In this document: one piece after another, positions 1 to 64,000 of the stretch
How positions within the stretch are numbered: the stretch's first letter is position 1
Layout of the letters: each line of letters opens with the position of its first letter
Source of the DNA: Micromonospora phaseoli
GTDB taxonomy: Bacteria > Actinomycetota > Actinomycetes > Mycobacteriales > Micromonosporaceae
NCBI RefSeq assembly: GCF_900109115.1
Contig: NZ_FNYV01000002.1
Span: 248,001-312,000 of the forward strand
Length of the DNA stretch: 64,000 bases
Direction of reading: 5' to 3'
Program-made: the position numbers and the translations under genes
Notes under the pieces: generated by a model
Told to the model about the DNA's origin: nothing
Database searches by the model: none
Seen by the model: only the letters and a program-made list of their open reading frames with translations

Positions 1-209
1 CAGTACGCGAGGTGGTCGCCGCCGGATCCGCCGTGCTCCTCGGCGATGGTGAGGCCCAGGAAGCCGACCTCGCCGAGCTTGCCGACGATGGCGGGGTCGA
101 CCGCCTCGCGTCGGTCCCAGTCGGCCGCGTACGGCGTCACCTCGCGGTTGACGAAGTCGGCGGCGAGGCGACGGACCGCAGCCTGCTCGGCGGAGAGGTG
201 AAGGTCCAT
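1..209 (-). CDS. Acyl-CoA dehydrogenase, N-terminal part (cut by window edge)
   Basis: The first 69 codons read on the minus strand from an ATG at 207-209. They match the helical N-terminal domain of acyl-CoA dehydrogenases: an opening MDLHLSAEQAAVRRLAADFV, then VGKLGEVGFLGLTIAEEHGG close to the window edge. Family role: FAD-dependent alpha,beta-dehydrogenation of acyl-CoA thioesters. The catalytic glutamate and C-terminal domain lie outside the window. The start is 8 bp from a 19-bp palindrome also found before the aldehyde dehydrogenase gene, so it probably shares the TetR regulator with that operon (inference). Confidence 0.85.
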   Translation of the reverse strand, partial: MDLHLSAEQAAVRRLAADFVNREVTPYAADWDRREAVDPAIVGKLGEVGFLGLTIAEEHGGSGGDHLAY

Positions 210-216
210 GACCGCT

Positions 217-235
217 AAACTAGCGGTGCAAGTTT
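217..235. promoter_or_regulatory. Palindromic operator, copy 1 (TetR site)
   Basis: The 19-bp sequence AAACTAGCGGTGCAAGTTT lies between the divergent acyl-CoA dehydrogenase and TetR genes. It is an imperfect palindrome (AAACTWGC, 3-bp spacer, GCWAGTTT). Its exact reverse complement recurs at 994-1012, on the other side of the TetR gene. Two identical sites bracketing one TetR gene strongly suggest its operators. Confidence 0.8.
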
Positions 236-322
236 TATGCTGTCCAGACCCCGGTGTGGCAAAGTTCCGGGCGAGACACCAACACCGGGTCCCCACCGGA
301 CGCCACCCACAGGAGGAAGCCC

Positions 323-988
323 ATGCCCCGGCCGCGACAGGCGCTGCTCAGCCGGGAGCGGATCGTCGAGGCCGCCGCCGCGCTGATCGACAGCGAAGGG
401 CTGGAAGGTTTCTCCACCCGCCGGCTCGCCGCCACGCTCGGGGTACGCGGGCCGTCGCTGTACAACCACTTCGGCACCAAGGACGCGATCCTCGACGCGG
501 TGGCCGACAGCATCACCAGCCAGGTCGACGTCTCCTACTTCGACGAGGTCGACTGGCGCGAGGCGCTGCACCGGTGGGGGCACTCCTACCGGGCGGCCCT
601 CGCGGCACACCCGAACATCGTGCCGCATCTCGCCCAGGGCCCCGGACGACGCCCGGCCGCGCTGGCCATGGCCGACGCCGTCTACGGCGGGCTGGTCAGG
701 GCGGGCTGGCCACCGGCCCGGGCGACCCACATCGGCGCGCTGATGCGCTACTTCGTGACGGGCTCGGCGCTGGGGTCGTTCGCCCGGGGCTTCGTCGAGG
801 ACCCTGGCCTCTACGCCGACCAGTACCCGCACCTGAGCCAGGCCCACCGCCTCGCCGAACACCAGCAACGCGTCGACGAGGGCGCGTTCACGCTGGGCCT
901 GGAGGCGCTGATCGACGGGTTGTCGCGCACCTACGAACGCGCGATCGGCCCACTGCCGCCCCTCCCGCAGACGGGCCAGGCGTACTAG
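323..988 (+). CDS. TetR family transcriptional regulator
   Basis: 221 aa. The ATG at 323 follows a strong AGGAGGAAG ribosome site at 311-319; a longer reading from 254 has none. Residues 1-60 form the TetR DNA-binding domain: RERIVEAAAALIDSEGLEGF, then the recognition helix region LGVRGPSLYNHFGTKDAIL. The C-terminal half (from about residue 75) is the ligand and dimer domain of the TetR_C family with a conserved RAALAAHPNI-type stretch. It sits between divergent acyl-CoA and aldehyde dehydrogenase genes, with an identical palindrome on each side. Likely role: repressor of both flanking transcription units, relieved by an aldehyde or acyl-CoA ligand (inference). Confidence 0.85.
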   Translation: MPRPRQALLSRERIVEAAAALIDSEGLEGFSTRRLAATLGVRGPSLYNHFGTKDAILDAVADSITSQVDVSYFDEVDWREALHRWGHSYRAALAAHPNIVPHLAQGPGRRPAALAMADAVYGGLVRAGWPPARATHIGALMRYFVTGSALGSFARGFVEDPGLYADQYPHLSQAHRLAEHQQRVDEGAFTLGLEALIDGLSRTYERAIGPLPPLPQTGQAY

Positions 989-993
989 AGTCC

Positions 994-1012
994 AAACTTG
1001 CACCGCTAGTTT
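994..1012. promoter_or_regulatory. Palindromic operator, copy 2 (TetR site)
   Basis: AAACTTGCACCGCTAGTTT is the exact reverse complement of the 217-235 site. It lies 20 bp before the aldehyde dehydrogenase start and 6 bp after the TetR stop, so it is placed to block the dehydrogenase promoter. The GAGGTGAGG ribosome site follows at about 1018-1026. Confidence 0.8.
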
Positions 1013-1031
1013 TAGGCGAGGTGAGGGGCGT

Positions 1032-2450
1032 ATGGAGTTCGCAAAGACCGACTTCTACCTCGACGGGCGATGGGTCGCCGCCGGCGGCGGGTCGCCCCTG
1101 CCGGTGCACAACCCGACGACCGAGGAGGTCGTCGCGACGGTGCCCGCCGGCACCGCCGAGGACGTCGACCGCGCCGTGGTGGCCGCCCGCACCGCGTTCG
1201 AGAGCTGGGCGGCGACCGACCCGGCCGACCGGGCCGCCCACCTCGACCGGCTGCACGCCGCACTGACCGCCCGCGCCTACGACATCGCCCGCACCATCGT
1301 GCTGGAGCTCGGCACCCCGCTGAAGGTCGCCACCCGGATCCAGACCGGCCTACCGCTGACCGTGCTGCGCAGCTACGTCGACCTGGCCGCCCGGCCGCCG
1401 GCGCCGCAGACCGTGGGCAACTCCCTGGTGGTACGCGAACCCGTCGGCGTCGTCGGCGCGATCACCCCGTGGAACTACCCGCTGCACCAGGTCATGGCCA
1501 AGGTCGCCGCCGCCCTCGCCGCCGGCTGCACCGTCGTGCTGAAGCCCAGCGAGCTGACCCCGCTGACCGCGTACCTGCTCCTCGACGCCGTGCACGAGGC
1601 CGGCCTGCCGCCGGGCGTGGTCAACCTCGTCACCGGCACCGGTCCGGTGGTCGGCGAGGCGATCGCCAGCCACCCCGACGTGGACCTGGTCTCGTTCACC
1701 GGGTCGACCGCCACCGGACGACGGATCGCGCACCTGGCCGCCGACCGCGTCGCCCGGGTCTCCCTCGAACTGGGCGGCAAGTCGGCCAACGTGATCCTCG
1801 ACGACGCCGACCTGGCCACCGCGGTCAAGGTGGGCGTCGGCAACGCCTTCCTCAACTCCGGGCAGACCTGCACCGCGTGGACCCGGATGCTGGTGCACCG
1901 CTCCCGCTACGACGAGGCCCTCGACCTGCTCGCCAAGGCCACCGAGGGCTACCGGCTCGGCGATCCGCTCGACCCCGGAACTCGCCTCGGACCGCTGGTC
2001 TCCGCGTCTCAGCGGGACCGGGTACGCGACCACATCACCCGAGGGCTCGCCGACGGCAGCCGGCTGGTCGCCGGCGGACCCGACGCCCCGGTACCGCAGC
2101 AGGGCTGGTTCGTCGCCCCGACGGTGATCGCCGACGTCGACCCGGACAGCGCGCTGGCCCAGGAGGAGGTCTTCGGGCCGGTCCTCGCGGTCATCCCGGT
2201 GGACGACGACGACCACGCGGTGGCGGTGGCGAACAACTCCCGCTACGGTCTGGCCGGCGCGGTCTTCTCCGGCGACGAGGAACGGGCGTTGCGGGTCGCC
2301 CGACGGCTGCGCACCGGCGCCGTCGACATCAACGGCGCTCAGTTCAACCCGATGGCCCCGTTCGGCGGCTACAAGCAGTCCGGCCTCGGACGCGAGTTGG
2401 GCATGCACGGCCTGGAGGAGTTCTGCGAAGTGAAGGCGATCCAGCGGTGA
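1032..2450 (+). CDS. NAD(P)-dependent aldehyde dehydrogenase
   Basis: 472 aa, full length for the ALDH superfamily. It oxidises aldehydes to acids in the cytoplasm. Visible motifs: ITPWNYPLHQ (active-site Asn about 148), FTGSTATGR for the cofactor, general-base Glu in LELGGKS (about E246) and nucleophile Cys in NSGQTC (about C280). The C-terminal signature MAPFGGYKQSGLGRELG is present. The ATG follows a GAGGTGAGG ribosome site. Its TGA overlaps the GTG of the alcohol dehydrogenase gene, so the two are co-translated, which suggests sequential alcohol to aldehyde to acid oxidation. Substrate unknown; the nearby acyl-CoA dehydrogenase suggests an aliphatic or aryl-aliphatic compound. Confidence 0.92.
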   Translation: MEFAKTDFYLDGRWVAAGGGSPLPVHNPTTEEVVATVPAGTAEDVDRAVVAARTAFESWAATDPADRAAHLDRLHAALTARAYDIARTIVLELGTPLKVATRIQTGLPLTVLRSYVDLAARPPAPQTVGNSLVVREPVGVVGAITPWNYPLHQVMAKVAAALAAGCTVVLKPSELTPLTAYLLLDAVHEAGLPPGVVNLVTGTGPVVGEAIASHPDVDLVSFTGSTATGRRIAHLAADRVARVSLELGGKSANVILDDADLATAVKVGVGNAFLNSGQTCTAWTRMLVHRSRYDEALDLLAKATEGYRLGDPLDPGTRLGPLVSASQRDRVRDHITRGLADGSRLVAGGPDAPVPQQGWFVAPTVIADVDPDSALAQEEVFGPVLAVIPVDDDDHAVAVANNSRYGLAGAVFSGDEERALRVARRLRTGAVDINGAQFNPMAPFGGYKQSGLGRELGMHGLEEFCEVKAIQR

Positions 2451-3523
2451 GGGGCCTGGTCGCCCGGGCCGCCGGGACACCGCCCCAGGTCGAGCAGATC
2501 GACCTGCCCGCCACCGGCCCCGGGCAGGTACGGGTGCAGATCCGCGCGGCGGGCGTCTGCCACTCCGACCTGTCCATGGTGGACGGTACCCTCACCGCGC
2601 CGTACCCGCTGCTGCTCGGCCACGAGGCCGCCGGCGTGGTCACCGAGGTCGGCGACGGCGTCGACCGGGTCACCACCGGCGACCACGTGGTGCTGAACTG
2701 GGCGCCCGCCTGCCGCACCTGCTGGTACTGCACGCACGGCGAACCCTGGCTGTGCGAGCGCGGCGGCGCACCCGCCGCCGCCCGTGGGCACACCGCCGAC
2801 GGCGAGCCACTGCACGTCACCCTCGGCCTCGGGGCCCTCGCCGAGCAGGTGGTGGTGCCGCAGGAGGCCGTGGTGGGCGTACCGGCCGAACTGGCCTTCC
2901 CCGACGCGGCGCTGCTGGGCTGCGCCGTGCTCACCGGCGTCGGCGCGATCCGCCGTACCGCCGGGGTCCGTCCCGGCGACTCGGTCGCCGTCATCGGCAT
3001 CGGCGGCGTCGGCCTGTCGGCGGTGGCCGCCGCCCGCGCGGCCGGCGCCAGCACCGTCATCGCCGTCGACGTCTCACCCGCCAAGGCCGACCTGGCCGCC
3101 GCCGCAGGCGCCACCGACTTCCTGCTCGCCGACGAGACCCTCAACCGGTCGGTCCGCACCCTGACCGGCAAGCGCGGCGTCGACCACGCGATCGAGTGCG
3201 TCGGCCGGGCCGCCACCATCCGCACCGCCTGGCGGACCGCCCGGCGCGGCGGGCAGGTCATCGTGGTCGGCATGGGCGGCCGGGACGACATCGTCGGCCT
3301 CAGCGCCCTGGACATCTTCCACTCGGCGCGCACGCTGCGCTCCTCGGTCTACGGCTCCTCCGACCCGGACCGGGACGTGCCGGAGCTGGCCCGCGCGGTG
3401 CTGGACGGCACACTCGACCTCGGTTTCCTGGTCACCGACCGGGCCACCCTGGACGAGGCACCGGAGGCCCTCGCCCGGATGGCCCGGGGCGAGGGGGCCC
3501 GCACGGTGGTCCTGTTCGACTGA
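2447..3523 (+). CDS. Zinc-dependent medium-chain alcohol dehydrogenase
   Basis: 358 aa starting at GTG 2447, which overlaps the preceding stop by 4 bp. The MDR family is recognised by the catalytic-Zn Cys in AAGVCHSDLS, the GHEAAGVVTEVGDGV motif, and the structural-Zn cysteine cluster in PACRTCWYCTHGEPWLC. The Rossmann motif GIGGVGLSAV follows. The protein should interconvert an alcohol and an aldehyde with a nicotinamide cofactor. It belongs to the class that includes mycothiol-dependent and aryl-alcohol dehydrogenases; the sequence does not decide which. Coupling to the aldehyde dehydrogenase argues for a two-step oxidation module under the flanking TetR. Confidence 0.92.
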   Translation: MRGLVARAAGTPPQVEQIDLPATGPGQVRVQIRAAGVCHSDLSMVDGTLTAPYPLLLGHEAAGVVTEVGDGVDRVTTGDHVVLNWAPACRTCWYCTHGEPWLCERGGAPAAARGHTADGEPLHVTLGLGALAEQVVVPQEAVVGVPAELAFPDAALLGCAVLTGVGAIRRTAGVRPGDSVAVIGIGGVGLSAVAAARAAGASTVIAVDVSPAKADLAAAAGATDFLLADETLNRSVRTLTGKRGVDHAIECVGRAATIRTAWRTARRGGQVIVVGMGGRDDIVGLSALDIFHSARTLRSSVYGSSDPDRDVPELARAVLDGTLDLGFLVTDRATLDEAPEALARMARGEGARTVVLFD

Positions 3524-3643
3524 CCCGCCCCGCCGGCCGGCGGCATCCCGCTCCGCAGCATTGCGCTCGACGAGCAGGTGTGGCGACGGCTCACGGGCTG
3601 CCGCACCCACGACCGCGCAACGCGACTGACCCGTTCGTTCGGT

Positions 3644-4108
3644 TCAGATCCATGGCGAGTATCCGAGGTAAACCGCGTTACCGTCCCCTTCCGCCTGCAC
3701 CGACCTGTAATCAATGGTCCTCCCGAAACACACCGTCCACCCGTTCGCCCCGATCCCCGATGACTGACAGGCCCAAGCGCCGAACGTTTGGGTGTACTCG
3801 CGCAGGCGCACGAATGCGGTGGTACTGAAGGAGCTGGATCTATTGTTACGCACAATCACCGCCCCTTGCATCGCTGCCCCGCTTGCCGACCTGATTGCGC
3901 ACACCTGTGCAAGAACATTGGTGGCAACCGTCTCGGTGGCGCCGCAACGCCAGGTGCTCGAGCTGGACGTGATCGGGTTCTTGTTGCCGTAAGCAACCCA
4001 GGTGCCGTTATCGATCGCAGCTGCGGCGGGGCTCGCGGTCGCCAGGATCAGCCCTGTCAGGGCAGTTGTAACGGCTGTCAACCCTGCCACTAACCGTGCA
4101 ACTCGCAT
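3644..4108 (-). CDS. Small secreted hypothetical protein
   Basis: 154 aa with a clear Sec signal peptide: MRVARLVAGL, a hydrophobic core, and an ASPAAAA cleavage region near residue 31. The mature part is about 123 aa, rich in Ser, Thr and Gly, with four Cys (near WRCGA, QVCAI, WACQSS and TVCFG) that could form two disulfides. I recognise no catalytic motif. It stands alone between the dehydrogenase operon and a transposase remnant, with no operon partner. It could be a small extracellular protein of the beta-sandwich type seen in actinomycetes, but I do not assign a function. Confidence 0.75.
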   Translation of the reverse strand: MRVARLVAGLTAVTTALTGLILATASPAAAAIDNGTWVAYGNKNPITSSSSTWRCGATETVATNVLAQVCAIRSASGAAMQGAVIVRNNRSSSFSTTAFVRLREYTQTFGAWACQSSGIGANGWTVCFGRTIDYRSVQAEGDGNAVYLGYSPWI

Positions 4109-4659
4109 GTCGATCCCTTCCAGATCCGGTGACGGCGAACCCGAATCCTAGCGAAGCTCATGGATTCGCGAAAGCTCCTCCGGTATTGACTTCCGATCAT
4201 CCTGTCCTGGATGGCAATGCCCGTCCCACCCGCAGTGGTCATCAGCGCCGCAGTCCGGTTCCTTATGTGGATGACAGTCGATTGATTAAGCTTGGTCGGG
4301 CTGATCGAAACTGGGAGGCTTCCTGAGCTGCGTGGACCATACGTGGCAGAATAAGAACCGCGTTTTCCCAGTTCATGGGCCAGATGTGCCAGTCGCGGCG
4401 GTTCGGCTACGTCGGGACGTCGCCCGGAGGTGGGACACTGCGCCGACCGGCATCAGGTAACCACCGTTCCGCGAAAGCGGGGAGACCTCACTCTCGCAGA
4501 ACGCGATCCTCACCGAGGATGCCTGGCGAGCAGGTCGGCGGGTACCCTAGACGACCTGCCCTGCATCCACGGCCAGCTCGGCCCCCTCACTCCTGGACCG
4601 GCACGGCCGGACGACCACCCGCTCCGCGCGCTTGCTAACGAGCTCGCTCAGGACTGAGC
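4109..4659. other. Gene-poor interval with a dispersed repeat
   Basis: I find no convincing gene here; the short readings lack ribosome sites and family resemblance. About 4332-4405 resembles 17018-17090 (shared core TGGACCATAC, then TGGCAGAAT, GAACC and a C-rich CCCAGTTCA-like end). The interval borders a decayed transposase, so it may be scar DNA from past insertions. Confidence 0.5.
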
Positions 4660-5145
4660 CTCGATCTAAGCTGGGTGTGGGCGGCGATGATCACGCCAGG
4701 TCCACCGCTGAGCGGTCTCGGTGGTGGTGGCGTCGGTGGCGGAGCACCACAGCCACACCGGTTTCGGATCGCGCTCGCCGGCAGGTGTTCGACCTGTAGC
4801 CGGATCAGGGTGCCTTGATGATCGGCAGGTCACCGTCGTGGTCGATCCAGCAGGTTCGGCGGGTCAGCCTGGGGTGCAGCCGGTCCCACGCGGTGGCCGT
4901 AGCGGTGCCGCACCGGGTGGTCTGCGTGGTGGTGACGTGGTGTGGTGCGGGCCAGGTGGCCGGGTCGTTGCAGGCGAACTCGGTGCCGTGTTTGCGGGCA
5001 CGGCCCAGGGTGCCCGGCTGTCTACGGCTTGGGAAACCGCAGGACCCGGTCGGCGCGGATCCGGCCGACCAGGAGCACGGGCAGGTCGGACAGTACCCAG
5101 GCCAGCCGCGCGGTGTCGTAGCCGGGATCAGCGCACGCACGACAC
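4660..5145 (-). pseudogene. IS701-type (DDE) transposase remnant, frameshifted
   Basis: Minus-strand peptide fragments read as an internal piece of the IS701-like transposases common in actinomycetes. From high to low coordinate: LGRARKHGTEF, CNDPATWPAPHHV, TTRCGTATATAWDRLHPRLT, DHDGDLPII; then, only after frame changes, GTLIRLQVEHLP, RDPKPVWLWCSATDATTTET, QRWTW and AAHTQLR. At least two frameshifts and a stop after DLPIIKAP (4805) break it, and neither end of the gene is present. It carries the segment just upstream of the transposase C-terminus found at 13.7-14.05 kb, so both may derive from related elements. Confidence 0.8.
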
Positions 5146-5316
5146 CATCGACGCCGTCCGCGAGTCGGTACCCGCGGTGCCGCCGGGAAATCGGACGTCG
5201 GTACCGGCGCTCCCGGATGGCGCTCCGGAGAGGTAGTACCGTGGCACCACCTCCCTTCCGAGGATGACGACCGCAGTACGACGAAACAGGACGGAATCGG
5301 GCCTAGCTTTCAGGCT

Positions 5317-6525
5317 ATGACGAAACTTGACAGTCCACTGCGGAGGTTCGGGGCGGCCACCATGGCGCTGGCGACGGCGTTCGCTGCCGTCGCCGCCTGC
5401 GGGTCGGACGCCGACAACAGTGCGGCGCCCGGCGCGGCCGGCTCGCACAGCGCGCACGAGGGCGGGTCGTCGGCTCCACCGCAGCCGCTGCGCGCCGGCG
5501 AGCGGTTCGTCGACCTGAAGATGGCCGAGGCATACACGCCCGCGCCGCCGGGGGGCGGCACGGACGAGTACCGGTGCCAGATGATCGATCCGGGCCTGAC
5601 CAAGGCGGCGTTCCTGACCGGGACCCAGTTCACGCCGGAGAACGTCGCCATCGCGCACCACGCCATCGTGTACGCGGTGCCGCCGGGCGGCGCTGCCGCG
5701 GTGCGCGAGCACGACGCGAAGACCCCTGGTCTCGGCTGGCAGTGTTTCGGCGGGACCGGCGTCGCCGGCGCCGAGGTCGAAGAGGGGGACGCGGCGTGGG
5801 TGGACACCTGGGCGCCGGGCGCCACGGAGACGCTGCTCGACCAGGACGCCGGCCACAAGCTGGAGCCGGGCAGCCTGGTCGTCCTCCAGATCCACTACAA
5901 CCTGCTCGCGACCGACGGCAAGCCGACCGGGTCGGACCGCTCGGCGGTGCGGCTGCGGCTGACGGACGGCACGCCGCAGACCCGGGAACTCGAGACGTGG
6001 TCGCTCGACGCGCCGACCGACCTGCCCTGCGCCGTCGACGAGTCGGGGCCGCTGTGTGACCGGGCGGCCTCGATCGCGGACGTGACGAAGCGGTTCGGGG
6101 CGGACGTCGGCGAAATGGCGGACCGTCAGGTGGAGGAATGCAACCAGGGCGGCGTGCCGAAGCCCGGTAGCACCCAAACCTGCGATCACAAGGTGGAGGA
6201 GCCGATGACGCTGTTCGCCGGTTTCGGCCACATGCACATGCTCGGGCGCGCCATGAAGGTCGAACTCAACCCGGGCACGCCAAACGCCAAAGTCGTGCTG
6301 GACGTGCCGCAGTTCGACTTCGACAACCAGCGGCTGATGAAGCTGCCGTCGCCGGTGGAGATCGGTCCGGGGGACACGCTGCGGGTGACGTGTACGCACG
6401 ACGCGGGGCTGCGCAAACGAGTGCCGCAGCTGAAGAAGCTGCCGCCGCGCTACGTGGTGTGGGGCGACGGCACCAGCGACGAGATGTGCATTGGCATCAT
6501 GACGGTCTCCCCCCGCAAGTCCTGA
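5317..6525 (+). CDS. Copper type II ascorbate-dependent monooxygenase-like lipoprotein
   Basis: 402 aa. The N-terminus ends in a lipobox (FAAVAACG, Cys28), followed by a Ser/Ala/Gly-rich tether, so it should be an anchored exported protein. The body has the two-copper layout of the PHM/dopamine beta-hydroxylase fold: His pair in IAHHAIVY (H114/H115), a further His in LQIHYN (H193), then GHMHMLG (H305/H307) with a likely Met ligand in SDEMCIG (M390). Paired cysteines such as YRCQM and GWQCF fit the disulfide-rich domains. Predicted reaction: hydroxylation of an unknown substrate at the cell surface using reduced copper and oxygen. It stands alone; bacterial members are little characterised. 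Possible terminator hairpin downstream. Confidence 0.8.
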   Translation: MTKLDSPLRRFGAATMALATAFAAVAACGSDADNSAAPGAAGSHSAHEGGSSAPPQPLRAGERFVDLKMAEAYTPAPPGGGTDEYRCQMIDPGLTKAAFLTGTQFTPENVAIAHHAIVYAVPPGGAAAVREHDAKTPGLGWQCFGGTGVAGAEVEEGDAAWVDTWAPGATETLLDQDAGHKLEPGSLVVLQIHYNLLATDGKPTGSDRSAVRLRLTDGTPQTRELETWSLDAPTDLPCAVDESGPLCDRAASIADVTKRFGADVGEMADRQVEECNQGGVPKPGSTQTCDHKVEEPMTLFAGFGHMHMLGRAMKVELNPGTPNAKVVLDVPQFDFDNQRLMKLPSPVEIGPGDTLRVTCTHDAGLRKRVPQLKKLPPRYVVWGDGTSDEMCIGIMTVSPRKS

Positions 6526-6536
6526 CGAAGCGTCGA

Positions 6537-6594
6537 ACGTGTGTGAGCTCACTGAGGTCAACAAGTCGAGAAACAGCTCTGAGCTCACACACGT
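6537..6594. terminator. Long inverted repeat after the copper monooxygenase gene
   Basis: Perfect 15-bp arms ACGTGTGTGAGCTCA (6537-6551) and TGAGCTCACACACGT (6580-6594) enclose a 28-nt loop, 11 bp after the stop codon. Likely a terminator or mRNA-end structure. The arms are less GC-rich than usual for this genome and lack a T-tract, so an element end is possible. A partial echo, GAACTCACAC, follows at about 6602. Confidence 0.55.
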
Positions 6595-6763
6595 CCGCGC
6601 TGAACTCACACCCGTACGGCGTCGTGGCGGTCGGACGGGTGGTGACGTGGGCGGCTGCACGCGGACCCGGCAGCGGAGCGGTCGATCACGCGGAGCGGAT
6701 CGGCCCGGAGCGGTGCGGCTGGGAACCACGGTCGCGCCCCCGACGGACGCGCGAGATGAAGCG

Positions 6764-7429
6764 CTAAATCGGCCGGGTGAGCCTCAGGTTGTAGGCGAGG
6801 ATGACGGCCTGGATCCGGTCCCGTGCGCCGATCTTGGCGAGGACCCGCCCGACGTGGGTCTTCACCGTCGACTCCGACAGCGTGAACCGTTGCGCGATCT
6901 CGCCGTTGGTGAGGCCGTGGCCGATGGCGACGAGGACCTCGCGCTCGCGGTCGGTCAGGAAGTCCAGCCGGGGATCCTCCCGCACGGGCCCGCATAGGTC
7001 ATCCTCGAGCCGGTCGGCGAACGCGTCGAGCAGCCGCCGAGTCAGCGCCGGCGCGATCACCGCGTCCCCGGCGGCGACGGCCCGGATGCCGGCGAGCAGC
7101 TCCTCCGGGCGGGTGTCCTTGAGCAGGAAACCGCTCGCCCCGGCCCGCAGCGCGGCGAGCGCGTACCGGTCCACGTCGAACGTCGTCAGCACCAGGATCC
7201 GCGAACGCCCACCGGCGGCGACGATGCGCCGGGTGGCCTCGATCCCGTCGACGCCCGGCATGCGGATGTTCATCAGCACCACGTCGGGATGCAGCTCGGT
7301 GATCCGCCGAACGGCCTCGGTGCCGTTCTCGGCCTCGCCGACGATCTCGGTGTCGGGGGTGCTCTCCAGCAGCATGCGAAACCCGAAGCGCTGCAGCGGC
7401 TGGGCGTCCACCACGAGCACAGTGATCAT
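6764..7429 (-). CDS. NarL/LuxR-type response regulator lacking the phospho-acceptor Asp
   Basis: 221 aa, ATG at 7429 overlapping the end of a histidine kinase gene remnant by 4 bp (ATGA). Receiver domain 1-120, LuxR HTH 150-215 (LTDREREVLVAIGHGLTNGE, then STVKTHVGRVLAKI). The phosphorylation site is changed: DVVLMNIRMPG has Asn54 where Asp is expected (codon AAC), and the acidic pair reads VVDAQ instead of DD. The switch Thr (LVLTTFD) and Lys (LLKDTRP) remain. It may act without phosphorylation or be drifting after loss of its kinase. Family logic and position suggest it once controlled the adjacent LolD/FtsX-type exporter operon, encoded further right on the same strand. Confidence 0.88.
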   Translation of the reverse strand: MITVLVVDAQPLQRFGFRMLLESTPDTEIVGEAENGTEAVRRITELHPDVVLMNIRMPGVDGIEATRRIVAAGGRSRILVLTTFDVDRYALAALRAGASGFLLKDTRPEELLAGIRAVAAGDAVIAPALTRRLLDAFADRLEDDLCGPVREDPRLDFLTDREREVLVAIGHGLTNGEIAQRFTLSESTVKTHVGRVLAKIGARDRIQAVILAYNLRLTRPI

Positions 7430-7560
7430 GAATGGCTGCCTTTCAGGGTCGCGTGGACGGTCCAGCCGCCGTCCGGTGTGGGGCCGGCGCTGACCGTGCC
7501 GCCGTAGAGCACGGCGCGTTCGGCCATGCCGGCGAGGCCGAGACCCGCGTCGCCCGGCGA
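7426..7560 (-). pseudogene. Histidine kinase, C-terminal remnant
   Basis: The last 44 codons of a NarX-type histidine kinase survive: AGLGLAGMAERAVLYGG is the G2 ATP-binding region, then GPTPDGGWTVHATLKGSHS and a stop overlapping the regulator's ATG. Homology stops near 7560, next to a 34-bp repeat (7567-7600) that also marks another broken gene at 13.5 kb. The DHp domain and most of the ATPase domain are missing. A probable N-terminal piece of the same kinase lies at about 9.04-9.36 kb, in the order expected for ATPase-permease-kinase-regulator operons. Confidence 0.8.
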
Positions 7561-7566
7561 TGCCTA

Positions 7567-7600
7567 CTTCATACCGAGCGAACCTGAGACGACTGTTAAA
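7567..7600. repeat. 34-bp breakpoint repeat, copy 1
   Basis: Begins CTTCATACCGAGCGAACC and ends GTTAAA. It matches 13492-13525 at 33 of 34 positions. Each copy abuts a truncated gene (histidine kinase here, FAD monooxygenase there), so it looks like an insertion-element end or recombination scar. Confidence 0.75.
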
Positions 7601-7684
7601 CGGCGCTCCTGCGCCATCGGGACTTGGTGCCGTCATGACCCGCCGTGTCCGCCCAACCTCGCCCCGCCCATACCCTGGAGGACC

Positions 7685-8206
7685 ATGGACAGGATCGCCA
7701 TCATCGGCTGCGGCGGCAGCGGCAAGTCGAGGATCGCCCGGAAGCTCGCCCAGATCCTCGACGCGCCCCTGACCCACCTCGACGCGATCTACTACGACCA
7801 GCAGTGGAACCCACTTCCCCAAGAGAAGTTCGCTGCCAAGCAGGAGAAGCTCGTGGCTGGCGAACGCTGGATCATCGAGGGCAACTACGCCGGCACCCTG
7901 CCGATCCGGCTGGCCACCGCCGACACCGTGATCTTCCTCGACCTTCCCGCCGCCACCTGCCTCTGGGGCATCGCTCAACGCCGCCGACGCTACCGGGGCG
8001 GCCAGCACCAGGCCGACGGCGTCTACGACCGGATCACCTGGAACTTCATCCGATACATCCTCGGCTACCGACGAGCCATGCGACCCCGGATCCAGAACCT
8101 CATCCAGGCACACGAGCCGCACGTACGGCTGATCTCGCTCACCAGCCGCCGGCAAGCCAACCAACTGGTCGACCGACTACGACAAGGAGCCCAGCCGACG
8201 ACCTGA
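7685..8206 (+). CDS. P-loop nucleoside-kinase-like protein (topology-modulation/FlaR type)
   Basis: 173 aa from the ATG at 7685, which follows GGAGG at about 7678-7682. The N-terminus MDRIAIIGCGGSGKSRIARK holds a Walker A motif (GCGGSGKS). LTHLDAIYYD and ERWIIEGNYAGTLPIRL follow, then DTVIFLDLP as the Walker-B-like strand and an Arg-rich lid (RRRRYRGG). This is the pattern of small adenylate-kinase-like proteins annotated as DNA topology modulation or FlaR-related; the true substrate is not known. It lies in the DNA that separates the two halves of a broken kinase gene, so it probably arrived as part of an insertion. Confidence 0.8.
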   Translation: MDRIAIIGCGGSGKSRIARKLAQILDAPLTHLDAIYYDQQWNPLPQEKFAAKQEKLVAGERWIIEGNYAGTLPIRLATADTVIFLDLPAATCLWGIAQRRRRYRGGQHQADGVYDRITWNFIRYILGYRRAMRPRIQNLIQAHEPHVRLISLTSRRQANQLVDRLRQGAQPTT

Positions 8207-8491
8207 CCGACGCGGGACGGGAGGCGACCGGTGTCGGCTAACCGTTCCTCGATGGCCGCGTCGCCAGGGCGTAGCTGACGGCGGACCGGCAGCCCGGAAG
8301 GATATACGGATCTGCCCTATCCCCACGGTCATCTACAGGCCGTCGGTGCGACGATCCGGCGTTCTCCCGAGTGTCGTCGCCGCGGCGCCAGGCGGCCTCC
8401 TCCGACGCCACTCGCCGACGAAGTCGATCAGTGCCGCGGTTGGTCCTGGGCGCGGTGCTCGACCCGCTCGGAAGCCTGGTGGCGCGGGCTG

Positions 8492-9030
8492 TCACGTATC
8501 CGGTGCCCGGGTGATGTGCAGCCATGGGTAGTTCAAGCCGTCGCCGATGCGGGACCGAGCGGCGTGGACAGTCGGGTCGGTTGTCGACCGTGTGTGGTGT
8601 TGCTCGTCGAGGATCTGCCACCGGTCGACGGTGACGGCGGCGGGGTCGAGGTGGTAGTGGCCGCCGGTGTTGACGACCGGCTCGGGTCGGGTGGCGTCGG
8701 CCATCTGGTGACGGTCGGTGGCGGCGACCGCGGTCGCACCGTGGTGGTCAGCCGTGTCCTGCGGCGATGGCACGGCGCCAGTGTTCTCGGCTGGCGGTGT
8801 GGGCTCGTTCGGTGCGCACCGGCCGCGGCGGCGGACGGGGTGTTGTCGGCCTGTCGGGGGCGGCGGGTGCCGCCGGTGGTCGGGGTGTCGCGGCCGTCAA
8901 GGACATGGTCGGCGGTCAGTTCGTTCGCCGAGTAGGGCGGTGAGGCCGTCGTAGTCGGCGTTGACGTGCAGCCGGCGGCCACCTGCGTCAACATGCTGGA
9001 CCGGCCCGGTGCGGACCTGGACGAACGATC
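8492..9030 (-). pseudogene. Frameshifted coding remnant of unknown family
   Basis: Natural-looking peptides occur in successive minus-strand frames: IWFGSFVQVRTGPVQHVDAG and LHVNADYDGLTALLGE (ending about 8920), then NELTADHVLDGRDTP in a second frame, then VVNTGGHYHLDPAAVTVDRW and GDGLNYPWLHITR ending at a stop at 8492 in a third. The continuity of sense across frames suggests one decayed gene with two frameshifts. I do not recognise the family. It lies inside the DNA that splits the histidine kinase gene. Confidence 0.45.
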
Positions 9031-9043
9031 CGAACCAGATCAC

Positions 9044-9360
9044 CGAGCGATCGTCGCTCCGGCGCATGAGACGGAGCAGCGCCACGGCGAGTAGCGGCCG
9101 CAGCGCGACCGGGCTGGAGGTCCATGCGAGGGTGACGACGTCCAACACACCGATCGCCACGACGGTGGCTCGACCGAACCGACCGGTGACGACGAGCAGC
9201 ACTGCGGCGACGGCCGCGATCGCGATGCCTGGGAGCTGCCGTCCGGCCACGACGTCCGGACCGTTGAGCAACACGCCGATCGACACCGCCGACGCGGCGA
9301 CGAGCGCAGCGAGATCGGCGCGACCGGTGCAATGATCCGTGTGCGTCGCGGCATGATCAT
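9044..9360 (-). pseudogene. Histidine kinase, N-terminal membrane remnant
   Basis: Minus-strand reading, just downstream of the FtsX-type permease gene: RADLAALVAASAVSIGVLLN, then a hydrophobic run ending VAALLLVVTGRFGR-like, then VVAIGVLDVVTLAW and LLAVALLRLMRRSDDR. This alternation of hydrophobic helices with a final basic RRSDDR resembles the N-terminal membrane domain of NarX-type kinases. After RRSDDR the sequence changes to an unrelated remnant. No good in-frame start is visible. The match to the C-terminal fragment at 7426-7560 as one split gene is inference from gene order. Confidence 0.5.
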
Positions 9361-9452
9361 CGTCGCGGCCGATGGCGGGCGCGTACTCCGCCGGGAGATT
9401 CCTGCACCGGGACCGGTCGTGGGCCGCCCGGTCCAGGCGCAGGACCTGCGCA

Positions 9453-11983
9453 TCAGCGGTCCCGGCCCGCCAGCTCGAGCACGGGCACCCGGGAGACCCG
9501 GAACGCGGGCCACGCTGCAGCGACGACGCCGGCTGCGACCGCAACGACGAGCGTCACCGCGAGGCGGGACCACGGTACGACGACGGATGGGATCTCCGCG
9601 CCACCGGTGACGTCGATCAGCGCCCAGCCGAAGCCGACTGCGACGGCGATGCCGATCGATGCTGCCACGAACGACAGGAGTGCCACCTCGAGCCGCACGA
9701 TTCGACGCAGCTCTCGGCGAGTCGCGCCGACCGCTCGCAGCAGCCCGAGCTCTCCAGAGCGTTCATTGATCGCGAGCGCCGTGGTATTGGCGACTCCGAG
9801 AAGCGCGATGAAGCTCGCGAGGAGGAGCATCCCGTCGATGAAGTTCCGGAACGCGGCGATTTCGCTCCCGCTGTTGGCGACGTGTTCTGCCCGGGTCTCG
9901 AAGAACGACCCGGGCGTGGCTCGGACCAGCGCCCTCACGTCTTCCTCGGCGTCCGCGACCGCACCGTCGGCGAGGTCGACGAACAACAGAGCGTCGAGCA
10001 GACGACCGACCGAGGCGTCGAGTGTCGCACGGTCGACGAAGTACAAGGGGGCTTCGAAACCGCCGGTGCTCCTCGCGACCACGGCGACGATCGGCGCCTC
10101 GAGTGTCGAGCGTTCGAACTCGATCGCGAGGGTGCCGCCGAGCAGCGTGGGGTCGTCGCCGACCACGGCCACGCCCCCATCGCTCAGGTCGGCGAGGTCG
10201 CCGGCGATCGGGTCGAGGTCGAACGTGGTAGGCAGTGCCGTCGGGTCGATGCCCCCGATCGCCTCGGCTTTCCCTGCCACGATCCCTTCGGCGATCGACA
10301 GCGCGGCGACTTCGTCGACGTCGGGCAGCGCCGCGATCCGGCCGGCCAGGGTGGGGTCGATCGTCGGGAAGTCGGCGGTCGCCGACGTGACCACCAGGTC
10401 CGCCTGCAGTCCTTCACGAACGTCCGTCCCGACCGCGCTCGTCAGTGAGCTCGCGAAGATCGCGAACATCGTCACCATCGCGGTACCGAGCATGAGCGCG
10501 AGCGCCGTCGACGCCGATCGGCGGGGGCTCGCAGCCAGGTTGCCCGCCGCGATCGAGCCGCACACACCGGCGGCGCGACGGGCCACCTGAGCGCTCCCGC
10601 GCGCTGCGGCGGTCACGATCGCCGGGCCGCACAGCACGAGCGCCGGGACGATGGCAACGACCAGCAGGGCCCACGTCGCGCTCGACCGCGCCACAGCCAC
10701 AGCTCCTCCAGCGATCGCCACCGCGGCGAGCACGAGCCCGCTCGCAGTTCGCGCTGGGCTCACGACCCGGGGTTCCGCCGCGCTCTCGCGCAGCGCCTCG
10801 ATCGGCGGTGTCGCCGCCGCGCGGCGAGCCGGGATCCATGCCGCTAGGACCGTTGCGCTGATACCGACGGCCGCGGCGACCGCGATCGAGGTCGTGCTCA
10901 CGATCGACGGCCCGGTGAGCAACGTGATCCCGGCGAGTCCGACGAGCCAGCGCAGCGCGCCCACTCCCGCGACCCCGCACACGAGGCCGACGAGCGTGGC
11001 GATCGTCCCGACGAGCGCCGCCTCGATCACCACTCCGCCGAGCAGTTGGCGTCGTTCCGCACCGATCGCACGCAGCAGCCCCGACTCCCGCCGGCGGCGG
11101 GCGACGGTGAGCGCGAACGTGTTGAAGATGATCGTCACACCGATCAACACCGCGACCACGGCGAAGGCCAGGAGAAAAACGGTCAGGAACTGCAGCGGTG
11201 ACGTCGCGGCGTCCTGCATCGTCCGGATGTGGTCGGGCCCGTCGATGACCTCGGCATCAGTCAGCGCCGACAATCGGCCGAGCACCTCGGCGCGGTCAGC
11301 GCCCTCCGCGACGCCGACGAGCACCTCCGTCGGCGCTGCGGTGTCGAGCCAGGCGGACACCGCTTTGTCGGGCAACAGCACCGTTCGCTGCAGCGGTGCC
11401 GCGTCCGCCGACGCGAACGTCGCGACACCGGTGACGGTCGCGTCGTACATCCCCGTCGTGGTCAGGACCTGTACGACGTCACCCGGAGCCAAGCCTGCGT
11501 CACCGGCGAGCGATCGGTCGATCACGATCTCGCCGACCTCGGTCGGTGGTCGCCCGCTCGCGAGCCGGAACGGATTCAGCGCCGGGTCGGCGACCCAGTT
11601 GCGACCGACGTCGCTCGCCGTGCCGGTTCCGACTGACGATCCGTCAACGACCAGCTTCGCGAAGCCGACCCATTGCGAGGCGGCCCCGTCGACGCCATCG
11701 ACCGTAGCCACGCGCTCGGTGATGTCGGGATCCAGTGATCGCCGAACCGACCTTTCCGGATCTCCCGGCCCTCCGCCGGGCTCGCCGAGGACGACGCCCT
11801 GCACCACGGCGTCCGTCCCGGCCAACGCTTCGGCGATGTCACCGGCCGCTCGGCCACGCATCGAGTCGGACAGCACCAGCGTCGCGACGAGGAACGCCAC
11901 CGACAGCATGATCGCCGTGCCCGTCAGCATGAACCGACCCCGACTCGCGAGCACGCTTCGAGCCGCACTCCGCATCATCTGGC

Positions 11984-11987
<4 letters not shown>
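9453..11987 (-). CDS. ABC transporter permease, FtsX/MacB type (two FtsX domains)
   Basis: 844 aa. It has an N-terminal membrane helix after MRSAARSVLASRGRFMLTGT and a large extracytoplasmic domain. The first FtsX core (about 260-380) contains RRRRESGLLRAIGAERRQL. A central helix pair precedes a second extracytoplasmic domain, and the C-terminal FtsX core (about 730-840) contains NERSGELGLLRAVGATRRELRR. The start overlaps the ATPase stop by 4 bp (ATGA), so ATPase and permease form one operon. Such pairs export lipids, lipoproteins or antimicrobial compounds, or sense cell-envelope stress, and typically sit beside a two-component system, here damaged. Substrate unknown. Confidence 0.9.
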
Positions 11988-12775
<788 letters not shown>

Positions 12776-13491
12776 GAGACCTCCGATAAGTGGTTGGTCA
12801 GGGTTTTGCAAGAAATCCGGAGTTGTAGGTCTAGCTGGGGACCGGGCCGGTCGCTGATTCAGCCGCCGATCCACCTAGCCGCCTGGGGTTGCCCCCGGAG
12901 CTTTTCGTCCGGCCAGGTACGCCCTCGATACCAAGGGTCGGTCCGTGAGTCTCAGCGCGCAGCGCGCGCATCGATGTGGCCATGGGCAAGCTGCCTCGGC
13001 CGGTTGGTAGTGCCAACAGTGAGTTCACGCCCGCGTTACCGCGACTAACTCCTGCTGTCCGCTGCACGCCCGAGGACGGGATCTCCTTCACCTCGAGCAG
13101 CTGACTTACGGGCAACCACCGGCTGCTTCACAAGGTGCTTCAGGGGGCAGCCCAACCGCTCCGTGAAGCGGCCCGCTGGCGGGCCGTTGAAACAGCTCTC
13201 GAACTTCACACGGTGCTCCATGAAACCGGTGGTGCTTCACCAATTCGTCGTCGTTGCCCCCGCCGGGGTCGGCGTGCACACAGGCCCGGCGGCACCCGCA
13301 GCTGTCTCATGGAGCAGGTCTGCCTCACCGCTCGATGTCCAGATGCGGCGAGCGACCTGGGACCCAGCGCCACCCACCAACCACGGCACCCACCGGCCTG
13401 CCAACCGACCGGCCGGGCGTTTCCCCGGACGGCGCTGCGTTGACTGCCATCACCAGCCTCCTACATACGGGTTACATCGCTCATCTGACGC
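12776..13491. other. Non-coding block with many hairpins, possible element remnant
   Basis: No gene with a ribosome site or recognisable protein is visible. The DNA is rich in short inverted repeats, for example CGGCCCG-CTGG-CGGGCCG at 13169-13186. A long open minus-strand reading (12831-13115) has unusual composition and no known domain. A degraded structured RNA such as a group II intron 5' part is a weak guess; I have no decisive motif. The start of the block is the promoter region of the ABC operon. Confidence 0.35.
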
Positions 13492-13525
13492 CTTCATACC
13501 GAGCGAACCTGAGACGACGGTTAAA
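13492..13525. repeat. 34-bp breakpoint repeat, copy 2
   Basis: Differs from 7567-7600 at one base. It ends 8 bp before the stop codon (13534) of the FAD-monooxygenase remnant, and lies in the same orientation as copy 1. Confidence 0.75.
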
Positions 13526-13533
13526 TGCGGCGC

Positions 13534-13689
13534 TCAGGCGGGTTGGCCGAACCAGGTGCCCAGCGCACGCACCAGCGTGGTGGCGTCCAGGTCCTGCCCG
13601 GTAGGCAAGGCCCAGGCGACACAGCCGCCGGGCCGGATGAGCAACGCGTTGCCGTCCACCCGGTCCGCCGCTGCGGAGGTCATCTCGTT
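13534..13689 (-). pseudogene. FAD-dependent aromatic monooxygenase, C-terminal remnant
   Basis: The minus-strand reading DRVDGNALLIRPGGCVAWAL, then TTLVRALGTWFGQPA and stop, matches the C-terminus of the PheA/TfdB/RdmE-type FAD monooxygenases (pattern ALLVRPDG-VAW-RAL-WFG). Only about 50 codons remain. The left side of the small IS derivative at 13695 cuts the gene, and upstream coding sequence does not resume beyond that element. Likely a phenol or polyketide hydroxylase before it was broken. Confidence 0.7.
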
Positions 13690-13694
13690 CTTAG

Positions 13695-14046
13695 CTTGAT
13701 CTTTGACCCGTGCGCACCCCACAAGCCGCCGACCGATGGACCTGGCTGATCATCGCCGCCCACACCCAACTGCGGCTCGCGCGTGCCCTCGTCGCGGACC
13801 TCCGCAGACCATGGGAACGGCCAACACCCCCCGAACGCCTCACACGCGCCCGCGTCCGCCGCGGGTTTCGGAACCTGCGTCCGAAGACACCCCTCCCAGC
13901 GCGTACTCCGAAACCCAGCAGACCAGGACCCGGACGCCCACCCGAATCACGAAACCGCCAACCAGCACCCCGCCACGACGTCGGCAGACCGCCAAACGCG
14001 ACCCGAGCATCACCGCACGCAAACAGCGCACGGGTTAAAGATCAAA
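13695..14046 (+). mobile_element. 352-bp non-autonomous IS701-type element (MITE-like)
   Basis: Inverted ends CTTGATCTTTGACCCGTGCGC (13695-13715) and its near reverse complement (14026-14046) match at 19 of 21 positions. They are flanked by a CTTAG duplication (13690-13694 and 14047-14051) that contains TTAG, fitting the YTAR target preference known for IS701 elements. Between them lies only the transposase C-terminus: DRWTWLIIAAHTQLRLARAL, VADLRRPWE, RRGFRNLR, SRPGPGRPP, and after a frameshift PSITARKQRTG, whose TAA lies inside the right repeat. An internal deletion removed the catalytic region, so it could move only if helped in trans. Confidence 0.8.
13719..14038 (+). pseudogene. IS701-type transposase C-terminal fragment
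   Basis: About 107 codons of the transposase tail, ending with a frameshift near 13985. The fragment AAHTQLRLARAL continues the segment represented at 4660-5145, where the same AAHTQLR motif closes the recognisable part. No start codon or catalytic DDE residues remain. Confidence 0.75.
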
Positions 14047-14150
14047 CTTAGGTATCCGTAAGAGCGCGGTCCCAGCGACGCTAATCCTGGCCTCAGGTTG
14101 ATCGGGAACAATGAGCGGCAAAAGCATCGACTGGAAGGGGGCGGGCCGGC

Positions 14151-14843
14151 GTGCGGATCATGATCGCGGATGATGACGCGGCTATCCGTGAGTCGTTGGA
14201 GCGGGTGCTCCAGGTCGAGGGTTACGACACCAGCACCGTCGCCAACGGTCTCGCCGTGCTCGACGGGGTCGGTGGGCCCGGCGGCGACGCACCGGATCTG
14301 CTGATCCTCGACGTGATGATGCCCCGCCTCGGCGGGTTGGAGACCTGCCGGCGGTTGCGGGCCGCGGGTCGGGATCTGCCGGTGCTGATGCTGACCGCCC
14401 GTGACCAGGTCACCGACCGGGTCGCGGGGCTGGACGCGGGCGCCGACGACTACCTGCCCAAGCCGTTCGCCACCGAGGAGTTGCTGGCCCGGGTGCGGGC
14501 CCTGCTGCGCCGGCGCACGCCGGGCGACGGCGAGTCGCAGATCCTCTCGTTCGCCGACGTCCGGCTCGATCCCGACAGGTTCGAGGCGTGGCGGGGCGGG
14601 CGGCCGCTGCGCCTGACCCGGACCGAGTTCTCCCTCCTGCAGGTCCTCGTGCGCAACGCGACCCGGGTGTTGACCCGCGACGCGCTGTTCGAGGCGATCT
14701 GGGGCTTCGACATGAGCGCCACCGCCAACAACCTCCAGGTGTACGTGAGCTACCTGCGCCGCAAGATGGAGGCCGAGGGTGAGCCACGATTGATCTACAC
14801 GCTGCGCGGCCTGGGATACACGTTGCGGGAGACTCCTCCGTGA
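14151..14843 (+). CDS. OmpR-family response regulator (MprA/CseB-like)
   Basis: 230 aa from GTG 14151, with GGAAGGGGG about 10 nt upstream. Receiver domain 1-118 has the acidic cluster IADDD, phospho-acceptor Asp54 in LILDVMMP and Lys in YLPKPF. The winged-helix output domain (about 130-226) includes [13 protein letters not shown] and the terminal [21 protein letters not shown]. It overlaps its kinase gene by 4 bp (GTGA). MprA-like regulators control envelope-stress or cell-surface genes; the targets here are unknown. The gene starts about 100 bp after the IS derivative, which may have brought or disrupted upstream control. Confidence 0.92.
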
Positions 14844-16291
14844 GCAGGCCCGCCGGCCAGGAACCGCGCCGGCTGACCCGATGGTGGCGCCGGCGGTCCC
14901 TGCGGACCAGGCTGACGGTGATCGCGGCGACGGCCATCGCCGTCAGCGTGTTCATGGCCTTCCAGGTAGCCAGCGAGCTGCTGGACTGGCAGCTGCGGGA
15001 CACCGCCGAGAATCAGCTGCGCGCCGACTCCCGCGTCTTGGCGACGAACGCGGAGCGCGCCGGTCTGGCGCAGGTCCCGCTACCGCCGTATCCCGGATCC
15101 GGTCCGCTGGTGCGGGTCATCCTGCCCGACGGCTCGACCCGGACGCCGGCCGGCCAACCCGCGCTGCCCCCGGTCAGCGAGCACGCCGGGCACGTGGCGC
15201 AGGGCGCGTCGGCCGACCTGATGGAGTCGAACGACAGCGACGAGGACGGCTACCTCATCTACACGCTCCGGGCGGGCGACGGCGCGGTCCAGGTGGCCCG
15301 CGTCGTCGACGACAGCCCGATCAACCAGTTCGGGTTCGGTATGCTGCTGATCGGGCTGCTCTGCGTGGTCGGCGGCGCCCTTGTCGGGCGGACCGTGGCG
15401 CGGACCGGGCTGGCACCGATCGACCGGCTGACCGCCGCCGCGGAACGTGTCGCGCACACCCGGGATCTCGACGCCCACATCCCGGATGAAGGCGGTGGGG
15501 AGATCCGGCGGCTGATCCAGTCGATCAACGACATGCTCGCCGCGCTCCGGGACTCCCGGCAGGCCCAGCGGCTGCTCGCCGAGGACGCCGCCCACGAGCT
15601 CAAGACCCCGCTCACCAGCCTGCGCCTCAACGTCGAGCTGCTGATCCGGCTCGATCGGCGCGGCACCCTGGACAGCGCACTGCCGGCGGAGAGCCGGACC
15701 CGGCTGCTCAACGATCTCGGCGCCCAGGTGGCCGAGTTGAGCACCCTTGCCGCCGAGCTGACCGACCTGGCCCGCGGTGACGTCAGCGACGAAAACACCG
15801 AGCTGCTCGACCTCGCCGACGTGGTGGTGGCCGCCGCGACCCGGGCGCGTTCCCGCGTGCCCGACATCGAGATCGCGCTCGACCTCACCTCCGTGTGGGC
15901 GAGCGGCCGTCCCGCTGCGCTCCAGCGGGCGGTGCTCAACCTCATCGACAACGCCGGCAAGTGGTCCCCCGCGGACCAGCCGGTCCAGATCCGGCTCCGT
16001 GCCGAGGGCGCGTCGGCGGTGCTCGAGGTCGACGACGCCGGACCGGGCATCGACGCCGCCGACGTACCGCGGGTGTTCGACCGGTTCTACCGTGCCGACA
16101 GCGCCCGGGCGTTGCCGGGATCCGGTCTCGGGCTGTCGATCGTGCAGCGGGTCGTCGACGCCCACGGCGGCCGGGCCACCGTCGCCCGCTCCGCACGCGG
16201 TGGCGCACTGCTGCGGGTCGACCTTCCGGCCCCGGCCCCGCCCGCCCCGATCGCGCGGCTCACCGCCGGGGAGGACACCACGATGCGCTGA
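14840..16291 (+). CDS. Sensor histidine kinase (MprB/CseC-like)
   Basis: 483 aa. TM helix about 25-43, extracytoplasmic sensor about 45-160, second TM about 165-184, HAMP to about 240, HisKA with phospho-acceptor H252 in [11 protein letters not shown], and a HATPase domain with [10 protein letters not shown] (N box), DDAGPGID (G1) and GSGLGLSIV (G2). It autophosphorylates and passes phosphate to the adjacent OmpR regulator. The last codons ([13 protein letters not shown]) fall inside the first unit of a roughly 95-bp tandem repeat, so the C-terminal tail is tied to that amplification. Confidence 0.92.
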
Positions 16292-16535
16292 CCTGCCCGG
16301 CGGCGCAGCGCAGGACAAGGGACGGGGCCCTCGGGCATGGCCCCGCGCGGCTCACCGTCGGGGCAGGACACCGCGGTGCGCCGACCCCAGCCCCGGCCGC
16401 ACAGCGCTGGGCCAAAGGGCGGCGGCGTCGGGCAATGGCCTACGCGGCCCACCACCGGGCAGGACACCGCGATGCGCCGACCCCAGCCCCGGCGCGTGGC
16501 GCAGGGCCAAAGGGCGGCGACCGTCGGGCCAATGA
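16253..16535. repeat. Three imperfect tandem repeats of about 92-96 bp
   Basis: Units at about 16253-16344, 16345-16440 and 16441-16535 share GCGCGGCTCACCG, CAGGACACCGC, GCGCCGACC, GGGCCAAAGGGCGGCG and CGGGCAATGG blocks. The first unit contains the kinase stop codon; the other two are downstream copies. Units 2 and 3 resemble each other more closely than unit 1. A hairpin terminator follows. Confidence 0.75.
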
Positions 16536-16537
16536 AA

Positions 16538-16573
16538 AGATCCGGGACGGGCCTGGGTCCCCGTCCCGGATCT
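16538..16573 (+). terminator. Hairpin terminator of the two-component operon
   Basis: A perfect 13-bp stem, AGATCCGGGACGG (16538-16550) with CCGTCCCGGATCT (16561-16573), encloses a 10-nt loop. No T-tract, as is usual for high-GC actinomycetes. It lies after the tandem repeats. Confidence 0.75.
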
Positions 16574-17782
16574 CGACCGTGCCGCCGCGCTCACCGTTGC
16601 AGCGCGGGTGTCGCCTCTCCTGGAAGGGGCGAGAAATGCCATCGAATAGATTTCTTCTACGAGGCCGTGGCACCGGCATCGCGCAGATTCCGACGCGATC
16701 GCAAGCAACGAAACAGGTCATGGCGCCGAGACCGAAAGATGATCATTAACGGGACCCGAGTCGGGTGACGCCGGATGGGGCGAGACCAGACATCCTGGGC
16801 CGCGTCCGGACTCGGGTCCGTCGTGGAAAAGGCAAGAGCAGCGAGATCAAAGCTGGCCGAGTAGCAGGCAGACGGCCGCCGCACCAACTTTGAACCACGC
16901 GACCAGACGCGGACCCGCACCGCAAGAACGCGTTTCCCCAGCCCACTGCACATCTGGTCGAGGTGGTTCGCGCACTGCCAACCACGGGCTCACGTTTCCC
17001 CAGTTCAGGGAATTTTGGTGGACCATACTTGGCAGAATCCGAACCACATTCCCGCAGCTCACGGTCCCGCAGTAGCCGTCTTGCCGGTTCGGCGTCGCAC
17101 CGCGCGCCACCGGTGACAGCACGACCCGGGGCCAAACAGCAGAGCTGACCTGGCCATGAGGTCCGACTGTCGGGCGTGGCAGCGATGCCGGAGCCGCTGC
17201 ATGCTCGGCGGATGCGAGTTCATGTCGGAGTCCCGATGTCGACCAGACAACCATGATGTCGATAACGGCGAGCTGCAACTGGTGGCCCGCTGATGACAGC
17301 AGCCAGCTGTCTATGCCGTTGGGATCCGGTTCGTGTGCCAGGATCGACACAAACCGATTTCCAACCCGGATCGGGTCTGATCGGCGTCATCCCGCTCGGC
17401 TGATATCCACCCTACCTGGACTGGAGCGGGACCCGGGCTGGCGGCCCAGTTCCCCGCCCCGGCTGGAAGGTTCTCTTTGACGGTGACGGCTGGCGTGCCA
17501 CTCGGCCTCGCGGCCGTGTCGGGTCGCATGGCCCATCCGGGTGCCATGCGTGTTCTGGTGTGATGTAGCTGTGAGGGTGCAGGACGACAACGAGCCGGCG
17601 GTGTTGACGGATCGGTTGCGGCGGGATAGCCAGAAAGCCCTCAACAAAGGCGCCAGGTGAATTGCGCGAAAGACCCGGAAGGTGCCGGAAAAGCTAGCAA
17701 CCTCCGGGTCTTCACATCAATCCATATGAAGGAGATCAGGCTCCATATCGCGGAGCATCCAACTGTCTGCCAATCGCCATTG
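16574..17782. other. Gene-poor interval with dispersed repeats
   Basis: No supported gene. Related short units occur at about 16924-16955 (AAGAACGCGTTTCCCCAG), 16988-17010 (CACGTTTCCCCAGTTCAGGG) and 17018-17064 (TGGACCATACTTGGCAGAAT and onward). The last matches 4332 onward. An open minus-strand reading at 17145-17350 and a 29-codon plus-strand reading at 17571-17659 have no domain or ribosome site that I trust. Base composition drops towards AT after 17.6 kb, suggesting acquired DNA. Confidence 0.5.
17670..17712 (-). terminator. Hairpin after the 17783-18241 gene
   Basis: Ten-base arms AAGACCCGGA (17670-17679) and TCCGGGTCTT (17703-17712), extendable with a bulge, enclose a 23-nt loop. It lies about 70 bp beyond the stop of the minus-strand gene and is a plausible terminator. 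Confidence 0.55.
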
Positions 17783-18241
17783 TTACACCTTCTCAAGGGT
17801 GACGCGGTGACCGAGATCAGGGTCACCGACGGTCCAGAACAGAACCAACTTTCCGTCAGCCAGATCCGATGCGAGCTTGACCGAGAAGGGGACGGGAACG
17901 TCGTCGAGATCCTCGAAAACCAACACGAGCTGGGTTTTCTTCTCACTGGAGTCGTTCACATCCGCCTGAATGGACCACCTCCCGACACCCGGAACGGTAG
18001 ACGTAGTCGCCTGCGAACCAACCAGCGAAGACGGGAGCCCTTTGGCGGAGAACGTCCGGTCGCCCGCAATGATCAGTTCAGACGCGCCACTCCCCCGCCA
18101 CGCTCCCACCACTGCAGAATCAGTAAGTTCAGGGCGTTGGTCACTGGACCATCTGCTTACCGAAAAGACCACAGCGACAGCAGCAAGGCAGGCCAAGGAT
18201 ACGACAATCCCCGCCGCCAACCGCCCGTAGCTCCTAGTCAT
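17783..18241 (-). CDS. Membrane-anchored hypothetical protein
   Basis: 152 aa from the ATG at 18241; a GTG 3 codons earlier is possible. A single hydrophobic segment near the N-terminus (GRLAAGIVVSLACLAAVAVV) is followed by a soluble domain of about 120 aa outside the membrane. VVGAWRGSGASELII and DRTFSAKGLP, then VGRWSI, resemble the start of small beta-rich lipocalin-like domains that test for a lowest-energy wall of strands, but no family is certain. The Cys in the segment is not in a lipobox. Lower GC than its neighbours suggests acquisition. Confidence 0.65.
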   Translation of the reverse strand: MTRSYGRLAAGIVVSLACLAAVAVVFSVSRWSSDQRPELTDSAVVGAWRGSGASELIIAGDRTFSAKGLPSSLVGSQATTSTVPGVGRWSIQADVNDSSEKKTQLVLVFEDLDDVPVPFSVKLASDLADGKLVLFWTVGDPDLGHRVTLEKV

Positions 18242-18257
18242 CGCTGGCACGCCGAGT

Positions 18258-18690
18258 TCACACAGGTGGTGATGCGGAACCGGTAGCTTTGGATCTGGTA
18301 GTGCTCAAGTGGGTAGGCATCCACTCCGCTGCCGGCGAAACCATTCCCGCGTGGGGGGTCACTCCAGGAACTCTCGTACCAGACGCGATCGTAGTGGCAT
18401 TGGTTACGTGGTATTCAACCACCGGATTATTGTTCTGGTATCCAACCACATTCCATTCCACATCAAAAGATCCGGTGAACGACATGATGGGCCGACCGAA
18501 GGGCGTGCGCGGGTTCTGCTGCTTCAGCCCCGACGTGAGCTTCGGGCCGTCCCGGAGCAGAATAGCCTCCAGACTCTGCGATGGCGGGAGCTTCGAGTAA
18601 TGGAAGTCCTGACGTCCGCCGACCTCACCAGCGGCCGACCGCCGGTCGATCTCCAGATAGATATTGGAGAACTCAGCCGTCTTCCAGAGC
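18258..18690 (-). pseudogene. C-terminal remnant of a hypothetical protein
   Basis: The minus-strand reading LWKTAEFSNIYLEIDRRSAA, FHYSKLPPSQSLEAILLRDG, SFDVEWNVVGYQNNNPVVEY, HVTNATTIASGTRVPG runs to a stop at 18258. Composition looks natural, but there is no start codon with a ribosome site. Coherence ends near 18690 at a 17-bp tandem repeat. I take it as the tail of a larger extracellular or membrane protein of unknown role. It is transcribed toward the 17783-18241 gene and ends 17 bp before its start. Confidence 0.5.
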
Positions 18691-18692
18691 TC

Positions 18693-18726
18693 CGAATGTG
18701 AGACAGAGCCGAATGTGAGACAGAGC
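18693..18726. repeat. 17-bp direct tandem repeat
   Basis: CGAATGTGAGACAGAGC occurs twice head to tail, followed by CGAAAT. It lies exactly where the 18258 reading loses coherence, and resembles the repeated ends left by insertion sequences. No element is present. Confidence 0.65.
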
Positions 18727-18771
18727 CGAAATCGCCACACTCCCGGACCCGACGAACTGATGCCGGCGCGG

Positions 18772-20109
18772 TCAGTTGGCCGCGTCGCGTTCGGCAGCGT
18801 CGATGTTGGCGTCGGTGACCTGGAGCATGCCGAACAGCAGGGTGAACGCCAACACGCCCATGATCGCGAAGACCGCGCGGAGGCCGAACAACTCGGCCAG
18901 CAGGCCGCCGGCAAGCGCGCCGATCGGTATGCTCCCCCAGGCCAGCAGGCGATAGCTGCTGTTGACCCGGCCGAGCAGGCGGTCCGGGGTGATCCGCTGG
19001 CGCAGCGATATCGTGATCACGTTCCAGGCGGCGAGCAGGATCCCGCCGCCGAAGAAGACCGCGCCGATCACGAACGGGTTGGTGCTCAGCGCCGGTACGC
19101 CGACGACCGCCGCCATGGCGACCACGGACACGCCGAGCGCGCGGGCCCGGCCGAGCAGCTTCTCGATCCGCCCAGCGACGAGCGAGCCGAGCACGATGCC
19201 CGCGGCGATGGTGGTCAGGAGGAGGCCGTACCCGGGCTCGGTGAGCCTCATCGCCGAGCCCGGACCGACCGCGTAGAGCACCAGCACCGCGAAAATCGCG
19301 CTGGTGATGAGGTTGCTGCCGCCCACCATCGTCGCCAGCGTGCGCAGCAGCCGGTGGCGCCAGAGGAAGCGCACGCCTTCGGCGATGTCGGCGCGCAGCG
19401 TGGTCGGTCCGTTCCGCTCGACCCGGAACCGGCCGCCGACCAGGAGCAACGCCGCGACCGCGACCGCCCACAGCCCGGCCGGCCCGGCCAGTGCCAGTGC
19501 CGCGCTCGCGGCCACCAGGAAGCCGGCCAGCGGCGGGCCGACGAACTGGTTCGCGGCCAACTCGACGGCGTGCAGCTGCCCGTTGGCGCGAGGCAGCAGC
19601 TCGCGTGGCACCACCTGCGGCAGGATCGACTGGGCCGACGTGTCGTAGAGGGTCTCCGCGACGCCGGCACCGAACGCCACCAGGTAGAGCAGCCAGATCG
19701 AGCCGGCGTCGAGCGCCACGGCCACCGCCGTCGCGCCGAACAGCCCGGCGCGCAGGGTGTTGGCGGCGAGCATCACCCGACGCCGGTCGAGCCGGTCGAC
19801 GAGCGCGCCGGCCGGCAGCGCGAACAGCAGCCACGGCAGGCTGAACGCCGCCACCACCCCGGCGACCAGCACCGGGGAGCTGGTGAGCCCGACGGCGATC
19901 AGCGGCAGCGCGATCTTGACAATCCCGTCGGCGAGGTTCGACACCGCCGACGCCGACCAGAGCCGCCAGAACCTGCCGCCCAACCCGCGCGGGTCGGGGC
20001 GCGAGTCCGCCCCCGGATCCGTACGCGGTGCATCCTCGACCCCCGTCACGGGGTCGAGGATGGCAGAAGCCACGCCTCCGTCCAAGCCGCACGCCGGATG
20101 GGCTTTCAC
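18772..20109 (-). CDS. MFS transporter (EntS/MFS_3-like exporter)
   Basis: Up to 445 aa with about 12 membrane segments. MFS marks: WLLFALPAGALVDRLDRRRV between TM2 and TM3, and a second-half GIVLGSLVAGRIEKLLGRAR. Its overall type is the drug or siderophore exporter group. The start is uncertain. The ATG at 20109 overlaps a palindrome, while a GTG at 20049 lies in the loop of a 13-bp hairpin and a GTG at 20073 has GGAGG too close. It is divergent from the Rieske oxygenase operon and may export or import an aromatic substrate or product (inference). Confidence 0.85.
   Translation of the reverse strand: MKAHPACGLDGGVASAILDPVTGVEDAPRTDPGADSRPDPRGLGGRFWRLWSASAVSNLADGIVKIALPLIAVGLTSSPVLVAGVVAAFSLPWLLFALPAGALVDRLDRRRVMLAANTLRAGLFGATAVAVALDAGSIWLLYLVAFGAGVAETLYDTSAQSILPQVVPRELLPRANGQLHAVELAANQFVGPPLAGFLVAASAALALAGPAGLWAVAVAALLLVGGRFRVERNGPTTLRADIAEGVRFLWRHRLLRTLATMVGGSNLITSAIFAVLVLYAVGPGSAMRLTEPGYGLLLTTIAAGIVLGSLVAGRIEKLLGRARALGVSVVAMAAVVGVPALSTNPFVIGAVFFGGGILLAAWNVITISLRQRITPDRLLGRVNSSYRLLAWGSIPIGALAGGLLAELFGLRAVFAIMGVLAFTLLFGMLQVTDANIDAAERDAAN
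20031..20062. promoter_or_regulatory. 13-bp stem hairpin at the MFS gene start
   Basis: CATCCTCGACCCC (20031-20043) and GGGGTCGAGGATG (20050-20062) form a perfect stem with a 6-nt loop. One candidate start codon of the MFS gene (GTG 20049-20047) falls in the loop, so the structure could limit translation initiation, or act as a terminator if the true start is elsewhere. Confidence 0.5.
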
Positions 20110-20118
20110 TCAGTGAAA
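20104..20118. promoter_or_regulatory. Perfect 15-bp palindrome, candidate IclR operator
   Basis: TTTCACTCAGTGAAA is a perfect 7+1+7 palindrome in the divergent promoter region, 78 bp before the Rieske oxygenase start. The IclR gene at the end of the same operon is the obvious candidate to bind it. Confidence 0.65.
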
Positions 20119-20195
20119 TCGTGGGTCGCCGGAGGCGGACCTGCCACGGGACCATCCGAACCACAGCGTCGCTCGTCCCGAGGAGGTCCGGTCGC

Positions 20196-21257
20196 ATGGC
20201 GTTCGCCCGCAACCAGTGGTACGTGGCGGCCTACAGCAGCGAGGTCGGGCGGGATCTGCTCGCCCGCACGGTGCTGGGTGAGCCGCTGGTGCTCTACCGC
20301 ACCGAGTCGGGGGCGGCGACGGTCCTCGCCGACCGGTGCGTGCACCGCCGCTACCCGTTGTCGGAGAGCCGGCTCGACGGTGACACCATCGTGTGCGGCT
20401 ACCACGGCTTCACCTACGACCAGACCGGCACCTGCGTCTTCGTACCGGGTCAGCAACGCATCCCGCGTACCGCGCGGGTCGCCGCGTACCCCGTGGTGGA
20501 GCAGGACTCGTTGGTGTGGGTGTGGATCGGCGACCGGGACCGCGCCGACCCGACCAGCATCCCCCGCGCGCCCTGGCTGGACGATCCGCGGTACACCGTG
20601 GTTCGCGGGATGGCGCCGCTGAACGCGCGGTACGAACTGCTCGTCGACAACCTGATGGACCTGTCCCACGAGACCTACCTGCACGGCGGCTACATCGGCA
20701 CGCCCGAGGTGGCGAACACGCCGATCACCACGGAGGTGGACGACGAACGCGGCATCGTCTACGTCAGCCGACACATGGACGACGCCGAGTGCCCGCCGTT
20801 CTACGCCCGCTCGACCGGCATCCAGGGCCGGATCACCCGCTGGCAGGACATCGAGTACCACCCGCCCTGCCTGTACCTGCTGCACAGCCGGATCGCGCCA
20901 CAGGGCGTCTACCCACCCGCCGAGGGCGAGGACAAAGACGCCTTCCACGCCGAGATCGTGTACGCGATCACCCCGTCGACCGAGCACACCACCTACGACT
21001 TCTGGGCGGTGGCCCGCGACTTCGCCGTCGACGACGAGTCGGTCAGCGAGTACCTGCACCAGAGCAACCACACGGTGGTCATGCAGGACGTCACGGCGCT
21101 GAACATCCTGGAGCAGGTGATCGCGTCCGAGCCGGACAAGTACCAGGAGCTCAGCATCAACATCGACACCGGTGGGCTCGCCGCCCGACGCCTGCTCGCG
21201 CGGCTGGTCGAGGCGGGAGCGGTAGGGGCGGCGGGGACGGTGGGAGCGCCACGATGA
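20196..21257 (+). CDS. Rieske non-heme iron oxygenase (vanillate O-demethylase oxygenase-like)
   Basis: 353 aa, ATG at 20196 after AGGAGG at 20181-20186. The Rieske [2Fe-2S] motif is DRCVHRRYPLSE plus VCGYHGFTYD (C48, H50, C67, H70). The mononuclear iron site lies in NLMDLSHETYLHGG (H158, H163). Length and start (AFARNQWYVAAYSSEVG) fit the single-component terminal oxygenases that demethylate vanillate or related methoxy-aromatics. Electrons should come from the ferredoxin reductase encoded two genes downstream. The stop overlaps the next start (ATGA). Substrate is inferred from family; dicamba- or carbazole-type oxygenases share the fold. Confidence 0.87.
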   Translation: MAFARNQWYVAAYSSEVGRDLLARTVLGEPLVLYRTESGAATVLADRCVHRRYPLSESRLDGDTIVCGYHGFTYDQTGTCVFVPGQQRIPRTARVAAYPVVEQDSLVWVWIGDRDRADPTSIPRAPWLDDPRYTVVRGMAPLNARYELLVDNLMDLSHETYLHGGYIGTPEVANTPITTEVDDERGIVYVSRHMDDAECPPFYARSTGIQGRITRWQDIEYHPPCLYLLHSRIAPQGVYPPAEGEDKDAFHAEIVYAITPSTEHTTYDFWAVARDFAVDDESVSEYLHQSNHTVVMQDVTALNILEQVIASEPDKYQELSINIDTGGLAARRLLARLVEAGAVGAAGTVGAPR

Positions 21258-21478
21258 CCGCGCCGGCCGGCATGCTCACCGGCGACCGGGTCTACCGGAT
21301 CCACTGGATGCCGGGTACCGACACGCTGCGCGGGATCTGCCACTGCGGGGCCGAGAGCACCGCCGAGGAGCCCGTGGAGCTGTGGGACTGGCTGCTCGCC
21401 CACCCGCGCGGCCACCAGGTGCCGGCGGTGGTCCCGCCGGCACCGCAGCCGAGCGCCCGCAGCGCGGTACCGGTATGA
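21254..21478 (+). CDS. 74-aa protein between oxygenase and reductase genes
   Basis: 74 aa, translationally coupled on both sides (ATGA overlaps at 21254 and 21475). The core DRVYRIHWMPGTDTLRGICH, CGAESTAEEPVELWDWLL, AHPRGH has a CxC (C29, C31) and HxxxH (H50, H54) that could hold a metal. The C-terminal 20 residues are Pro/Ala-rich. I do not know the family. The tight placement suggests a stoichiometric partner: an electron-transfer accessory, a metal chaperone or a small oxygenase subunit (inference). Confidence 0.75.
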   Translation: MTAPAGMLTGDRVYRIHWMPGTDTLRGICHCGAESTAEEPVELWDWLLAHPRGHQVPAVVPPAPQPSARSAVPV

Positions 21479-22428
21479 GCCTCGACGAATCCCCGTGCGC
21501 GGAGCTGGTGGTCGCCGGCCGGGACCAGGTGGCCACGAACGTGGTCGTGTTGACCCTGCTCCGCCCCGACGGCGGCGACCTGCCCGGCTGGACCCCGGGC
21601 GCGCACGTCGACCTGGAGCTGGGTGCTGACCTGGTACGCCAGTACTCCCTCTGCGGCGACCCGGCGGATCGCACCGCGCTGCACGTGGCGGTGCAGCTCG
21701 AACCGGACGGCCGCGGCGGCTCCCGCCAGGTGCACGAACGGCTCAAGCCCGGCGCCACGGTCCGGGTGCGCGGGCCACGGAACAACTTCGAACTGGTCCC
21801 GGCCCAGCGGTACCTCTTCATCGCCGGCGGTATCGGCATCACCCCGATCCGGCCGATGGTCGCCGCCGCCGACGCCGCGGGCGCCGACTGGCGGCTGGTG
21901 TACGGCGGACGCAGCCGCGCCACCATGGCGTTCGCCGCCGGGCTGCGGGAGAAGTACGGCGATCGGGTGAGCCTGTACCCGCAGGACGAGACCGGGCTGC
22001 TCGACCTGGACGGGCTGCTGGCGCCGCCCTGCGACGGGCTCGTCTACTGCTGTGGGCCCGAGCCGCTGATCGACGCGGTGCAGCAGCGCTGCCGGGCGTG
22101 GCCCCCGGGCACCCTGCACGTCGAGCGCTTCACCCCCGTGGCGATCGCCGACGGTGACGAGACCGCCGTCGAGGTCGAACTCGCCCGCACCGGCCGAACC
22201 CTGACCGTACCGCCGGGCACCTCGATCCTGGCGGCGGTGGAGGCAGCCGGCGTGCAGGTGCTCTCCTCGTGCCGCGAGGGCACCTGCGGCACCTGTGAGA
22301 CCCCGGTGCTGGCCGGCGTGCCGGAGCACCGGGACAGCCTGCTCACCGAGGAGGAACGGGCCGTCGGCGACACCATGATGATCTGTGTCTCCCGGTCCCG
22401 GACGCCTCGGCTCACGCTGGAGCTGTGA
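21475..22428 (+). CDS. Ferredoxin-NAD(P)H reductase with C-terminal [2Fe-2S] domain (VanB-like)
   Basis: 317 aa. The FAD/FMN-binding barrel has VRQYSLCGDP, then the NAD-binding domain begins with FIAGGIGITPIRPM and closes with VYCCGPEPLI. The plant-type ferredoxin domain has CREGTCGTCETPVLAG and the distant CVSRS cysteine. This three-domain order (flavin, NAD, ferredoxin) is that of phthalate dioxygenase reductase and vanillate demethylase VanB. It delivers electrons from NAD(P)H to the Rieske oxygenase encoded upstream. It starts at ATG 21475, coupled to the 74-aa gene. Confidence 0.92.
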   Translation: MSLDESPCAELVVAGRDQVATNVVVLTLLRPDGGDLPGWTPGAHVDLELGADLVRQYSLCGDPADRTALHVAVQLEPDGRGGSRQVHERLKPGATVRVRGPRNNFELVPAQRYLFIAGGIGITPIRPMVAAADAAGADWRLVYGGRSRATMAFAAGLREKYGDRVSLYPQDETGLLDLDGLLAPPCDGLVYCCGPEPLIDAVQQRCRAWPPGTLHVERFTPVAIADGDETAVEVELARTGRTLTVPPGTSILAAVEAAGVQVLSSCREGTCGTCETPVLAGVPEHRDSLLTEEERAVGDTMMICVSRSRTPRLTLEL

Positions 22429-22458
22429 CCGACCGTCGGGGGTGGGCATGATGGCGGG

Positions 22459-23256
22459 GTGCACGCGCAGCCCGGACGGTCGGTCACCAGCAAGGTGTTG
22501 GCCCTGCTCGACTCGTTCACCCCGGCCAGCCCGGCGTTGACCCTGAGCGAGCTGGCCCGCCGCGCCGAGATCCCACTGCCCACCGCGTCCCGTCGCGTCG
22601 CGGAGCTGGTCGCGTGGGGGGCGCTGGAGCGGGGCGCGGACGGGCGGTACCGGATCGGGCTGCGGCTCTGGGAGGTGGGCTCGCTCGCTCCCCGGGGGCT
22701 GGGGCTACGCGAGCTGGCGCTGCCGACGATGGAAGACCTTTACGAGGTGACGCACGAGAACGTCCAGCTGGCCGTCCGGCAGGACCTCGAACTCGTCTTC
22801 ATCGAGCGGATCGCCGGGCGGCACGCGGTGCCGGTGCTCACCCGGGTCGGTGGCCGCTTCGCGTTGCACGCCACCGGCGTCGGGTTGGTGCTGCTCGCCT
22901 ACGCGCCGACCGAGGTCCAGGAGCAGACGCTGGCCGCGCCGTTGGAGCGGTGGACCGAGCTGACCATCACCGACCCGGGGCGGCTGCGCCGGGCTCTGGC
23001 CGAGGTGCGCCGCACCGGGTACGCGGTCAGCGACCGACAGGTCACCATGGACGCCCTCTCCGTCGCCGCGCCGATCCGCGGTCCGGACGGCTCGGTGGTC
23101 GCCGCGATCTCGCTGGTGGTCGCCCACGACCGGGCGGATCCGGTGGCGCTGGCGCCGCTGGTACAGGCGGCGGGCCGGACGATCTCCCGGGCGCTGGGCA
23201 CCCCCGTACGGGCTGCGGCGACGAGCCACGTGACGCCGTTACCGCCCGTCACGTGA
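22459..23256 (+). CDS. IclR family transcriptional regulator
   Basis: 265 aa from GTG 22459. The winged HTH spans about 8-70 (VTSKVLALLDSFTPASPALT, LSELARRAEIPLPTASRRV), then the IclR effector domain (about 80-250) with GRFALHATGVGLVLLAYAP and the C-terminal SVAAPIRGPDGSVVAAISLV. Family members control aromatic acid catabolism in actinobacteria. It follows the Rieske oxygenase operon by 30 bp and probably controls that operon through the 20104 palindrome. Confidence 0.9.
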   Translation: MHAQPGRSVTSKVLALLDSFTPASPALTLSELARRAEIPLPTASRRVAELVAWGALERGADGRYRIGLRLWEVGSLAPRGLGLRELALPTMEDLYEVTHENVQLAVRQDLELVFIERIAGRHAVPVLTRVGGRFALHATGVGLVLLAYAPTEVQEQTLAAPLERWTELTITDPGRLRRALAEVRRTGYAVSDRQVTMDALSVAAPIRGPDGSVVAAISLVVAHDRADPVALAPLVQAAGRTISRALGTPVRAAATSHVTPLPPVT

Positions 23257-23335
23257 CGCAGTAACGTATCCGGGTGTTCATTGTCCGCGCCTGCTCTGGT
23301 CAGCCCTGTTCCGACGCCCTCGGCGACGGGTCACC

Positions 23336-24223
23336 GTGGTGGTGAACGACGGCCTGGGCGGGCAGCCCGTCCTGGGGTCGCCGTCGGATCGGGCGGCGGT
23401 CGGGCGGGCTCGGGCGCAGCGGCTGCTGGTCACCCTGCTCGGTGACCACTGGCACGCCGGCCGGTCCCCGCTGCCGTCCGGCGGGCTGGTCGCGGTGCTG
23501 GCCGAGTTCGACATCGCGCCGGCCAACGCCCGCGCGACGCTCAGCCGGCTGACCCAGCGGGGGATGCTCCAGCGGACCAAGGAGGGCCGGCGGACCAGCT
23601 ACCGACTGACCGAGCCGGGGTGGCACATCCTCCAGCGGGGCGCTCGGCGCATCTTCGCCACCACCGACGAGAGCAGTTGGGACGGCAGTTGGACGCTTAT
23701 CGCGTTCACGTTGCCGCTGGACGACGCGAACCAGCGCCGGCTGCTGCGGGCCCGGTTGCGCTGGCTGACGTTCTGGCCGCTGTACGACGCCACCTGGGTG
23801 ACCCCGCACGACCGGTTCGACGAGGTACGCGAGCAGCTCAGCGAGCTCGGCATCACCGACGCGGTGGTCGTGCGGTCCAAGGACCTGGACCTGCTGCCGA
23901 ACGGCAGGGCGCGGCTCGACGCCGCCTGGCGCATCGACGAGTTGGCCGCCGGCTACCAGACATTCCTGCACCGCTACCGTGAGCTTGCCGGCCGGGTCGC
24001 GGCCGGTGGGGTGACACCGGCGGAGGCACTCGTCGCCCGCACCAGCCTGGTGAGTGACTGGCGTGCGCTGGTGGGGACCGATCCGGACCTGCCGGTCGAC
24101 TTCCTGCCCCCCTCCTTTCCCCGGGCCGAGGCTCGGGCGGTGTTCCTGAGCATCTCCGAGGCGCTGGCTCCGCTGGCCCAGAAGCGCTTCGAGGATCTCG
24201 TCCAGACGCTCGAACAGCTCTGA
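23336..24223 (+). CDS. PaaX family transcriptional regulator
   Basis: 295 aa; first of three consecutive GTG codons at 23336. An N-terminal winged HTH (PANARATLSRLTQRGMLQRT, KEGRRTSYRLTEPGW) is followed by a central ferredoxin-like domain (SWTLIAFTLPLDDANQRRLL, WLTFWPLYDATWVTPHD) and the C-terminal PaaX domain with YRELAGRV. Family members are usually repressors answering phenylacetyl-CoA or other aryl-CoA esters. No paa gene is adjacent; the upstream Rieske operon or the downstream DUF6351 gene are candidates. A second PaaX gene lies at 30995. Confidence 0.88.
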   Translation: MVVNDGLGGQPVLGSPSDRAAVGRARAQRLLVTLLGDHWHAGRSPLPSGGLVAVLAEFDIAPANARATLSRLTQRGMLQRTKEGRRTSYRLTEPGWHILQRGARRIFATTDESSWDGSWTLIAFTLPLDDANQRRLLRARLRWLTFWPLYDATWVTPHDRFDEVREQLSELGITDAVVVRSKDLDLLPNGRARLDAAWRIDELAAGYQTFLHRYRELAGRVAAGGVTPAEALVARTSLVSDWRALVGTDPDLPVDFLPPSFPRAEARAVFLSISEALAPLAQKRFEDLVQTLEQL

Positions 24224-24326
24224 CGCCGCACCGCCCCGCCGGGTCGTCGGTCCACTCCGCACGGTGGCGGCACACCTGACTCGCCCCGCCCTGTCCACCG
24301 CCTGACGTAGATACACTGCAAAATCG

Positions 24327-24356
24327 TTGACTAGCGATCAGATTTCGCATTACGTT
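24327..24356 (+). promoter_or_regulatory. Sigma-70-type promoter for the DUF6351 gene
   Basis: TTGACT (24327-24332), an 18-bp spacer and TACGTT (24351-24356) lie about 60 bp before the start of the secreted protein. This AT-rich stretch stands out in its surroundings. Confidence 0.45.
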
Positions 24357-24416
24357 GCCCACACGCCTTTGACCAGGTGGTCCAGCCGCCCGTTCCCGGC
24401 TGAAAGGGGTTTCGTC

Positions 24417-26570
24417 ATGCATTCCCATCGATCAACCAGGAAGATTCGGCGACGATCTCTACGGGTGGCGCTGACGGCGCTCGTCACCGCGGCGCTGATC
24501 AGTGGCCTCACCGCATCGGCCGGCGCCACCGCCCCCGCCGGCAAGGGCGGCCACCGCACCTTCGACCTGGCGGTCGTCTCCGGCCGCGCAGACATGATCA
24601 GTGGTGATGACGCGCTGGTCCGCATCGGCGTACCGCAGAACGTCGCACCGCACCAGGTGAAGGTCCGCCTCGACGGCCGTGACGTGACCGGGCGGTTCCG
24701 GCCGGCCGATGACAAGCGGACGCTGCTCGGCCTGGTGGACAGGCTCGCGTTGGGCAAGAACCGGCTGGAGGTCCGCGCCAACGGGTTCGGCAAGGGCCGG
24801 CCCAGCGCCGCGCTGACGTTGGTCAACCACCCCGCCGCCGGCCCGGTCTTCTCCGGACCGCACATCCCGCTCTTCTGCACGGCCTCGGGCAGTCCGTGGC
24901 ACCTCGGCCCGGTCGACGAGAACTGTCACGTGGCCCAGCCGCAGGTGACCTACCAGTACCGCACCACCGCCGGCAGCTTCGCCAGCCTGCCCGACGGTCC
25001 GCTGCCCACGGACGTGGCCACCACTACCACCACGGCCGGCAGGACCGTCCCGTACGTCGTGCGGATCGAGCGCGGCACCATCAACCGGGCGGTGTACGAG
25101 ATCGCGGTGCTGCACCGGCCGGGGGACGCCGCCCCCAGTCCCTGGACGACGAACCGCGGCTGGAACGACCGGCTGGTGTACACCTTCGGCGGCGCCTGCG
25201 GCATCGGCTACACCCAGGCCAACAGCACCGGCGGGGTCCTCGACCACACGCTGCTGAGCCGCGGCTACGCGGTCGCCAGCGCGACCTTCAACGTCTACGC
25301 CCACAACTGCAACGACGTCACGTCCGCCGAGACGGCCATGATGGTCAAGGAGCACGTCATCGAGACGCTCGGCGTACCGGCCTTCACCATGGGTTGGGGC
25401 GGTTCGGCCGGCACCATGCAGCAGTTGCTGATCTCCAACGCCTACCCCGGCATCCTGGACGGCGTCGTCGGGCACATCGGCTACCCCGACGAGCGCAGCA
25501 CGACGCTCACCGGGCACGAGTGCCGGTTCATCTCCCAGGCGGCCACCGCCGCCGGCCTGTCGAGCACCGAGCAGACCGCCGTGGGCGGCTTCGGCAGTCC
25601 CAACACCTGCGTCGGCTATCAGTTCTTCGACAGCGTCGACTGGCCCACCGCCTGCCCGAACCACGTTCCGGCCGCCCTGCGCTACCACCCGGTGACCAAC
25701 CCCGACGGCATCCGCTGCGCGATGGCGGACTTCATCTCGAACGTGTACGGCGTCGACCCGGCCACCGGCGCCGGCCGACCGATCATCCCGGACACCGTCG
25801 GCGTGCAGTACGGCCTGCAGACACTCCAGCAGGGAATCATCAGCCCGGAGCAGTTCGTCCGGCTCAACGAGGGCATCGGCGGCCTGGACGTCGAGGGCAA
25901 CCGGACGCCACAGCGCACCTCGGCGAACGTCGAGGCGATCAAGGTGGCGTACGCGACCGGCCGCGTCAACCAGTTCGACGGCGGGCTGCGGTGGACCCCG
26001 ATCATCGAGACGCGCGGCTACACCGACCCCACCGGCGACTTCCACGACCGGTTCCGCTCCTGGACGATGCGAGAGCGCCTGTTGAGGGCCAACGGCAACG
26101 CCGACAACCACGCCAGCATCACCAGCCCGGCCGGCGCCGCCGCCACGGCGAGCCAGGAACAGGCACTGGCGGACATGGACGCCTGGCTGACCGCTCGCAC
26201 CAGGCTCGCGGCGACCCGTCCGCACCTGGACCCCGTCGCGCTCACCCGGCTGTCCCGACCACGCGGCGTGCTCGACAGCTGTGTCACGCCCGACGGGGAG
26301 CGGATCGTGGAGAGGTTGACGCTCGATCCGGCGGCCCGGTGCAACCAACTGTTCCCGTACCACCGCAATCCACGGGTGGTCGCGGGCGGACCAACGACCT
26401 CCGTCGTGCTCAAGTGCCAGCTACAGCCCCTCAAGCAGTCGCGGTACGGGGTGAGCTTCACCGCCGGTCAGTGGCAGCGCCTGCGGGCGGTCTTCCCCGA
26501 CGGCGTCTGTGACTGGTCGAAGCCCGGCGTCGGTCAGGTGCCACTCGCCCGCACCTGGATCCGTTTCTAG
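24417..26570 (+). CDS. Secreted DUF6351-type protein, tannase/esterase-like alpha/beta hydrolase
   Basis: 717 aa. The start at 24417 has GAAAGGGG 10 nt upstream. A long Sec signal (TRKIRRRSLRVALTALVTAA through TASAGA, about 1-38) precedes a beta-rich N-terminal domain and then a hydrolase core. MGWGGSAGTMQQLL fits a nucleophile elbow GGSAG (GxSxG), DGVVGHIGYPDERS follows, and ASITSP near the end may hold the His region (NADNHASIT). The domain layout matches proteins listed as DUF6351, with tannase/feruloyl-esterase resemblance. It may cleave esters of plant phenolics outside the cell; this fits the vanillate-type operon next door but is unproven. Confidence 0.75.
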   Translation: MHSHRSTRKIRRRSLRVALTALVTAALISGLTASAGATAPAGKGGHRTFDLAVVSGRADMISGDDALVRIGVPQNVAPHQVKVRLDGRDVTGRFRPADDKRTLLGLVDRLALGKNRLEVRANGFGKGRPSAALTLVNHPAAGPVFSGPHIPLFCTASGSPWHLGPVDENCHVAQPQVTYQYRTTAGSFASLPDGPLPTDVATTTTTAGRTVPYVVRIERGTINRAVYEIAVLHRPGDAAPSPWTTNRGWNDRLVYTFGGACGIGYTQANSTGGVLDHTLLSRGYAVASATFNVYAHNCNDVTSAETAMMVKEHVIETLGVPAFTMGWGGSAGTMQQLLISNAYPGILDGVVGHIGYPDERSTTLTGHECRFISQAATAAGLSSTEQTAVGGFGSPNTCVGYQFFDSVDWPTACPNHVPAALRYHPVTNPDGIRCAMADFISNVYGVDPATGAGRPIIPDTVGVQYGLQTLQQGIISPEQFVRLNEGIGGLDVEGNRTPQRTSANVEAIKVAYATGRVNQFDGGLRWTPIIETRGYTDPTGDFHDRFRSWTMRERLLRANGNADNHASITSPAGAAATASQEQALADMDAWLTARTRLAATRPHLDPVALTRLSRPRGVLDSCVTPDGERIVERLTLDPAARCNQLFPYHRNPRVVAGGPTTSVVLKCQLQPLKQSRYGVSFTAGQWQRLRAVFPDGVCDWSKPGVGQVPLARTWIRF

Positions 26571-27103
26571 CCCAGGTGTCGGGCGGACCGGGCAGTGCCA
26601 CGGGAGCGCTGCCCGGTCCGGCTGTCCGACACCGCCCAGTCGGGGAACGCGAGCAGGCGCAGCAGGTCGGCCAGCCGCTCGTGCTCCTCGGGCGTCACCG
26701 TGGCCAGCAGGCCCAGCTCCACTGCGCGGGCGGACTCCTGTGCGCGAGCGAAGAGCGCCCGACCCGCGTCGGTCGCGACGAGGACGTTGGCCCGGCGGTC
26801 CGCGGGGTCGGTGCGGCGCTCGATCAGCTGACGCTTCTCGAGCCCGTCCACGAGGGCGACGATCTGACTCGGATCGAGACGGAGGAACTCGGCGAGCTCG
26901 CGCTGGGTGGGGCGGGCTCCGTCGGCGGCGAGCGCGAGCACGGAGTAGGACCGTGCCTTGAGCCCATGCTCCGCGAGGGCGGCGTTCGCCGCCGCGAGCA
27001 TGAGCGCGTTGGCCCGGGCGAGCAGGAAGACCAGGTCCCCACCGAGGACACTGTCTCGCAGAGCATCCTGCCCGGGCAGCCGGGTCTTCTCGCTAGGGGG
27101 CAT
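26567..27103 (-). CDS. MarR family transcriptional regulator
   Basis: 178 aa from ATG 27103 (a GTG at 27127 is the alternative). The winged HTH has RSYSVLALAADGARPTQREL, AEFLRLDPSQIVALVDGLEK, RQLIERRTDPADRRANVLVA. It is divergent from the SDR-amidohydrolase-MaoC-ligase operon and lies beside a palindrome at 27134-27146, so it most likely represses that operon. MarR proteins before acyl-CoA ligase operons usually bind aryl-CoA or acyl-CoA products. Its 3' end overlaps the DUF6351 stop by 4 bp. Confidence 0.9.
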   Translation of the reverse strand: MPPSEKTRLPGQDALRDSVLGGDLVFLLARANALMLAAANAALAEHGLKARSYSVLALAADGARPTQRELAEFLRLDPSQIVALVDGLEKRQLIERRTDPADRRANVLVATDAGRALFARAQESARAVELGLLATVTPEEHERLADLLRLLAFPDWAVSDSRTGQRSRGTARSARHLG

Positions 27104-27133
27104 GGCGACGATGGTAGCAAGCTTCACAAATAA

Positions 27134-27146
27134 TTGACTTTTTCAA
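27134..27146. promoter_or_regulatory. Candidate MarR operator/promoter
   Basis: TTGACTTTTTCAA carries TTGA/TCAA arms and also a TTGACT -35-like hexamer, in the 82-bp gap between the divergent MarR and SDR genes. Confidence 0.5.
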
Positions 27147-27185
27147 CGGTACGTGCTCAGATCGGGTCGACACGAAGGAGTTTCC

Positions 27186-28112
27186 ATGTCTCTGGACGGC
27201 AAGGTCGCCATCGTCACCGGATCGGGACGAGGTCTCGGGCTCGCGTACGCGCAGGAGCTCGCCCGGCAGGGCGCGTCGGTGGTGGTGAACGACGTCGACG
27301 CACAGACCGCGGCCGACGCCGTCGCGTCGATCCAGGCGCTCGGCGGCCGGGCCGCCTCGGTGGTCGCCCCGGTCGGCCCGACCGAGACCGCCAAGCAGCT
27401 GGTCGCCACGGCGGTCGAGACCTTCGGGCGACTCGACATCCTGGTCACCAACGCCGGCGTCCTGCGCGACACCGTGTTGTGGAAGATGAGCGACGAGGAC
27501 TTCGACACCGTCATCAACGTGCACCTGCGCGGCACCTTCACCACCGTGCGCGAGGCGGTGCTGCAGATGCGGGCCGCCGGCGAGGGCGGGCGCGTCATCT
27601 GCATCGGCTCCCCCACCGGCCAGCGCGGCAACTTCGGCCAGACCAACTACGCGGCCGCCAAGGCGGGCATCGTCGGCATGACCCGAACGTGGGCGCTGGA
27701 ACTCAAGCGCGCCGGCATCACCGCCAACACCGTCGTGCCGGTGGCCGCGACCGCGATGACGGCCACGGTCCCCTACTTCGCCGCCGCCGTCCAGGCAGAG
27801 ACGAACGGCGAGCCGATGCCGGCGTTCTTCCGGCACGATCTCGGGTTCGGCACCGCAGACGACGTCGCCGGGCTCATCGCGTTCCTCGGCTCCGACGCCG
27901 CCGCTGGCGTCACCGGCCAGGTGATCGGAGTGGGCGGCGACCGCCTCCAGATCTGGACCCACCCGGAGGCGGCACTGACCGCCTACCGCGAGGGCGGCTG
28001 GACCTACGACGCCCTGGTCGATGCCTGGCCGGCGGAGTTCGCCGGGACGATGCAGAGCGTCGGTGAGCGGTTCCCGGAGCTCCCCGAGGAGTTCAAGCCC
28101 GCAGCCTCCTGA
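27186..28112 (+). CDS. Short-chain dehydrogenase (3-hydroxyacyl-CoA dehydrogenase-like)
   Basis: 308 aa from ATG 27186 with GAAGGAG at 27173-27179. Rossmann motif TGSGRGLG (11-18), NAG (89-91), Ser142 (ICIGSPTG), catalytic Y155xxxK159 in QTNYAAAKAG. The fold type is that of the N-terminal dehydrogenase domain of peroxisomal multifunctional enzymes (DGKVAIVTGSGRGLGLAYAQ), which oxidise 3-hydroxyacyl-CoA. First gene of a four-gene operon with amidohydrolase, MaoC and acyl-CoA ligase. It is about 50 aa longer than a minimal SDR, with a C-terminal tail ending GERFPELPEEF. Confidence 0.9.
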   Translation: MSLDGKVAIVTGSGRGLGLAYAQELARQGASVVVNDVDAQTAADAVASIQALGGRAASVVAPVGPTETAKQLVATAVETFGRLDILVTNAGVLRDTVLWKMSDEDFDTVINVHLRGTFTTVREAVLQMRAAGEGGRVICIGSPTGQRGNFGQTNYAAAKAGIVGMTRTWALELKRAGITANTVVPVAATAMTATVPYFAAAVQAETNGEPMPAFFRHDLGFGTADDVAGLIAFLGSDAAAGVTGQVIGVGGDRLQIWTHPEAALTAYREGGWTYDALVDAWPAEFAGTMQSVGERFPELPEEFKPAAS

Positions 28113-28136
28113 CCCGCCGGACGAAGGTTCCCGACC

Positions 28137-29024
28137 ATGTACCAGCCCGCCATCGACCTCAACAGCGTCACGGCGATCGACATGCACGTACACATCGAGG
28201 TCGACGACCACGGCCACAACTCGCTACCCGACGACCTCGTGGCGGCGGTGTCGAAGTACTTCAGGACGGACGGGCCGCGCCCGGCGATCGAGGCGGTGGC
28301 GCAGTACTACCGGGAGCGCCGGATGGCCGCCGTCGTCTTCACCGTTGACGCCCGCACGCAACTGGCACACCAGCCGCTGTCGAGCGTCGAGATCGCCCGC
28401 GCCGCCGCCGACCACGCCGACGTCCTGATCCCCTTCGGCTCGGTCGACCCGCGTACCGGCGAGGCGGCGCTCGAACTCGCCACCCGGCTCGTCGAGGACG
28501 AGGGGGTGCGCGGCTTCAAGTTCCACCCCACGGTGCAGGGTTTCGATCCGAGCGACGAGCAGTACGCGCCACTGTGGGGTCTGATCGAGAAGGCCGGCGT
28601 ACCCGCGCTGTTCCACACCGGACAGACCGGCATCGGTGCGGGGATGCCGGGTGGTTACGGCTTCCGGCTCGGGCTGTCGAATCCGATGCTGCTCGATCCC
28701 ATCGCGGCGGACTTCCCGCAGTTGCAGATCATCATGGCTCACCCGTCGGTGCCCTGGCAGGACGAGGCGTTGTCGGTGGCGACGCACAAGCACAACACCT
28801 GGATCGACCTGTCCGGCTGGAGCCCGAAGTACTTCCCGGCGGAGCTGGTGCGCTACGCGAACTCGATGCTGAAGCGTCGGGTGCTCTTCGGCACCGACTT
28901 CCCGCTGCTCACCCCCGACCGCTGGCTGCGCGACGTGGCAGCCACCGAACTCAAGGCCGAGGTGCTGCCCGGCATCCTGAAGGACAATGCCGTCCGGCTA
29001 CTTCGGCTGGCGGACACACCCTGA
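28137..29024 (+). CDS. Amidohydrolase 2 family protein (ACMSD/gamma-resorcylate decarboxylase-like)
   Basis: 295 aa, ATG 28137 with a GGACGAAGG site. Metal-binding residues: DMHVH (H17, H19), LFHTGQTG (H160), IMAHPSVPW (H202), and FGTDFPL (D254), the pattern of the TIM-barrel family that includes ACMSD, gamma-resorcylate decarboxylase and 2-pyrone-4,6-dicarboxylate hydrolase-like enzymes. Members perform non-oxidative decarboxylation or hydrolysis. In an operon with acyl-CoA enzymes it may remove a carboxyl group or open a ring in the activated substrate (inference). Confidence 0.88.
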   Translation: MYQPAIDLNSVTAIDMHVHIEVDDHGHNSLPDDLVAAVSKYFRTDGPRPAIEAVAQYYRERRMAAVVFTVDARTQLAHQPLSSVEIARAAADHADVLIPFGSVDPRTGEAALELATRLVEDEGVRGFKFHPTVQGFDPSDEQYAPLWGLIEKAGVPALFHTGQTGIGAGMPGGYGFRLGLSNPMLLDPIAADFPQLQIIMAHPSVPWQDEALSVATHKHNTWIDLSGWSPKYFPAELVRYANSMLKRRVLFGTDFPLLTPDRWLRDVAATELKAEVLPGILKDNAVRLLRLADTP

Positions 29025-29043
29025 GAACAACGGGAGGAAGCCC

Positions 29044-29496
29044 ATGACGACGACCATCGCCTACGACCAGCTCGCCGACCTCGCCGGTACGGACCTCGGA
29101 CACACCGAGTACCGCACGGTCACCCAGGACCAGGTGAACCTCTTCGCCGACGCCACCGACGACCACCAGTGGATCCATGTCGACCCGGCGCGGGCGAAGG
29201 ACGGACCGTTCGGCGCGCCGATCGCGCACGGCTTCCTCACCCTCTCGCTCGCCGTGCCGTTCTGGACGGAGCTGCTCGAGGTCAAGGGCGTCTCGACGAA
29301 GGTCAACTACGGCCTCGACAAGGTGCGCTTCCCCGCCCCCGTCAAGGTCGGGTCGCGAGTGCGCATGCAGGCCGTCGTCGCCGAGGTCGCCGAGGTCCGG
29401 GGTGGCTACCAGATCACGGTCGACCAGACGATCGAGATCGAGGGCGGGGCCAAGCCGGCCGTCGTCGCGCGCGGGCTGTACCGCTTCTACGCCTGA
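29044..29496 (+). CDS. MaoC-like enoyl-CoA hydratase
   Basis: 150 aa, ATG 29044 after GGGAGGAAG. Hot-dog fold with the hydratase-2 motif region FADATDDHQWIHVDPARAKD and GPFGAPIAHGFLTLSLAVPF (catalytic D and H in D-x4-H). Length fits single-domain MaoC proteins (about 150 aa). It should hydrate a trans-2-enoyl-CoA to (R)-3-hydroxyacyl-CoA, which the SDR encoded first in the operon could oxidise. Confidence 0.92.
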   Translation: MTTTIAYDQLADLAGTDLGHTEYRTVTQDQVNLFADATDDHQWIHVDPARAKDGPFGAPIAHGFLTLSLAVPFWTELLEVKGVSTKVNYGLDKVRFPAPVKVGSRVRMQAVVAEVAEVRGGYQITVDQTIEIEGGAKPAVVARGLYRFYA

Positions 29497-29544
29497 GTAC
29501 GCCGCAGGACACCGCACCGCACCGCCGCCACCACCGGGAGACTG

Positions 29545-31071
29545 ATGATGCACAGGTTCGGAATCGGCGCCTGGCTGAGCAGGCGTCGACTCAAGTCACC
29601 CGACAAGACCGCGCTGATCTTCGGCGACCAGTCGGCCATCACGTACGGGCAGTTGGCGGACGACGCGGACCGCATCTCGGTGCTACTCGGGCAGCACGGC
29701 ATCGGCAAGGGCGACGCCGTGGCCTATCTGGGCGAGAACAGCCCCGAGTTCCTTCAGGTGATGTTCGGGGTCGCGCAGCTCGGTGCGGTCTTCGTGCCCG
29801 TCAACACCCGACTCGCGCCGCCCGAGATCGCCCACGTCCTGGCCGACTGCGGGGCACGCGTACTGATCCACGACGCCGAGTTCACGCAGCGGGTGACCGC
29901 CGCCCTACCGGGCACCCGGACCTCGCACGTCATCGTCACCGGGGAGGGCGTCCCGGGGGCCCCGGGACTCACCCGACTGCGCCGGACGGCGACCGCGCAG
30001 CCGCCGATCGTGGACGTCACCCACCAGGACCCCGCGGCGATCATCTACACCTCGGGCACGACGGGCCGGGCCAAGGGCGCCGTGTTGACCCACGGCAACC
30101 TCACCTGGGTCGCCCTCAACTGCGTCGTCGACTACGACGTCGTCTCGACCGACGTCGCGCTCATGATCTCGCCGCTGTTCCACGTCGCCTCGCTGGGCAT
30201 GGGGGCGCTACCGGTCATCCTCAAGGGCGCCACGATCGTCCTGGAGAAGGGCTTCGAGCCCGGACGCGCGCTCGAACAGATCCAACGGCACGGTGTCACG
30301 ATGCTCAGTGGTGTGCCGACGACGTACCAGTTGATGGCCGACCATCCCGACTGGGCCTCGACCGACCTCTCCACGCTGGCCAAGCTCACCTGCGGAGGTT
30401 CGGCCGTACCGCTGCGCATCCTCAACGCGTACGAGGAGCGGGGCCTGTCGTTCTCCCAGGGCTACGGCATGACGGAGGCCTCGCCCGGCGTCACCGCGCT
30501 GGCGCCCGCGATGACCCGCGCGAAGCAGGGCAGCGTGGGTCTCCCGCACTTCTTCGCCGACGTGCGGATCGCCGACGAAAACGGCGTGCCGGTGCCCGCC
30601 GGCACCATCGGCGAGATCGAGATAGCCGGGCCGAACGTCTTCCCGGGTTACCACGGGCTGCCCGAGGAGACGGCCGCCGCGTTCACCGCGGACGGCTGGT
30701 TCCGCTCGGGCGACCTCGGCTACCTGGACGACGAGGGCTACCTCTACATCTCGGGCCGGATCAAGGACATGATCATATCGGGCGGCGAGAACATCTACCC
30801 GCCCGAACTCGAGCACCTGATCGGCGAGATCGACGGCGTGAGCGGGGCAGCGGTCATCGGCGTACCGGACGCCCGCTGGGGAGAGGTGCCGTGGGCGATC
30901 GTCACCGTGCGGGAGGGGGCAGCCGTGGACACCGAAACGGTACGGGAGTACCTCGACGGCCGGATCGCCCGCTACAAGCTGCCGAAGAACGTCATCATCG
31001 TGGACGAGTTGCCACGGACTGCGTCGGGGAAGGTGCGGAAGGCAGACCTTCGAGCCCGGTTCGGCGCCTAG
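29545..31071 (+). CDS. Acyl-CoA ligase (FadD-type AMP-binding enzyme)
   Basis: 508 aa; the first of two consecutive ATGs. AMP-binding motifs: IYTSGTTGRAKGAVLTHGNL (P-loop), QGYGMTEASPG, FRSGDLGYLDDEGYLYISGR, IKDMIISGGENIYPPELE and the C-terminal PRTASGKVRK with the catalytic Lys. Activates a carboxylic acid to its CoA thioester at the expense of ATP. Last gene of the operon. The 3' end overlaps the convergent PaaX gene by 77 bp. Substrate class (fatty or aryl acid) cannot be settled from sequence; the regulators suggest aryl-CoA. Confidence 0.92.
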   Translation: MMHRFGIGAWLSRRRLKSPDKTALIFGDQSAITYGQLADDADRISVLLGQHGIGKGDAVAYLGENSPEFLQVMFGVAQLGAVFVPVNTRLAPPEIAHVLADCGARVLIHDAEFTQRVTAALPGTRTSHVIVTGEGVPGAPGLTRLRRTATAQPPIVDVTHQDPAAIIYTSGTTGRAKGAVLTHGNLTWVALNCVVDYDVVSTDVALMISPLFHVASLGMGALPVILKGATIVLEKGFEPGRALEQIQRHGVTMLSGVPTTYQLMADHPDWASTDLSTLAKLTCGGSAVPLRILNAYEERGLSFSQGYGMTEASPGVTALAPAMTRAKQGSVGLPHFFADVRIADENGVPVPAGTIGEIEIAGPNVFPGYHGLPEETAAAFTADGWFRSGDLGYLDDEGYLYISGRIKDMIISGGENIYPPELEHLIGEIDGVSGAAVIGVPDARWGEVPWAIVTVREGAAVDTETVREYLDGRIARYKLPKNVIIVDELPRTASGKVRKADLRARFGA

Positions 31072-31921
31072 CCACGCCACGGTCGGTGACCAGCGCGGCG
31101 AACTCCGCGGCGGAGTCCTCGGCCAGTCTCTCGTGCATCCGTCGGTAGACCTCCGTGGACCGTGCGGCCGGCCACCGCGTGCCCATGAACTCCGGAGGCA
31201 GCCGTGGATCGGCGCGCAGCAGCGCGAGCCAGTCCGCCACGAGCATCGTCCGGACGGTCAGCGCGCTCGGTGCCAGCGCCACCGCTGCCGGGTCGTCCCA
31301 GGTCTCGATGAAGGCGAGGTGTTCACGCCGGATCGCCTCGATGTCCCAGGCGGCCCGGACGCTATCGCCGATCGGAAACCCGGCCAGCTCGCGGGCGTGG
31401 AAGGCAACCACGGCGTTGGGCGGAAAATCCTGCCGCAGCGGCTCCAGCGAACCGGCCAGGTCGACCTCGCCGGGCGCGAGCCACAGGCCGTCGCGTAGCG
31501 GCACGAAGCCCTCCCAGGTGAGGGTCGAGCGCAGCCGGTGGCGCAGGGTCCGCTGCCCCTCGGGGATCGAGAACGTGACGAGTGTCCACCCCGTGCCCTG
31601 CGGGTCGAAGGGGCGCGGACCGCGAACGCGGTCCGTCGCTTCGCGTAACACCGCCGTCCCGTGCCCGGTCAGCGAGAACAGGATCTCCCGGCCGCTCTTG
31701 CTACGCGCGAGGATGCCGCTCTGCACGAGCCGGTCGAGGGTCGCGCGGGTCGCCGGGGCCGCGACCCCGGCACCTTCGAGCACGCCGATCAGGGCGCTCG
31801 CCCGGATCGGTCCGGTGGCGGCGTCGGCAACGTGCTCACCGAAGAAGGCGAGCAACAGTTGCTTCGGCTGACGACTGCGCACAGTTCTCCCTCTCGGCGG
31901 TCCGACCGTCGACTCGATCAC
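30995..31921 (-). CDS. PaaX family transcriptional regulator (second copy)
   Basis: 308 aa, GTG 31921 overlapping the ABC ATPase stop (GTGA), so it is the last gene of the importer operon. N-terminal wHTH: VAAPATRATLDRLVQSGILA, RSKSGREILFSLTGHG. Central domain: TGWTLVTFSIPEGQRTLRHR, LTWEGFVPLRDGLWLAPGEV. C-terminal domain contains REHLAFIETWDD and LVADWLALLRADPRLPPEF. Only distant from the 23336 paralogue but the same three-domain layout. It overlaps the convergent acyl-CoA ligase gene by 77 bp. Coupling suggests control of the importer or the facing operon by an aryl-CoA ligand (inference). Confidence 0.88.
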   Translation of the reverse strand: MIESTVGPPRGRTVRSRQPKQLLLAFFGEHVADAATGPIRASALIGVLEGAGVAAPATRATLDRLVQSGILARSKSGREILFSLTGHGTAVLREATDRVRGPRPFDPQGTGWTLVTFSIPEGQRTLRHRLRSTLTWEGFVPLRDGLWLAPGEVDLAGSLEPLRQDFPPNAVVAFHARELAGFPIGDSVRAAWDIEAIRREHLAFIETWDDPAAVALAPSALTVRTMLVADWLALLRADPRLPPEFMGTRWPAARSTEVYRRMHERLAEDSAAEFAALVTDRGVARRRTGLEGLPSAPSPTQSVATRPR

Positions 31922-32730
31922 CGCGCCAACGGCGGGGCGACACCCTGCCCGCGCTTGGCGCGCTGGATCTGGTCGTAGACGTGGGTGCGCAGTGCCGTGA
32001 AGCGGGGCAGGGCCCGAGTGGTGATCTGGTCACGCTCGGGCGGGAGGTCGATCGCAAGGTCCTCCTGCACCCAGGTAGGCGACTTGGACAATACCAGGAC
32101 ACGCTGCCCCAAATACACCGACTCGTCGATGTCGTGGGTGACGAAGACGATGGACATGCCACGGGTCGCGTGCAGCTCACGCACCAGGTCCTCAAGGTCC
32201 GCGCGAGTCTGGGCGTCCACCGCGGCGAAGGGCTCATCCATGATCATGAGTTCGGGTTGGTAGGCGATGGCTCGCGCGATCGCCACCCGCTGCTGCATGC
32301 CACCGGAGAGCTGCCACGGGTGGCTGCGCATCGCGTGTGCCAGCCCCACCGCCTCCAGCGCGTCGGTGACGAGCTTCTCGCGCTCGGCACGGGAGAGCTT
32401 CTTGTGGCGCAGCGGCAGCTCGACGTTTCCCCGAACCGTCAGCCACGGGTAGAGGCTGCGGCCGTACTCCTGGAAGACCACGGCCATCGCGGGGCTCGGC
32501 CCGGTCACCGGCGATCCGTCCATCTCGACCAGACCACCGGTGGGCCGCAGCAGGCCGGCGAGGCATTTCAGCAGCGTGGTCTTGCCGCATCCGGAAGGTC
32601 CGACGATGCAGACCAACTCGCCGGCATTCATCGTGAAGCTGACGTCGCCGATCGCCTCGACGTCACCGGTCGTGGATTCGTAGACCTTCCGCAGGCTCTC
32701 CACCCGCAGCAGAGTGCTCCGATCAGGCAC
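31918..32730 (-). CDS. ABC transporter ATP-binding protein (SsuB/TauB type)
   Basis: 270 aa. Walker A GPSGCGKTT, signature LSGGMQQRVAIARA, Walker B LMIMDEPFAAVD, all of the nitrate/sulfonate/taurine family. It overlaps the upstream permease gene by 8 bp and is followed by PaaX. The D-loop and switch His (VFVTHDIDESV) are intact. Confidence 0.93.
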   Translation of the reverse strand: MPDRSTLLRVESLRKVYESTTGDVEAIGDVSFTMNAGELVCIVGPSGCGKTTLLKCLAGLLRPTGGLVEMDGSPVTGPSPAMAVVFQEYGRSLYPWLTVRGNVELPLRHKKLSRAEREKLVTDALEAVGLAHAMRSHPWQLSGGMQQRVAIARAIAYQPELMIMDEPFAAVDAQTRADLEDLVRELHATRGMSIVFVTHDIDESVYLGQRVLVLSKSPTWVQEDLAIDLPPERDQITTRALPRFTALRTHVYDQIQRAKRGQGVAPPLAR

Positions 32731-33547
32731 GGGAAACCTCCCTGATTCCGTGGTACCAGCGCAGGACGCGCCGCTCGACGACGCCGAAGGCTACGGCGAG
32801 AAAGACACCGACAAGACCGAGGAGGAGGATCCCGCTCCACATCTCGGCGATGAGGTAGTTCCGTTGGAAGTAGGCGATCCGGTAGCCGAGCCCGGAGGAC
32901 GAGGCGAACATCTCGGAGATGACCATCAGGATGAGTGCGACCGAGAGCCCCTGCCGGACGCCGGCCATGATGCGCGGGCTGGCCGCCGGCAGCACCAGGA
33001 ACCGCAGCCGCTCCCACCAGGTGACCTGGAACGAGTCCGCGGTCTCGGTCATGACACTGTCGGTCGCTCGGACGCCGTCGATGGTGTTCAGCAGGATCGG
33101 CCAGATCGCGCCGGAGACGATGACGACGACCTTCATCGTGTCGGTGATGCCCAGCAGCAGCATCACCACGGGGATCAGCACCGGCGGCGGGATGGCCCGG
33201 AAGAACTCCAGCAATGGTTCGAGGAGTTCGCGCAGCCAGCGGACCAGGCCGATGAGGGTGCCGACCGCGACACCGACGACGATCGACGCGAGGATGCCGA
33301 AGCCGAGGCGATACAGGCTCGGCAGCACGTCCTCCACGAAGGCCGGGCCGACCCAGGTGTCCACGAAGGCTTCGAAGATGGTGAGCGGGCCGGGGAAGAA
33401 GCGGTTGGTCGACGTCGAGGTCGCCACCCCCCAGATCACCAGAAGCAGGAACGGCAGTCCGAGCGCGTGCAGGAAACTGGCGCCGACGCGGAACCCGATT
33501 CCGCGCCCCCGCGCGGTCGAGGCGACGCTGCCGGTGTGCGCGGTCAC
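32723..33547 (-). CDS. ABC transporter permease (SsuC/TauC type), inner gene
   Basis: 274 aa with about six membrane segments. The EAA-type loop is DSVMTETADSFQVTWWERLRF-like, followed by VLPAASPRIMAGVRQG. Second of two permease genes, giving a heterodimer. It overlaps its neighbours at both ends (4 bp and 8 bp). Confidence 0.92.
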   Translation of the reverse strand: MTAHTGSVASTARGRGIGFRVGASFLHALGLPFLLLVIWGVATSTSTNRFFPGPLTIFEAFVDTWVGPAFVEDVLPSLYRLGFGILASIVVGVAVGTLIGLVRWLRELLEPLLEFFRAIPPPVLIPVVMLLLGITDTMKVVVIVSGAIWPILLNTIDGVRATDSVMTETADSFQVTWWERLRFLVLPAASPRIMAGVRQGLSVALILMVISEMFASSSGLGYRIAYFQRNYLIAEMWSGILLLGLVGVFLAVAFGVVERRVLRWYHGIREVSRA

Positions 33548-34344
33548 AGGACCTCCTCCCCTCGTACGGACTGGTGCCAGGACAGCGAGCGCCGCTCGAT
33601 GAAGCGGAAGACGAGGTTGACCAGGAGCCCGAGCAGCCCGGTGACCACGACGAAGGCGTACAGGCCGACAGAGTCGCCGGCGGAGCGGGAAAGCTCGATC
33701 ATTCGCCCGAGACCGGGGTTGCCGATCACCATCTCCGCGGTGATGGCGAGGATGAGAGCGACCGACGCGGCGAGTCGAAGACCCGTCATCAGGTACGGCA
33801 AAGTGGTGGGCAGCACCAGGTGCGACAGCCGCTCCCGGCGCGTCAGGCCGAAGCTGCGGGCGGTGTCGCGGGCCACCGCGTCGACGTCGGCGACGCCGTA
33901 GATCACCTGCACGAAGACCTGCCAGAACGACGCGTAGATGATGATGACGAGCGCGGCCTGACGCTGGATGCCGAACATCAGCACGGCGAGTGGAATGAGG
34001 GCGACCGACGGAATCGGTCGCAGGAACTCGACCGTCGTGTGGGTCGCGCGACGCAGGAAGGGCACCAGGCCGACGATCGTGCCCAGGACGATCGCGGCGA
34101 ACGTAGCCACCGCCAGGCCGATCGCCCAGGACGTCATGGTGGCTCCCAGCCTGCGCCAGAAGGCCAGGTCGCGGAGCTCCTCGGAGAGCCGCGCGATCAC
34201 GTCCGTCACGTACGGCAGGTACTGCGAGTTGATCAGGCCCAGCGTCGGGATCAGCTGCCAGATGGCGAGGAATCCAGCAAGACCGACGACGCCCAGCAAG
34301 GCCTTGCGCAACGCGCGCAGGCGCCGGGTGGAGGGGACGCGCAT
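33544..34344 (-). CDS. ABC transporter permease (SsuC/TauC type), outer gene
   Basis: 266 aa from ATG 34344, picked because GGGAG precedes it; a longer start at 34383 would run into the hairpin. About six membrane segments; EAA-type loop with TARSFGLTRRERLSHLVLPT. Partner of the permease encoded downstream. A strong hairpin separates it from the binding-protein gene, so transporter parts may be made at different ratios. Confidence 0.9.
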   Translation of the reverse strand: MRVPSTRRLRALRKALLGVVGLAGFLAIWQLIPTLGLINSQYLPYVTDVIARLSEELRDLAFWRRLGATMTSWAIGLAVATFAAIVLGTIVGLVPFLRRATHTTVEFLRPIPSVALIPLAVLMFGIQRQAALVIIIYASFWQVFVQVIYGVADVDAVARDTARSFGLTRRERLSHLVLPTTLPYLMTGLRLAASVALILAITAEMVIGNPGLGRMIELSRSAGDSVGLYAFVVVTGLLGLLVNLVFRFIERRSLSWHQSVRGEEVL

Positions 34345-34368
34345 ATCACTCCCGTGGTCGAGCGGCAG

Positions 34369-34401
34369 CGCCCTCCCCGGCACGAGACACCGGGGAGGGC
34401 G
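34369..34401 (-). terminator. Hairpin between binding-protein and permease genes (attenuator)
   Basis: CGCCCTCCCCGG (34369-34380) and CCGGGGAGGGCG (34390-34401) form a perfect 12-bp stem with a 9-nt loop, 13 bp after the binding-protein stop and 25 bp before the permease start. A partial terminator or mRNA stabiliser would give excess binding protein over membrane subunits. Confidence 0.75.
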
Positions 34402-34413
34402 TGCGATTGCCGG

Positions 34414-35385
34414 TTACTTCTGCTGGAGGAGGCGGTCGAAGTTGGGCTGCTGGTCGAGCACCTTGTACTTCTGCGCCAGCTCGGCGAGCGTCTGCAGGCT
34501 CGTCCGGTCGAGTTCCCAACCGAAGGCCGGCAGCTTCACCGAGTCCGCGACCGGCTCCGGAAGCTCCAGGTTGTCCTTGATGGCCTGCCGGACGGCCGCC
34601 TCGTTGGCGGAGTCCTGCGCCCACTCAAGGGTCTCCTTCATGGCCGCCGTGAAGTCCTCGATCAGCTTGGCGTCGGAGTCCACCTTCTCCTTGGTGGTGA
34701 TCGTGGTGAGGGTGGCCAGCCCGGGGACGACCGCCTGGTACGGCGCGACGATGAAGGTGTCGCCGCGACCGCGCAGCTGGGTGACGAAGGGCTCCGGCAC
34801 CCAGGCGGCGTCGATGTTGTCGGCCTCGAGCTGGGCCGGGACGTCGGGGAAGGCGACCTCGACGAACTTGATCGTGGACGGGTCGCCGCCGTCCTTCTCC
34901 ACCGCTGCCATGATCGTCACGTCGCCGGCCGCGCCCAGGCTGTTGACCGACACTCGCTTGCCCGCGAGCTCCGCCGGCCGGGTGATGCCGGACTTCGCCG
35001 AGGCCACGACGGCGTTGATGTCGTCACCTTCGGCGTACGACGACGCGTAGTTGCCGATCACCACGACGCCAAGATCCTGCAGGTCGGCCCGGAACGGACC
35101 GAACGGCTGGCCGATGGCGAAGTCGATGTCGCCGTTGATCAGCGCGGGGATGGCCTGAGCACCACCCTGGGCGGGGAGCACCTCGACCGCGAGGCCGTGC
35201 TTGGCGAAGAGGCCCGCCTTGATGCCGCCCCACAGCGCGGCGGTCTCGGTGATGGGCAGCGCCGCGACCCGGACCTGACGCAGATCGCCGTCGGTCTGGT
35301 CGGACGGGGAGCTATCTGAATCTGTACATCCAGTGAGGGCGATCGCGGTTATGGCGACCAACCCGAGGGCGATGACCTTCTTCAT
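34414..35385 (-). CDS. ABC transporter substrate-binding lipoprotein (NMT1/SsuA-like)
   Basis: 323 aa from ATG 35385, which gives a proper signal peptide with lipobox (MKKVIALGLVAITAIALTGC, Cys20); a longer reading to 35505 would not. The mature protein has VRVAALPITETAALWGGIKA, QPFGPFRADLQDLGVVV and AAWVPEPFVTQL, typical of the periplasmic-binding fold for nitrate, sulfonate, taurine or thiamine precursor. It is the first gene of the importer operon. With the aryl-type regulators nearby the ligand may be an aromatic acid or a sulfonate (inference). Confidence 0.92.
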   Translation of the reverse strand: MKKVIALGLVAITAIALTGCTDSDSSPSDQTDGDLRQVRVAALPITETAALWGGIKAGLFAKHGLAVEVLPAQGGAQAIPALINGDIDFAIGQPFGPFRADLQDLGVVVIGNYASSYAEGDDINAVVASAKSGITRPAELAGKRVSVNSLGAAGDVTIMAAVEKDGGDPSTIKFVEVAFPDVPAQLEADNIDAAWVPEPFVTQLRGRGDTFIVAPYQAVVPGLATLTTITTKEKVDSDAKLIEDFTAAMKETLEWAQDSANEAAVRQAIKDNLELPEPVADSVKLPAFGWELDRTSLQTLAELAQKYKVLDQQPNFDRLLQQK

Positions 35386-35494
35386 TGACGAGGCCCTTTC
35401 CTGGGCGGTTGGGTGGGGGTGCGTCAACACCGGCGGCTGCCTCGGAGCTGGGGTGTACCTCGGTGTGATGCAGGGCACGCCGCCGTGTTGGCCA

Positions 35495-35522
35495 TGGTTA
35501 GCCACAGGCCATCGAATGTCAA
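35495..35522 (-). promoter_or_regulatory. Sigma-70-type promoter for the importer operon
   Basis: On the minus strand TTGACA (35522-35517), a 16-bp spacer and TAACCA (35500-35495) lie about 110 bp before the binding-protein start. The interval 35386-35576 is otherwise empty. Confidence 0.5.
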
Positions 35523-35576
35523 GAAATTCTGACGCCCGTCATGAATAAATTGAACATTGACCTGGGCGGCGGGTGA

Positions 35577-38369
35577 CTAGCCCAGCACCCGGGCCAGCTC
35601 GGTACGCGAGCGGATGCCGAGCCGGTGGAAGATGTTGCGCAGGTGATGGTCGACGGTCCGGGTGGACAGGAACATCGCGGTGGCGATCTCCCGGTTGGTG
35701 GCGCCGGAGGCGACCAGGTAGGCGATGTGCAACTGCTGCCCGGTGAGCAGGCGCGCCGCCGGTCGGTCCGGTGCGCCGACCGACTCCCCCGCCGCGCGCA
35801 GCTCGGTGGTGGCCTGCTCCGCCCACAGCTGCGCACCGAGCAGCGTGAACGTCTGCCGGGCGCGGTGCAGGTAGTCGCGCGCGTCGCGGGGACGACGACT
35901 GCGGCGCAGTTCCCGACCGAAGAGCAGTTCGGTGCGGGCGCGTTCGAAGGTGGCGCCGGCGGGGTGCAGTCGCAGCGCCGCGCGGAACTGCTTGTCGGCC
36001 TCGGCGCTGCCGCGCGGCGCCAACAGCGCGTGGCAGCGGGCCGACAGTGCCCGGCGCGACGGGCTGGCCGTACTGCCGACCCAGCGGTCGAAGACGGCGA
36101 GTGCGGCGCGGGCCTGCGCTGGCCGACCGTCATGTGTGGCGGCCTCCACCAGGTGGGGGGTGGCCATCACCTGGACGAGGACCTGCCCGCGCCCGGTGCC
36201 GGCGCGGGCCAGCGCGGCGAGCCGGTCGGCGGCGTCGGCGTAGCGGGCGTCGACCAGGTCGAGTACCGCCAGGGCCCACTGGGCGAGGGCGTACGGGCGG
36301 CTGTCGGGGGTGACCGCCTCGCCCATCTCGGCGACGTACCGAAGGCTGGTGTCCCGCTCGGCCCGCACGGCAGCCAACACCGCGAGCAGGCCCAGGTGCA
36401 CGGCGGCACAGGTGTGCTGGCCGCCGGCCCGCGCCACCCGCAACCCTTCCTGGCAGCTCTGGATCGCGGTGGCGTGCCGCCCCAGCCAGTACTCGGTCAT
36501 CGCGCGCAGTTCGAGCGTCCGGGGCAGCAGCGACAGCTCGCCGCGGTCGCGCGCCAGCTCGACGGCGCGGTCGGCAAGCCGGTGTGCCGGGGCGTCCACG
36601 GCCACCAGCAGGCCGGCCACGGCCGCGCCGCTCAGCGCGGTCGGGGTGAGCGCGGCGCCGGTCAGGCGGCCACCGAGGACGACGGCCCGGCGCAGCAGCG
36701 GACCAGCCCCGGTGTGCTCCCCCCGCAGGGTGGCGGCGACCCCGCCGACCAGCGTGCTCATCAGCTGCGCCTGCGGTGGATCTCCGTCGCGGCGCAGGGC
36801 GGCCATCCGACGCGCCACCTCGGCGTAGCGGTACTGCTCACCGGAGAAGCAGACCGCCTCGCCGGCCCGCACCAGCGCGACCATCGCCGAGCCGCGGTCG
36901 GTCTCGGCCAACGCGGTGGCGGCGGCCAGCAGAGTCGGCAACGCGGCCGGCGGGGCGCCACAGCGCAGTCGCATCTCACCACGCAGCAGGTCGGCGTGGC
37001 CGACGACGCTGGTCACGGCCGGTTGGGCGGAGGGCGGCGGGGCGCCAGTGCTCGGCTCGACCGGCGCGGGCGCCACGGCGTGCAGCAGCGCGCGGGCCCG
37101 GTCGGGGTCTCCGGCGAACCACGCGTAGCGGGCGGCGGTGACCCGCCTGGTCACGGCAAGTGACGGATCATCGCTGAGATCGGCGGCCCGGGTCAGCGCA
37201 GTGGCGGCGGTTGCCCAGTCGTCCACACCGTCGGCCGTCGCCGCCTCCAGCTCGGTCGCCAGGAGCGGGTCCGGGCCGTCCGCGGCGGCGGCCCGGTGCA
37301 GGGCCCGGGGCAGCCGCTGGCCGGCGGCGTCGAGCACGTCGGCGAGCAGCAGGTGGACGGCGCGCAGCTCGGTGCGGGACGCGGCGGCCCCGACCATGTC
37401 GCGGACGAGCGGTCGACCGAAGACCACCCCGCCCTGTGCGTCGACCCGGACCACACCGGCGGCCTCGGCCGGGGCCAGCGCCTCGACGCTGCTACCGGCG
37501 GAGCGGATCGCCCGGACCAGGGTGTCGGCGTCAAGATCGGCGGCGAGCGCGGCCAGCAGCAGTGCCCGGCGGGCGTCGTCCGGCAGCCGGCCCAGCAGCG
37601 ACCGGTACGCGCGGGCCAGGGCACCGTCGGGAGGCGGCGCGCCGGGCAACGGTTCCTGCCCCTGCCACTGGGCGGGGGTCAACGCGTCGGCGAGGTCGGC
37701 CAGGGCCTGCGGGTTGCCGGCGGCGATCGCGGTCAGTGCCGCGAGCACCGGTGCGGGCGGCTGCGGTCCGGGCCGCCGGTCGGCCAGCAGGCTGCGGCTG
37801 TCGCGATCTTCGAGCGGGAGCAACCGGTGGGTGCGGATCCCGGCCACGCCGGTGTCGCTGCCGGCGCTGAGCAGGATCGTGACCGGCAGGTGGTGCAGGC
37901 GCCGGGCCACGAAGGCCAGGGTGCGCGCGGTCGGTGGATCGCCGAGGTCGAGATCGTCCACGGTGCACAGCAGCGGACGGTTTCGGGCGACGGCGGTGAG
38001 CAGTCCCAGGACCGCCGTCGACAGGGCGAGCCGGTCCTCCTCGGGACACCCCTCCCCGGCCAGGGCGCACCGCAGCACCTGCCGCTGCCGCCCGGGTAGC
38101 GCCGCGGCGCGGTCGAGCACGGGATCGAGCAGCCGTTGCAGGCCCGCGAAGGGCAACGTGGCCTCGTCGGGCAGGCCGGTCGCGGCAAGCAGCGCGCGAC
38201 CGCCGGCATGGCGCTGGGCGTACGCCAGCAGGGCGCTACGGCCGGCGCCGGGCTCCCCGTGCAACAGCAGCGCTCCCCCGGCCGGCCGGTCGAGCAGTTC
38301 CCGGATCTCGCGGCACTCGTGCTCCCGCCCCCGCAGCACGGTTATCTGCACTCTCGATGCATAAACCAT
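35577..38369 (-). CDS. LAL-type LuxR regulator (large ATP-binding)
   Basis: About 930 aa. N-terminal AAA-like ATPase: Walker A LLLHGEPGAGRSALLAYA, Walker B PLLCTVDDLDLGDPPT. A long TPR-like helical middle follows, and a C-terminal LuxR HTH (ASGATNREIATAMFLSTRTV, DHHLRNIFHRLGIRSRTELA). LAL proteins activate secondary metabolism or sugar catabolism in actinomycetes. The start could be ATG 38369, ATG 38387 or GTG 38351; a 25-bp inverted repeat covers all three. It lies between the two importer operons; target unknown. Confidence 0.87.
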   Translation of the reverse strand: MVYASRVQITVLRGREHECREIRELLDRPAGGALLLHGEPGAGRSALLAYAQRHAGGRALLAATGLPDEATLPFAGLQRLLDPVLDRAAALPGRQRQVLRCALAGEGCPEEDRLALSTAVLGLLTAVARNRPLLCTVDDLDLGDPPTARTLAFVARRLHHLPVTILLSAGSDTGVAGIRTHRLLPLEDRDSRSLLADRRPGPQPPAPVLAALTAIAAGNPQALADLADALTPAQWQGQEPLPGAPPPDGALARAYRSLLGRLPDDARRALLLAALAADLDADTLVRAIRSAGSSVEALAPAEAAGVVRVDAQGGVVFGRPLVRDMVGAAASRTELRAVHLLLADVLDAAGQRLPRALHRAAAADGPDPLLATELEAATADGVDDWATAATALTRAADLSDDPSLAVTRRVTAARYAWFAGDPDRARALLHAVAPAPVEPSTGAPPPSAQPAVTSVVGHADLLRGEMRLRCGAPPAALPTLLAAATALAETDRGSAMVALVRAGEAVCFSGEQYRYAEVARRMAALRRDGDPPQAQLMSTLVGGVAATLRGEHTGAGPLLRRAVVLGGRLTGAALTPTALSGAAVAGLLVAVDAPAHRLADRAVELARDRGELSLLPRTLELRAMTEYWLGRHATAIQSCQEGLRVARAGGQHTCAAVHLGLLAVLAAVRAERDTSLRYVAEMGEAVTPDSRPYALAQWALAVLDLVDARYADAADRLAALARAGTGRGQVLVQVMATPHLVEAATHDGRPAQARAALAVFDRWVGSTASPSRRALSARCHALLAPRGSAEADKQFRAALRLHPAGATFERARTELLFGRELRRSRRPRDARDYLHRARQTFTLLGAQLWAEQATTELRAAGESVGAPDRPAARLLTGQQLHIAYLVASGATNREIATAMFLSTRTVDHHLRNIFHRLGIRSRTELARVLG

Positions 38370-38377
38370 GCATCGAG
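38353..38377. promoter_or_regulatory. Inverted repeat over the LAL gene start
   Basis: Perfect 10-bp arms CTCGATGCAT (38353-38362) and ATGCATCGAG (38368-38377) with a 5-bp spacer. The location over the start codons suggests an autoregulatory operator or a translation-blocking hairpin. Confidence 0.65.
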
Positions 38378-38483
38378 TCTCGCCCATGGAAGACCGCTTG
38401 AGAAGAGCTGAGCTGGAAAGAGGCGACCATCGCTGTCACCACCGTCAGCCACTCCACCGGACACGCCGCCCGGCGGGAGCCGG

Positions 38484-39131
38484 TCAGCGGTCGGCGGGCT
38501 CCGCGAGTAGGGCACCGACCGTCCGGGCCATCACCGCGCGGGCGGCGTCCACGCCCAGCCCGAGGCCGTCGCGCAGGGTCGACCAGGTCGGCCAGGTGCT
38601 CGCCGCCACCACCGCGTTGACCACCTGCTCCCGGCCCGGGTCGGCTCGATCCAGCTCGGTGGCGAAGAGCTTCTCGACCTCGTCGCGTACCCGGGCGATG
38701 TGCTTGAGCCGGTTCCGGCGCAGTTGGGCGGAGAACGGCTCGCGCATCTGCGCGGCGCGCGCCGACGGCGCGATCAGTTGCAGCAGCTTCGCCCGCTGCC
38801 GGCAGTACGCGTCGACCCGCTTGGCCAGCGGCAACGTGGGCGAGATCGGCCGCCAGGCGGCATCCTGCTGGCGGAGTAGCTCCGCGCCGCTCGCCTCGAA
38901 CAGGGTCTCCATGTCCTTGAAGTTGGTCCAGAGCGTACGCAGGGAGATGCCGGCCCGCTCGGCGATCCGCTCGCCGGTGGGGCGCAGGTCGCCCTCGGAG
39001 ATGAGCGCGAGGTGCGCCTCGACGATCGCCGCCCGGGTGCGTTCGGCCCGAGCGGTCCGCCCGTCGACCCGGCCCGCCGGCTCGCCCCGCCCCGGCGCTT
39101 CGGCCCGGTCCGGCGCCTCGGCCCTGCCCAT
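38484..39131 (-). CDS. TetR family transcriptional regulator
   Basis: 215 aa. The N-terminal 25 residues are an unusual Arg/Ala/Gly/Pro-rich tail; the HTH follows (RTRAAIVEAHLALISEGDLR, ERAGISLRTLWTNFKDMETL). The C-terminal domain has a Cys near AYCRQRAKLLQLI and no recognised ligand signature. It is the last gene of the long Liv/acyl-CoA dehydrogenase operon and may repress it through the palindromes at 46370 or 48754 (inference). Confidence 0.85.
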   Translation of the reverse strand: MGRAEAPDRAEAPGRGEPAGRVDGRTARAERTRAAIVEAHLALISEGDLRPTGERIAERAGISLRTLWTNFKDMETLFEASGAELLRQQDAAWRPISPTLPLAKRVDAYCRQRAKLLQLIAPSARAAQMREPFSAQLRRNRLKHIARVRDEVEKLFATELDRADPGREQVVNAVVAASTWPTWSTLRDGLGLGVDAARAVMARTVGALLAEPADR

Positions 39132-39179
39132 CCGCGCCCGTCCTCTCCCCGTCCGGTCTTCTGTTCGTGCGAGCCGAGT

Positions 39180-40415
39180 CTAGACGCGCGCCGGCGAGGG
39201 CGTTTCGACCCGATACCGGCGTAGTTCCCGGCGGGCCAGCGACTGCCGGTGCACCTCGTCGGGACCGTCGGCGATCCGGACCGCCCGGGCTCGGCTCCAG
39301 AGCCGGGCGAGCGGGGTGTCCTGGCTGACCCCGGCCGCACCGTGGGCCTGAACGGCCCGGTCGATGATCCATTCGACCGTCTCCGGCACTGCGATCTTGA
39401 TGGCCTGGATCTCCGTGTGGGCATGCCGGTTGCCGACGGTGTCCATCAACCACGCGGTCTTGAGCACCAGTAGGCGGGCCTGCTCCAGCCGCACCCGGGC
39501 CTGCGCGATCCAGTCCCGCACCACGCCCTGCTCGGCCAGTGGACCGCCGAAGGCGTGCCGCTCGCCGACCCGCCGGCACATCAGCTCGAGTGCCCGCTCC
39601 GCCATGCCCAGCAGCCGCATGCAGTGGTGCACCCGGCCCGGTCCCAGGCGGGCCTGGGAGATGGCGAAGCCGGAACCCTCCGTGCCGACCAGGTTCTCCA
39701 CGGGCACCCGGACATCGACGAAGTCGATCTCCGCGTGGCCGCCGTGGTCGCTGTCGTCGTACCCGAAGCTCGTCATGCCGCGCCGGACGGTGACCCCCGG
39801 CGTGTCCCGTGGCACGAGCACCTGGCTGTGCTGCTGATGCCGGGGCGCGGACGGGTCCGTCCGTCCCATCACGATGAAGATCGCGCAGCGAGGGTCCATC
39901 GCGCCGGTGACGAACCACTTGCGGCCGTTGATCACGTAGTCGTCGCCGACCCGTTCGACGCGGGTGGCGATGTTGGTGGCGTCGGAGGAGGCGACCGCCG
40001 GCTCGGTCATCGCGAACGCGGACCGGATGCGGGCCTCGAGTAGCGGCTCCAGCCAGCGCTCCCGCTGGACGGCCGAGCCGAACTGCGCGAGCAGTTCCAT
40101 GTTGCCGGTGTCGGGAGCGGCGCAGTTGAGCGCCACCGGGGCCAGCCACGGGCAGTGCCCGGTGATCTCGGCCAGCGGCGCGTACTGCAGGTTGGTCAGG
40201 CCGGCGCCGTGCTCACCGGGCAGGAACAGGTTCCACAGCCCACGCCGGCGTGCCTCGGACTGGAGCTCGGCGACGACCGGCGGCACCGTCCACGGCTCGT
40301 CGGGTTCGCGGGCCTGGGCGGAGAAGACCGGCTCGGCCGGGTACACGCATTCGGCCATGAAGCCACGCAGGCGCTCCCGCAGCCGCTCGGTCGTCTCGTC
40401 GTAGCGGAAGTCCAT
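39180..40415 (-). CDS. Acyl-CoA dehydrogenase, ACAD10/11-like
   Basis: 411 aa, ATG 40415 after GGAGG. The sequence closely follows the ACAD11 dehydrogenase pattern: FAMTEPAVASSDATNIATRV, YVINGRKWFVTGAMDPRCAI, SQVLVPRDTPGVTVRR, FGYDDSDHGGHAEIDF, RLGPGRVHHCMRLLGMAERA and GVSQDTPLARLWSRARAVRI, ADGPDEVHRQSLA. In mammals ACAD10/11 fuse this domain to an APH-type kinase domain and act in 4-hydroxy-acid catabolism. Here a separate upstream gene occupies the expected kinase position but is only a 50-codon stub. FAD-dependent; the substrate is probably a long or hydroxylated acyl-CoA. Confidence 0.92.
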   Translation of the reverse strand: MDFRYDETTERLRERLRGFMAECVYPAEPVFSAQAREPDEPWTVPPVVAELQSEARRRGLWNLFLPGEHGAGLTNLQYAPLAEITGHCPWLAPVALNCAAPDTGNMELLAQFGSAVQRERWLEPLLEARIRSAFAMTEPAVASSDATNIATRVERVGDDYVINGRKWFVTGAMDPRCAIFIVMGRTDPSAPRHQQHSQVLVPRDTPGVTVRRGMTSFGYDDSDHGGHAEIDFVDVRVPVENLVGTEGSGFAISQARLGPGRVHHCMRLLGMAERALELMCRRVGERHAFGGPLAEQGVVRDWIAQARVRLEQARLLVLKTAWLMDTVGNRHAHTEIQAIKIAVPETVEWIIDRAVQAHGAAGVSQDTPLARLWSRARAVRIADGPDEVHRQSLARRELRRYRVETPSPARV

Positions 40416-40416
40416 C

Positions 40417-40569
40417 TCATTGCCTCCGAATCGTGGCCAGGCCCTCGGCGACCAGCCCGGGCGCGGTCCGGTCCAGGTACGCCGCCAGCCGGCCCAGGTC
40501 GAGTCCGGGCAGCGCCGCCGCTCCGCTCGCCGCGTCAGGCGGAGCCACGGCGCCGGACCGGTCAGCCAC
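40417..40569 (-). pseudogene. APH-like phosphotransferase gene stub (50 codons)
   Basis: A 50-aa reading from GTG 40569 overlaps the SDR stop by 8 bp and ends 1 bp before the ACAD start. LPGLDLGRLAAYLDRTAPGL resembles the N-terminus of the APH/ACAD-associated phosphotransferases (LDLDRLRAYLD-PGL). The sequence then stops at ATIRRQ instead of entering the kinase core. No Brenner or HxD motif remains. The order SDR, phosphotransferase, ACAD11-like dehydrogenase is a known co-occurring module, so this is best read as an internally deleted kinase that keeps the operon's translational coupling. Confidence 0.65.
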
Positions 40570-41347
40570 GGGGACGCTCCGCGTCCTGCTGGAGGCGGTT
40601 CATCCCGCGCAGCCAACGGTCCGGGTCGGCGGCCCGATTGGCGTACCAGGTGGCGACCTCGGGATGCGGCAGCACCAGGAACCGGTCGTCGGCCAACGCC
40701 TCGACCACACATTCGGCCACCCGCTCGGCGGTCAGGGCGGTGGAGTCCAGCAGCGCGCTGCTCATCGCGTCGGCCCCGGCAAGCATCGGGGTACGCACAC
40801 CCTGCGGGCAGAGGGCCTGGACGGTGACGCCCCGGTGCGCGTACGTGGCGCGCAGCCATTCGGCGAAGCCGAGCGTGGCGTGTTTGGTCACCGCGTACGG
40901 CGCCTTGCCGAGCAGCGTGAGCAGGCCGGCGGCGGAGGCGGTGACCAGCAGCCGGCCCCGCCCGGCGGCGAGCCAGTGCGGGAGCAGCTCGCGGGCGGCG
41001 TACACGTGGGACATCACGTTGACCCGCCAGGCCGCCTCCCATGCCTCGTCGACCGCGTCGATGCCGCCGCCGGGCGCCACTCCGGCGTTGGCGCAGTACA
41101 GATCGACGCCGCCGAACCGCCGGCGGGCGAAGCCGACGAGCGCCGCCACGCCGGACGGGTCGGCGGCGTCGCCGGGGCAGGCGTGGCCACCGACGCGCGC
41201 CGCCACGGCCCGGGCCGCGCCGGCGTCCAGGTCGTTGACCACCACCCGGGCGCCGGCGGCGGCGAACCGGGAGGCGAGCGCCGCCCCGATGCCGGAGCCC
41301 GCACCGGTCACCACGACGGTCGCGCCGGGCAGCGCGAACGCGGTCAT
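40562..41347 (-). CDS. Short-chain dehydrogenase/reductase
   Basis: 261 aa. The Rossmann motif is TGAGSGIGAALASRFAAAGA, NAG-type region YCANAGVAPGGG, and the catalytic Ser, Tyr and Lys are in LLVTASAAGLLTLLGKAPYA, VTKHATLGF. Its start ATG 41347 has a CCGGGGTGCC stretch upstream without a strong Shine-Dalgarno. A hairpin lies between it and the upstream binding-protein gene. Likely oxidises a hydroxyacyl or alcohol intermediate of the ACAD11-like pathway. Confidence 0.9.
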   Translation of the reverse strand: MTAFALPGATVVVTGAGSGIGAALASRFAAAGARVVVNDLDAGAARAVAARVGGHACPGDAADPSGVAALVGFARRRFGGVDLYCANAGVAPGGGIDAVDEAWEAAWRVNVMSHVYAARELLPHWLAAGRGRLLVTASAAGLLTLLGKAPYAVTKHATLGFAEWLRATYAHRGVTVQALCPQGVRTPMLAGADAMSSALLDSTALTAERVAECVVEALADDRFLVLPHPEVATWYANRAADPDRWLRGMNRLQQDAERPRG

Positions 41348-41436
41348 CCGGCACCCCGGGCCGCGAGTACCCCTGAAGGCGCGCCGACGATCCGCGTGTT
41401 CGGCGGGGGCATGTTTCTCCGTCCACTGGTTCGGGC

Positions 41437-41467
41437 GTGGTCCGCACCGGGACGCGGTGCGGACCAC
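41437..41467 (-). terminator. Hairpin between Liv binding-protein and SDR genes
   Basis: Perfect 13-bp stem GTGGTCCGCACCG (41437-41449) with CGGTGCGGACCAC (41455-41467) and a 5-nt loop, 14 bp after the binding-protein stop. It could partly end transcription and raise the binding protein relative to downstream genes, as in the other importer operon. Confidence 0.7.
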
Positions 41468-41480
41468 GGGAACGAGAGGG

Positions 41481-42761
41481 TCAGGCGGTCGGTACGCCGT
41501 TGGCCGGTGGCGTCACCGCCGGGGCGGCGTACTCGTTGACCGGCCCGTCGGACTCGTCGGTCTCGTACGTCGGGCCGAAGTAGCTCTGCTTTCCTCCGCT
41601 GACCCGGCTCAGCCGGCCGCCGCCGTACCCCGAGTGGTCGGTGCCGGAGAAGCGCAGCGGAGCGACTCCCGGCCCCTGGTAGCCGCCCTTGGCGACGGCT
41701 TCCACCAGTGACTCGCGGGTCAGGTCCTGGCCGGCGGCCTGTAGCACCTGCACGAAGAGGTAACCGACGGCCATGCCGTAGACCGTGTTGCCGTCGAACT
41801 CCGCGCCGCCGTTGTGCTCGGCGTTCACCTTGGTGAACAGCTGGATCCACGGGTCGGCGGTGTCACCCTGCATCGGCAGGTAGTTGACGCCGACCAGCCC
41901 CTCCAGCAGGCCGGCGGCGTCGCCGAGCTGCCGGGACAACGTCGGGTGGTCGGCGCCCACGTTCGACACCAGCCACTGTGGGCTGAATCCCAGCCGGGCG
42001 GCGGTGCCGATGGAAAGTGCGGTGAAGCCGGGCACGGTGGCGAGGATGACGACCTCGCAGCCGGCCGACTTGAACGCGCCGATCTGGGGAGCCACGTTGG
42101 TGTTGCTGGTGACGTACGTCTGGCGCGCCGCGACGCCGTCAGCGCCGAGCACCTTCTCCACCCCGACCAGGGCGTCCCGGCCGAAGTCGTCGTCCTGCCC
42201 CAGGAAGCACACCTTCTTGCCGGGCAGCTCGGTCTTCACGTGGTTGGCCAGGATCTTGCCCTCGACGGTGTAGTCGGGGTTGAAGCCGAAGGTGCCCGGA
42301 TAGCGGTCGGGCTGGTCCCAGCTGCGACTGCCGGAGGCGACGAAGAGGTCGGGCACCCGGTTGGTGTGCAGGAAGTCCAGCACACCGGTGTGGGTGGGCG
42401 TGCCGAGCCCGTTGAGGATGGCGAAGACCTTGTCCTGCAGGACCAGTTGGCGGACGACCTGCTGGGTGGTGGCGGGGTTGTACCCGTCGTCCATGATCTT
42501 GTAGGTGATCTTCCGACCGTGCACGCCGCCATTGGCGTTGACGTAGTCGAAGTACGCCTTCGTCGCCGGGGCGATCTTCGAGTAGCCGGCGGAGGCCGGA
42601 CCGGTCAGCGGCATGTGGGTGCCGACGACGATCTCCGTGTCGGTGACGCCGGGCACCGGCTGACCGGCACCGGGACCATCGTCGGAGCCGCAGGCGGCGG
42701 AGGTGAGCAGGAGAGTGAGGGTACTGGCGATGGCGAGACCGCGCCGTGCCGTGGATCGCAT
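41481..42761 (-). CDS. ABC transporter substrate-binding lipoprotein (Liv/HAAT type)
   Basis: 426 aa from ATG 42761. Signal with lipobox TSAAC (Cys24). The mature part starts GVTDTEIVVGTHMPLTGPAS, which is the typical opening of type I periplasmic-binding lipoproteins of the branched-chain amino acid family; such proteins in this family also bind aromatic or short-chain acids. ILNGLGTPTHTGVLDFL, FVASGSRSWDQPDRYPGTFG and VCFLGQDDDFGRDALVGVEK follow. It is the last transport component, encoded downstream of ATPases and permeases. The acyl-CoA dehydrogenases in the operon suggest the ligand is a carboxylic acid (inference). Confidence 0.9.
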   Translation of the reverse strand: MRSTARRGLAIASTLTLLLTSAACGSDDGPGAGQPVPGVTDTEIVVGTHMPLTGPASAGYSKIAPATKAYFDYVNANGGVHGRKITYKIMDDGYNPATTQQVVRQLVLQDKVFAILNGLGTPTHTGVLDFLHTNRVPDLFVASGSRSWDQPDRYPGTFGFNPDYTVEGKILANHVKTELPGKKVCFLGQDDDFGRDALVGVEKVLGADGVAARQTYVTSNTNVAPQIGAFKSAGCEVVILATVPGFTALSIGTAARLGFSPQWLVSNVGADHPTLSRQLGDAAGLLEGLVGVNYLPMQGDTADPWIQLFTKVNAEHNGGAEFDGNTVYGMAVGYLFVQVLQAAGQDLTRESLVEAVAKGGYQGPGVAPLRFSGTDHSGYGGGRLSRVSGGKQSYFGPTYETDESDGPVNEYAAPAVTPPANGVPTA

Positions 42762-42826
42762 GGGACACCGACCTTTCATCGGTCCGGTTACGCGAATTGG
42801 GGTGAGGGGATGGTGGGTGGGACGGA

Positions 42827-43930
42827 CTACGAACGGTGGTGGCGCCACCGGACCCGCAGCGTCCCGGTGAGGCGGGACAGCAGACCCTGCACGCCACCGG
42901 GCGCGGCGATCATGACGACGATCAACGTGACACCGAAGATCGCCAATGGCAGGTTGCCCTCCAGCCGCTGTGCCGCCGCCGGCGAGAGGGTGAACAGGCT
43001 GGTCAGGGAGTGCGTCAGGTCGGGCAGGGCGACCAACAGGAAGGCGCCCCACACCGCGCCGGCGAGCCGACCGAGACCACCGATGACCACCGCCATCAGC
43101 AGGAACAGCGACAGCGTCAGACCGAACGCGCCGGGCGAGACGCTCTGCGCGAGCACCGCCAGCAGCGCGCCGCCGAGGCCGGCGCTGGCCGCGCTGACCA
43201 CGAACGCGATGACCTGGGTGCGGGCGACGTGGATCCCGGCCAGGCGGGCGGCGACCTCGTCGTCGCGTACCGCCCGGAAGGCCCGGCCGTACCGGCTGCG
43301 AACCAGGTTGGCCAGCAGCACCAGGCAGAGCAGCGTCGCCACGGCGGCTGTCCAGAGCTGCCACCGCTCGTACGGGAAGTAGGGGCCCAACGCCCGGGGA
43401 GCGGGCGCCATCGGTACCGAAAGGCCCTGCTCGCCGTTGAAGACGCCGTTGAAGGTGACGGTCAGCGCCGGCACCACCACCGCCACCGCCAGGGTGAGCC
43501 CGGCCAGGTACGGGCCGCGCAGCCGGGCGGCGGCCACCCCGACGACCGCGCCGACGACGACGGTGGCCAGCACCGCCACGGCCAGCGACAGGATCAGCAA
43601 CCCGCCGGCGGTGAGGCCCCGCTCGGCGAAGGCGTTCTGCACCAACGCGAGGGTGTACGCGCCGGTCGCCATCAGCGCGCCGTGCCCCAGCGAGAGCTGC
43701 CCGCAGAGTCCGGTGAGGACGGTCAGCCCGGCGGTGGCGCAGAGGTACGCCGCCACGGTGGCCAGTTGGAAGTTGCGGAACGAGTCGAGCTGGTAGCTGA
43801 GCACGAGCACCACCAGCGCGGCGCCGGTGGCGAACGCGAGGTGGCGCAGCACGGTCGGCACGCTCCGGCCGGGGCGGACGGGCTCGGCGGCGTGGCGGGC
43901 GGGCGGTGCGACCGCCCGGGTGGCGCTCAC
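42827..43930 (-). CDS. livM: ABC transporter permease LivM-like
   Basis: 367 aa, about ten membrane segments. The LivM mark GQLSLGHGALMATGAYTLAL, the EAA-type stretch RYGRAFRAVRDDEVAARLAG and the C-terminal VVIGGLGRLAGAVWGAFLLV are present. Overlaps LivH by 4 bp. Confidence 0.92.
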   Translation of the reverse strand: MSATRAVAPPARHAAEPVRPGRSVPTVLRHLAFATGAALVVLVLSYQLDSFRNFQLATVAAYLCATAGLTVLTGLCGQLSLGHGALMATGAYTLALVQNAFAERGLTAGGLLILSLAVAVLATVVVGAVVGVAAARLRGPYLAGLTLAVAVVVPALTVTFNGVFNGEQGLSVPMAPAPRALGPYFPYERWQLWTAAVATLLCLVLLANLVRSRYGRAFRAVRDDEVAARLAGIHVARTQVIAFVVSAASAGLGGALLAVLAQSVSPGAFGLTLSLFLLMAVVIGGLGRLAGAVWGAFLLVALPDLTHSLTSLFTLSPAAAQRLEGNLPLAIFGVTLIVVMIAAPGGVQGLLSRLTGTLRVRWRHHRS

Positions 43931-44805
43931 ACCCGCCTCGCCGTGACCGGGGCGAACAGCCCACCGGGACGCAGCAGCAGCACCGTCAGCAGCAGCGCGA
44001 GCACCGCGAGGGGTATCAGGTCGCCGCCGGCGTAGCCGCTGACGTAGGAGAGCAGCAGGCCGACGCCGAGCCCACCGACGACGGCGCCGGGCGGGCTGTC
44101 CAGCCCGCCGACCACCGCGGCGGTGAACGCGGAGACGAAGACCAGATCCATCGCGTGCGGGTGCAGTCCCAGTTCGGTGGGGATGACCAGCATCCCGGCC
44201 AGGGCACCGACACCGGAGGCGAGCGCCCAGCCGAGGGTGAGCATGCCGCCCACGTTGACCCCGAGCAGGCGGGAGACCTCGGGTGCGAACGCCGCCGCGC
44301 GCATCCGCAGCCCGATCGCGGTCCGGGTGAAGATCCAGACCAGTGCCGCGCCGACCACGCCGACGGTGCCGAAGACGAACAGGTCGTACGGGGACAGCAC
44401 GGCGGTGCCGCCGACCGTCAACGCGGTGCGGCTGAACGGTGCCCGCGCCGGCAGGTACTCGTTGCCGTAGACCATGCCCAGGACCGCCTGGATCAGCAGG
44501 ACCAGCCCGAGCGCGACGATCACGGGGTTGAGCGGTGACCGGTGGTCCACCAGCCGCATCACCGCGACGTCGACCACCACGCCGAGCAGCAGGCCGGCGA
44601 CCAGCGCCGCGGCGAAGCCCAGCCAGTACGAGCCGGTCGCGGCGGTGACGCTGTACGCGACGTACGCGGCGGCGACCGCCATCGCCCCCTGCGCGAAGTT
44701 GACGATCCGACCGGCCCGCCAGATGAGCACCAGCGCGAGCGCGAACGCGGCCAGGACCGCGCCTCTCGACAGGCCGTCGAGAGTGAGGAAGAGAAAGCGG
44801 TCCAA
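43927..44805 (-). CDS. livH: ABC transporter permease LivH-like
   Basis: 292 aa, about eight membrane segments; typical GRIVNFAQGAMAVAAAYVAY near the start and TALGLRMRAAAF-type EAA loop (here RTAIGLRMRAAAFAPEVSRL). DSPPGAVVGGLGVGLL closes. Forms the pore with LivM. Confidence 0.92.
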   Translation of the reverse strand: MDRFLFLTLDGLSRGAVLAAFALALVLIWRAGRIVNFAQGAMAVAAAYVAYSVTAATGSYWLGFAAALVAGLLLGVVVDVAVMRLVDHRSPLNPVIVALGLVLLIQAVLGMVYGNEYLPARAPFSRTALTVGGTAVLSPYDLFVFGTVGVVGAALVWIFTRTAIGLRMRAAAFAPEVSRLLGVNVGGMLTLGWALASGVGALAGMLVIPTELGLHPHAMDLVFVSAFTAAVVGGLDSPPGAVVGGLGVGLLLSYVSGYAGGDLIPLAVLALLLTVLLLRPGGLFAPVTARRV

Positions 44806-44820
44806 CGATCCTCCTTCCCT

Positions 44821-45540
44821 TCAGAATCCGAGGTAGGCGTGGCGTAGGTCGGTGTCGTCGCGCAGCTGGGCGGCCGGTGCGGCGAGCACCACCCGGCCGA
44901 GCGACATGACGATGCCCTGGTCGGCGACGGCGAGCGCGCTGCGCACGTTCTGCTCGACCAGCAGCACGGTCAGCCCGGTGTCGTCGCGCAGTTGCCGCAG
45001 CAGGGCCATGGTCTGGGCCACCACCTTGGGCGCCAGGCCGAGCGACGGCTCGTCGAGCAGCAGCAGTCGGGGCCGGCCGACCAGCGCCCGGCCGAGGGCC
45101 AGCATCTGTCGCTCGCCACCGGAGAGCTGGTGGCCGAGGTGGCGCCGACGCCGGGCCAGCGGCTCGAACAGCTGGTATGCCTCGTCGAGGGCGCGTGCGG
45201 CGGCTGCCCGGTCACGCCGCCACAGCGCGCCGAGGCGCAGGTTCTCCTCGACGGTGAGTTCGCCGATGACGCCACGTCCTTCCGGCACGTGTGCCACGCC
45301 GCGCCGGACGAGCTGCTCGACCGGGGTGCCGCGCAGGTCCTTCCCGTCGAGCAGGATCCGGCCGGCGGTCGGACGCAGCATGCCGGAGAGGGTGCGCAGC
45401 AGGGTGGTCTTGCCGGCGCCGTTGGCGCCGATGACGGCGGTGATGGTGCCGAGCGGCACGCTGAGGTCCACGCCGTGCAGCACCGGCACCGGACCGTAGC
45501 CGGCGGCGAGAGCGTCGGCGCGCAGCAGATCATTGCTCAT
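44821..45540 (-). CDS. livF: ABC transporter ATP-binding protein LivF-like
   Basis: 239 aa. Walker A GANGAGKTT, signature LSGGERQMLALGRAL, Walker B LLLLDEPSLGLAP, switch His replaced by the family's VLLVEQNVR. ATP hydrolysis drives the importer with LivG. Confidence 0.93.
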   Translation of the reverse strand: MSNDLLRADALAAGYGPVPVLHGVDLSVPLGTITAVIGANGAGKTTLLRTLSGMLRPTAGRILLDGKDLRGTPVEQLVRRGVAHVPEGRGVIGELTVEENLRLGALWRRDRAAAARALDEAYQLFEPLARRRRHLGHQLSGGERQMLALGRALVGRPRLLLLDEPSLGLAPKVVAQTMALLRQLRDDTGLTVLLVEQNVRSALAVADQGIVMSLGRVVLAAPAAQLRDDTDLRHAYLGF

Positions 45541-46339
45541 GTCGGCGCTCCGCTTCGCTGCGCTCCGCTTCCACGGTCGCGCCGAGGTAGGCGTCCACCA
45601 CGGCCGGGTCCTCGCGGACCGCCTCGGGGGGCCCGGCGGCGACGACCCGTCCGAAGTCGAGGACCACGATCCGGTCGCAGACCGCCATGACCAGGTCCAT
45701 GTGGTGTTCCACCAGCAGCACGGCGCAGGGGTCGGCGGCCCGGTGCGGCAGGCCCCGGATCAGGTCGGCCAACGCGTCGACGTCCTCGGCGCCGAGGCCG
45801 CCGGCCGGCTCGTCGAGCAGCAGCAGCCGGGGGCGGGCGGCCAGCGCCCGGGCCAGACCGACCCGCTGGCGTACCGCGAACGGCAGGGTGTCCGGCGCGG
45901 CACCGGCGTGGGTCGCGATGCCCAGCTCGTCCAGGACGGTCAGCGCGTGCTCGCGCAACCGGCGCTCGTCGCGGTCGCTGCGGGGCAGGCCGAGCAGGGC
46001 CGGCAGCAGGCCGGCACGCGCGGTGTGCGTTGCGCCGGCCATCACGTTCTCCAGCACGGTGAGCCCGGCGAACAGGCCGGTGCCCTGCAACGTCCGGGCG
46101 ATGCCCAGCCGGGTGAGCCGGTGCGGTCGTGGGCGCAGCGGCCGGCCGTCGAGGCTCAGTGAGCCGGTCTGCGGGGTGACGAAGCCGCAGACGACGTTGA
46201 ACAGGGTGGTCTTGCCGGCACCGTTGGGGCCGATCACGCCCACCACCTCGCCCGGGCAGACCCGCAGCGAGACGTCCTCGAGTGCGGTGAGGCCGCCGAA
46301 GCGGACACCGATGTGGTGCAGGGCGAGACCGTCCTCCAT
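45530..46339 (-). CDS. livG: ABC transporter ATP-binding protein LivG-like, unusual signature
   Basis: 269 aa from ATG 46339 after GGAGGG. Walker A GPNGAGKTT and Walker B LLLLDEPAGGLGAEDV are intact. The ABC signature reads LPFAVRQRVGLARALA in place of LSYGDQRRLEIARAL, a divergent LSGGQ that occurs in some actinobacterial LivG lineages. First gene of the long leftward operon. It overlaps LivF by 11 bp. The promoter palindrome lies about 30 bp upstream. Confidence 0.9.
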   Translation of the reverse strand: MEDGLALHHIGVRFGGLTALEDVSLRVCPGEVVGVIGPNGAGKTTLFNVVCGFVTPQTGSLSLDGRPLRPRPHRLTRLGIARTLQGTGLFAGLTVLENVMAGATHTARAGLLPALLGLPRSDRDERRLREHALTVLDELGIATHAGAAPDTLPFAVRQRVGLARALAARPRLLLLDEPAGGLGAEDVDALADLIRGLPHRAADPCAVLLVEHHMDLVMAVCDRIVVLDFGRVVAAGPPEAVREDPAVVDAYLGATVEAERSEAERRHEQ

Positions 46340-46369
46340 CAGCCCTCCCTCACCCACGATCCGAAGTTA

Positions 46370-46386
46370 TTACACTGGGAGTGTAC
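46370..46386. promoter_or_regulatory. Palindromic operator before livG (site 1)
   Basis: TTACACTGGGAGTGTAC contains TACACT-GGG-AGTGTA (46371-46385), a perfect palindrome. It is related to the site at 48754-48770: both fit TTRCACTGNNARTGYA. It lies in the promoter region of the Liv operon. Confidence 0.65.
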
Positions 46387-46468
46387 ATTTCTGAATTGTT
46401 TCGTCAAGGCCTTCGATGCCACTCGTTCCCTGCCCACCGACGGTGAGCCGCGCCAGGACCCGGCTCGG

Positions 46469-47581
46469 TCAGTCGGCCCGGTCGGGCACCTCGGCGGGCG
46501 CGGGCAGGTCGACCAACCGGGCCAGTGCGGCCCGGTGCCGGTCGGTGGTGCCGAAGGCGACGGCGGCACTCTTGGCCCGCTTGAGGTACAGGTGCGCCGG
46601 GTGCTCCCAGGTGAACCCGAGCCCGCCGTGCAGCTGGACGCAGACCTCGGCGGCCCGCACCGCCACCGGAGCGCAGTACGCCTGCGCCAGCGCGGCCGCC
46701 AGCGACGCCTCCGGATGGCCGGCGGCGAGGCGGTCGGCCGCGTGGCGAGCCACCGCCCGCGCCTCGGTGATCTCCACCCACAGGTCGGCCAGCCGGTGCT
46801 TGACCGCCTGGAACGAACCGATCGGGCGGCCGAACTGCCGGCGGTCCCGCACGTGTGCGACCGTCGCGTCCAGACACCACTGCGCCAGGCCGACCTGCTC
46901 GGAGGCGAGCAGCGCCGCGCCGGCGGTCAGCGCGGCCGACACCGCCCGGGCCGCCATAGGGCCGGCGGCGACCAGCCGGGCCGGCGCACCGGTGAACGCC
47001 ACGTCGGCCAGCGGCCGGGTGGCGTCGAGCGACACCACGGGGGTCAACCGCACCCCCCGGTCGGCCGCGTTCACGGCGTACAGCCCGTCGCCGGCCGGCA
47101 CCAGCAGGACGTCGCCGGCCAGCGCGTCGGCCACACCGGTCACCGTGCCGGTCAGCACCGGACCCGGCGCCACCGTGACCGGTCGGGGTGCGGCGTCCGG
47201 CGCGGTGGCGAGGCAGACCGCCAGGGCCACGTCCCGCTCCCCGGTGGCCAGCTGGCCGAGCAACTCGCGCTCGCCGCAGGCCAGCAACGCCCGGGTGGCC
47301 ACCACCACGCCCAGGAACGGCACCGGCGCGACCGCCCTACCCAGCTCCTCCAGCACCACCGCGACCTCGCGGAAGCCGGCCCCGGCTCCGCCGTACTCGA
47401 CGGGTACGGCCAGGCCGGTCACGCCGAGCTGGTCGACCAGCCGGGTCCACAGTGCCGCGTCGTAGGGCTCGCCGTCGTCGAGGCGGGCCAGGGTCCGCTG
47501 CCACGGGGCGTGCGCCGCCAGCAGCGCCCGCACGGTGTCGCGCAGGGCCTCCTCGTCGGAGTCGTAGAGCAGGTCGCTCAT
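46469..47581 (-). CDS. Acyl-CoA dehydrogenase
   Basis: 370 aa, ATG 47581 overlapping the upstream gene's stop (ATGA). N-terminal helical domain with GLAVPVEYGGAGAGFREVAV; a reduced middle domain; C-terminal domain with RRQFGRPIGSFQAVKHRLAD and VQLHGGLGFTWEHPAHLYLK, the FadE form typical of actinobacterial paired dehydrogenases. A base in the usual place is not obvious. Such pairs form heteromeric FadE complexes in cholesterol side-chain and related catabolism. Likely forms a heteromer with the dehydrogenase encoded upstream. Confidence 0.9.
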   Translation of the reverse strand: MSDLLYDSDEEALRDTVRALLAAHAPWQRTLARLDDGEPYDAALWTRLVDQLGVTGLAVPVEYGGAGAGFREVAVVLEELGRAVAPVPFLGVVVATRALLACGERELLGQLATGERDVALAVCLATAPDAAPRPVTVAPGPVLTGTVTGVADALAGDVLLVPAGDGLYAVNAADRGVRLTPVVSLDATRPLADVAFTGAPARLVAAGPMAARAVSAALTAGAALLASEQVGLAQWCLDATVAHVRDRRQFGRPIGSFQAVKHRLADLWVEITEARAVARHAADRLAAGHPEASLAAALAQAYCAPVAVRAAEVCVQLHGGLGFTWEHPAHLYLKRAKSAAVAFGTTDRHRAALARLVDLPAPAEVPDRAD

Positions 47582-48735
47582 TTGTCCACCCGGGGTTCGG
47601 CGGGCAGCCCGAGCACCCGCTCCGCGATGACGGTGCGCAGGATCTCCGAGGTGCCGCCCTCGATGGAGTTGCCCCGGGCCCGTAGGTAGCGGAAGGTGGC
47701 GGTGCGGCCGAGCAGGTCGGGTTCCGTCGGGCGGCGCATCGTCCAGTCGTCGTACCGCAGCCCTTCGGCGCCGAGCAGCTCCACCTCCAGTCCACTGATC
47801 CGCTGGCTGAGTTCGGCGAAGGAGAGCTTCACCGCCGAGCCCTCGGGGCCGGGCTGACCGGCGGCGACCAGCTGGCGCAGACGCAGCGCGGCGAGTCGGG
47901 CCGCCTCGGCGCGTACCCACGAGCGCAACACCTCCTCGTGCAGGCCCGCGGTACGCAGCTCGGGCCGCTCCCGCCAGAGCCGCGCCAGCACGCCGACCAT
48001 GCCGCCCTCGCGGGGCAACGGTCGCCCGCCGATCGCGACGCGCTCGTTCATCAGGGTGGTGCGGGCGATCTGCCAGCCCTCCCCCACCGCGCCGACCCGC
48101 TGGTCGTCCGGCACCCGGACACCGGTCAGGAAGACCTCGTTGAACTCCGCCTCGCCGGTGAGCTGGCGCAGCGGGCGTACCTGTACCCCCGGTGCGGTCA
48201 TGTCGCAGACGAAGTAGGTGATGCCGCGATGCTTGGCCGCGGCCGGGTCGGTGCGGGCCAGCAGGATCGCCCAGCGCGCCTCGTGGGCCATCGACGTCCA
48301 CACCTTCTGACCGTCGACCACCCAGTCGGCGCCGTCACGGACCGCCCGGGTACGCAGGCTGGCCAGGTCGGATCCGGCGTCGGGCTCGCTGAACAGCTGG
48401 CACCACACCTCCTCGCCGGTCCACAACGGCCGCAGCCAACGTCGGCACTGCGCCTCGGTGGCGTGTCGCAGCAGGGTCGGCGCGGCCATGCCGAGGCCGA
48501 TGCTGTTGCGCCGGGGGCGGTTGTCCGGCGCGCCCGCCTCGGCGAAGGCCGCGTCGGTGACCGCCTGCAGCTGCGGCGGCGCGCCCAGGCCACCGTGCCC
48601 GGGCGGGTGGTGCACCCAGGCCAGCCCGGCGTCGAACCGGGCCCGCAGGAAACCGACCCGGTCGCCGCGCGGGTCGTGGGTACGCAGGAACGCGGCGACC
48701 AGCCCCCGCAGCTGGTCGGCGGTGTGCTCGGACAC
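47578..48735 (-). CDS. Acyl-CoA dehydrogenase (paired FadE-like subunit)
   Basis: 385 aa from GTG 48735 with GGAGG at the right distance; a longer ATG reading runs into the operator. VQLFSEPDAGSDLASLRTRA-like flavin motif (CQLFSEPDAGSDL), WVVDGQKVWTSMAHEARWAI, and GNSIEGGTSEILRTVIAERV at the C-terminus. First gene of a two-gene FadE operon. An exact palindrome precedes it. Confidence 0.92.
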   Translation of the reverse strand: MSEHTADQLRGLVAAFLRTHDPRGDRVGFLRARFDAGLAWVHHPPGHGGLGAPPQLQAVTDAAFAEAGAPDNRPRRNSIGLGMAAPTLLRHATEAQCRRWLRPLWTGEEVWCQLFSEPDAGSDLASLRTRAVRDGADWVVDGQKVWTSMAHEARWAILLARTDPAAAKHRGITYFVCDMTAPGVQVRPLRQLTGEAEFNEVFLTGVRVPDDQRVGAVGEGWQIARTTLMNERVAIGGRPLPREGGMVGVLARLWRERPELRTAGLHEEVLRSWVRAEAARLAALRLRQLVAAGQPGPEGSAVKLSFAELSQRISGLEVELLGAEGLRYDDWTMRRPTEPDLLGRTATFRYLRARGNSIEGGTSEILRTVIAERVLGLPAEPRVDK

Positions 48736-48753
48736 TCGCCACCTCCAATCTAG

Positions 48754-48770
48754 TTGCACTGACAATGCAA
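48754..48770. promoter_or_regulatory. Palindromic operator before the FadE pair (site 2)
   Basis: TTGCACTGACAATGCAA pairs in 7 of 8 positions about its centre. Matches the livG site in the shared TTRCACTG core, so the same regulator (probably the TetR at 38484) may link transport and dehydrogenation. Confidence 0.7.
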
Positions 48771-48816
48771 TATAGTGCCGCCGGTCCTCGGGACGGAAGA
48801 CCGGCGGCCGGACGCT

Positions 48817-48848
48817 CCGGGGGTGGCCGCCGACGCGACCACCCCCGG
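48817..48848 (-). terminator. Terminator of the polyester hydrolase gene
   Basis: CCGGGGGTGG (48817-48826) and CCACCCCCGG (48839-48848) form a 10-bp stem with a 12-nt loop just after the stop codon at 48855. Confidence 0.7.
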
Positions 48849-48854
48849 GCGACG

Positions 48855-49742
48855 TCAGTGCGGGCAGGTGTTGCGGTACTCCTCGACGGCCAGGCCGCTC
48901 GGACCCGGGCAGAGGAACTGCTCGTAGCGGGTGTCGTCGTCGACGAACCGCTTCAGCCAGGCGACCATCTGCTTACCGGTCGGCGTGTTGACCGTGTTCG
49001 GGAAGAAGTGGCTCGCGTTGTTCAGCTCCAGGTACGCCTTCTCCGCCGACGCCGGGATGCTGTTGTAGAACGGCACGGAGTGCGACGAGACCGGCGCGAC
49101 GCTGTCACTCTCGCCGCCGATGATCAGCGTCGGCACCCGCAGGCTCGACCAGTTCTTGCTCAGGTTCCACGGCGCCAACGGCACGGCGGCCTGCAACGAC
49201 GGGCGGCTCGCGGCGGCCTCCAGGCTGCCGCCGCCGCCCATCGAGTGGCCGGCCACGGCGAGCCGACCGGCGTCGACCCGGCCGCGCACGGAGCTGCGCT
49301 CGGTCAGGTAGTCCAGCGCGGCCAGCAGCTGCCGGCCCCGGCTGGCCGGCTGGTCGAGGCGGCTGTTGGTGTCGATGCCGATCACCACGAAGCCGTGCGA
49401 GGCGATCCGCGGGCCGAGCCAGTCCATGCTCGACCAGGAGGCGGTGTAGCCGGGCGAGATGGCGACGGCGCCGAAGGTGCCCTCGCTGGTGGTGGTCGGG
49501 TAGTAGATGACGCCGCCGCCGAAGCCGCTGACCAGCGACGAGACGTTCGTGGAGGAGGTCGCGAAGGGGCCGCGGCTGGCCTCCAGGACCGCGTTGGTCG
49601 GCGCCGGTCCGCGCTCGTACGGGTTGGCGGCCTGGGCGGGGGACGAGGTGGCGACGACGCCGCCGGTGGCCAGCACGGCGGCCATCGCCAGTCGGGCCAC
49701 GAGGGACACGGAACGGGGACGGGTGGTGGTGGGTGATCGCAC
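48855..49742 (-). CDS. Secreted polyester hydrolase / cutinase (PETase-type alpha/beta hydrolase)
   Basis: 295 aa, GTG 49742 with AAAGGGAG upstream. Signal peptide ends in SPAQAA, then [20 protein letters not shown], the start of the Thermobifida-type cutinases. Catalytic Ser167 in [10 protein letters not shown], Asp213 in ESDSVAP and His245 in NNASHF form the triad; Tyr99 in PGYT and Met168 form the oxyanion hole; Trp192 in APWNLSKNW is the substrate-binding position. Cys278 and Cys293 form the expected C-terminal disulfide. Members hydrolyse cutin, triglycerides and many polyesters including PET. The gene stands alone among cell-wall-polymer enzymes. Confidence 0.92.
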
Positions 49743-49836
49743 GTCGGTACTCCCTTTGCGTTGGAGCTGTATCGACTGCGATCAGTGTTTGTGCTGGTCC
49801 ACCGGCGGCGCATCGGCAAAATCACCAGTCACCGGT

Positions 49837-49870
49837 GCCGCCGGTGGAGCGGTTCGGCTCCACCGGCGGC
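49837..49870 (-). terminator. Terminator of the arabinofuranosidase-like gene
   Basis: GCCGCCGGTGGAGC (49837-49850) pairs perfectly with GCTCCACCGGCGGC (49857-49870) over 14 bp with a 6-nt loop, 11 bp after the stop. Confidence 0.8.
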
Positions 49871-49881
49871 CCGGGGCTACC

Positions 49882-51993
49882 TCACCGGGTGGTGCAGAGC
49901 GTGCCGTTGAGCCGGAACGCGATCGGCGGCACGTTCGGCCCGCTGTACGCCCCGACGAAACCCGCGCTCGTACTCCCGCCGGCCGGGATCTGGCGGTTGT
50001 CGTCGGTGCCGGTGACCCGCACGGCGGTGCCGACCTGTTCCCAGTTCGCGCTCCAGCCGCTGCTCACCTGCTGCCAGGTCGTCGGCCAGGTCCAGGTCAG
50101 CGTCCAGCCGGTGATCGGCTCGGCCCCGTTGTTGACGATGTCGACGCTGGCCACGTAGCCGTTGCCCCAGTCCGTGGTGCTGGTGAAGCGGATGGCGCAG
50201 GTGCTGGTGGCCGGGCTGCCGGTGGTGAAGGTGAGCGGCGGGGAGGCCCAGGAGACCCGGCCCGCGGTGTCCCGGGTCAGCACGTTGACCGTGTACCTGC
50301 TGCCGGGGTCGAGGTTGCCGACGGTGAACGAGGTGCCCGAGGTCTCGCCGAGTTGCTCGCTGACCGCGCCGTGCTGGCGGTACACCTCGTACTTGGCGAT
50401 CGGGCTGGCGCCCCGGGTGGCCGCCGGCCAGGAGATCGTCGCGCCCCGGTCGGTGACGTCGCTGGCGGCCGGTTGGCCGGGCGCACCGGGCTGACCGGCG
50501 GCCGTGGCGGCCGGGCGTACCACCAACGTGGTCAGCGAGTACGGCGGCAGGGTCCGGCTGGTCGCGCTGCCACTGCGGCCGCTGGTGATGGCGGTGGCGC
50601 CGTTGGTGTGGGCGTGCACCGTCGGCGCCTCGGCCGACGGGGTGAAACCGGCGTAGTCGATGGTGACCGGGTGCGCGTTGTCCGGATCCTTGTTCACCAG
50701 CAGCACCGCGACCTCTCCGGTGGAGCGACGGACGGCGTGCGCGGTGACCAGCGGCTCGTTCGTGGCGGCACGGATGAACTGGTCGCCGGTGTGCGCGAAG
50801 CGGCTCATCATGGACAGTCCGTGGTAGGCCGCGAACGGCGTGTTCAGCGGCGGCTCGCAGACCGAACCGTCCGAGGTGCAGGTGCCGCTGGAGAGCATGC
50901 CGAAGTCGCCGTAGTCGGTCTGCCCCGCCACGGTCGACACCGTGCCGATGCCGTTGCGGACGTTCCACCAGTGGACGGTGAAGACCCCGTTGGCCAGCAG
51001 CCCGCTGTAGGCGTCGGCCAGGAACAGCGCCGCCGGCTGGCTCGTCATGCCCGAGGAGGTGACGTTCACCTCGGTGAGGCTGATGCCGATGCGTGAGGCG
51101 TTCGACCCGGCGTACCGGGTCAGCTGCTGCCGGAGCAGGTGGACCGCGTCGGTGATGTGGCTGGTCCGGGGCAGCGACTCGGCTGCGCTGCCCCCCGGGT
51201 ACCAGTGCACGTCGACGAAGTCGATCTTCGGGCCGGCGATTTCGAGCACGGTCTGGTTCCAGGGGCCCGGGTCGGCACCGGCGGTCAGGGCGTCCGGCCA
51301 GTTCGCCGGCATGGTCAGCACCGCGCCGACCTTGATGGTGGGGTCGACCGCCTTCATCGCGTCGGCGTAGTCGACCACCAGGTTCGCGTAGTAGGTGGCG
51401 CTCTTGTCGGGGTGGTGGTCGGCCTCCCAGGCCGATCCATAGTGGCCGTTTCCGTAGTTCTCGTTGCCGACGGTCCAGTACCGGGCGTCGTAGCCCTTCG
51501 TCACGTTGGCGTACCGCACCCACTCGGCCGCCTCCTCCGGCGTGCCGGTGCCGTAGTTCGCGATGATCATCGGCTGGGCTCCCGCCCGGCGGGCGCCGGC
51601 CATGAAGGTGTCGAAGTCGGTGTCCGGGGCCACGTAGCCGCCGGGCGCGGTGTGGTCGCGCCAGTGGTAGATGTCGGCGTACGAGCCGCCCGGGTAACGC
51701 ATCATCTGGACGCCGGCCGCACGCAGCAGGTCCGACGTCTCGACGGTGCCCAGCTGCGAGTCCCAGATGGCGTGGTTGACGCCGAGCGCGGTGTCGGGCA
51801 CGGTGGCCAGCCCGGCCCGGGTATTCACCGTCACGGTCACCGGCGCGGTCGCCGCGCCGACGCTGGGTTGGTCGATTCCGACCAGCGCCGCCGTGGCGAG
51901 CAGCAGGCTGGCCACGAGTGCCGCCCGGCCAGGCCGGGAGAGCCGCAGCGGCGGGGTGGGGAGTCGAACACCGTACCTGTTCGAGATCGTCAT
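49882..51993 (-). CDS. Secreted clan GH-A glycosidase (arabinofuranosidase-like) with FN3 and CBM2
   Basis: 703 aa from ATG 51993 after GAAGGACAACC. Signal peptide to about residue 48. The catalytic barrel starts TVNTRAGLATVPDTALGVNH and has the acid/base Glu in RYWTVGNENYG (E178) and nucleophile Glu in GISLTEVN (E308), the clan GH-A arrangement seen in GH39/GH51-like enzymes. FVDVHWYPGG lies between. An FN3 domain (about 505-595) and a C-terminal CBM2 (about 605-703, ending RLNGTLCTTR) follow. Often annotated as cellulose-binding or arabinofuranosidase. Exact family and substrate are not certain; plant arabinose-containing polymers fit the neighbourhood. Confidence 0.75.
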   Translation of the reverse strand: MTISNRYGVRLPTPPLRLSRPGRAALVASLLLATAALVGIDQPSVGAATAPVTVTVNTRAGLATVPDTALGVNHAIWDSQLGTVETSDLLRAAGVQMMRYPGGSYADIYHWRDHTAPGGYVAPDTDFDTFMAGARRAGAQPMIIANYGTGTPEEAAEWVRYANVTKGYDARYWTVGNENYGNGHYGSAWEADHHPDKSATYYANLVVDYADAMKAVDPTIKVGAVLTMPANWPDALTAGADPGPWNQTVLEIAGPKIDFVDVHWYPGGSAAESLPRTSHITDAVHLLRQQLTRYAGSNASRIGISLTEVNVTSSGMTSQPAALFLADAYSGLLANGVFTVHWWNVRNGIGTVSTVAGQTDYGDFGMLSSGTCTSDGSVCEPPLNTPFAAYHGLSMMSRFAHTGDQFIRAATNEPLVTAHAVRRSTGEVAVLLVNKDPDNAHPVTIDYAGFTPSAEAPTVHAHTNGATAITSGRSGSATSRTLPPYSLTTLVVRPAATAAGQPGAPGQPAASDVTDRGATISWPAATRGASPIAKYEVYRQHGAVSEQLGETSGTSFTVGNLDPGSRYTVNVLTRDTAGRVSWASPPLTFTTGSPATSTCAIRFTSTTDWGNGYVASVDIVNNGAEPITGWTLTWTWPTTWQQVSSGWSANWEQVGTAVRVTGTDDNRQIPAGGSTSAGFVGAYSGPNVPPIAFRLNGTLCTTR

Positions 51994-52021
51994 GGTTGTC
52001 CTTCGTTGATCACGGCGGAGA

Positions 52022-52068
52022 TCCGCCGGCCCCCGAGCCCTGGTGGAACGGGCTCGGGGGCCGGCGGA
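52022..52068. promoter_or_regulatory. Perfect 19-bp-stem hairpin in the glycosidase 5' region
   Basis: Arms TCCGCCGGCCCCCGAGCCC (52022-52040) and GGGCTCGGGGGCCGGCGGA (52050-52068) with a 9-nt loop, 29 bp before the glycosidase ATG. As strong as any terminator here but in a 5' position: an attenuator, or an insulator between divergent transcripts. Confidence 0.7.
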
Positions 52069-52243
52069 CACAGGAGACAGCTCCGGTCACCTACCGTCGT
52101 CCCCCGGAACCGTGACGGTCCCGGTTGCCCATCGGGCGACGGTCACTCACGCGCGACAACGCATCGACACATTGACACCATCGACGCATCAGAATCCCAC
52201 AGCATCCCGCGCCGACTCAACGGTCCGTTCCGCCATTGCGTCG

Positions 52244-52258
52244 AACTTTAGTAAAGTT
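52244..52258. promoter_or_regulatory. Perfect palindrome before the chitinase gene
   Basis: AACTTTAGTAAAGTT is a perfect 7+1+7 palindrome about 83 bp before the chitinase start. Candidate operator for a carbohydrate-responsive regulator of the ROK or LacI type (inference); it does not match the LacI-type sites at 58902 and 61990. Confidence 0.6.
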
Positions 52259-52340
52259 TGTGAACAATAGATGTTACTATCACCGCCATCGATGGCGATC
52301 CTGCCGTCGACGTCCCGCTCCCACGGAAGGAGTGATTCAC

Positions 52341-53426
52341 ATGTCGAAACTGCGCGCCCTGGCCGCGCTCGCGGCGCTGACGCTCGCCGGCGCGCTGCTG
52401 GCGGTCATCCCGTCGACCGCCGCCTCCGCCGCCACCTGCGCCACGCCGTGGCAGTCCTCGGCGGTCTACACCGGAGGCATGCAGGTCTCCCACAACGGCC
52501 GCAACTATCAGGCGAGGTGGTGGACCCAGAGCGAGGCCCCGCCCGGCAGCACCGGGGTCTGGCAGGATCTCGGCGCCTGCGGCGGCGGCAGCACACCGCC
52601 GCCCTCGAGCGGCACCTGCAACCACCCGAACTGGGTCGCCGGCACCTGGTACCCGGCCGGCAGCATCGTGCGATACACCAACGGCCAGTACTACATCGCC
52701 GAGCACGACAATCCCGGCTACGACCCGATCGTCAGCACCTGGTACTGGAACCCGTACACCTGCTCGGGCACGCCGCCCACCAGCAGCCCACCGCCCAGCA
52801 ATCCCGGCTCCTTCGTGGTCAGCGAGGCCCAGTTCAACCAGATGTTCCCGGGCCGAAACTCCTTCTACACCTACTCCGGGCTGGTCTCGGCGCTCGGTGC
52901 CTACCCCGCGTTCGCCCGCACCGGCAGCGCCACCGTGCAGCGGCAGGAGGCCGCCGCCTTCCTTGCCAACGCGTACCACGAGACCGGCGGTCTGGTGCAC
53001 ATCGTGGAGCAGAACACCGCGAACTACCCGCACTACTGCGACGGTGGCCAGCCGTACGGCTGCCCGGCCGGCCAGGCCGCCTACTACGGGCGCGGGCCGA
53101 TCCAGCTGAGCTGGAACTTCAACTACAACGCGGCCGGCATCGCCCTCGGGCTGCCGCTGCTGACCAACCCCTGGTTGGTGCAGAACGACGCCGCCGTGGC
53201 CTGGAAGACGGCGATCTGGTACTGGATGACGCAGAACGGCCCCGGCACGATGACCGCGCACAGCGCGATGGTCAACAGCGCCGGATTCGGTCAGACCATC
53301 CGCAGCATCAACGGCTCGATCGAGTGCAACGGCGGCAACCCCGGCCAGGTGCAGAGTCGGGTCACCCGGTACCAGCAGTTCGTGGGCATCCTCGGGGTGC
53401 CCGCCGGAGCGAACCTCTACTGCTGA
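52341..53426 (+). CDS. Secreted GH19 chitinase with two chitin-binding modules
   Basis: 361 aa from ATG 52341 after GGAAGGAG. Signal peptide to about 31. Two CBM5/12-type modules: about 33-80 (PWQSSAVYTGGMQVSHNGRN, WTQSEAPP) and about 93-141 (PNWVAGTWYPAGSIVRYTNG, YWNPYTC), joined by Ser/Pro linkers. The GH19 domain (about 158-361) has catalytic Glu214 in YHETGG and Glu223 in HIVEQNT, plus YYGRGPIQLSWNFNYNAAG. Endochitinase acting outside the cell. Confidence 0.92.
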   Translation: MSKLRALAALAALTLAGALLAVIPSTAASAATCATPWQSSAVYTGGMQVSHNGRNYQARWWTQSEAPPGSTGVWQDLGACGGGSTPPPSSGTCNHPNWVAGTWYPAGSIVRYTNGQYYIAEHDNPGYDPIVSTWYWNPYTCSGTPPTSSPPPSNPGSFVVSEAQFNQMFPGRNSFYTYSGLVSALGAYPAFARTGSATVQRQEAAAFLANAYHETGGLVHIVEQNTANYPHYCDGGQPYGCPAGQAAYYGRGPIQLSWNFNYNAAGIALGLPLLTNPWLVQNDAAVAWKTAIWYWMTQNGPGTMTAHSAMVNSAGFGQTIRSINGSIECNGGNPGQVQSRVTRYQQFVGILGVPAGANLYC

Positions 53427-53431
53427 TCCCT

Positions 53432-53469
53432 CGGTCCGGCGCCGCCAAGACCCTGACGGCGCCGGACCG
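53432..53469. terminator. Bidirectional terminator between chitinase and AidB-like genes
   Basis: CGGTCCGGCGCCG (53432-53444) and CGGCGCCGGACCG (53457-53469) form a perfect 13-bp stem with a 12-nt loop, ending both converging genes. Confidence 0.8.
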
Positions 53470-53470
53470 G

Positions 53471-55099
53471 TCAGCCCACCTTCGGGGTGGCCCGGTCGAT
53501 GATCGCGGCGAAGTCGACCCCGGCCGGCAGCGTCCCGTACGCGTGCCCCCGGTCCTCGGCCAGCCGGGAGGCGCAGAAGGCGTCGGCGACCGCCGGATGG
53601 CCGTGGCGCACCAGTAGTGCGCCCTGCAGCACCAGGGCCAACTGCTCGACCACCCGCCGGGCCCGCACCTCCACCTCGGCCGGGTCGGCCAGCGCGGCCT
53701 GGACCTGGCGGACGGCGGCGTCGAGCCGTGGATCAGCGCCCGCAGCGGCGTCGACCTCGGCGTGGAACGCCGCCACCACCTCGGGCTGACCGGCCAACGC
53801 GCGCAGCACATCCAGCGCCGCCACATTGCCGGAGCCCTCCCAGATGGAGTTCAGCGGCGACTCCCGGAACAGCCGCGGCATGCCGGACTCCTCGACGTAA
53901 CCGTTGCCCCCCAGGCACTCCAGGGCCTCGGCGGCGTGGCCCGGCCAGCGCTTGCAGACCCAGTACTTGCCGACGGCGAGGGCGATCCGCTTGAACGCGG
54001 TCTCCCCCGCGTCGCCCCGGGCGGACCGGTCCGTCGCCCCGGCCAGGCGCATCATCAGCACGGTCGCGGCCTCGGACTCCACCGCCAGGTCGGCCAGCAC
54101 GTTACGCATCAACGGCTGGTCGGCCAGGTACCGGCCGAAGGCCTGGCGGTGAGCAGCGTGGTGGGCGGCGGTGATCACGCCCTGACGCATGCCCGCCGCC
54201 GCGCCGATCACGCAGTCCAGCCGGGTCAGGTTGACCATGTCGATGATGGTGCGGACGCCCCGGCCCTCGTCGCCGACGCGCCAGGCGACCGCGTCGTCGT
54301 ACTCGACCTCCGCGGAGGCGTTGGAGCGGTTGCCGAGCTTGTCCTTCAGCCGCATCAGCCGCATCGGGTTGCCGGTGCCGTCGGGCAGCACCCGTGGGAC
54401 CAGGAAGCAGGTGAGCCCGCCCGGCGCCTGGGCGAGGGTGAGGAAGACGTCGCACATCGGCGCGGAGGTGAACCACTTGTGCCCGACAAGCCGGTAGCTG
54501 CCGTCGGGCTGGGCACGCGCGACGGTGGTGTTGGCCCGCACGTCCGAGCCGCCCTGCTTCTCCGTCATCGACATGCCCGCCAGCAACCCCCGCTTGGTCA
54601 GCGGCACCCGCAACCCGAAGTCGTACGTCTTGGCGGTGAGCAGCGGCTCGTAGCGCTCGGCCAACTCGGGGGCGTGCCGCAGCGCCGGCACCGCCGCGTA
54701 CGTCATCGAGATCGGGCAGCCGTGCCCGGCATCGGGGCGCCAGGTGTAGAACTTGGCGGCCCGAGCGACGTGCGCCCCGACCCGCTCGTCGGCCCAGGGC
54801 GCGGCGTGCAGGCCGTAACCCACGGCGATCCGGATCAGCTCGTGCCAGGAGGGGTGGAACTCCACCTCGTCGACGCGGTGGCCGTAGCGGTCGTGAGTGC
54901 GCAGCACGGGCGGGTGCTCGTTGGCCAGCCGGCCGTGCTCCGCGGCCTGCTCGGTGCCGGCCAGCCGACCGAGCTCGTGCAGCTCCGCGGCGGCCCAGCC
55001 GGCTCCCTCGCGGGCCAGCCCGTCGAGCAACGCCTCCTCGTCCGCCGTGTCATGGCCGACCAGCGGTGGTACCTGGTTGAACACCTGGTGTGTGGTCAC
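53471..55099 (-). CDS. aidB: Acyl-CoA dehydrogenase, AidB-like
   Basis: 542 aa, the extra-long form of AidB. FNQVPPLVGHDTADEEALLD at the start, PISMTYAAVPALRHAPELAE, GMSMTEKQGGSDVRANTTVA (flavin loop), HKWFTSAPMCDVFLTLAQAP, EALECLGGNGYVEESGMPRL and RESPLNSIWEGSGNVAALDV are the AidB signature segments. E. coli AidB is part of the adaptive alkylation response and binds DNA; the role in actinomycetes is not clear. It overlaps a downstream-coded TetR by 4 bp. Start is ATG 55099. Confidence 0.92.
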   Translation of the reverse strand: MTTHQVFNQVPPLVGHDTADEEALLDGLAREGAGWAAAELHELGRLAGTEQAAEHGRLANEHPPVLRTHDRYGHRVDEVEFHPSWHELIRIAVGYGLHAAPWADERVGAHVARAAKFYTWRPDAGHGCPISMTYAAVPALRHAPELAERYEPLLTAKTYDFGLRVPLTKRGLLAGMSMTEKQGGSDVRANTTVARAQPDGSYRLVGHKWFTSAPMCDVFLTLAQAPGGLTCFLVPRVLPDGTGNPMRLMRLKDKLGNRSNASAEVEYDDAVAWRVGDEGRGVRTIIDMVNLTRLDCVIGAAAGMRQGVITAAHHAAHRQAFGRYLADQPLMRNVLADLAVESEAATVLMMRLAGATDRSARGDAGETAFKRIALAVGKYWVCKRWPGHAAEALECLGGNGYVEESGMPRLFRESPLNSIWEGSGNVAALDVLRALAGQPEVVAAFHAEVDAAAGADPRLDAAVRQVQAALADPAEVEVRARRVVEQLALVLQGALLVRHGHPAVADAFCASRLAEDRGHAYGTLPAGVDFAAIIDRATPKVG

Positions 55100-55695
55100 G
55101 GCGAAACTCCCAGTGCGCGGTGGATGAAGGTGGTCAGGCCGCCGATGGTGTCCGGGCCGGCGACGCCGGCGGCCAGCGGGCCCACCAACGCCTCGGCCAG
55201 GGCACCGACCACGGCGGTGGAGGCCAGCTCGGGATCCTGCGGCGGCAGTTCACCGCTGGCCACACCGCCGGCGATGTAGCCGGCGAGCAGCGCGGCGTGG
55301 GCGCGTCGGAAGACCAGCCGCTGCGTCTCGACCGCCGGGTCGACCGGTTCGACGAGCAGCGCGTACGCCAGTCGCGGAGACTGCAGGGCCCGGCCGGAGA
55401 AGGTCTCGACGACCGCCCGGATCCGCTCGGCGGCGGTGCTCTCCCGGGCGGCGGCCCGGGCCACCGCGTCCACCTCACGCTGACTGGCGGCGCGGAACAC
55501 CTCGGCGAACAGGTCGGCCTTGGCGGGAAAGTGGCGGTACACGGTGCCGGTCGCCAGGCCGGCACGTTCGGCGACGGCGGCGACCGAGCAGCCGGCGTAG
55601 CCGTGTTCGGCCAGAATGCCGATCGCGGCGGCCACGATGCGCTCCCGCGAGGCGGTCAGCCGCGCCTTCACCCGCTCCGTGCTCCGGTATGCCAC
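55096..55695 (-). CDS. TetR family transcriptional regulator
   Basis: 199 aa, GTG 55695. HTH region: ASRERIVAAAIGILAEHGYA, VAERAGLATGTVYRHFPAKA. Its stop overlaps the AidB-like start (ATGA), so the regulator gene comes first and both form one operon. A palindrome begins 3 bp before the start codon, fitting autoregulation. Confidence 0.88.
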   Translation of the reverse strand: MAYRSTERVKARLTASRERIVAAAIGILAEHGYAGCSVAAVAERAGLATGTVYRHFPAKADLFAEVFRAASQREVDAVARAAARESTAAERIRAVVETFSGRALQSPRLAYALLVEPVDPAVETQRLVFRRAHAALLAGYIAGGVASGELPPQDPELASTAVVGALAEALVGPLAAGVAGPDTIGGLTTFIHRALGVSP

Positions 55696-55697
55696 GC

Positions 55698-55723
55698 AAG
55701 AATTGAACCATCATTCATTTCTT
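55698..55723. promoter_or_regulatory. Operator of the aidB-TetR operon
   Basis: A 26-bp inverted repeat: AAGAA-T-TGAA arm and TTCA-T-TTCTT arm around a 6-bp centre; 10 of 13 pairs match. Unusually AT-rich and adjacent to the start codon. Confidence 0.65.
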
Positions 55724-55778
55724 ATCGGCAAGGCTCCGCCCGGCGGCAAGGACCTGCCCGCTCCGCGCGGATCGCCGC

Positions 55779-56660
55779 TCAGCACAGCGGCTTGGCGAAC
55801 CAGTGGTGGGCGTAAGGGTTGTCGTTGTAGCGCGGGATCTCGTGGTAGCCCTCGGCGCGGTAGAGCCGCATCGCCTCGGTGAGGGTGCGGTTGGTGTCGA
55901 GGCGCACGCTGGTGGCGCCGGCCGCCGCGGCGTGCCGCTCCAACTCGCCGAGCAGGCGACGTCCGACGCCGAGCCCGCGTACCGAGGCCGACACCCAGAG
56001 GCGCTTGATCTCGGCGGGCTCGCCCGGGGGCAACCGCAGCGCGCCACAGCCCACCGCCTCGGTCGAGACGGTGGCGACCAGGAAGAGGCCGGCCGGAGGC
56101 ACGAGTTCCTGTTCGTCGACGCCACCACGACTGAGGTCGAAGCCGACGTCGAACCGCTTGGCGAGTTCCCGCGCGTACGCCCGCAGGCAGGCGCGGGCGC
56201 GAGGCTCACCGGGATGGCAGGGACCGATGGTGACCAGCGATGCCATCAGCAGGCGCTCGACCTCGGCCATGGCGGAGGTGAGCCGGGCACGCTGACCGTC
56301 GGTGAGCGGCGCGAGGACCGACCAGGCCAGCTCGTCGGACCTGCCGTCCAGCAGGTGCCACTCGACGCGGCCGGCGTCGGTGAGGCGGACGGTCCGCACC
56401 CGCCCGTCGGACTCGCCGGGCCCCACCACGACGAGCCCCGCGCCCTCCAAGGTCCGCAGCAGCCGGCTGAGGTAACCCGCGTCGAGATCCAGCCGGGTCC
56501 GCAGGGCCGCGACTTCGGCGCCCGCCGGGCCGATCTCCCACAGCAGACGTGACTGTGCCAACGGTCGGTCACGGGCGAGGTAGCTGTCGTCCAGCGCGCC
56601 GACACGCTGGGTCACGGTGCGGTTGAAGCGCCGTACCGTCTCGACCATTCCGCGATCCAT
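55779..56660 (-). CDS. MarR-GNAT fusion protein
   Basis: 293 aa. The N-terminal MarR wHTH (about 20-140) has LLWEIGPAGAEVAALRTRLD, LDAGYLSRLLRTLEGAGLVV and SDGRVRTVRLTDAGR. The C-terminal GNAT domain (about 180-290) has EIKRLWVSASVRGLGVGRRL with the acetyl-CoA loop RGLGVGRRL. Such fusions may regulate a resistance gene and acetylate a substrate, or sense acetyl-CoA. It is divergent from the RibD-like reductase gene. Confidence 0.9.
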   Translation of the reverse strand: MDRGMVETVRRFNRTVTQRVGALDDSYLARDRPLAQSRLLWEIGPAGAEVAALRTRLDLDAGYLSRLLRTLEGAGLVVVGPGESDGRVRTVRLTDAGRVEWHLLDGRSDELAWSVLAPLTDGQRARLTSAMAEVERLLMASLVTIGPCHPGEPRARACLRAYARELAKRFDVGFDLSRGGVDEQELVPPAGLFLVATVSTEAVGCGALRLPPGEPAEIKRLWVSASVRGLGVGRRLLGELERHAAAAGATSVRLDTNRTLTEAMRLYRAEGYHEIPRYNDNPYAHHWFAKPLC

Positions 56661-56664
56661 GATT

Positions 56665-56680
56665 GCTGACTTTAGTCAGC
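56665..56680. promoter_or_regulatory. MarR-type operator
   Basis: GCTGACTTTAGTCAGC has perfect 7-bp arms around TT, 4 bp before the MarR-GNAT start. Candidate autoregulatory site. Confidence 0.65.
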
Positions 56681-56782
56681 CATTTCGGGATCCGGTAGTG
56701 GACACCGCCGCGCCGGACGGAGAATGTCAGCCGCTGCGGGCAGGATCGGGTGCGCTGACAACGACGGTCCGAAGGAGCCGAC

Positions 56783-57334
56783 ATGCGCAGGATCATCAAC
56801 TCGACGTACATCAGCCTCGACGGCGTCATCGACGAACCCGCCTGGACGATGCCCTACTTCGACGACGAGGCCGCCGCCTTCGCCGGGGAGCAGACTGCCG
56901 TGGCCGACGCCCTGTTGATGGGCCGGCGGACGTACGAAGGCTTCGCCGCCGCCTGGCCCACCCGCGACGAGAGCGACCCGAGCACCGGCGCGGCCTACTT
57001 CAACAACGTCAGGAAGTACGTCGCGTCGACCACCCTTGTCGATCCGGAGTGGCGTAACAGCGAGGTGCTCAAGGGCGACCTGGTCGAGGCCGTCACCGCG
57101 CTCAAGGCCCAGCCGGGCGGTGACATCCTGATGTACGGCTACGGCGTGGTCACCCAGGCCCTGGTCAAGGCGGGCCTGGTGGACGAGGTCCGCTTCTGGA
57201 TCCATCCGGTCATCGTCGGCGGGCCGTCGCTCTCCGCGGCGCTGGCCGATCCGCGCACCACCCTGGCGCTGGTCGGCACGCGGGTCTTCGCCAGCGGCGT
57301 CATCGTCGCGACCTACGCACCGACCACCGGCTAG
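56783..57334 (+). CDS. RibD C-terminal / dihydrofolate reductase-like protein
   Basis: 183 aa, ATG 56783 after GAAGGAG. Start RRIINSTYISLDGVIDEPAW, then ADALLMGRRTYEGFAAAWPT (cofactor region) and GDILMYGYGVVTQALVKAGL, VDEVRFWIHPVIVGG match the RibD_C family of NADPH-dependent reductases. Many members are of unknown use and sit by stress regulators. The stop codon lies in a 19-bp tandem repeat. Confidence 0.92.
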   Translation: MRRIINSTYISLDGVIDEPAWTMPYFDDEAAAFAGEQTAVADALLMGRRTYEGFAAAWPTRDESDPSTGAAYFNNVRKYVASTTLVDPEWRNSEVLKGDLVEAVTALKAQPGGDILMYGYGVVTQALVKAGLVDEVRFWIHPVIVGGPSLSAALADPRTTLALVGTRVFASGVIVATYAPTTG

Positions 57335-57368
57335 CCGGCCGCGGATCGGCTAGCCGGCCGCGGATCGG
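57331..57368. repeat. 19-bp tandem repeat at the RibD-like gene end
   Basis: CTAGCCGGCCGCGGATCGG occurs twice without a gap and is followed by CGAGG. The first copy contains the TAG stop. Both copies contain a short CCGGCCG-type palindrome, giving a small terminator-like structure. Confidence 0.75.
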
Positions 57369-57414
57369 CGAGGCGAGCAATCCGGTGACTCGGCGACAGA
57401 CCCGGTCCGCCGGG

Positions 57415-58758
57415 TCACCGGCGCAGGGCGGACGAGGTCAGGGCCACCATTGCGGTCGCCGCCAGCACCCCCGCGCAGGCGTACAGCACCGCCGCGGCAC
57501 CGACGATTCCGGCGAGCGAGCCGAGCGCGTTGGTCGTCAGCAGCAGTGCCAGACTCTGCACGAGGACGAGCACGGACTGCACCCGGCCCAGGTGCGTGAC
57601 CGGCGCGGCAGCCAGGATCAGCGGGCCGACGTGGGTGGCGAAGAGTCCGGAGCCGGCACCGAGGACCACCCCGGCGCCGACCGCCGCCAGCGGCCAGTCG
57701 CCGACGACCAGTACCGTCGACCCGCCCGCGAACAGCAGGGCGACGCCGACGGCGGCCACCAGCAACCCGGCGGCAGCCGCCACGCCCGGGCGGGACAACG
57801 CACCGCGTACCAGCACGGTCACCGCGACGGTGACGGTGCCCAGCGCCACCGCCGCGACGACCGCACCGGCAACCTGCGACGACCACCCCTGCTCCCGGCC
57901 CAGCAGCGGCACGAGCAGCGAGGGGACCGGCAGGAGAAAGCCCGCCGCGACACCGGTGACCAGCAGCGCCGGCCGCAGCGTGCGGTGCCGCCAGGCAAGG
58001 CGTAGCCCGTCCAGCGCGGTCCGCCAGACCGGGCGGGTCGGCTCCGTCCGGTCGCCCGCCGACCGGGCCGCCTCCGTCGATTCGAGGCCGTCCCCGCGCG
58101 GACGCAGGGCCACCAGGACGCACAGCATCACCAGGAAGGTCGCGGCGTTGGCCAGGGCCACCCCGGCCAGCCCGGTCGCGACCAGGATCAGGCTGCCCAC
58201 CGGCGGTCCGGCGAACAGGGCCAGCTGCCCGGCCAGGTGACGGGCAGACATCGCGCGGGCGAGGGCGACGGGCGGCACCAGGCGCCGGGGCATCGAGCCC
58301 GTGCTCGGCAGGTAGAACGCGTCGACGATCCCGATGGCCAGGGCGGTGAGCAGCAGGGGCAACCGTGGGTCGGTCGACGACCAGGCGGCGTTGGCCAGCG
58401 CCACCATCACCACGACCATCGCCGTGTCCGAGCCGACCATGACCGGCCAGGCGCCGACCCGGTCGGCAACCGCCCCACCCACCAGGAGCAGGAGCACCCG
58501 GGGCAGTGTTATCCCGGTCAGCACCAGCGCGGCGAAGCTGCCCCCCTGCCCCGCCGCGACCCAGCCCATCGCGAAGGCCATGGCCTGCGCACCGACCAGA
58601 CTCACCGCCGTGCCACCGAGCCAGGCCCAGTACCTGCCCGGCACTTCCGACCGGGTTGCAGTCGCCACCACAATGGCCCCCCGCCCACCGCGGGCCGGCG
58701 GGCGCCGGCCGGTCTCGCGTCCGGAGGACTCTCCGACCTCCACCGGGTCGAGAGTCAA
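57415..58758 (-). CDS. MFS transporter
   Basis: 447 aa. The TTG at 58758 has CGGAGC upstream; a GTG further in is possible. Twelve membrane segments; RVLLLLVGGAVADRVGAWPV between TM2 and TM3, AFYLPSTGSMPRRLVPPVAL and the second-half VVLGAGSGLFATHVGPLILA. It belongs to the drug-efflux type. Neither neighbouring gene gives a clear role. Confidence 0.87.
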   Translation of the reverse strand: MTLDPVEVGESSGRETGRRPPARGGRGAIVVATATRSEVPGRYWAWLGGTAVSLVGAQAMAFAMGWVAAGQGGSFAALVLTGITLPRVLLLLVGGAVADRVGAWPVMVGSDTAMVVVMVALANAAWSSTDPRLPLLLTALAIGIVDAFYLPSTGSMPRRLVPPVALARAMSARHLAGQLALFAGPPVGSLILVATGLAGVALANAATFLVMLCVLVALRPRGDGLESTEAARSAGDRTEPTRPVWRTALDGLRLAWRHRTLRPALLVTGVAAGFLLPVPSLLVPLLGREQGWSSQVAGAVVAAVALGTVTVAVTVLVRGALSRPGVAAAAGLLVAAVGVALLFAGGSTVLVVGDWPLAAVGAGVVLGAGSGLFATHVGPLILAAAPVTHLGRVQSVLVLVQSLALLLTTNALGSLAGIVGAAAVLYACAGVLAATAMVALTSSALRR

Positions 58759-59101
58759 GCTCCGACGATGCGGTGCTGCGTCGGACGCCCCGAGCCGGCC
58801 GGCCTGGAGCAGCGGTCGCGATTGCGGAGGAACATTGCGGGCCCGTTTCGGTCTGACGACGTACCGGAAACCCAGGGGTTGCGCGGCCCGCGAGGGTGCC
58901 GCTATGTTAGCGATAACATAGATGATACGTCATATCATCGACCAACCTACCACCACCGCGCGTGGCGCCCCGTCCCCGCACGCCGCGCGTCCGCCGGGGC
59001 GTGGCCGTCCGCCGGGGCGCACCGGCTCGGCCGCGCCGCGACACGCGCCACCGGTCGGCCCGTGCCCGGCAATTCATCAGCCCCGAATCCAGGAGGCCGT
59101 C
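58759..59101. other. Upstream region of the GH127 gene
   Basis: The region holds the LacI-type operator (58902-58921) and next to it GATGAT-7 bp-ATCATC (58921-58939), a further inverted repeat. No gene is visible. The following 160 bp is a GC-rich leader before the AGGAGG ribosome site at about 59092. Confidence 0.6.
58902..58921. promoter_or_regulatory. LacI-type operator before the GH127 gene
   Basis: CTATGTTAGCGATAACATAG pairs at 9 of 10 positions. It shares ATGTTA-n-CGATAACAT with the site before the xylanase gene (61990). A LacI gene begins at the right window edge, which suggests a small regulon. Confidence 0.75.
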
Positions 59102-61843
59102 ATGCCGTACCCGTCCCTCAATCGTCGGCACGTACTCCAAGCCGCTGGCGCGGCGGTCGTCGCCACCGCCGTCGGCCCCCACCTCGTCGGCGGCTCCGCC
59201 GGCGCGGCGATCCCCCCGGCCCGGCCCGACATCGGCGTCTCCGCCTATGCGTTCGACATGGGGCAGGTGCGGTTGACCGCGAGCCGCTGGCTCGACAACC
59301 AGAACCGAACCCTGAACTATCTGCGCTTCGTCGACGTCAACCGGCTGCTCTACAACTTCCGCGCCAACCACCGCCTCTCCACCGGCGGGGCCGCGGCGAC
59401 CGGTGGCTGGGAAGCACCGAACTTCCCCTTCCGCACCCACTCTCAGGGGCATTTCCTGACCGCCTGGTCGCACATGTGGGCCGTGCTCGGCGACACCAAC
59501 TGCCGCGACAAGGCCAACGTGATGGTGGCCGAGCTGGCCAAGTGCCAGGCCAACAACGCGGCGGCCGGCTTCAACACGGGGTATCTCTGCGGCTACCCCG
59601 AATCCGATTTCACCGCCCTGGAAGCCCGCACGCTCAACAACGGCAACGTGCCGTACTACACCATCCACAAGACCATGACCGGGCTGCTCGACGTGTGGCG
59701 GCACATCGGCAACACCCAGGCACGCGACGTCCTGCTGGCGCTCGCCGGCTGGGTCGACTGGCGCACCGGCCGGCTCACCTCGGCCCAGATGCAGGCCATG
59801 CTGGGCACCGAGTTCGGCGGGATGAACGCGGTGCTGACCGACCTGTACCAGCAGACCGGCGACGCCCGCTGGCTGACCGCCGCCCAGCGCTTCGACCATG
59901 CCGCCGTCTTCAACCCCCTCGCCGCCAACTCCGACCAACTCAACGGCCTGCACGCCAACACCCAGATCCCGAAGTGGATCGGGGCGGCCCGGGAGTTCAA
60001 GGCCACCGGCACCACCCGCTACCGCGACATCGCCGGCAACGCCTGGAACCTGACCGTCAACACCCGCACCTATGCGATCGGCGGCAACAGCCAGGCCGAA
60101 CACTTCCGGGCCCCCAACGCCATCGCCGGATACCTGCGCAACGACACCTGCGAGCACTGCAACACCTACAACATGCTCAAGCTGACCCGGGAGCTGTGGC
60201 TGCTCGACCCGAACCGGACGGCATTCTTCGACTTCTACGAGCGGGCCCTGCTCAACCACCTCGTCGGGGCACAGAACCCGGCCGACAACCACGGGCACAT
60301 CACCTACTTCACGCCCCTACAGGCCGGCGGCCGGCGCGGGGTGGGGCCGGCCTGGGGTGGCGGTACCTGGAGCACCGACTACAACTCCTTCTGGTGCTGC
60401 CAGGGCACCGGGCTGGAGAGCAACACCACGCTGATGGATTCGATCTACTTCCACAACGGCACCACGCTGACGGTGAACCTGTTCATGCCGTCGGTGCTCG
60501 ACTGGTCGCAGCGCGGCATCACGGTCACCCAGACCACCAGCTACCCGGCCAGCGACACCACGACCCTCACCGTCGCCGGCAGCGTCGGCGGGTCGTGGAC
60601 CATGCGGATCCGCATTCCCAGCTGGACGCAGGGCGCCACGGTCAGCGTCAACGGAACAGCGCAGAACATAGCCACCACGCCGGGCACGTACGCCGCCCTC
60701 ACCCGCTCCTGGAGCCCGGGCGACACCGTCACCGTACGCCTGCCGATGCGGGTGATCGTGTCGCCCGCCAACGACGACCCGAACGTCGTGGCGCTCACCT
60801 ACGGCCCGGCGGTGCTCTCCGGCAACTACGGCAACACCGCGCTGTCGGCGCTGCCCGCCCTGGCCACCACATCGGTCACCCGGACCAGCAGCTCAGCACT
60901 CGCTTTCACCGCCACCGCCAACGGCGCCACGGTCAACCTGATCCCCTTCTACGACGCGCACGGGCACAACTACACCGTCTACTGGAGCGCCGGCGGCCAG
61001 ACCGGCCCCGCCGGTGCCACGTTCCGGCTCGTCAACTCCGCCACCGGCCAGGTGCTCGGCATCGAGAACATGTCCACCGCCGACGGCGCCCCGGCCCTGC
61101 AGTGGGGCGACACCGGCACCCTGGACCACGACTGGCAGCTGGTCGTCGACGGCAGCACGGTGAAGCTCCGCAACGCCAACAGCGCCAAGGTGCTCGGCGT
61201 ACAGAACATGTCCACCGCCGACAACGCACAGGTCGTGCAGTGGTCGGACACCGGCACCGCCGACCATCGATGGACGATCGTCGACGTGGGCGACGGTTCC
61301 CAGAAGATCCGCAACGGGCACACCGGCAAGCTGCTCGCCATTCTCAACGGCTCCACCGCCCAGGGTGCCCGGGTGGTGCAGGATCCCGACAACGGTACGC
61401 CGGACAACCAGTGGCGGTTCGTACCCAACGGGGCCCGCCGGATCCAGAACCTGGCCACCGGTCTCGTGCTCGGGGTGCAGAACATGTCCACCACCGATGG
61501 CGGCCTCGTGATCCAGTGGGGCGACACCGGCACGGCGGACCACCTCTGGACCGCGATCGTGGACGGCAACGGGTATCTGCGGCTGCGCAACTCGCACAGC
61601 GGGAAGGTGCTGGGTGTGGAGAACGGCGGCAGCGGCAACGGCGCCCGAGTGGTGCAGTGGGCCGACAACGGTGCGGCCAGCAACCGCTGGCGGTTGCGGT
61701 ACGGGGCCAACGGCTACTTCCGGATCCAGTCCGCCAACGGCGGACGGGTCCTCGGCGTGAACGGAGCCTCGTCCAGCCAGGGCACCCAGATCGTGATCTG
61801 GGACGACAACGGCGCGAGCGACCACCGCTGGCGGTTCATCTAG
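59102..61843 (+). CDS. Secreted GH127 beta-L-arabinofuranosidase with six ricin-B-like repeats
   Basis: 913 aa, ATG 59102 after AGGAGG. The start PSLNRRHVLQAAGAAVVATA suggests a twin-arginine (Tat) signal. The GH127 domain (about 40-630) contains NDTCEHCNTYNMLKLTREL (Glu351, Cys353) and FWCCQGTGLESNT (Cys432/433), the Zn-thiolate set of the Cys-nucleophile beta-L-arabinofuranosidases. The C-terminal 270 aa are six repeats of about 45 aa (LGVQNMSTADNAQVVQWSDT, GTADHRWTIV), a ricin-type beta-trefoil pair that should bind sugar. It releases beta-L-arabinofuranose from plant glycans such as extensin or pectic side chains. Confidence 0.9.
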   Translation: MPYPSLNRRHVLQAAGAAVVATAVGPHLVGGSAGAAIPPARPDIGVSAYAFDMGQVRLTASRWLDNQNRTLNYLRFVDVNRLLYNFRANHRLSTGGAAATGGWEAPNFPFRTHSQGHFLTAWSHMWAVLGDTNCRDKANVMVAELAKCQANNAAAGFNTGYLCGYPESDFTALEARTLNNGNVPYYTIHKTMTGLLDVWRHIGNTQARDVLLALAGWVDWRTGRLTSAQMQAMLGTEFGGMNAVLTDLYQQTGDARWLTAAQRFDHAAVFNPLAANSDQLNGLHANTQIPKWIGAAREFKATGTTRYRDIAGNAWNLTVNTRTYAIGGNSQAEHFRAPNAIAGYLRNDTCEHCNTYNMLKLTRELWLLDPNRTAFFDFYERALLNHLVGAQNPADNHGHITYFTPLQAGGRRGVGPAWGGGTWSTDYNSFWCCQGTGLESNTTLMDSIYFHNGTTLTVNLFMPSVLDWSQRGITVTQTTSYPASDTTTLTVAGSVGGSWTMRIRIPSWTQGATVSVNGTAQNIATTPGTYAALTRSWSPGDTVTVRLPMRVIVSPANDDPNVVALTYGPAVLSGNYGNTALSALPALATTSVTRTSSSALAFTATANGATVNLIPFYDAHGHNYTVYWSAGGQTGPAGATFRLVNSATGQVLGIENMSTADGAPALQWGDTGTLDHDWQLVVDGSTVKLRNANSAKVLGVQNMSTADNAQVVQWSDTGTADHRWTIVDVGDGSQKIRNGHTGKLLAILNGSTAQGARVVQDPDNGTPDNQWRFVPNGARRIQNLATGLVLGVQNMSTTDGGLVIQWGDTGTADHLWTAIVDGNGYLRLRNSHSGKVLGVENGGSGNGARVVQWADNGAASNRWRLRYGANGYFRIQSANGGRVLGVNGASSSQGTQIVIWDDNGASDHRWRFI

Positions 61844-61863
61844 TCGACCCGGTAACCGGGTGG

Positions 61864-61908
61864 CGGCCCGGTGTGGCAGGCGGATCGACCGTCTGCGGCA
61901 CCGGGCCG
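61864..61908 (+). terminator. Terminator of the GH127 gene
   Basis: Outer stem CGGCCCGGTG (61864-61873) and CACCGGGCCG (61899-61908), with an inner stem GCAGGCGG/CCGTCTGC inside the loop. A long composite hairpin 18 bp after the stop. Confidence 0.75.
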
Positions 61909-61989
61909 ACCCGTCTGGCCCACACATCGCCGCTGTCACGGCTCATCGGCTCGTCTCGCGACAGCCTTCACATCAATCGGTATCACTTG

Positions 61990-62011
61990 AGCATGTTATC
62001 GATAACATGCT
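61990..62011. promoter_or_regulatory. LacI-type operator before the xylanase gene (perfect palindrome)
   Basis: A 22-bp perfect palindrome with half-site AGCATGTTATC. It has the CG centre and the ATGTTATCGATAACAT core expected of LacI/GalR operators and parallels 58902-58921. Confidence 0.8.
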
Positions 62012-62013
62012 AG

Positions 62014-63714
<1,701 letters not shown>

Positions 63715-63728
63715 TCCGAGAGACGGAC

Positions 63729-63759
63729 GTGCCCGGCCCGGCAACCCCGGGCCGGGCAC
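63729..63759 (+). terminator. Terminator of the xylanase gene
   Basis: GTGCCCGGCCCGG (63729-63741) and CCGGGCCGGGCAC (63747-63759) form a perfect 13-bp stem with a 5-nt loop. Confidence 0.8.
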
Positions 63760-63800
63760 CCGGCCTCGGGGCGGACAGCGACGGAGCCGCAGCGGTCGAC

Positions 63801-64000
63801 TCAGCGACGGGGCGGCGGGCCGACGCTCTGACGGGGCACCAGGGACGGCGCGATGGTCTCACGCAACGCGCCGCCGCTGGCCGACCCGATCTGGGCCAGC
63901 AGCATCGCCAGGCTCGCCCGGGCCACCGCGCCGAAGTCCGGTCGCACGGTGGTCAGCGGCGGGATGAAGTAGGCGGCCTCGGGGACGTCGTCGAAGCCGA
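63801..64000 (-). CDS. LacI family transcriptional regulator, C-terminal part (cut by window edge)
   Basis: The minus-strand reading ending at 63801 gives GFDDVPEAAYFIPPLTTVRP, DFGAVARASLAMLLAQIGSA, then ETIAPSLVPRQSVGPPPRR. GFDD followed by PPLTTVR and LVPRQS is the C-terminus of LacI/GalR sugar-responsive repressors. The HTH lies outside the window. Best candidate to bind the operators at 58902 and 61990; a sugar released by the two glycosidases (arabinose or xylose oligomer) would be the inducer (inference). Confidence 0.88.
   Translation of the reverse strand, partial: GFDDVPEAAYFIPPLTTVRPDFGAVARASLAMLLAQIGSASGGALRETIAPSLVPRQSVGPPPRR

Follow-up and report, generated by a model that had tools for sequence, protein, structure and literature searches.

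A gene for a secreted polyester hydrolase of the PETase/LipA type, the genes of a Liv/HAAT ABC importer and of acyl-CoA dehydrogenases, and a gene for a LAL regulator lie close together in the window, by which we mean the whole 64,000-nucleotide stretch of DNA analyzed here. Our main conclusion is that they probably belong to a LipR-type regulon, which would couple the secreted hydrolase to the import and beta-oxidation of the acids released. We also propose, with somewhat better than even confidence, that the same scheme extends across Actinomycetes: one LipR-type LAL and a 20-bp operator would define a small regulon, in which hydrolases including TfCut1/TfCut2, a dedicated Liv importer and beta-oxidation form the uptake step for natural polyesters, the native products being aliphatic acids and not terephthalate. 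The regulation of lipA by LipR is already known; the link to the importer appears to be the new part: a search of open-licence PMC text returned no paper whose title or abstract describes it.

The scheme would work as follows. A LipR-type LAL would sense a hydrolysis product or the ATP state, bind the 20-bp imperfect dyad and turn on the hydrolase, which outside the cell would cut an aliphatic polyester, with cutin or suberin the likeliest, via a Ser-His-Asp acyl-enzyme route. The dedicated Liv/HAAT ABC importer would take in the carboxylic acids set free, which are probably (hydroxy)fatty acids, and the acyl-CoA dehydrogenases and the short-chain dehydrogenase (SDR) would degrade them.

The hydrolase had been described, in a reading of the sequence only, as a homologue of PETase-type polyester hydrolases, and the PF12740 PETase profile bears this out: it matches residues 37-294 of the 295 at E 1e-126, a value that excludes chance, with 422.1 bits against a curated cut-off of 28 and positions 2-263 of its 263 covered. 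The residues named in that reading (the Ser167-Asp213-His245 triad, Tyr99 and Met168 of the oxyanion hole, and Trp192) are all present at these numbers, and the protein carries the combination of Ser-Asp-His triad, GHSMG, Trp and C-terminal cysteine pair that marks PETases. Tyr99 is not diagnostic, since its position is occupied by Phe in four of eight reference enzymes and in one paralogue. As for the C-terminal disulfide claimed in the same reading, its cysteines are there, 278 and 293 being the only two of the protein, and the bond itself is predicted from the pair. The N-terminus is, by eye, a Sec-type signal peptide; the best solved chain starts at the equivalent of ANPY. The NCBIfam equivalog for BHET hydrolase, NF051441, gave 483.8 bits, below its cut-off of 520. 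Judged from its sequence, the enzyme is thus an ordinary, new member of a well-known family, and is likely to have polyester activity. That the setting is mesophilic is plausible, as Micromonospora supplies the nearest named homologues among the matches listed.

The family is common. At least 344 PETase relatives occur among at least 594 pattern stretches of the genome collection; the best 80 of these, 66-92% identical to the window hydrolase, make up the named homologues, all of which were used below. In the window's family 76 of 121 genomes have a PETase match at E<=1e-60, in its class 76 of 394, and close counterparts of the window hydrolase are found across Micromonospora. The idea of a novel or rare enzyme was discarded in view of the PF12740 match, the many relatives and solved relatives about 73% identical. 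A recent plasmid origin was likewise rejected: matches occur in merely eight plasmid records, one of them chromosome-sized, and the locus is conserved within Micromonospora. The genome also has a second, divergent PETase-type copy, 54% identical (L002:1288-2856; G000:C8:65981-66853), in which the Trp is replaced by Tyr and a Thr/Pro linker and a ricin-type lectin domain are present. It adjoins a GH62 gene that also bears a ricin-type domain, which suggests a relative of cell-wall esterases.

The PETase gene heads a 14-kb run of genes on the same strand, with intergenic gaps of -11 to 137 nt, the order after it being acd1, acd2, livG, livF, livH, livM, the substrate-binding protein (SBP) gene, the SDR gene, acd3, TetR and LAL (Table 1). 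A Shine-Dalgarno-like stretch, AAAGGGAG, lies by eye ahead of its GTG start.

Table 1. Position and strand of the features of the locus, in window coordinates.
Feature	Position	Strand	Remarks
20-bp operator-like motif GCATCGGCAAAATCACCAGT	49810..49829	(+)	67 bp between site and PETase start
PETase/LipA-type polyester hydrolase gene, secreted	48855..49742	(-)	PF12740; 295 aa; GTG start
Pair of strong hairpins after the PETase stop, before acd1	48777..48851	(-)	Terminator/attenuator candidate
acd1, acyl-CoA dehydrogenase	47578..48765	(-)
acd2, acyl-CoA dehydrogenase	46469..47581	(-)	4-nt overlap with acd1
Sigma-70-like promoter match (9 of 12), about 20 bp ahead of livG	46380..46407	(-)
livG-type ABC ATPase	45530..46357	(-)	With BCA_ABC_TP_C
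livF-type ABC ATPase	44821..45540	(-)
livH-type permease	43927..44805	(-)	PF02653
livM-type permease	42827..43930	(-)	PF02653
Substrate-binding lipoprotein (SBP)	41481..42761	(-)	PF13458; lipobox by eye
Short-chain dehydrogenase (SDR)	40562..41467	(-)
acd3, acyl-CoA dehydrogenase	39180..40424	(-)
TetR-family regulator	38484..39131	(-)	PF00440 match under curated cut-off
LAL regulator, LipR-type	35577..38387	(-)	936 aa; AAA_16 + GerE/LuxR

Two features of the run argue for some separation between the hydrolase and the importer. The 113-nt stretch 48745-48857, which spans the 89-nt gap between PETase and acd1, has a folding dG of -74.6 kcal/mol (z -6.75); its two strong hairpins argue against one simple operon, since termination or attenuation of the PETase transcript may occur there. 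A single sigma-70-like match was found in 13 kb, with 0.3 expected by chance, and as it lies ahead of livG, a separate promoter may serve the liv genes in the window genome. The scan for sigma-70 promoters and T-tail terminators gave nothing at PETase itself, and the Rfam scan of 40000-54000 gave no family at its gathering score. Hairpins and promoter-like match both favor a different explanation, namely that the enzyme is a stand-alone secreted cutinase or lipase and that the Liv importer serves an unrelated substrate, such as branched-chain amino or aromatic acids, the two being near each other by ancestry. We consider this improbable, on grounds of linkage and of shared motif that are given below. 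Two further observations concern the surroundings of PETase. An inverted repeat, TTGCA-N7-TGCAA, is seen by eye just before acd1 (48750-48775) and is possibly a separate operator. Upstream of PETase (49882-53426) lie genes for a CBM2/fn3 glycosidase-like protein and a GH19 chitinase with CBM5/12, neighbors that are kept, among the loci compared, only in the closest Micromonospora relatives.

The linkage of PETase, importer and regulator is conserved. Of the 80 named loci, the best 80 of at least 344, 72 have a LAL gene at most 4 kb away, livG at most 6.5 kb away, or both: 30 have only livG, downstream on the same strand, 36 only the LAL and 6 both. The remaining 8 have neither, and of these at least two (L010, L056) are near contig ends; the label upstream that this count gives to the Rhodococcus row and to one row of Asanoa stems solely from gene overlap. 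Among 183 PETase rows (180 distinct), scored for a LAL within 4 kb and at least three liv components within 13 kb, 55 have only the LAL, 47 only the liv set, 10 both and 71 neither, the short loci L001 and L002 being counted as neither. By comparison, a LAL or a set of three liv genes is found at none of 20 loci of the clade of the window genome's own second copy, and likewise at none of the 14 that represent a second group of paralogues.

At the level of genomes, 50 of the family and 30 of the class carry both the PETase and the SBP gene; the two are at most 10 kb apart in 11 of the former and 12 of the latter (window genome included in each), while we estimate that random placement in 6-Mb genomes would give well under one such case. 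Since related genomes are not independent, the number of arrangements weighs more than these counts. In Micromonospora and Catelliglobosispora the order is PETase-(acd1-acd2)-livGFHM-SBP on one strand; many Micromonospora, Amycolatopsis and Rhodococcus rhodnii have the same order without the acd genes, with LAL and TetR divergent in the last two and a 4-nt overlap of PETase and livG in R. rhodnii. In 11 loci chosen for the nearness of the genes (L083-L093), LAL-livGFHM-SBP is convergent with PETase. The Nonomuraea order is livG-livF-livM-LAL-PETase; in Actinoplanes the LAL is divergent, and in some Micromonospora and in Asanoa it is directly downstream. This recurrence of the linkage in differing arrangements, in several families, speaks against mere proximity of a stand-alone hydrolase and an unrelated importer. 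On the other side, in most genomes with both genes the two are not found within 10 kb (39 of 50 in the family, 18 of 30 in the class), and the liv-acd module also occurs without PETase.

Most of the linked LALs are one orthologous group, as far as their sequences tell. Besides the window LAL, the window genome contains one full-length LAL similar to it at E<=1e-10, with 37% identity, and in addition a single partial match. Ten further genomes were searched and nine had a LAL match; in eight of the nine, the best homologue of the window LAL is linked to PETase or liv genes, and in the Streptomyces-like G252 the PETase-adjacent LAL ranks second. In a midpoint-rooted FastTree of 68 LALs, the root separates 46 of 49 linked rows from all 19 unlinked paralogues, which were sampled by similarity and from the searched genomes only. 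Once four duplicate rows are removed, 42 of 45 distinct linked LALs, the window LAL among them, stand apart from all 19 paralogues; three linked LALs of Streptomyces type stand beside the paralogues. The linked group is probably LipR, the known activator of lipA in Streptomyces. According to passages of a 2025 review, LipR is an activator of the LuxR family that works through conserved sequences upstream of -35, and lipA and the contiguous downstream lipR form an operon that it directly activates (PMC12134079). The regulator half of our model thus has a precedent.

Motif discovery by EM in 69 non-redundant upstream regions of linked PETases produced GCATCGGcGAAATCACCgGt, an imperfect dyad of the form A[TC]CGG[TC]GA-NN-TC[AG]CCG[GA]T. 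The window site scores 34.4 of a maximum of 36.3 bits; within the window genome the PETase site is unique at up to two mismatches, and four more sites appear at three. To avoid circularity, we trained the model again on just 26 rows, all from Micromonosporaceae (log-likelihood 456; shuffled rows gave 55), and set its threshold at 15 bits, a score that no shuffled 460-bp window out of 4000 attained. Random windows of the same loci that were left unshuffled attain it in 166 of 4000 cases, because the loci were picked around these genes. Among PETases from other families, the retrained model detects a site at 40 of 50 distinct linked ones (10 have none) and at 12 of 32 unlinked ones, compared with 5 of 20 and 3 of 14 loci in the control paralogue groups. 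Sites also lie ahead of 23 of 76 LALs, of 3 of 21 acd1 genes and of livG, in this last case at 4 of 21 loci without PETase and at 1 of 51 with it. The scarcity of livG sites beside PETase is expected if PETase bears the site, and also fits an unrelated liv operon. The window liv genes have no motif of their own, the other hits in the window being weak and elsewhere, so that for the window itself a shared control of liv and PETase is a prediction.

We infer that the LAL is the protein that binds this motif. The TetR protein encoded within the window module, or some other factor, could bind it instead. TetR dimers bind dyads, and Amycolatopsis and Rhodococcus have a different TetR gene divergent to PETase. 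We nevertheless regard this possibility as doubtful: TetR types vary by lineage (L077 and L082 have a PF18598 type, which the window lacks) while the motif is constant, Nonomuraea, Planotetraspora and Thermobifida loci have LAL and motif with no homologue of either TetR detected in the stretch, and LipR is itself the factor reported to act at conserved upstream sequences.

The LAL remains the favored regulator, and the strongest evidence for a shared regulon is the presence of the motif at cutinases and a liv operon that are not linked to each other. Two genomes of one genus (g120) provide it: G229, taken as Thermobifida because its tandem cutinases are 99.2% and 93.5% identical to TfCut2, and G290, with tandem copies 82-83% identical. 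Each has, at up to two mismatches, exactly three sites, at the two tandem cutinases and at the liv operon, located about 0.36-0.41 kb before the cutinase gene match and about 0.23 kb before livG. In genus g16, a one-mismatch site lies 6-8 kb ahead of SBP in seven of seven genomes, with acd1 seen downstream of it in two (G016, G087) and the other five assigned by distance and orientation; four of the six g16 genomes with a PETase elsewhere also bear a site at that PETase. G393 has perfect sites at PETase and, on a separate contig, between LAL and livG. Such a rare motif, common to unlinked Thermobifida cutinases and their liv operon and to all seven g16 liv modules, is hard to reconcile with a hydrolase and an importer that have unrelated functions.

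The motif is indeed rare: at up to one mismatch, there are 63 real sites in the 121 family genomes and 36 in the 394 class genomes, and none in either for the reversed pattern, although at three mismatches this control also matches, in 6 of 12 genomes. Thirty sites at up to one mismatch were left unexplained by PETase or known liv/LAL genes and were sorted by hand; 20 were fetched, the ten left out being G086, G118:C16, G059, G120, G431, G123, G447, G151, G198 and G419. The first downstream gene of the 20 encodes a secreted hydrolase-fold protein in 11 cases, a LAL divergent from livG in two and a predicted membrane transporter in two; five (L278, L279, L280, L286, L288) were assigned no target. 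The 11 hydrolase-fold targets, nine of which were Pfam-scanned while L276 and L290 were classed by likeness to L275 and L289, comprise class-2 lipases, an Abhydrolase_10 protein and three divergent PF12740 relatives. For L287 and L292 the site is just inside the longest ORF, and a later start codon was assumed. Behind a one-mismatch site, L275:4062-5279, L276 and L277:4173-5453 encode a secreted, divergent PETase-fold group, with weak PF12740 matches (E 1e-11 for L275 and 1e-10 for L277). The class-2 secreted lipases (L287, L289, L290, L292-L294) follow the motif, several of them beside a LAL-like gene. The two transporter genes (L281:3303-4946 and L282:3330-5003) are downstream of a perfect motif and look by eye like sodium:solute symporters, no Pfam family matching the L281 protein at E 0.001; in genus g39 this transporter may replace the Liv importer.

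The motif thus marks secreted ester hydrolases broadly, which fits a LipR-type regulon and speaks against a plastic-specific one. It is conceivable, though we think it rather unlikely, that in nature the enzyme serves chiefly as a triacylglycerol lipase or carboxylesterase, within a simple-lipid regulon, with polyester cleavage as a side activity, a view compatible with much of the LipR-regulon model. Motif sites ahead of class-2 lipases in other genomes agree with it, the two PDB chains closest to the window hydrolase carry the name triacylglycerol lipase, and lipA, the regulatory precedent, is called a lipase in the passages of the review (PMC12134079). The 65% identity to TfCut2, the cutinase-type active-site residues and the presence of the same motif at the TfCut-type cutinases of Thermobifida weigh on the side of a polyester hydrolase.

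The importer is complete, with two ATPases, two PF02653 permeases and a PF13458 SBP, and that it carries products of the hydrolase is an inference from its linkage and its neighbors. The AF2 model of the SBP (mean pLDDT 90, pTM 0.87) has 4n03 as its top structural match over residues 30-407 (Z 41.9, rmsd 2.6, 367 aligned, 21% identity); this entry is titled fatty acid ABC transporter substrate-binding protein, of T. curvata, a name that may have no ligand assay behind it. The next matches are valine-bound 3lkb (Z 41.2, tied with 4n03) and 3lop (40.8), and neighbors with aromatic acids, among them 4-hydroxybenzoate and coumarate binders, follow at Z 35-37. In a comparison of sequences only, 3lop is the top match and 4n03 the next; the SBP of L136, a candidate close relative of 4n03, turned out not to be close (70 bits). 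Neighbors that bind valine, 4-hydroxybenzoate and coumarate would suit an importer unrelated to the hydrolase. The fold alone is insufficient to name the ligand, but the acyl-CoA dehydrogenases and SDR, together with the ligase-like and (by eye) thiolase-like genes of the liv surroundings in relatives, make a fatty or hydroxy-fatty acid the likeliest one. According to passages of one report, Streptomyces scabiei on suberin produces suberinase Sub1 and beta-oxidation proteins, and its culture gains omega-hydroxy and dioic acids (PMC5158115), data that are compatible with the regulon model. Elsewhere in the window (27153-31071), near another ABC transporter, an SDR-like ORF, an amidohydrolase (PF04909), a MaoC-like ORF and an AMP-ligase (PF00501) form a cluster, with the SDR, MaoC and transporter recognized by eye, which is possibly a site of further acyl catabolism.

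Cutinase-type PET hydrolases are intensively engineered, and to our knowledge the native inducers, products and uptake systems of the actinomycete enzymes are poorly known. A defined operator, regulator and importer would make these questions directly testable, and would supply a sensor and promoter for polyester products. Motif, LAL and liv genes together are also a genomic signature for further esterases, which has already led to the class-2 lipases and the divergent PETase-fold group.

The nearest regulatory parallel is LipA-LipR of Streptomyces exfoliatus and S. coelicolor. As in that system, the window LAL belongs to a group linked to PF12740 genes and a conserved sequence lies upstream of the hydrolase, the conservation here being one among the genomes compared. 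In LipA-LipR the regulator is contiguous with the hydrolase gene, whereas the window LAL sits past the Liv importer and the acyl-CoA dehydrogenases; the passages of the review that describe LipA-LipR mention no importer (PMC12134079). All five components of the HAAT/Liv importers, known from LivKHMGF and the aromatic-acid SBPs of Rhodopseudomonas, have their match in the window, although the window SBP is just 12-23% identical to 50 listed structural entries.

Among solved hydrolases, the closest to the window protein are the PET hydrolases 7ykq and 7yko (72.6% and 72.5% identical) of Thermomonospora curvata, a thermophile. Both share the active-site surroundings of the window enzyme (W-N, H/F, FF), but have Phe at the oxyanion position where the window has Tyr99. 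Streptomyces LipA (1jfr), likewise of PF12740 type, is 70.2% identical; passages of one paper give 1jfr as a lipase of S. exfoliatus (PMC11485624). Thermobifida TfCut2 is 64.8% identical, and TfCut1/TfCut2 have the catalytic set, the C-terminal cysteine and the upstream motif in common with the window; they differ in having H after the Trp192 position, where the window has N, and in being distant from liv genes. LCC is 56.4% identical. The IsPETase of Ideonella sakaiensis (54.1%) has the same triad, Trp and Tyr/Met oxyanion residues. The Ser214/Ile218 pair and a second disulfide (203-239) are presumably the markers of its type (type II). The window has H221 and F225 in place of S214 and I218, as do the cutinases compared, and G210 and F247 in place of the second disulfide, so that an IsPETase-like type II site is ruled out and the window hydrolase is, by its residues, cutinase-type.
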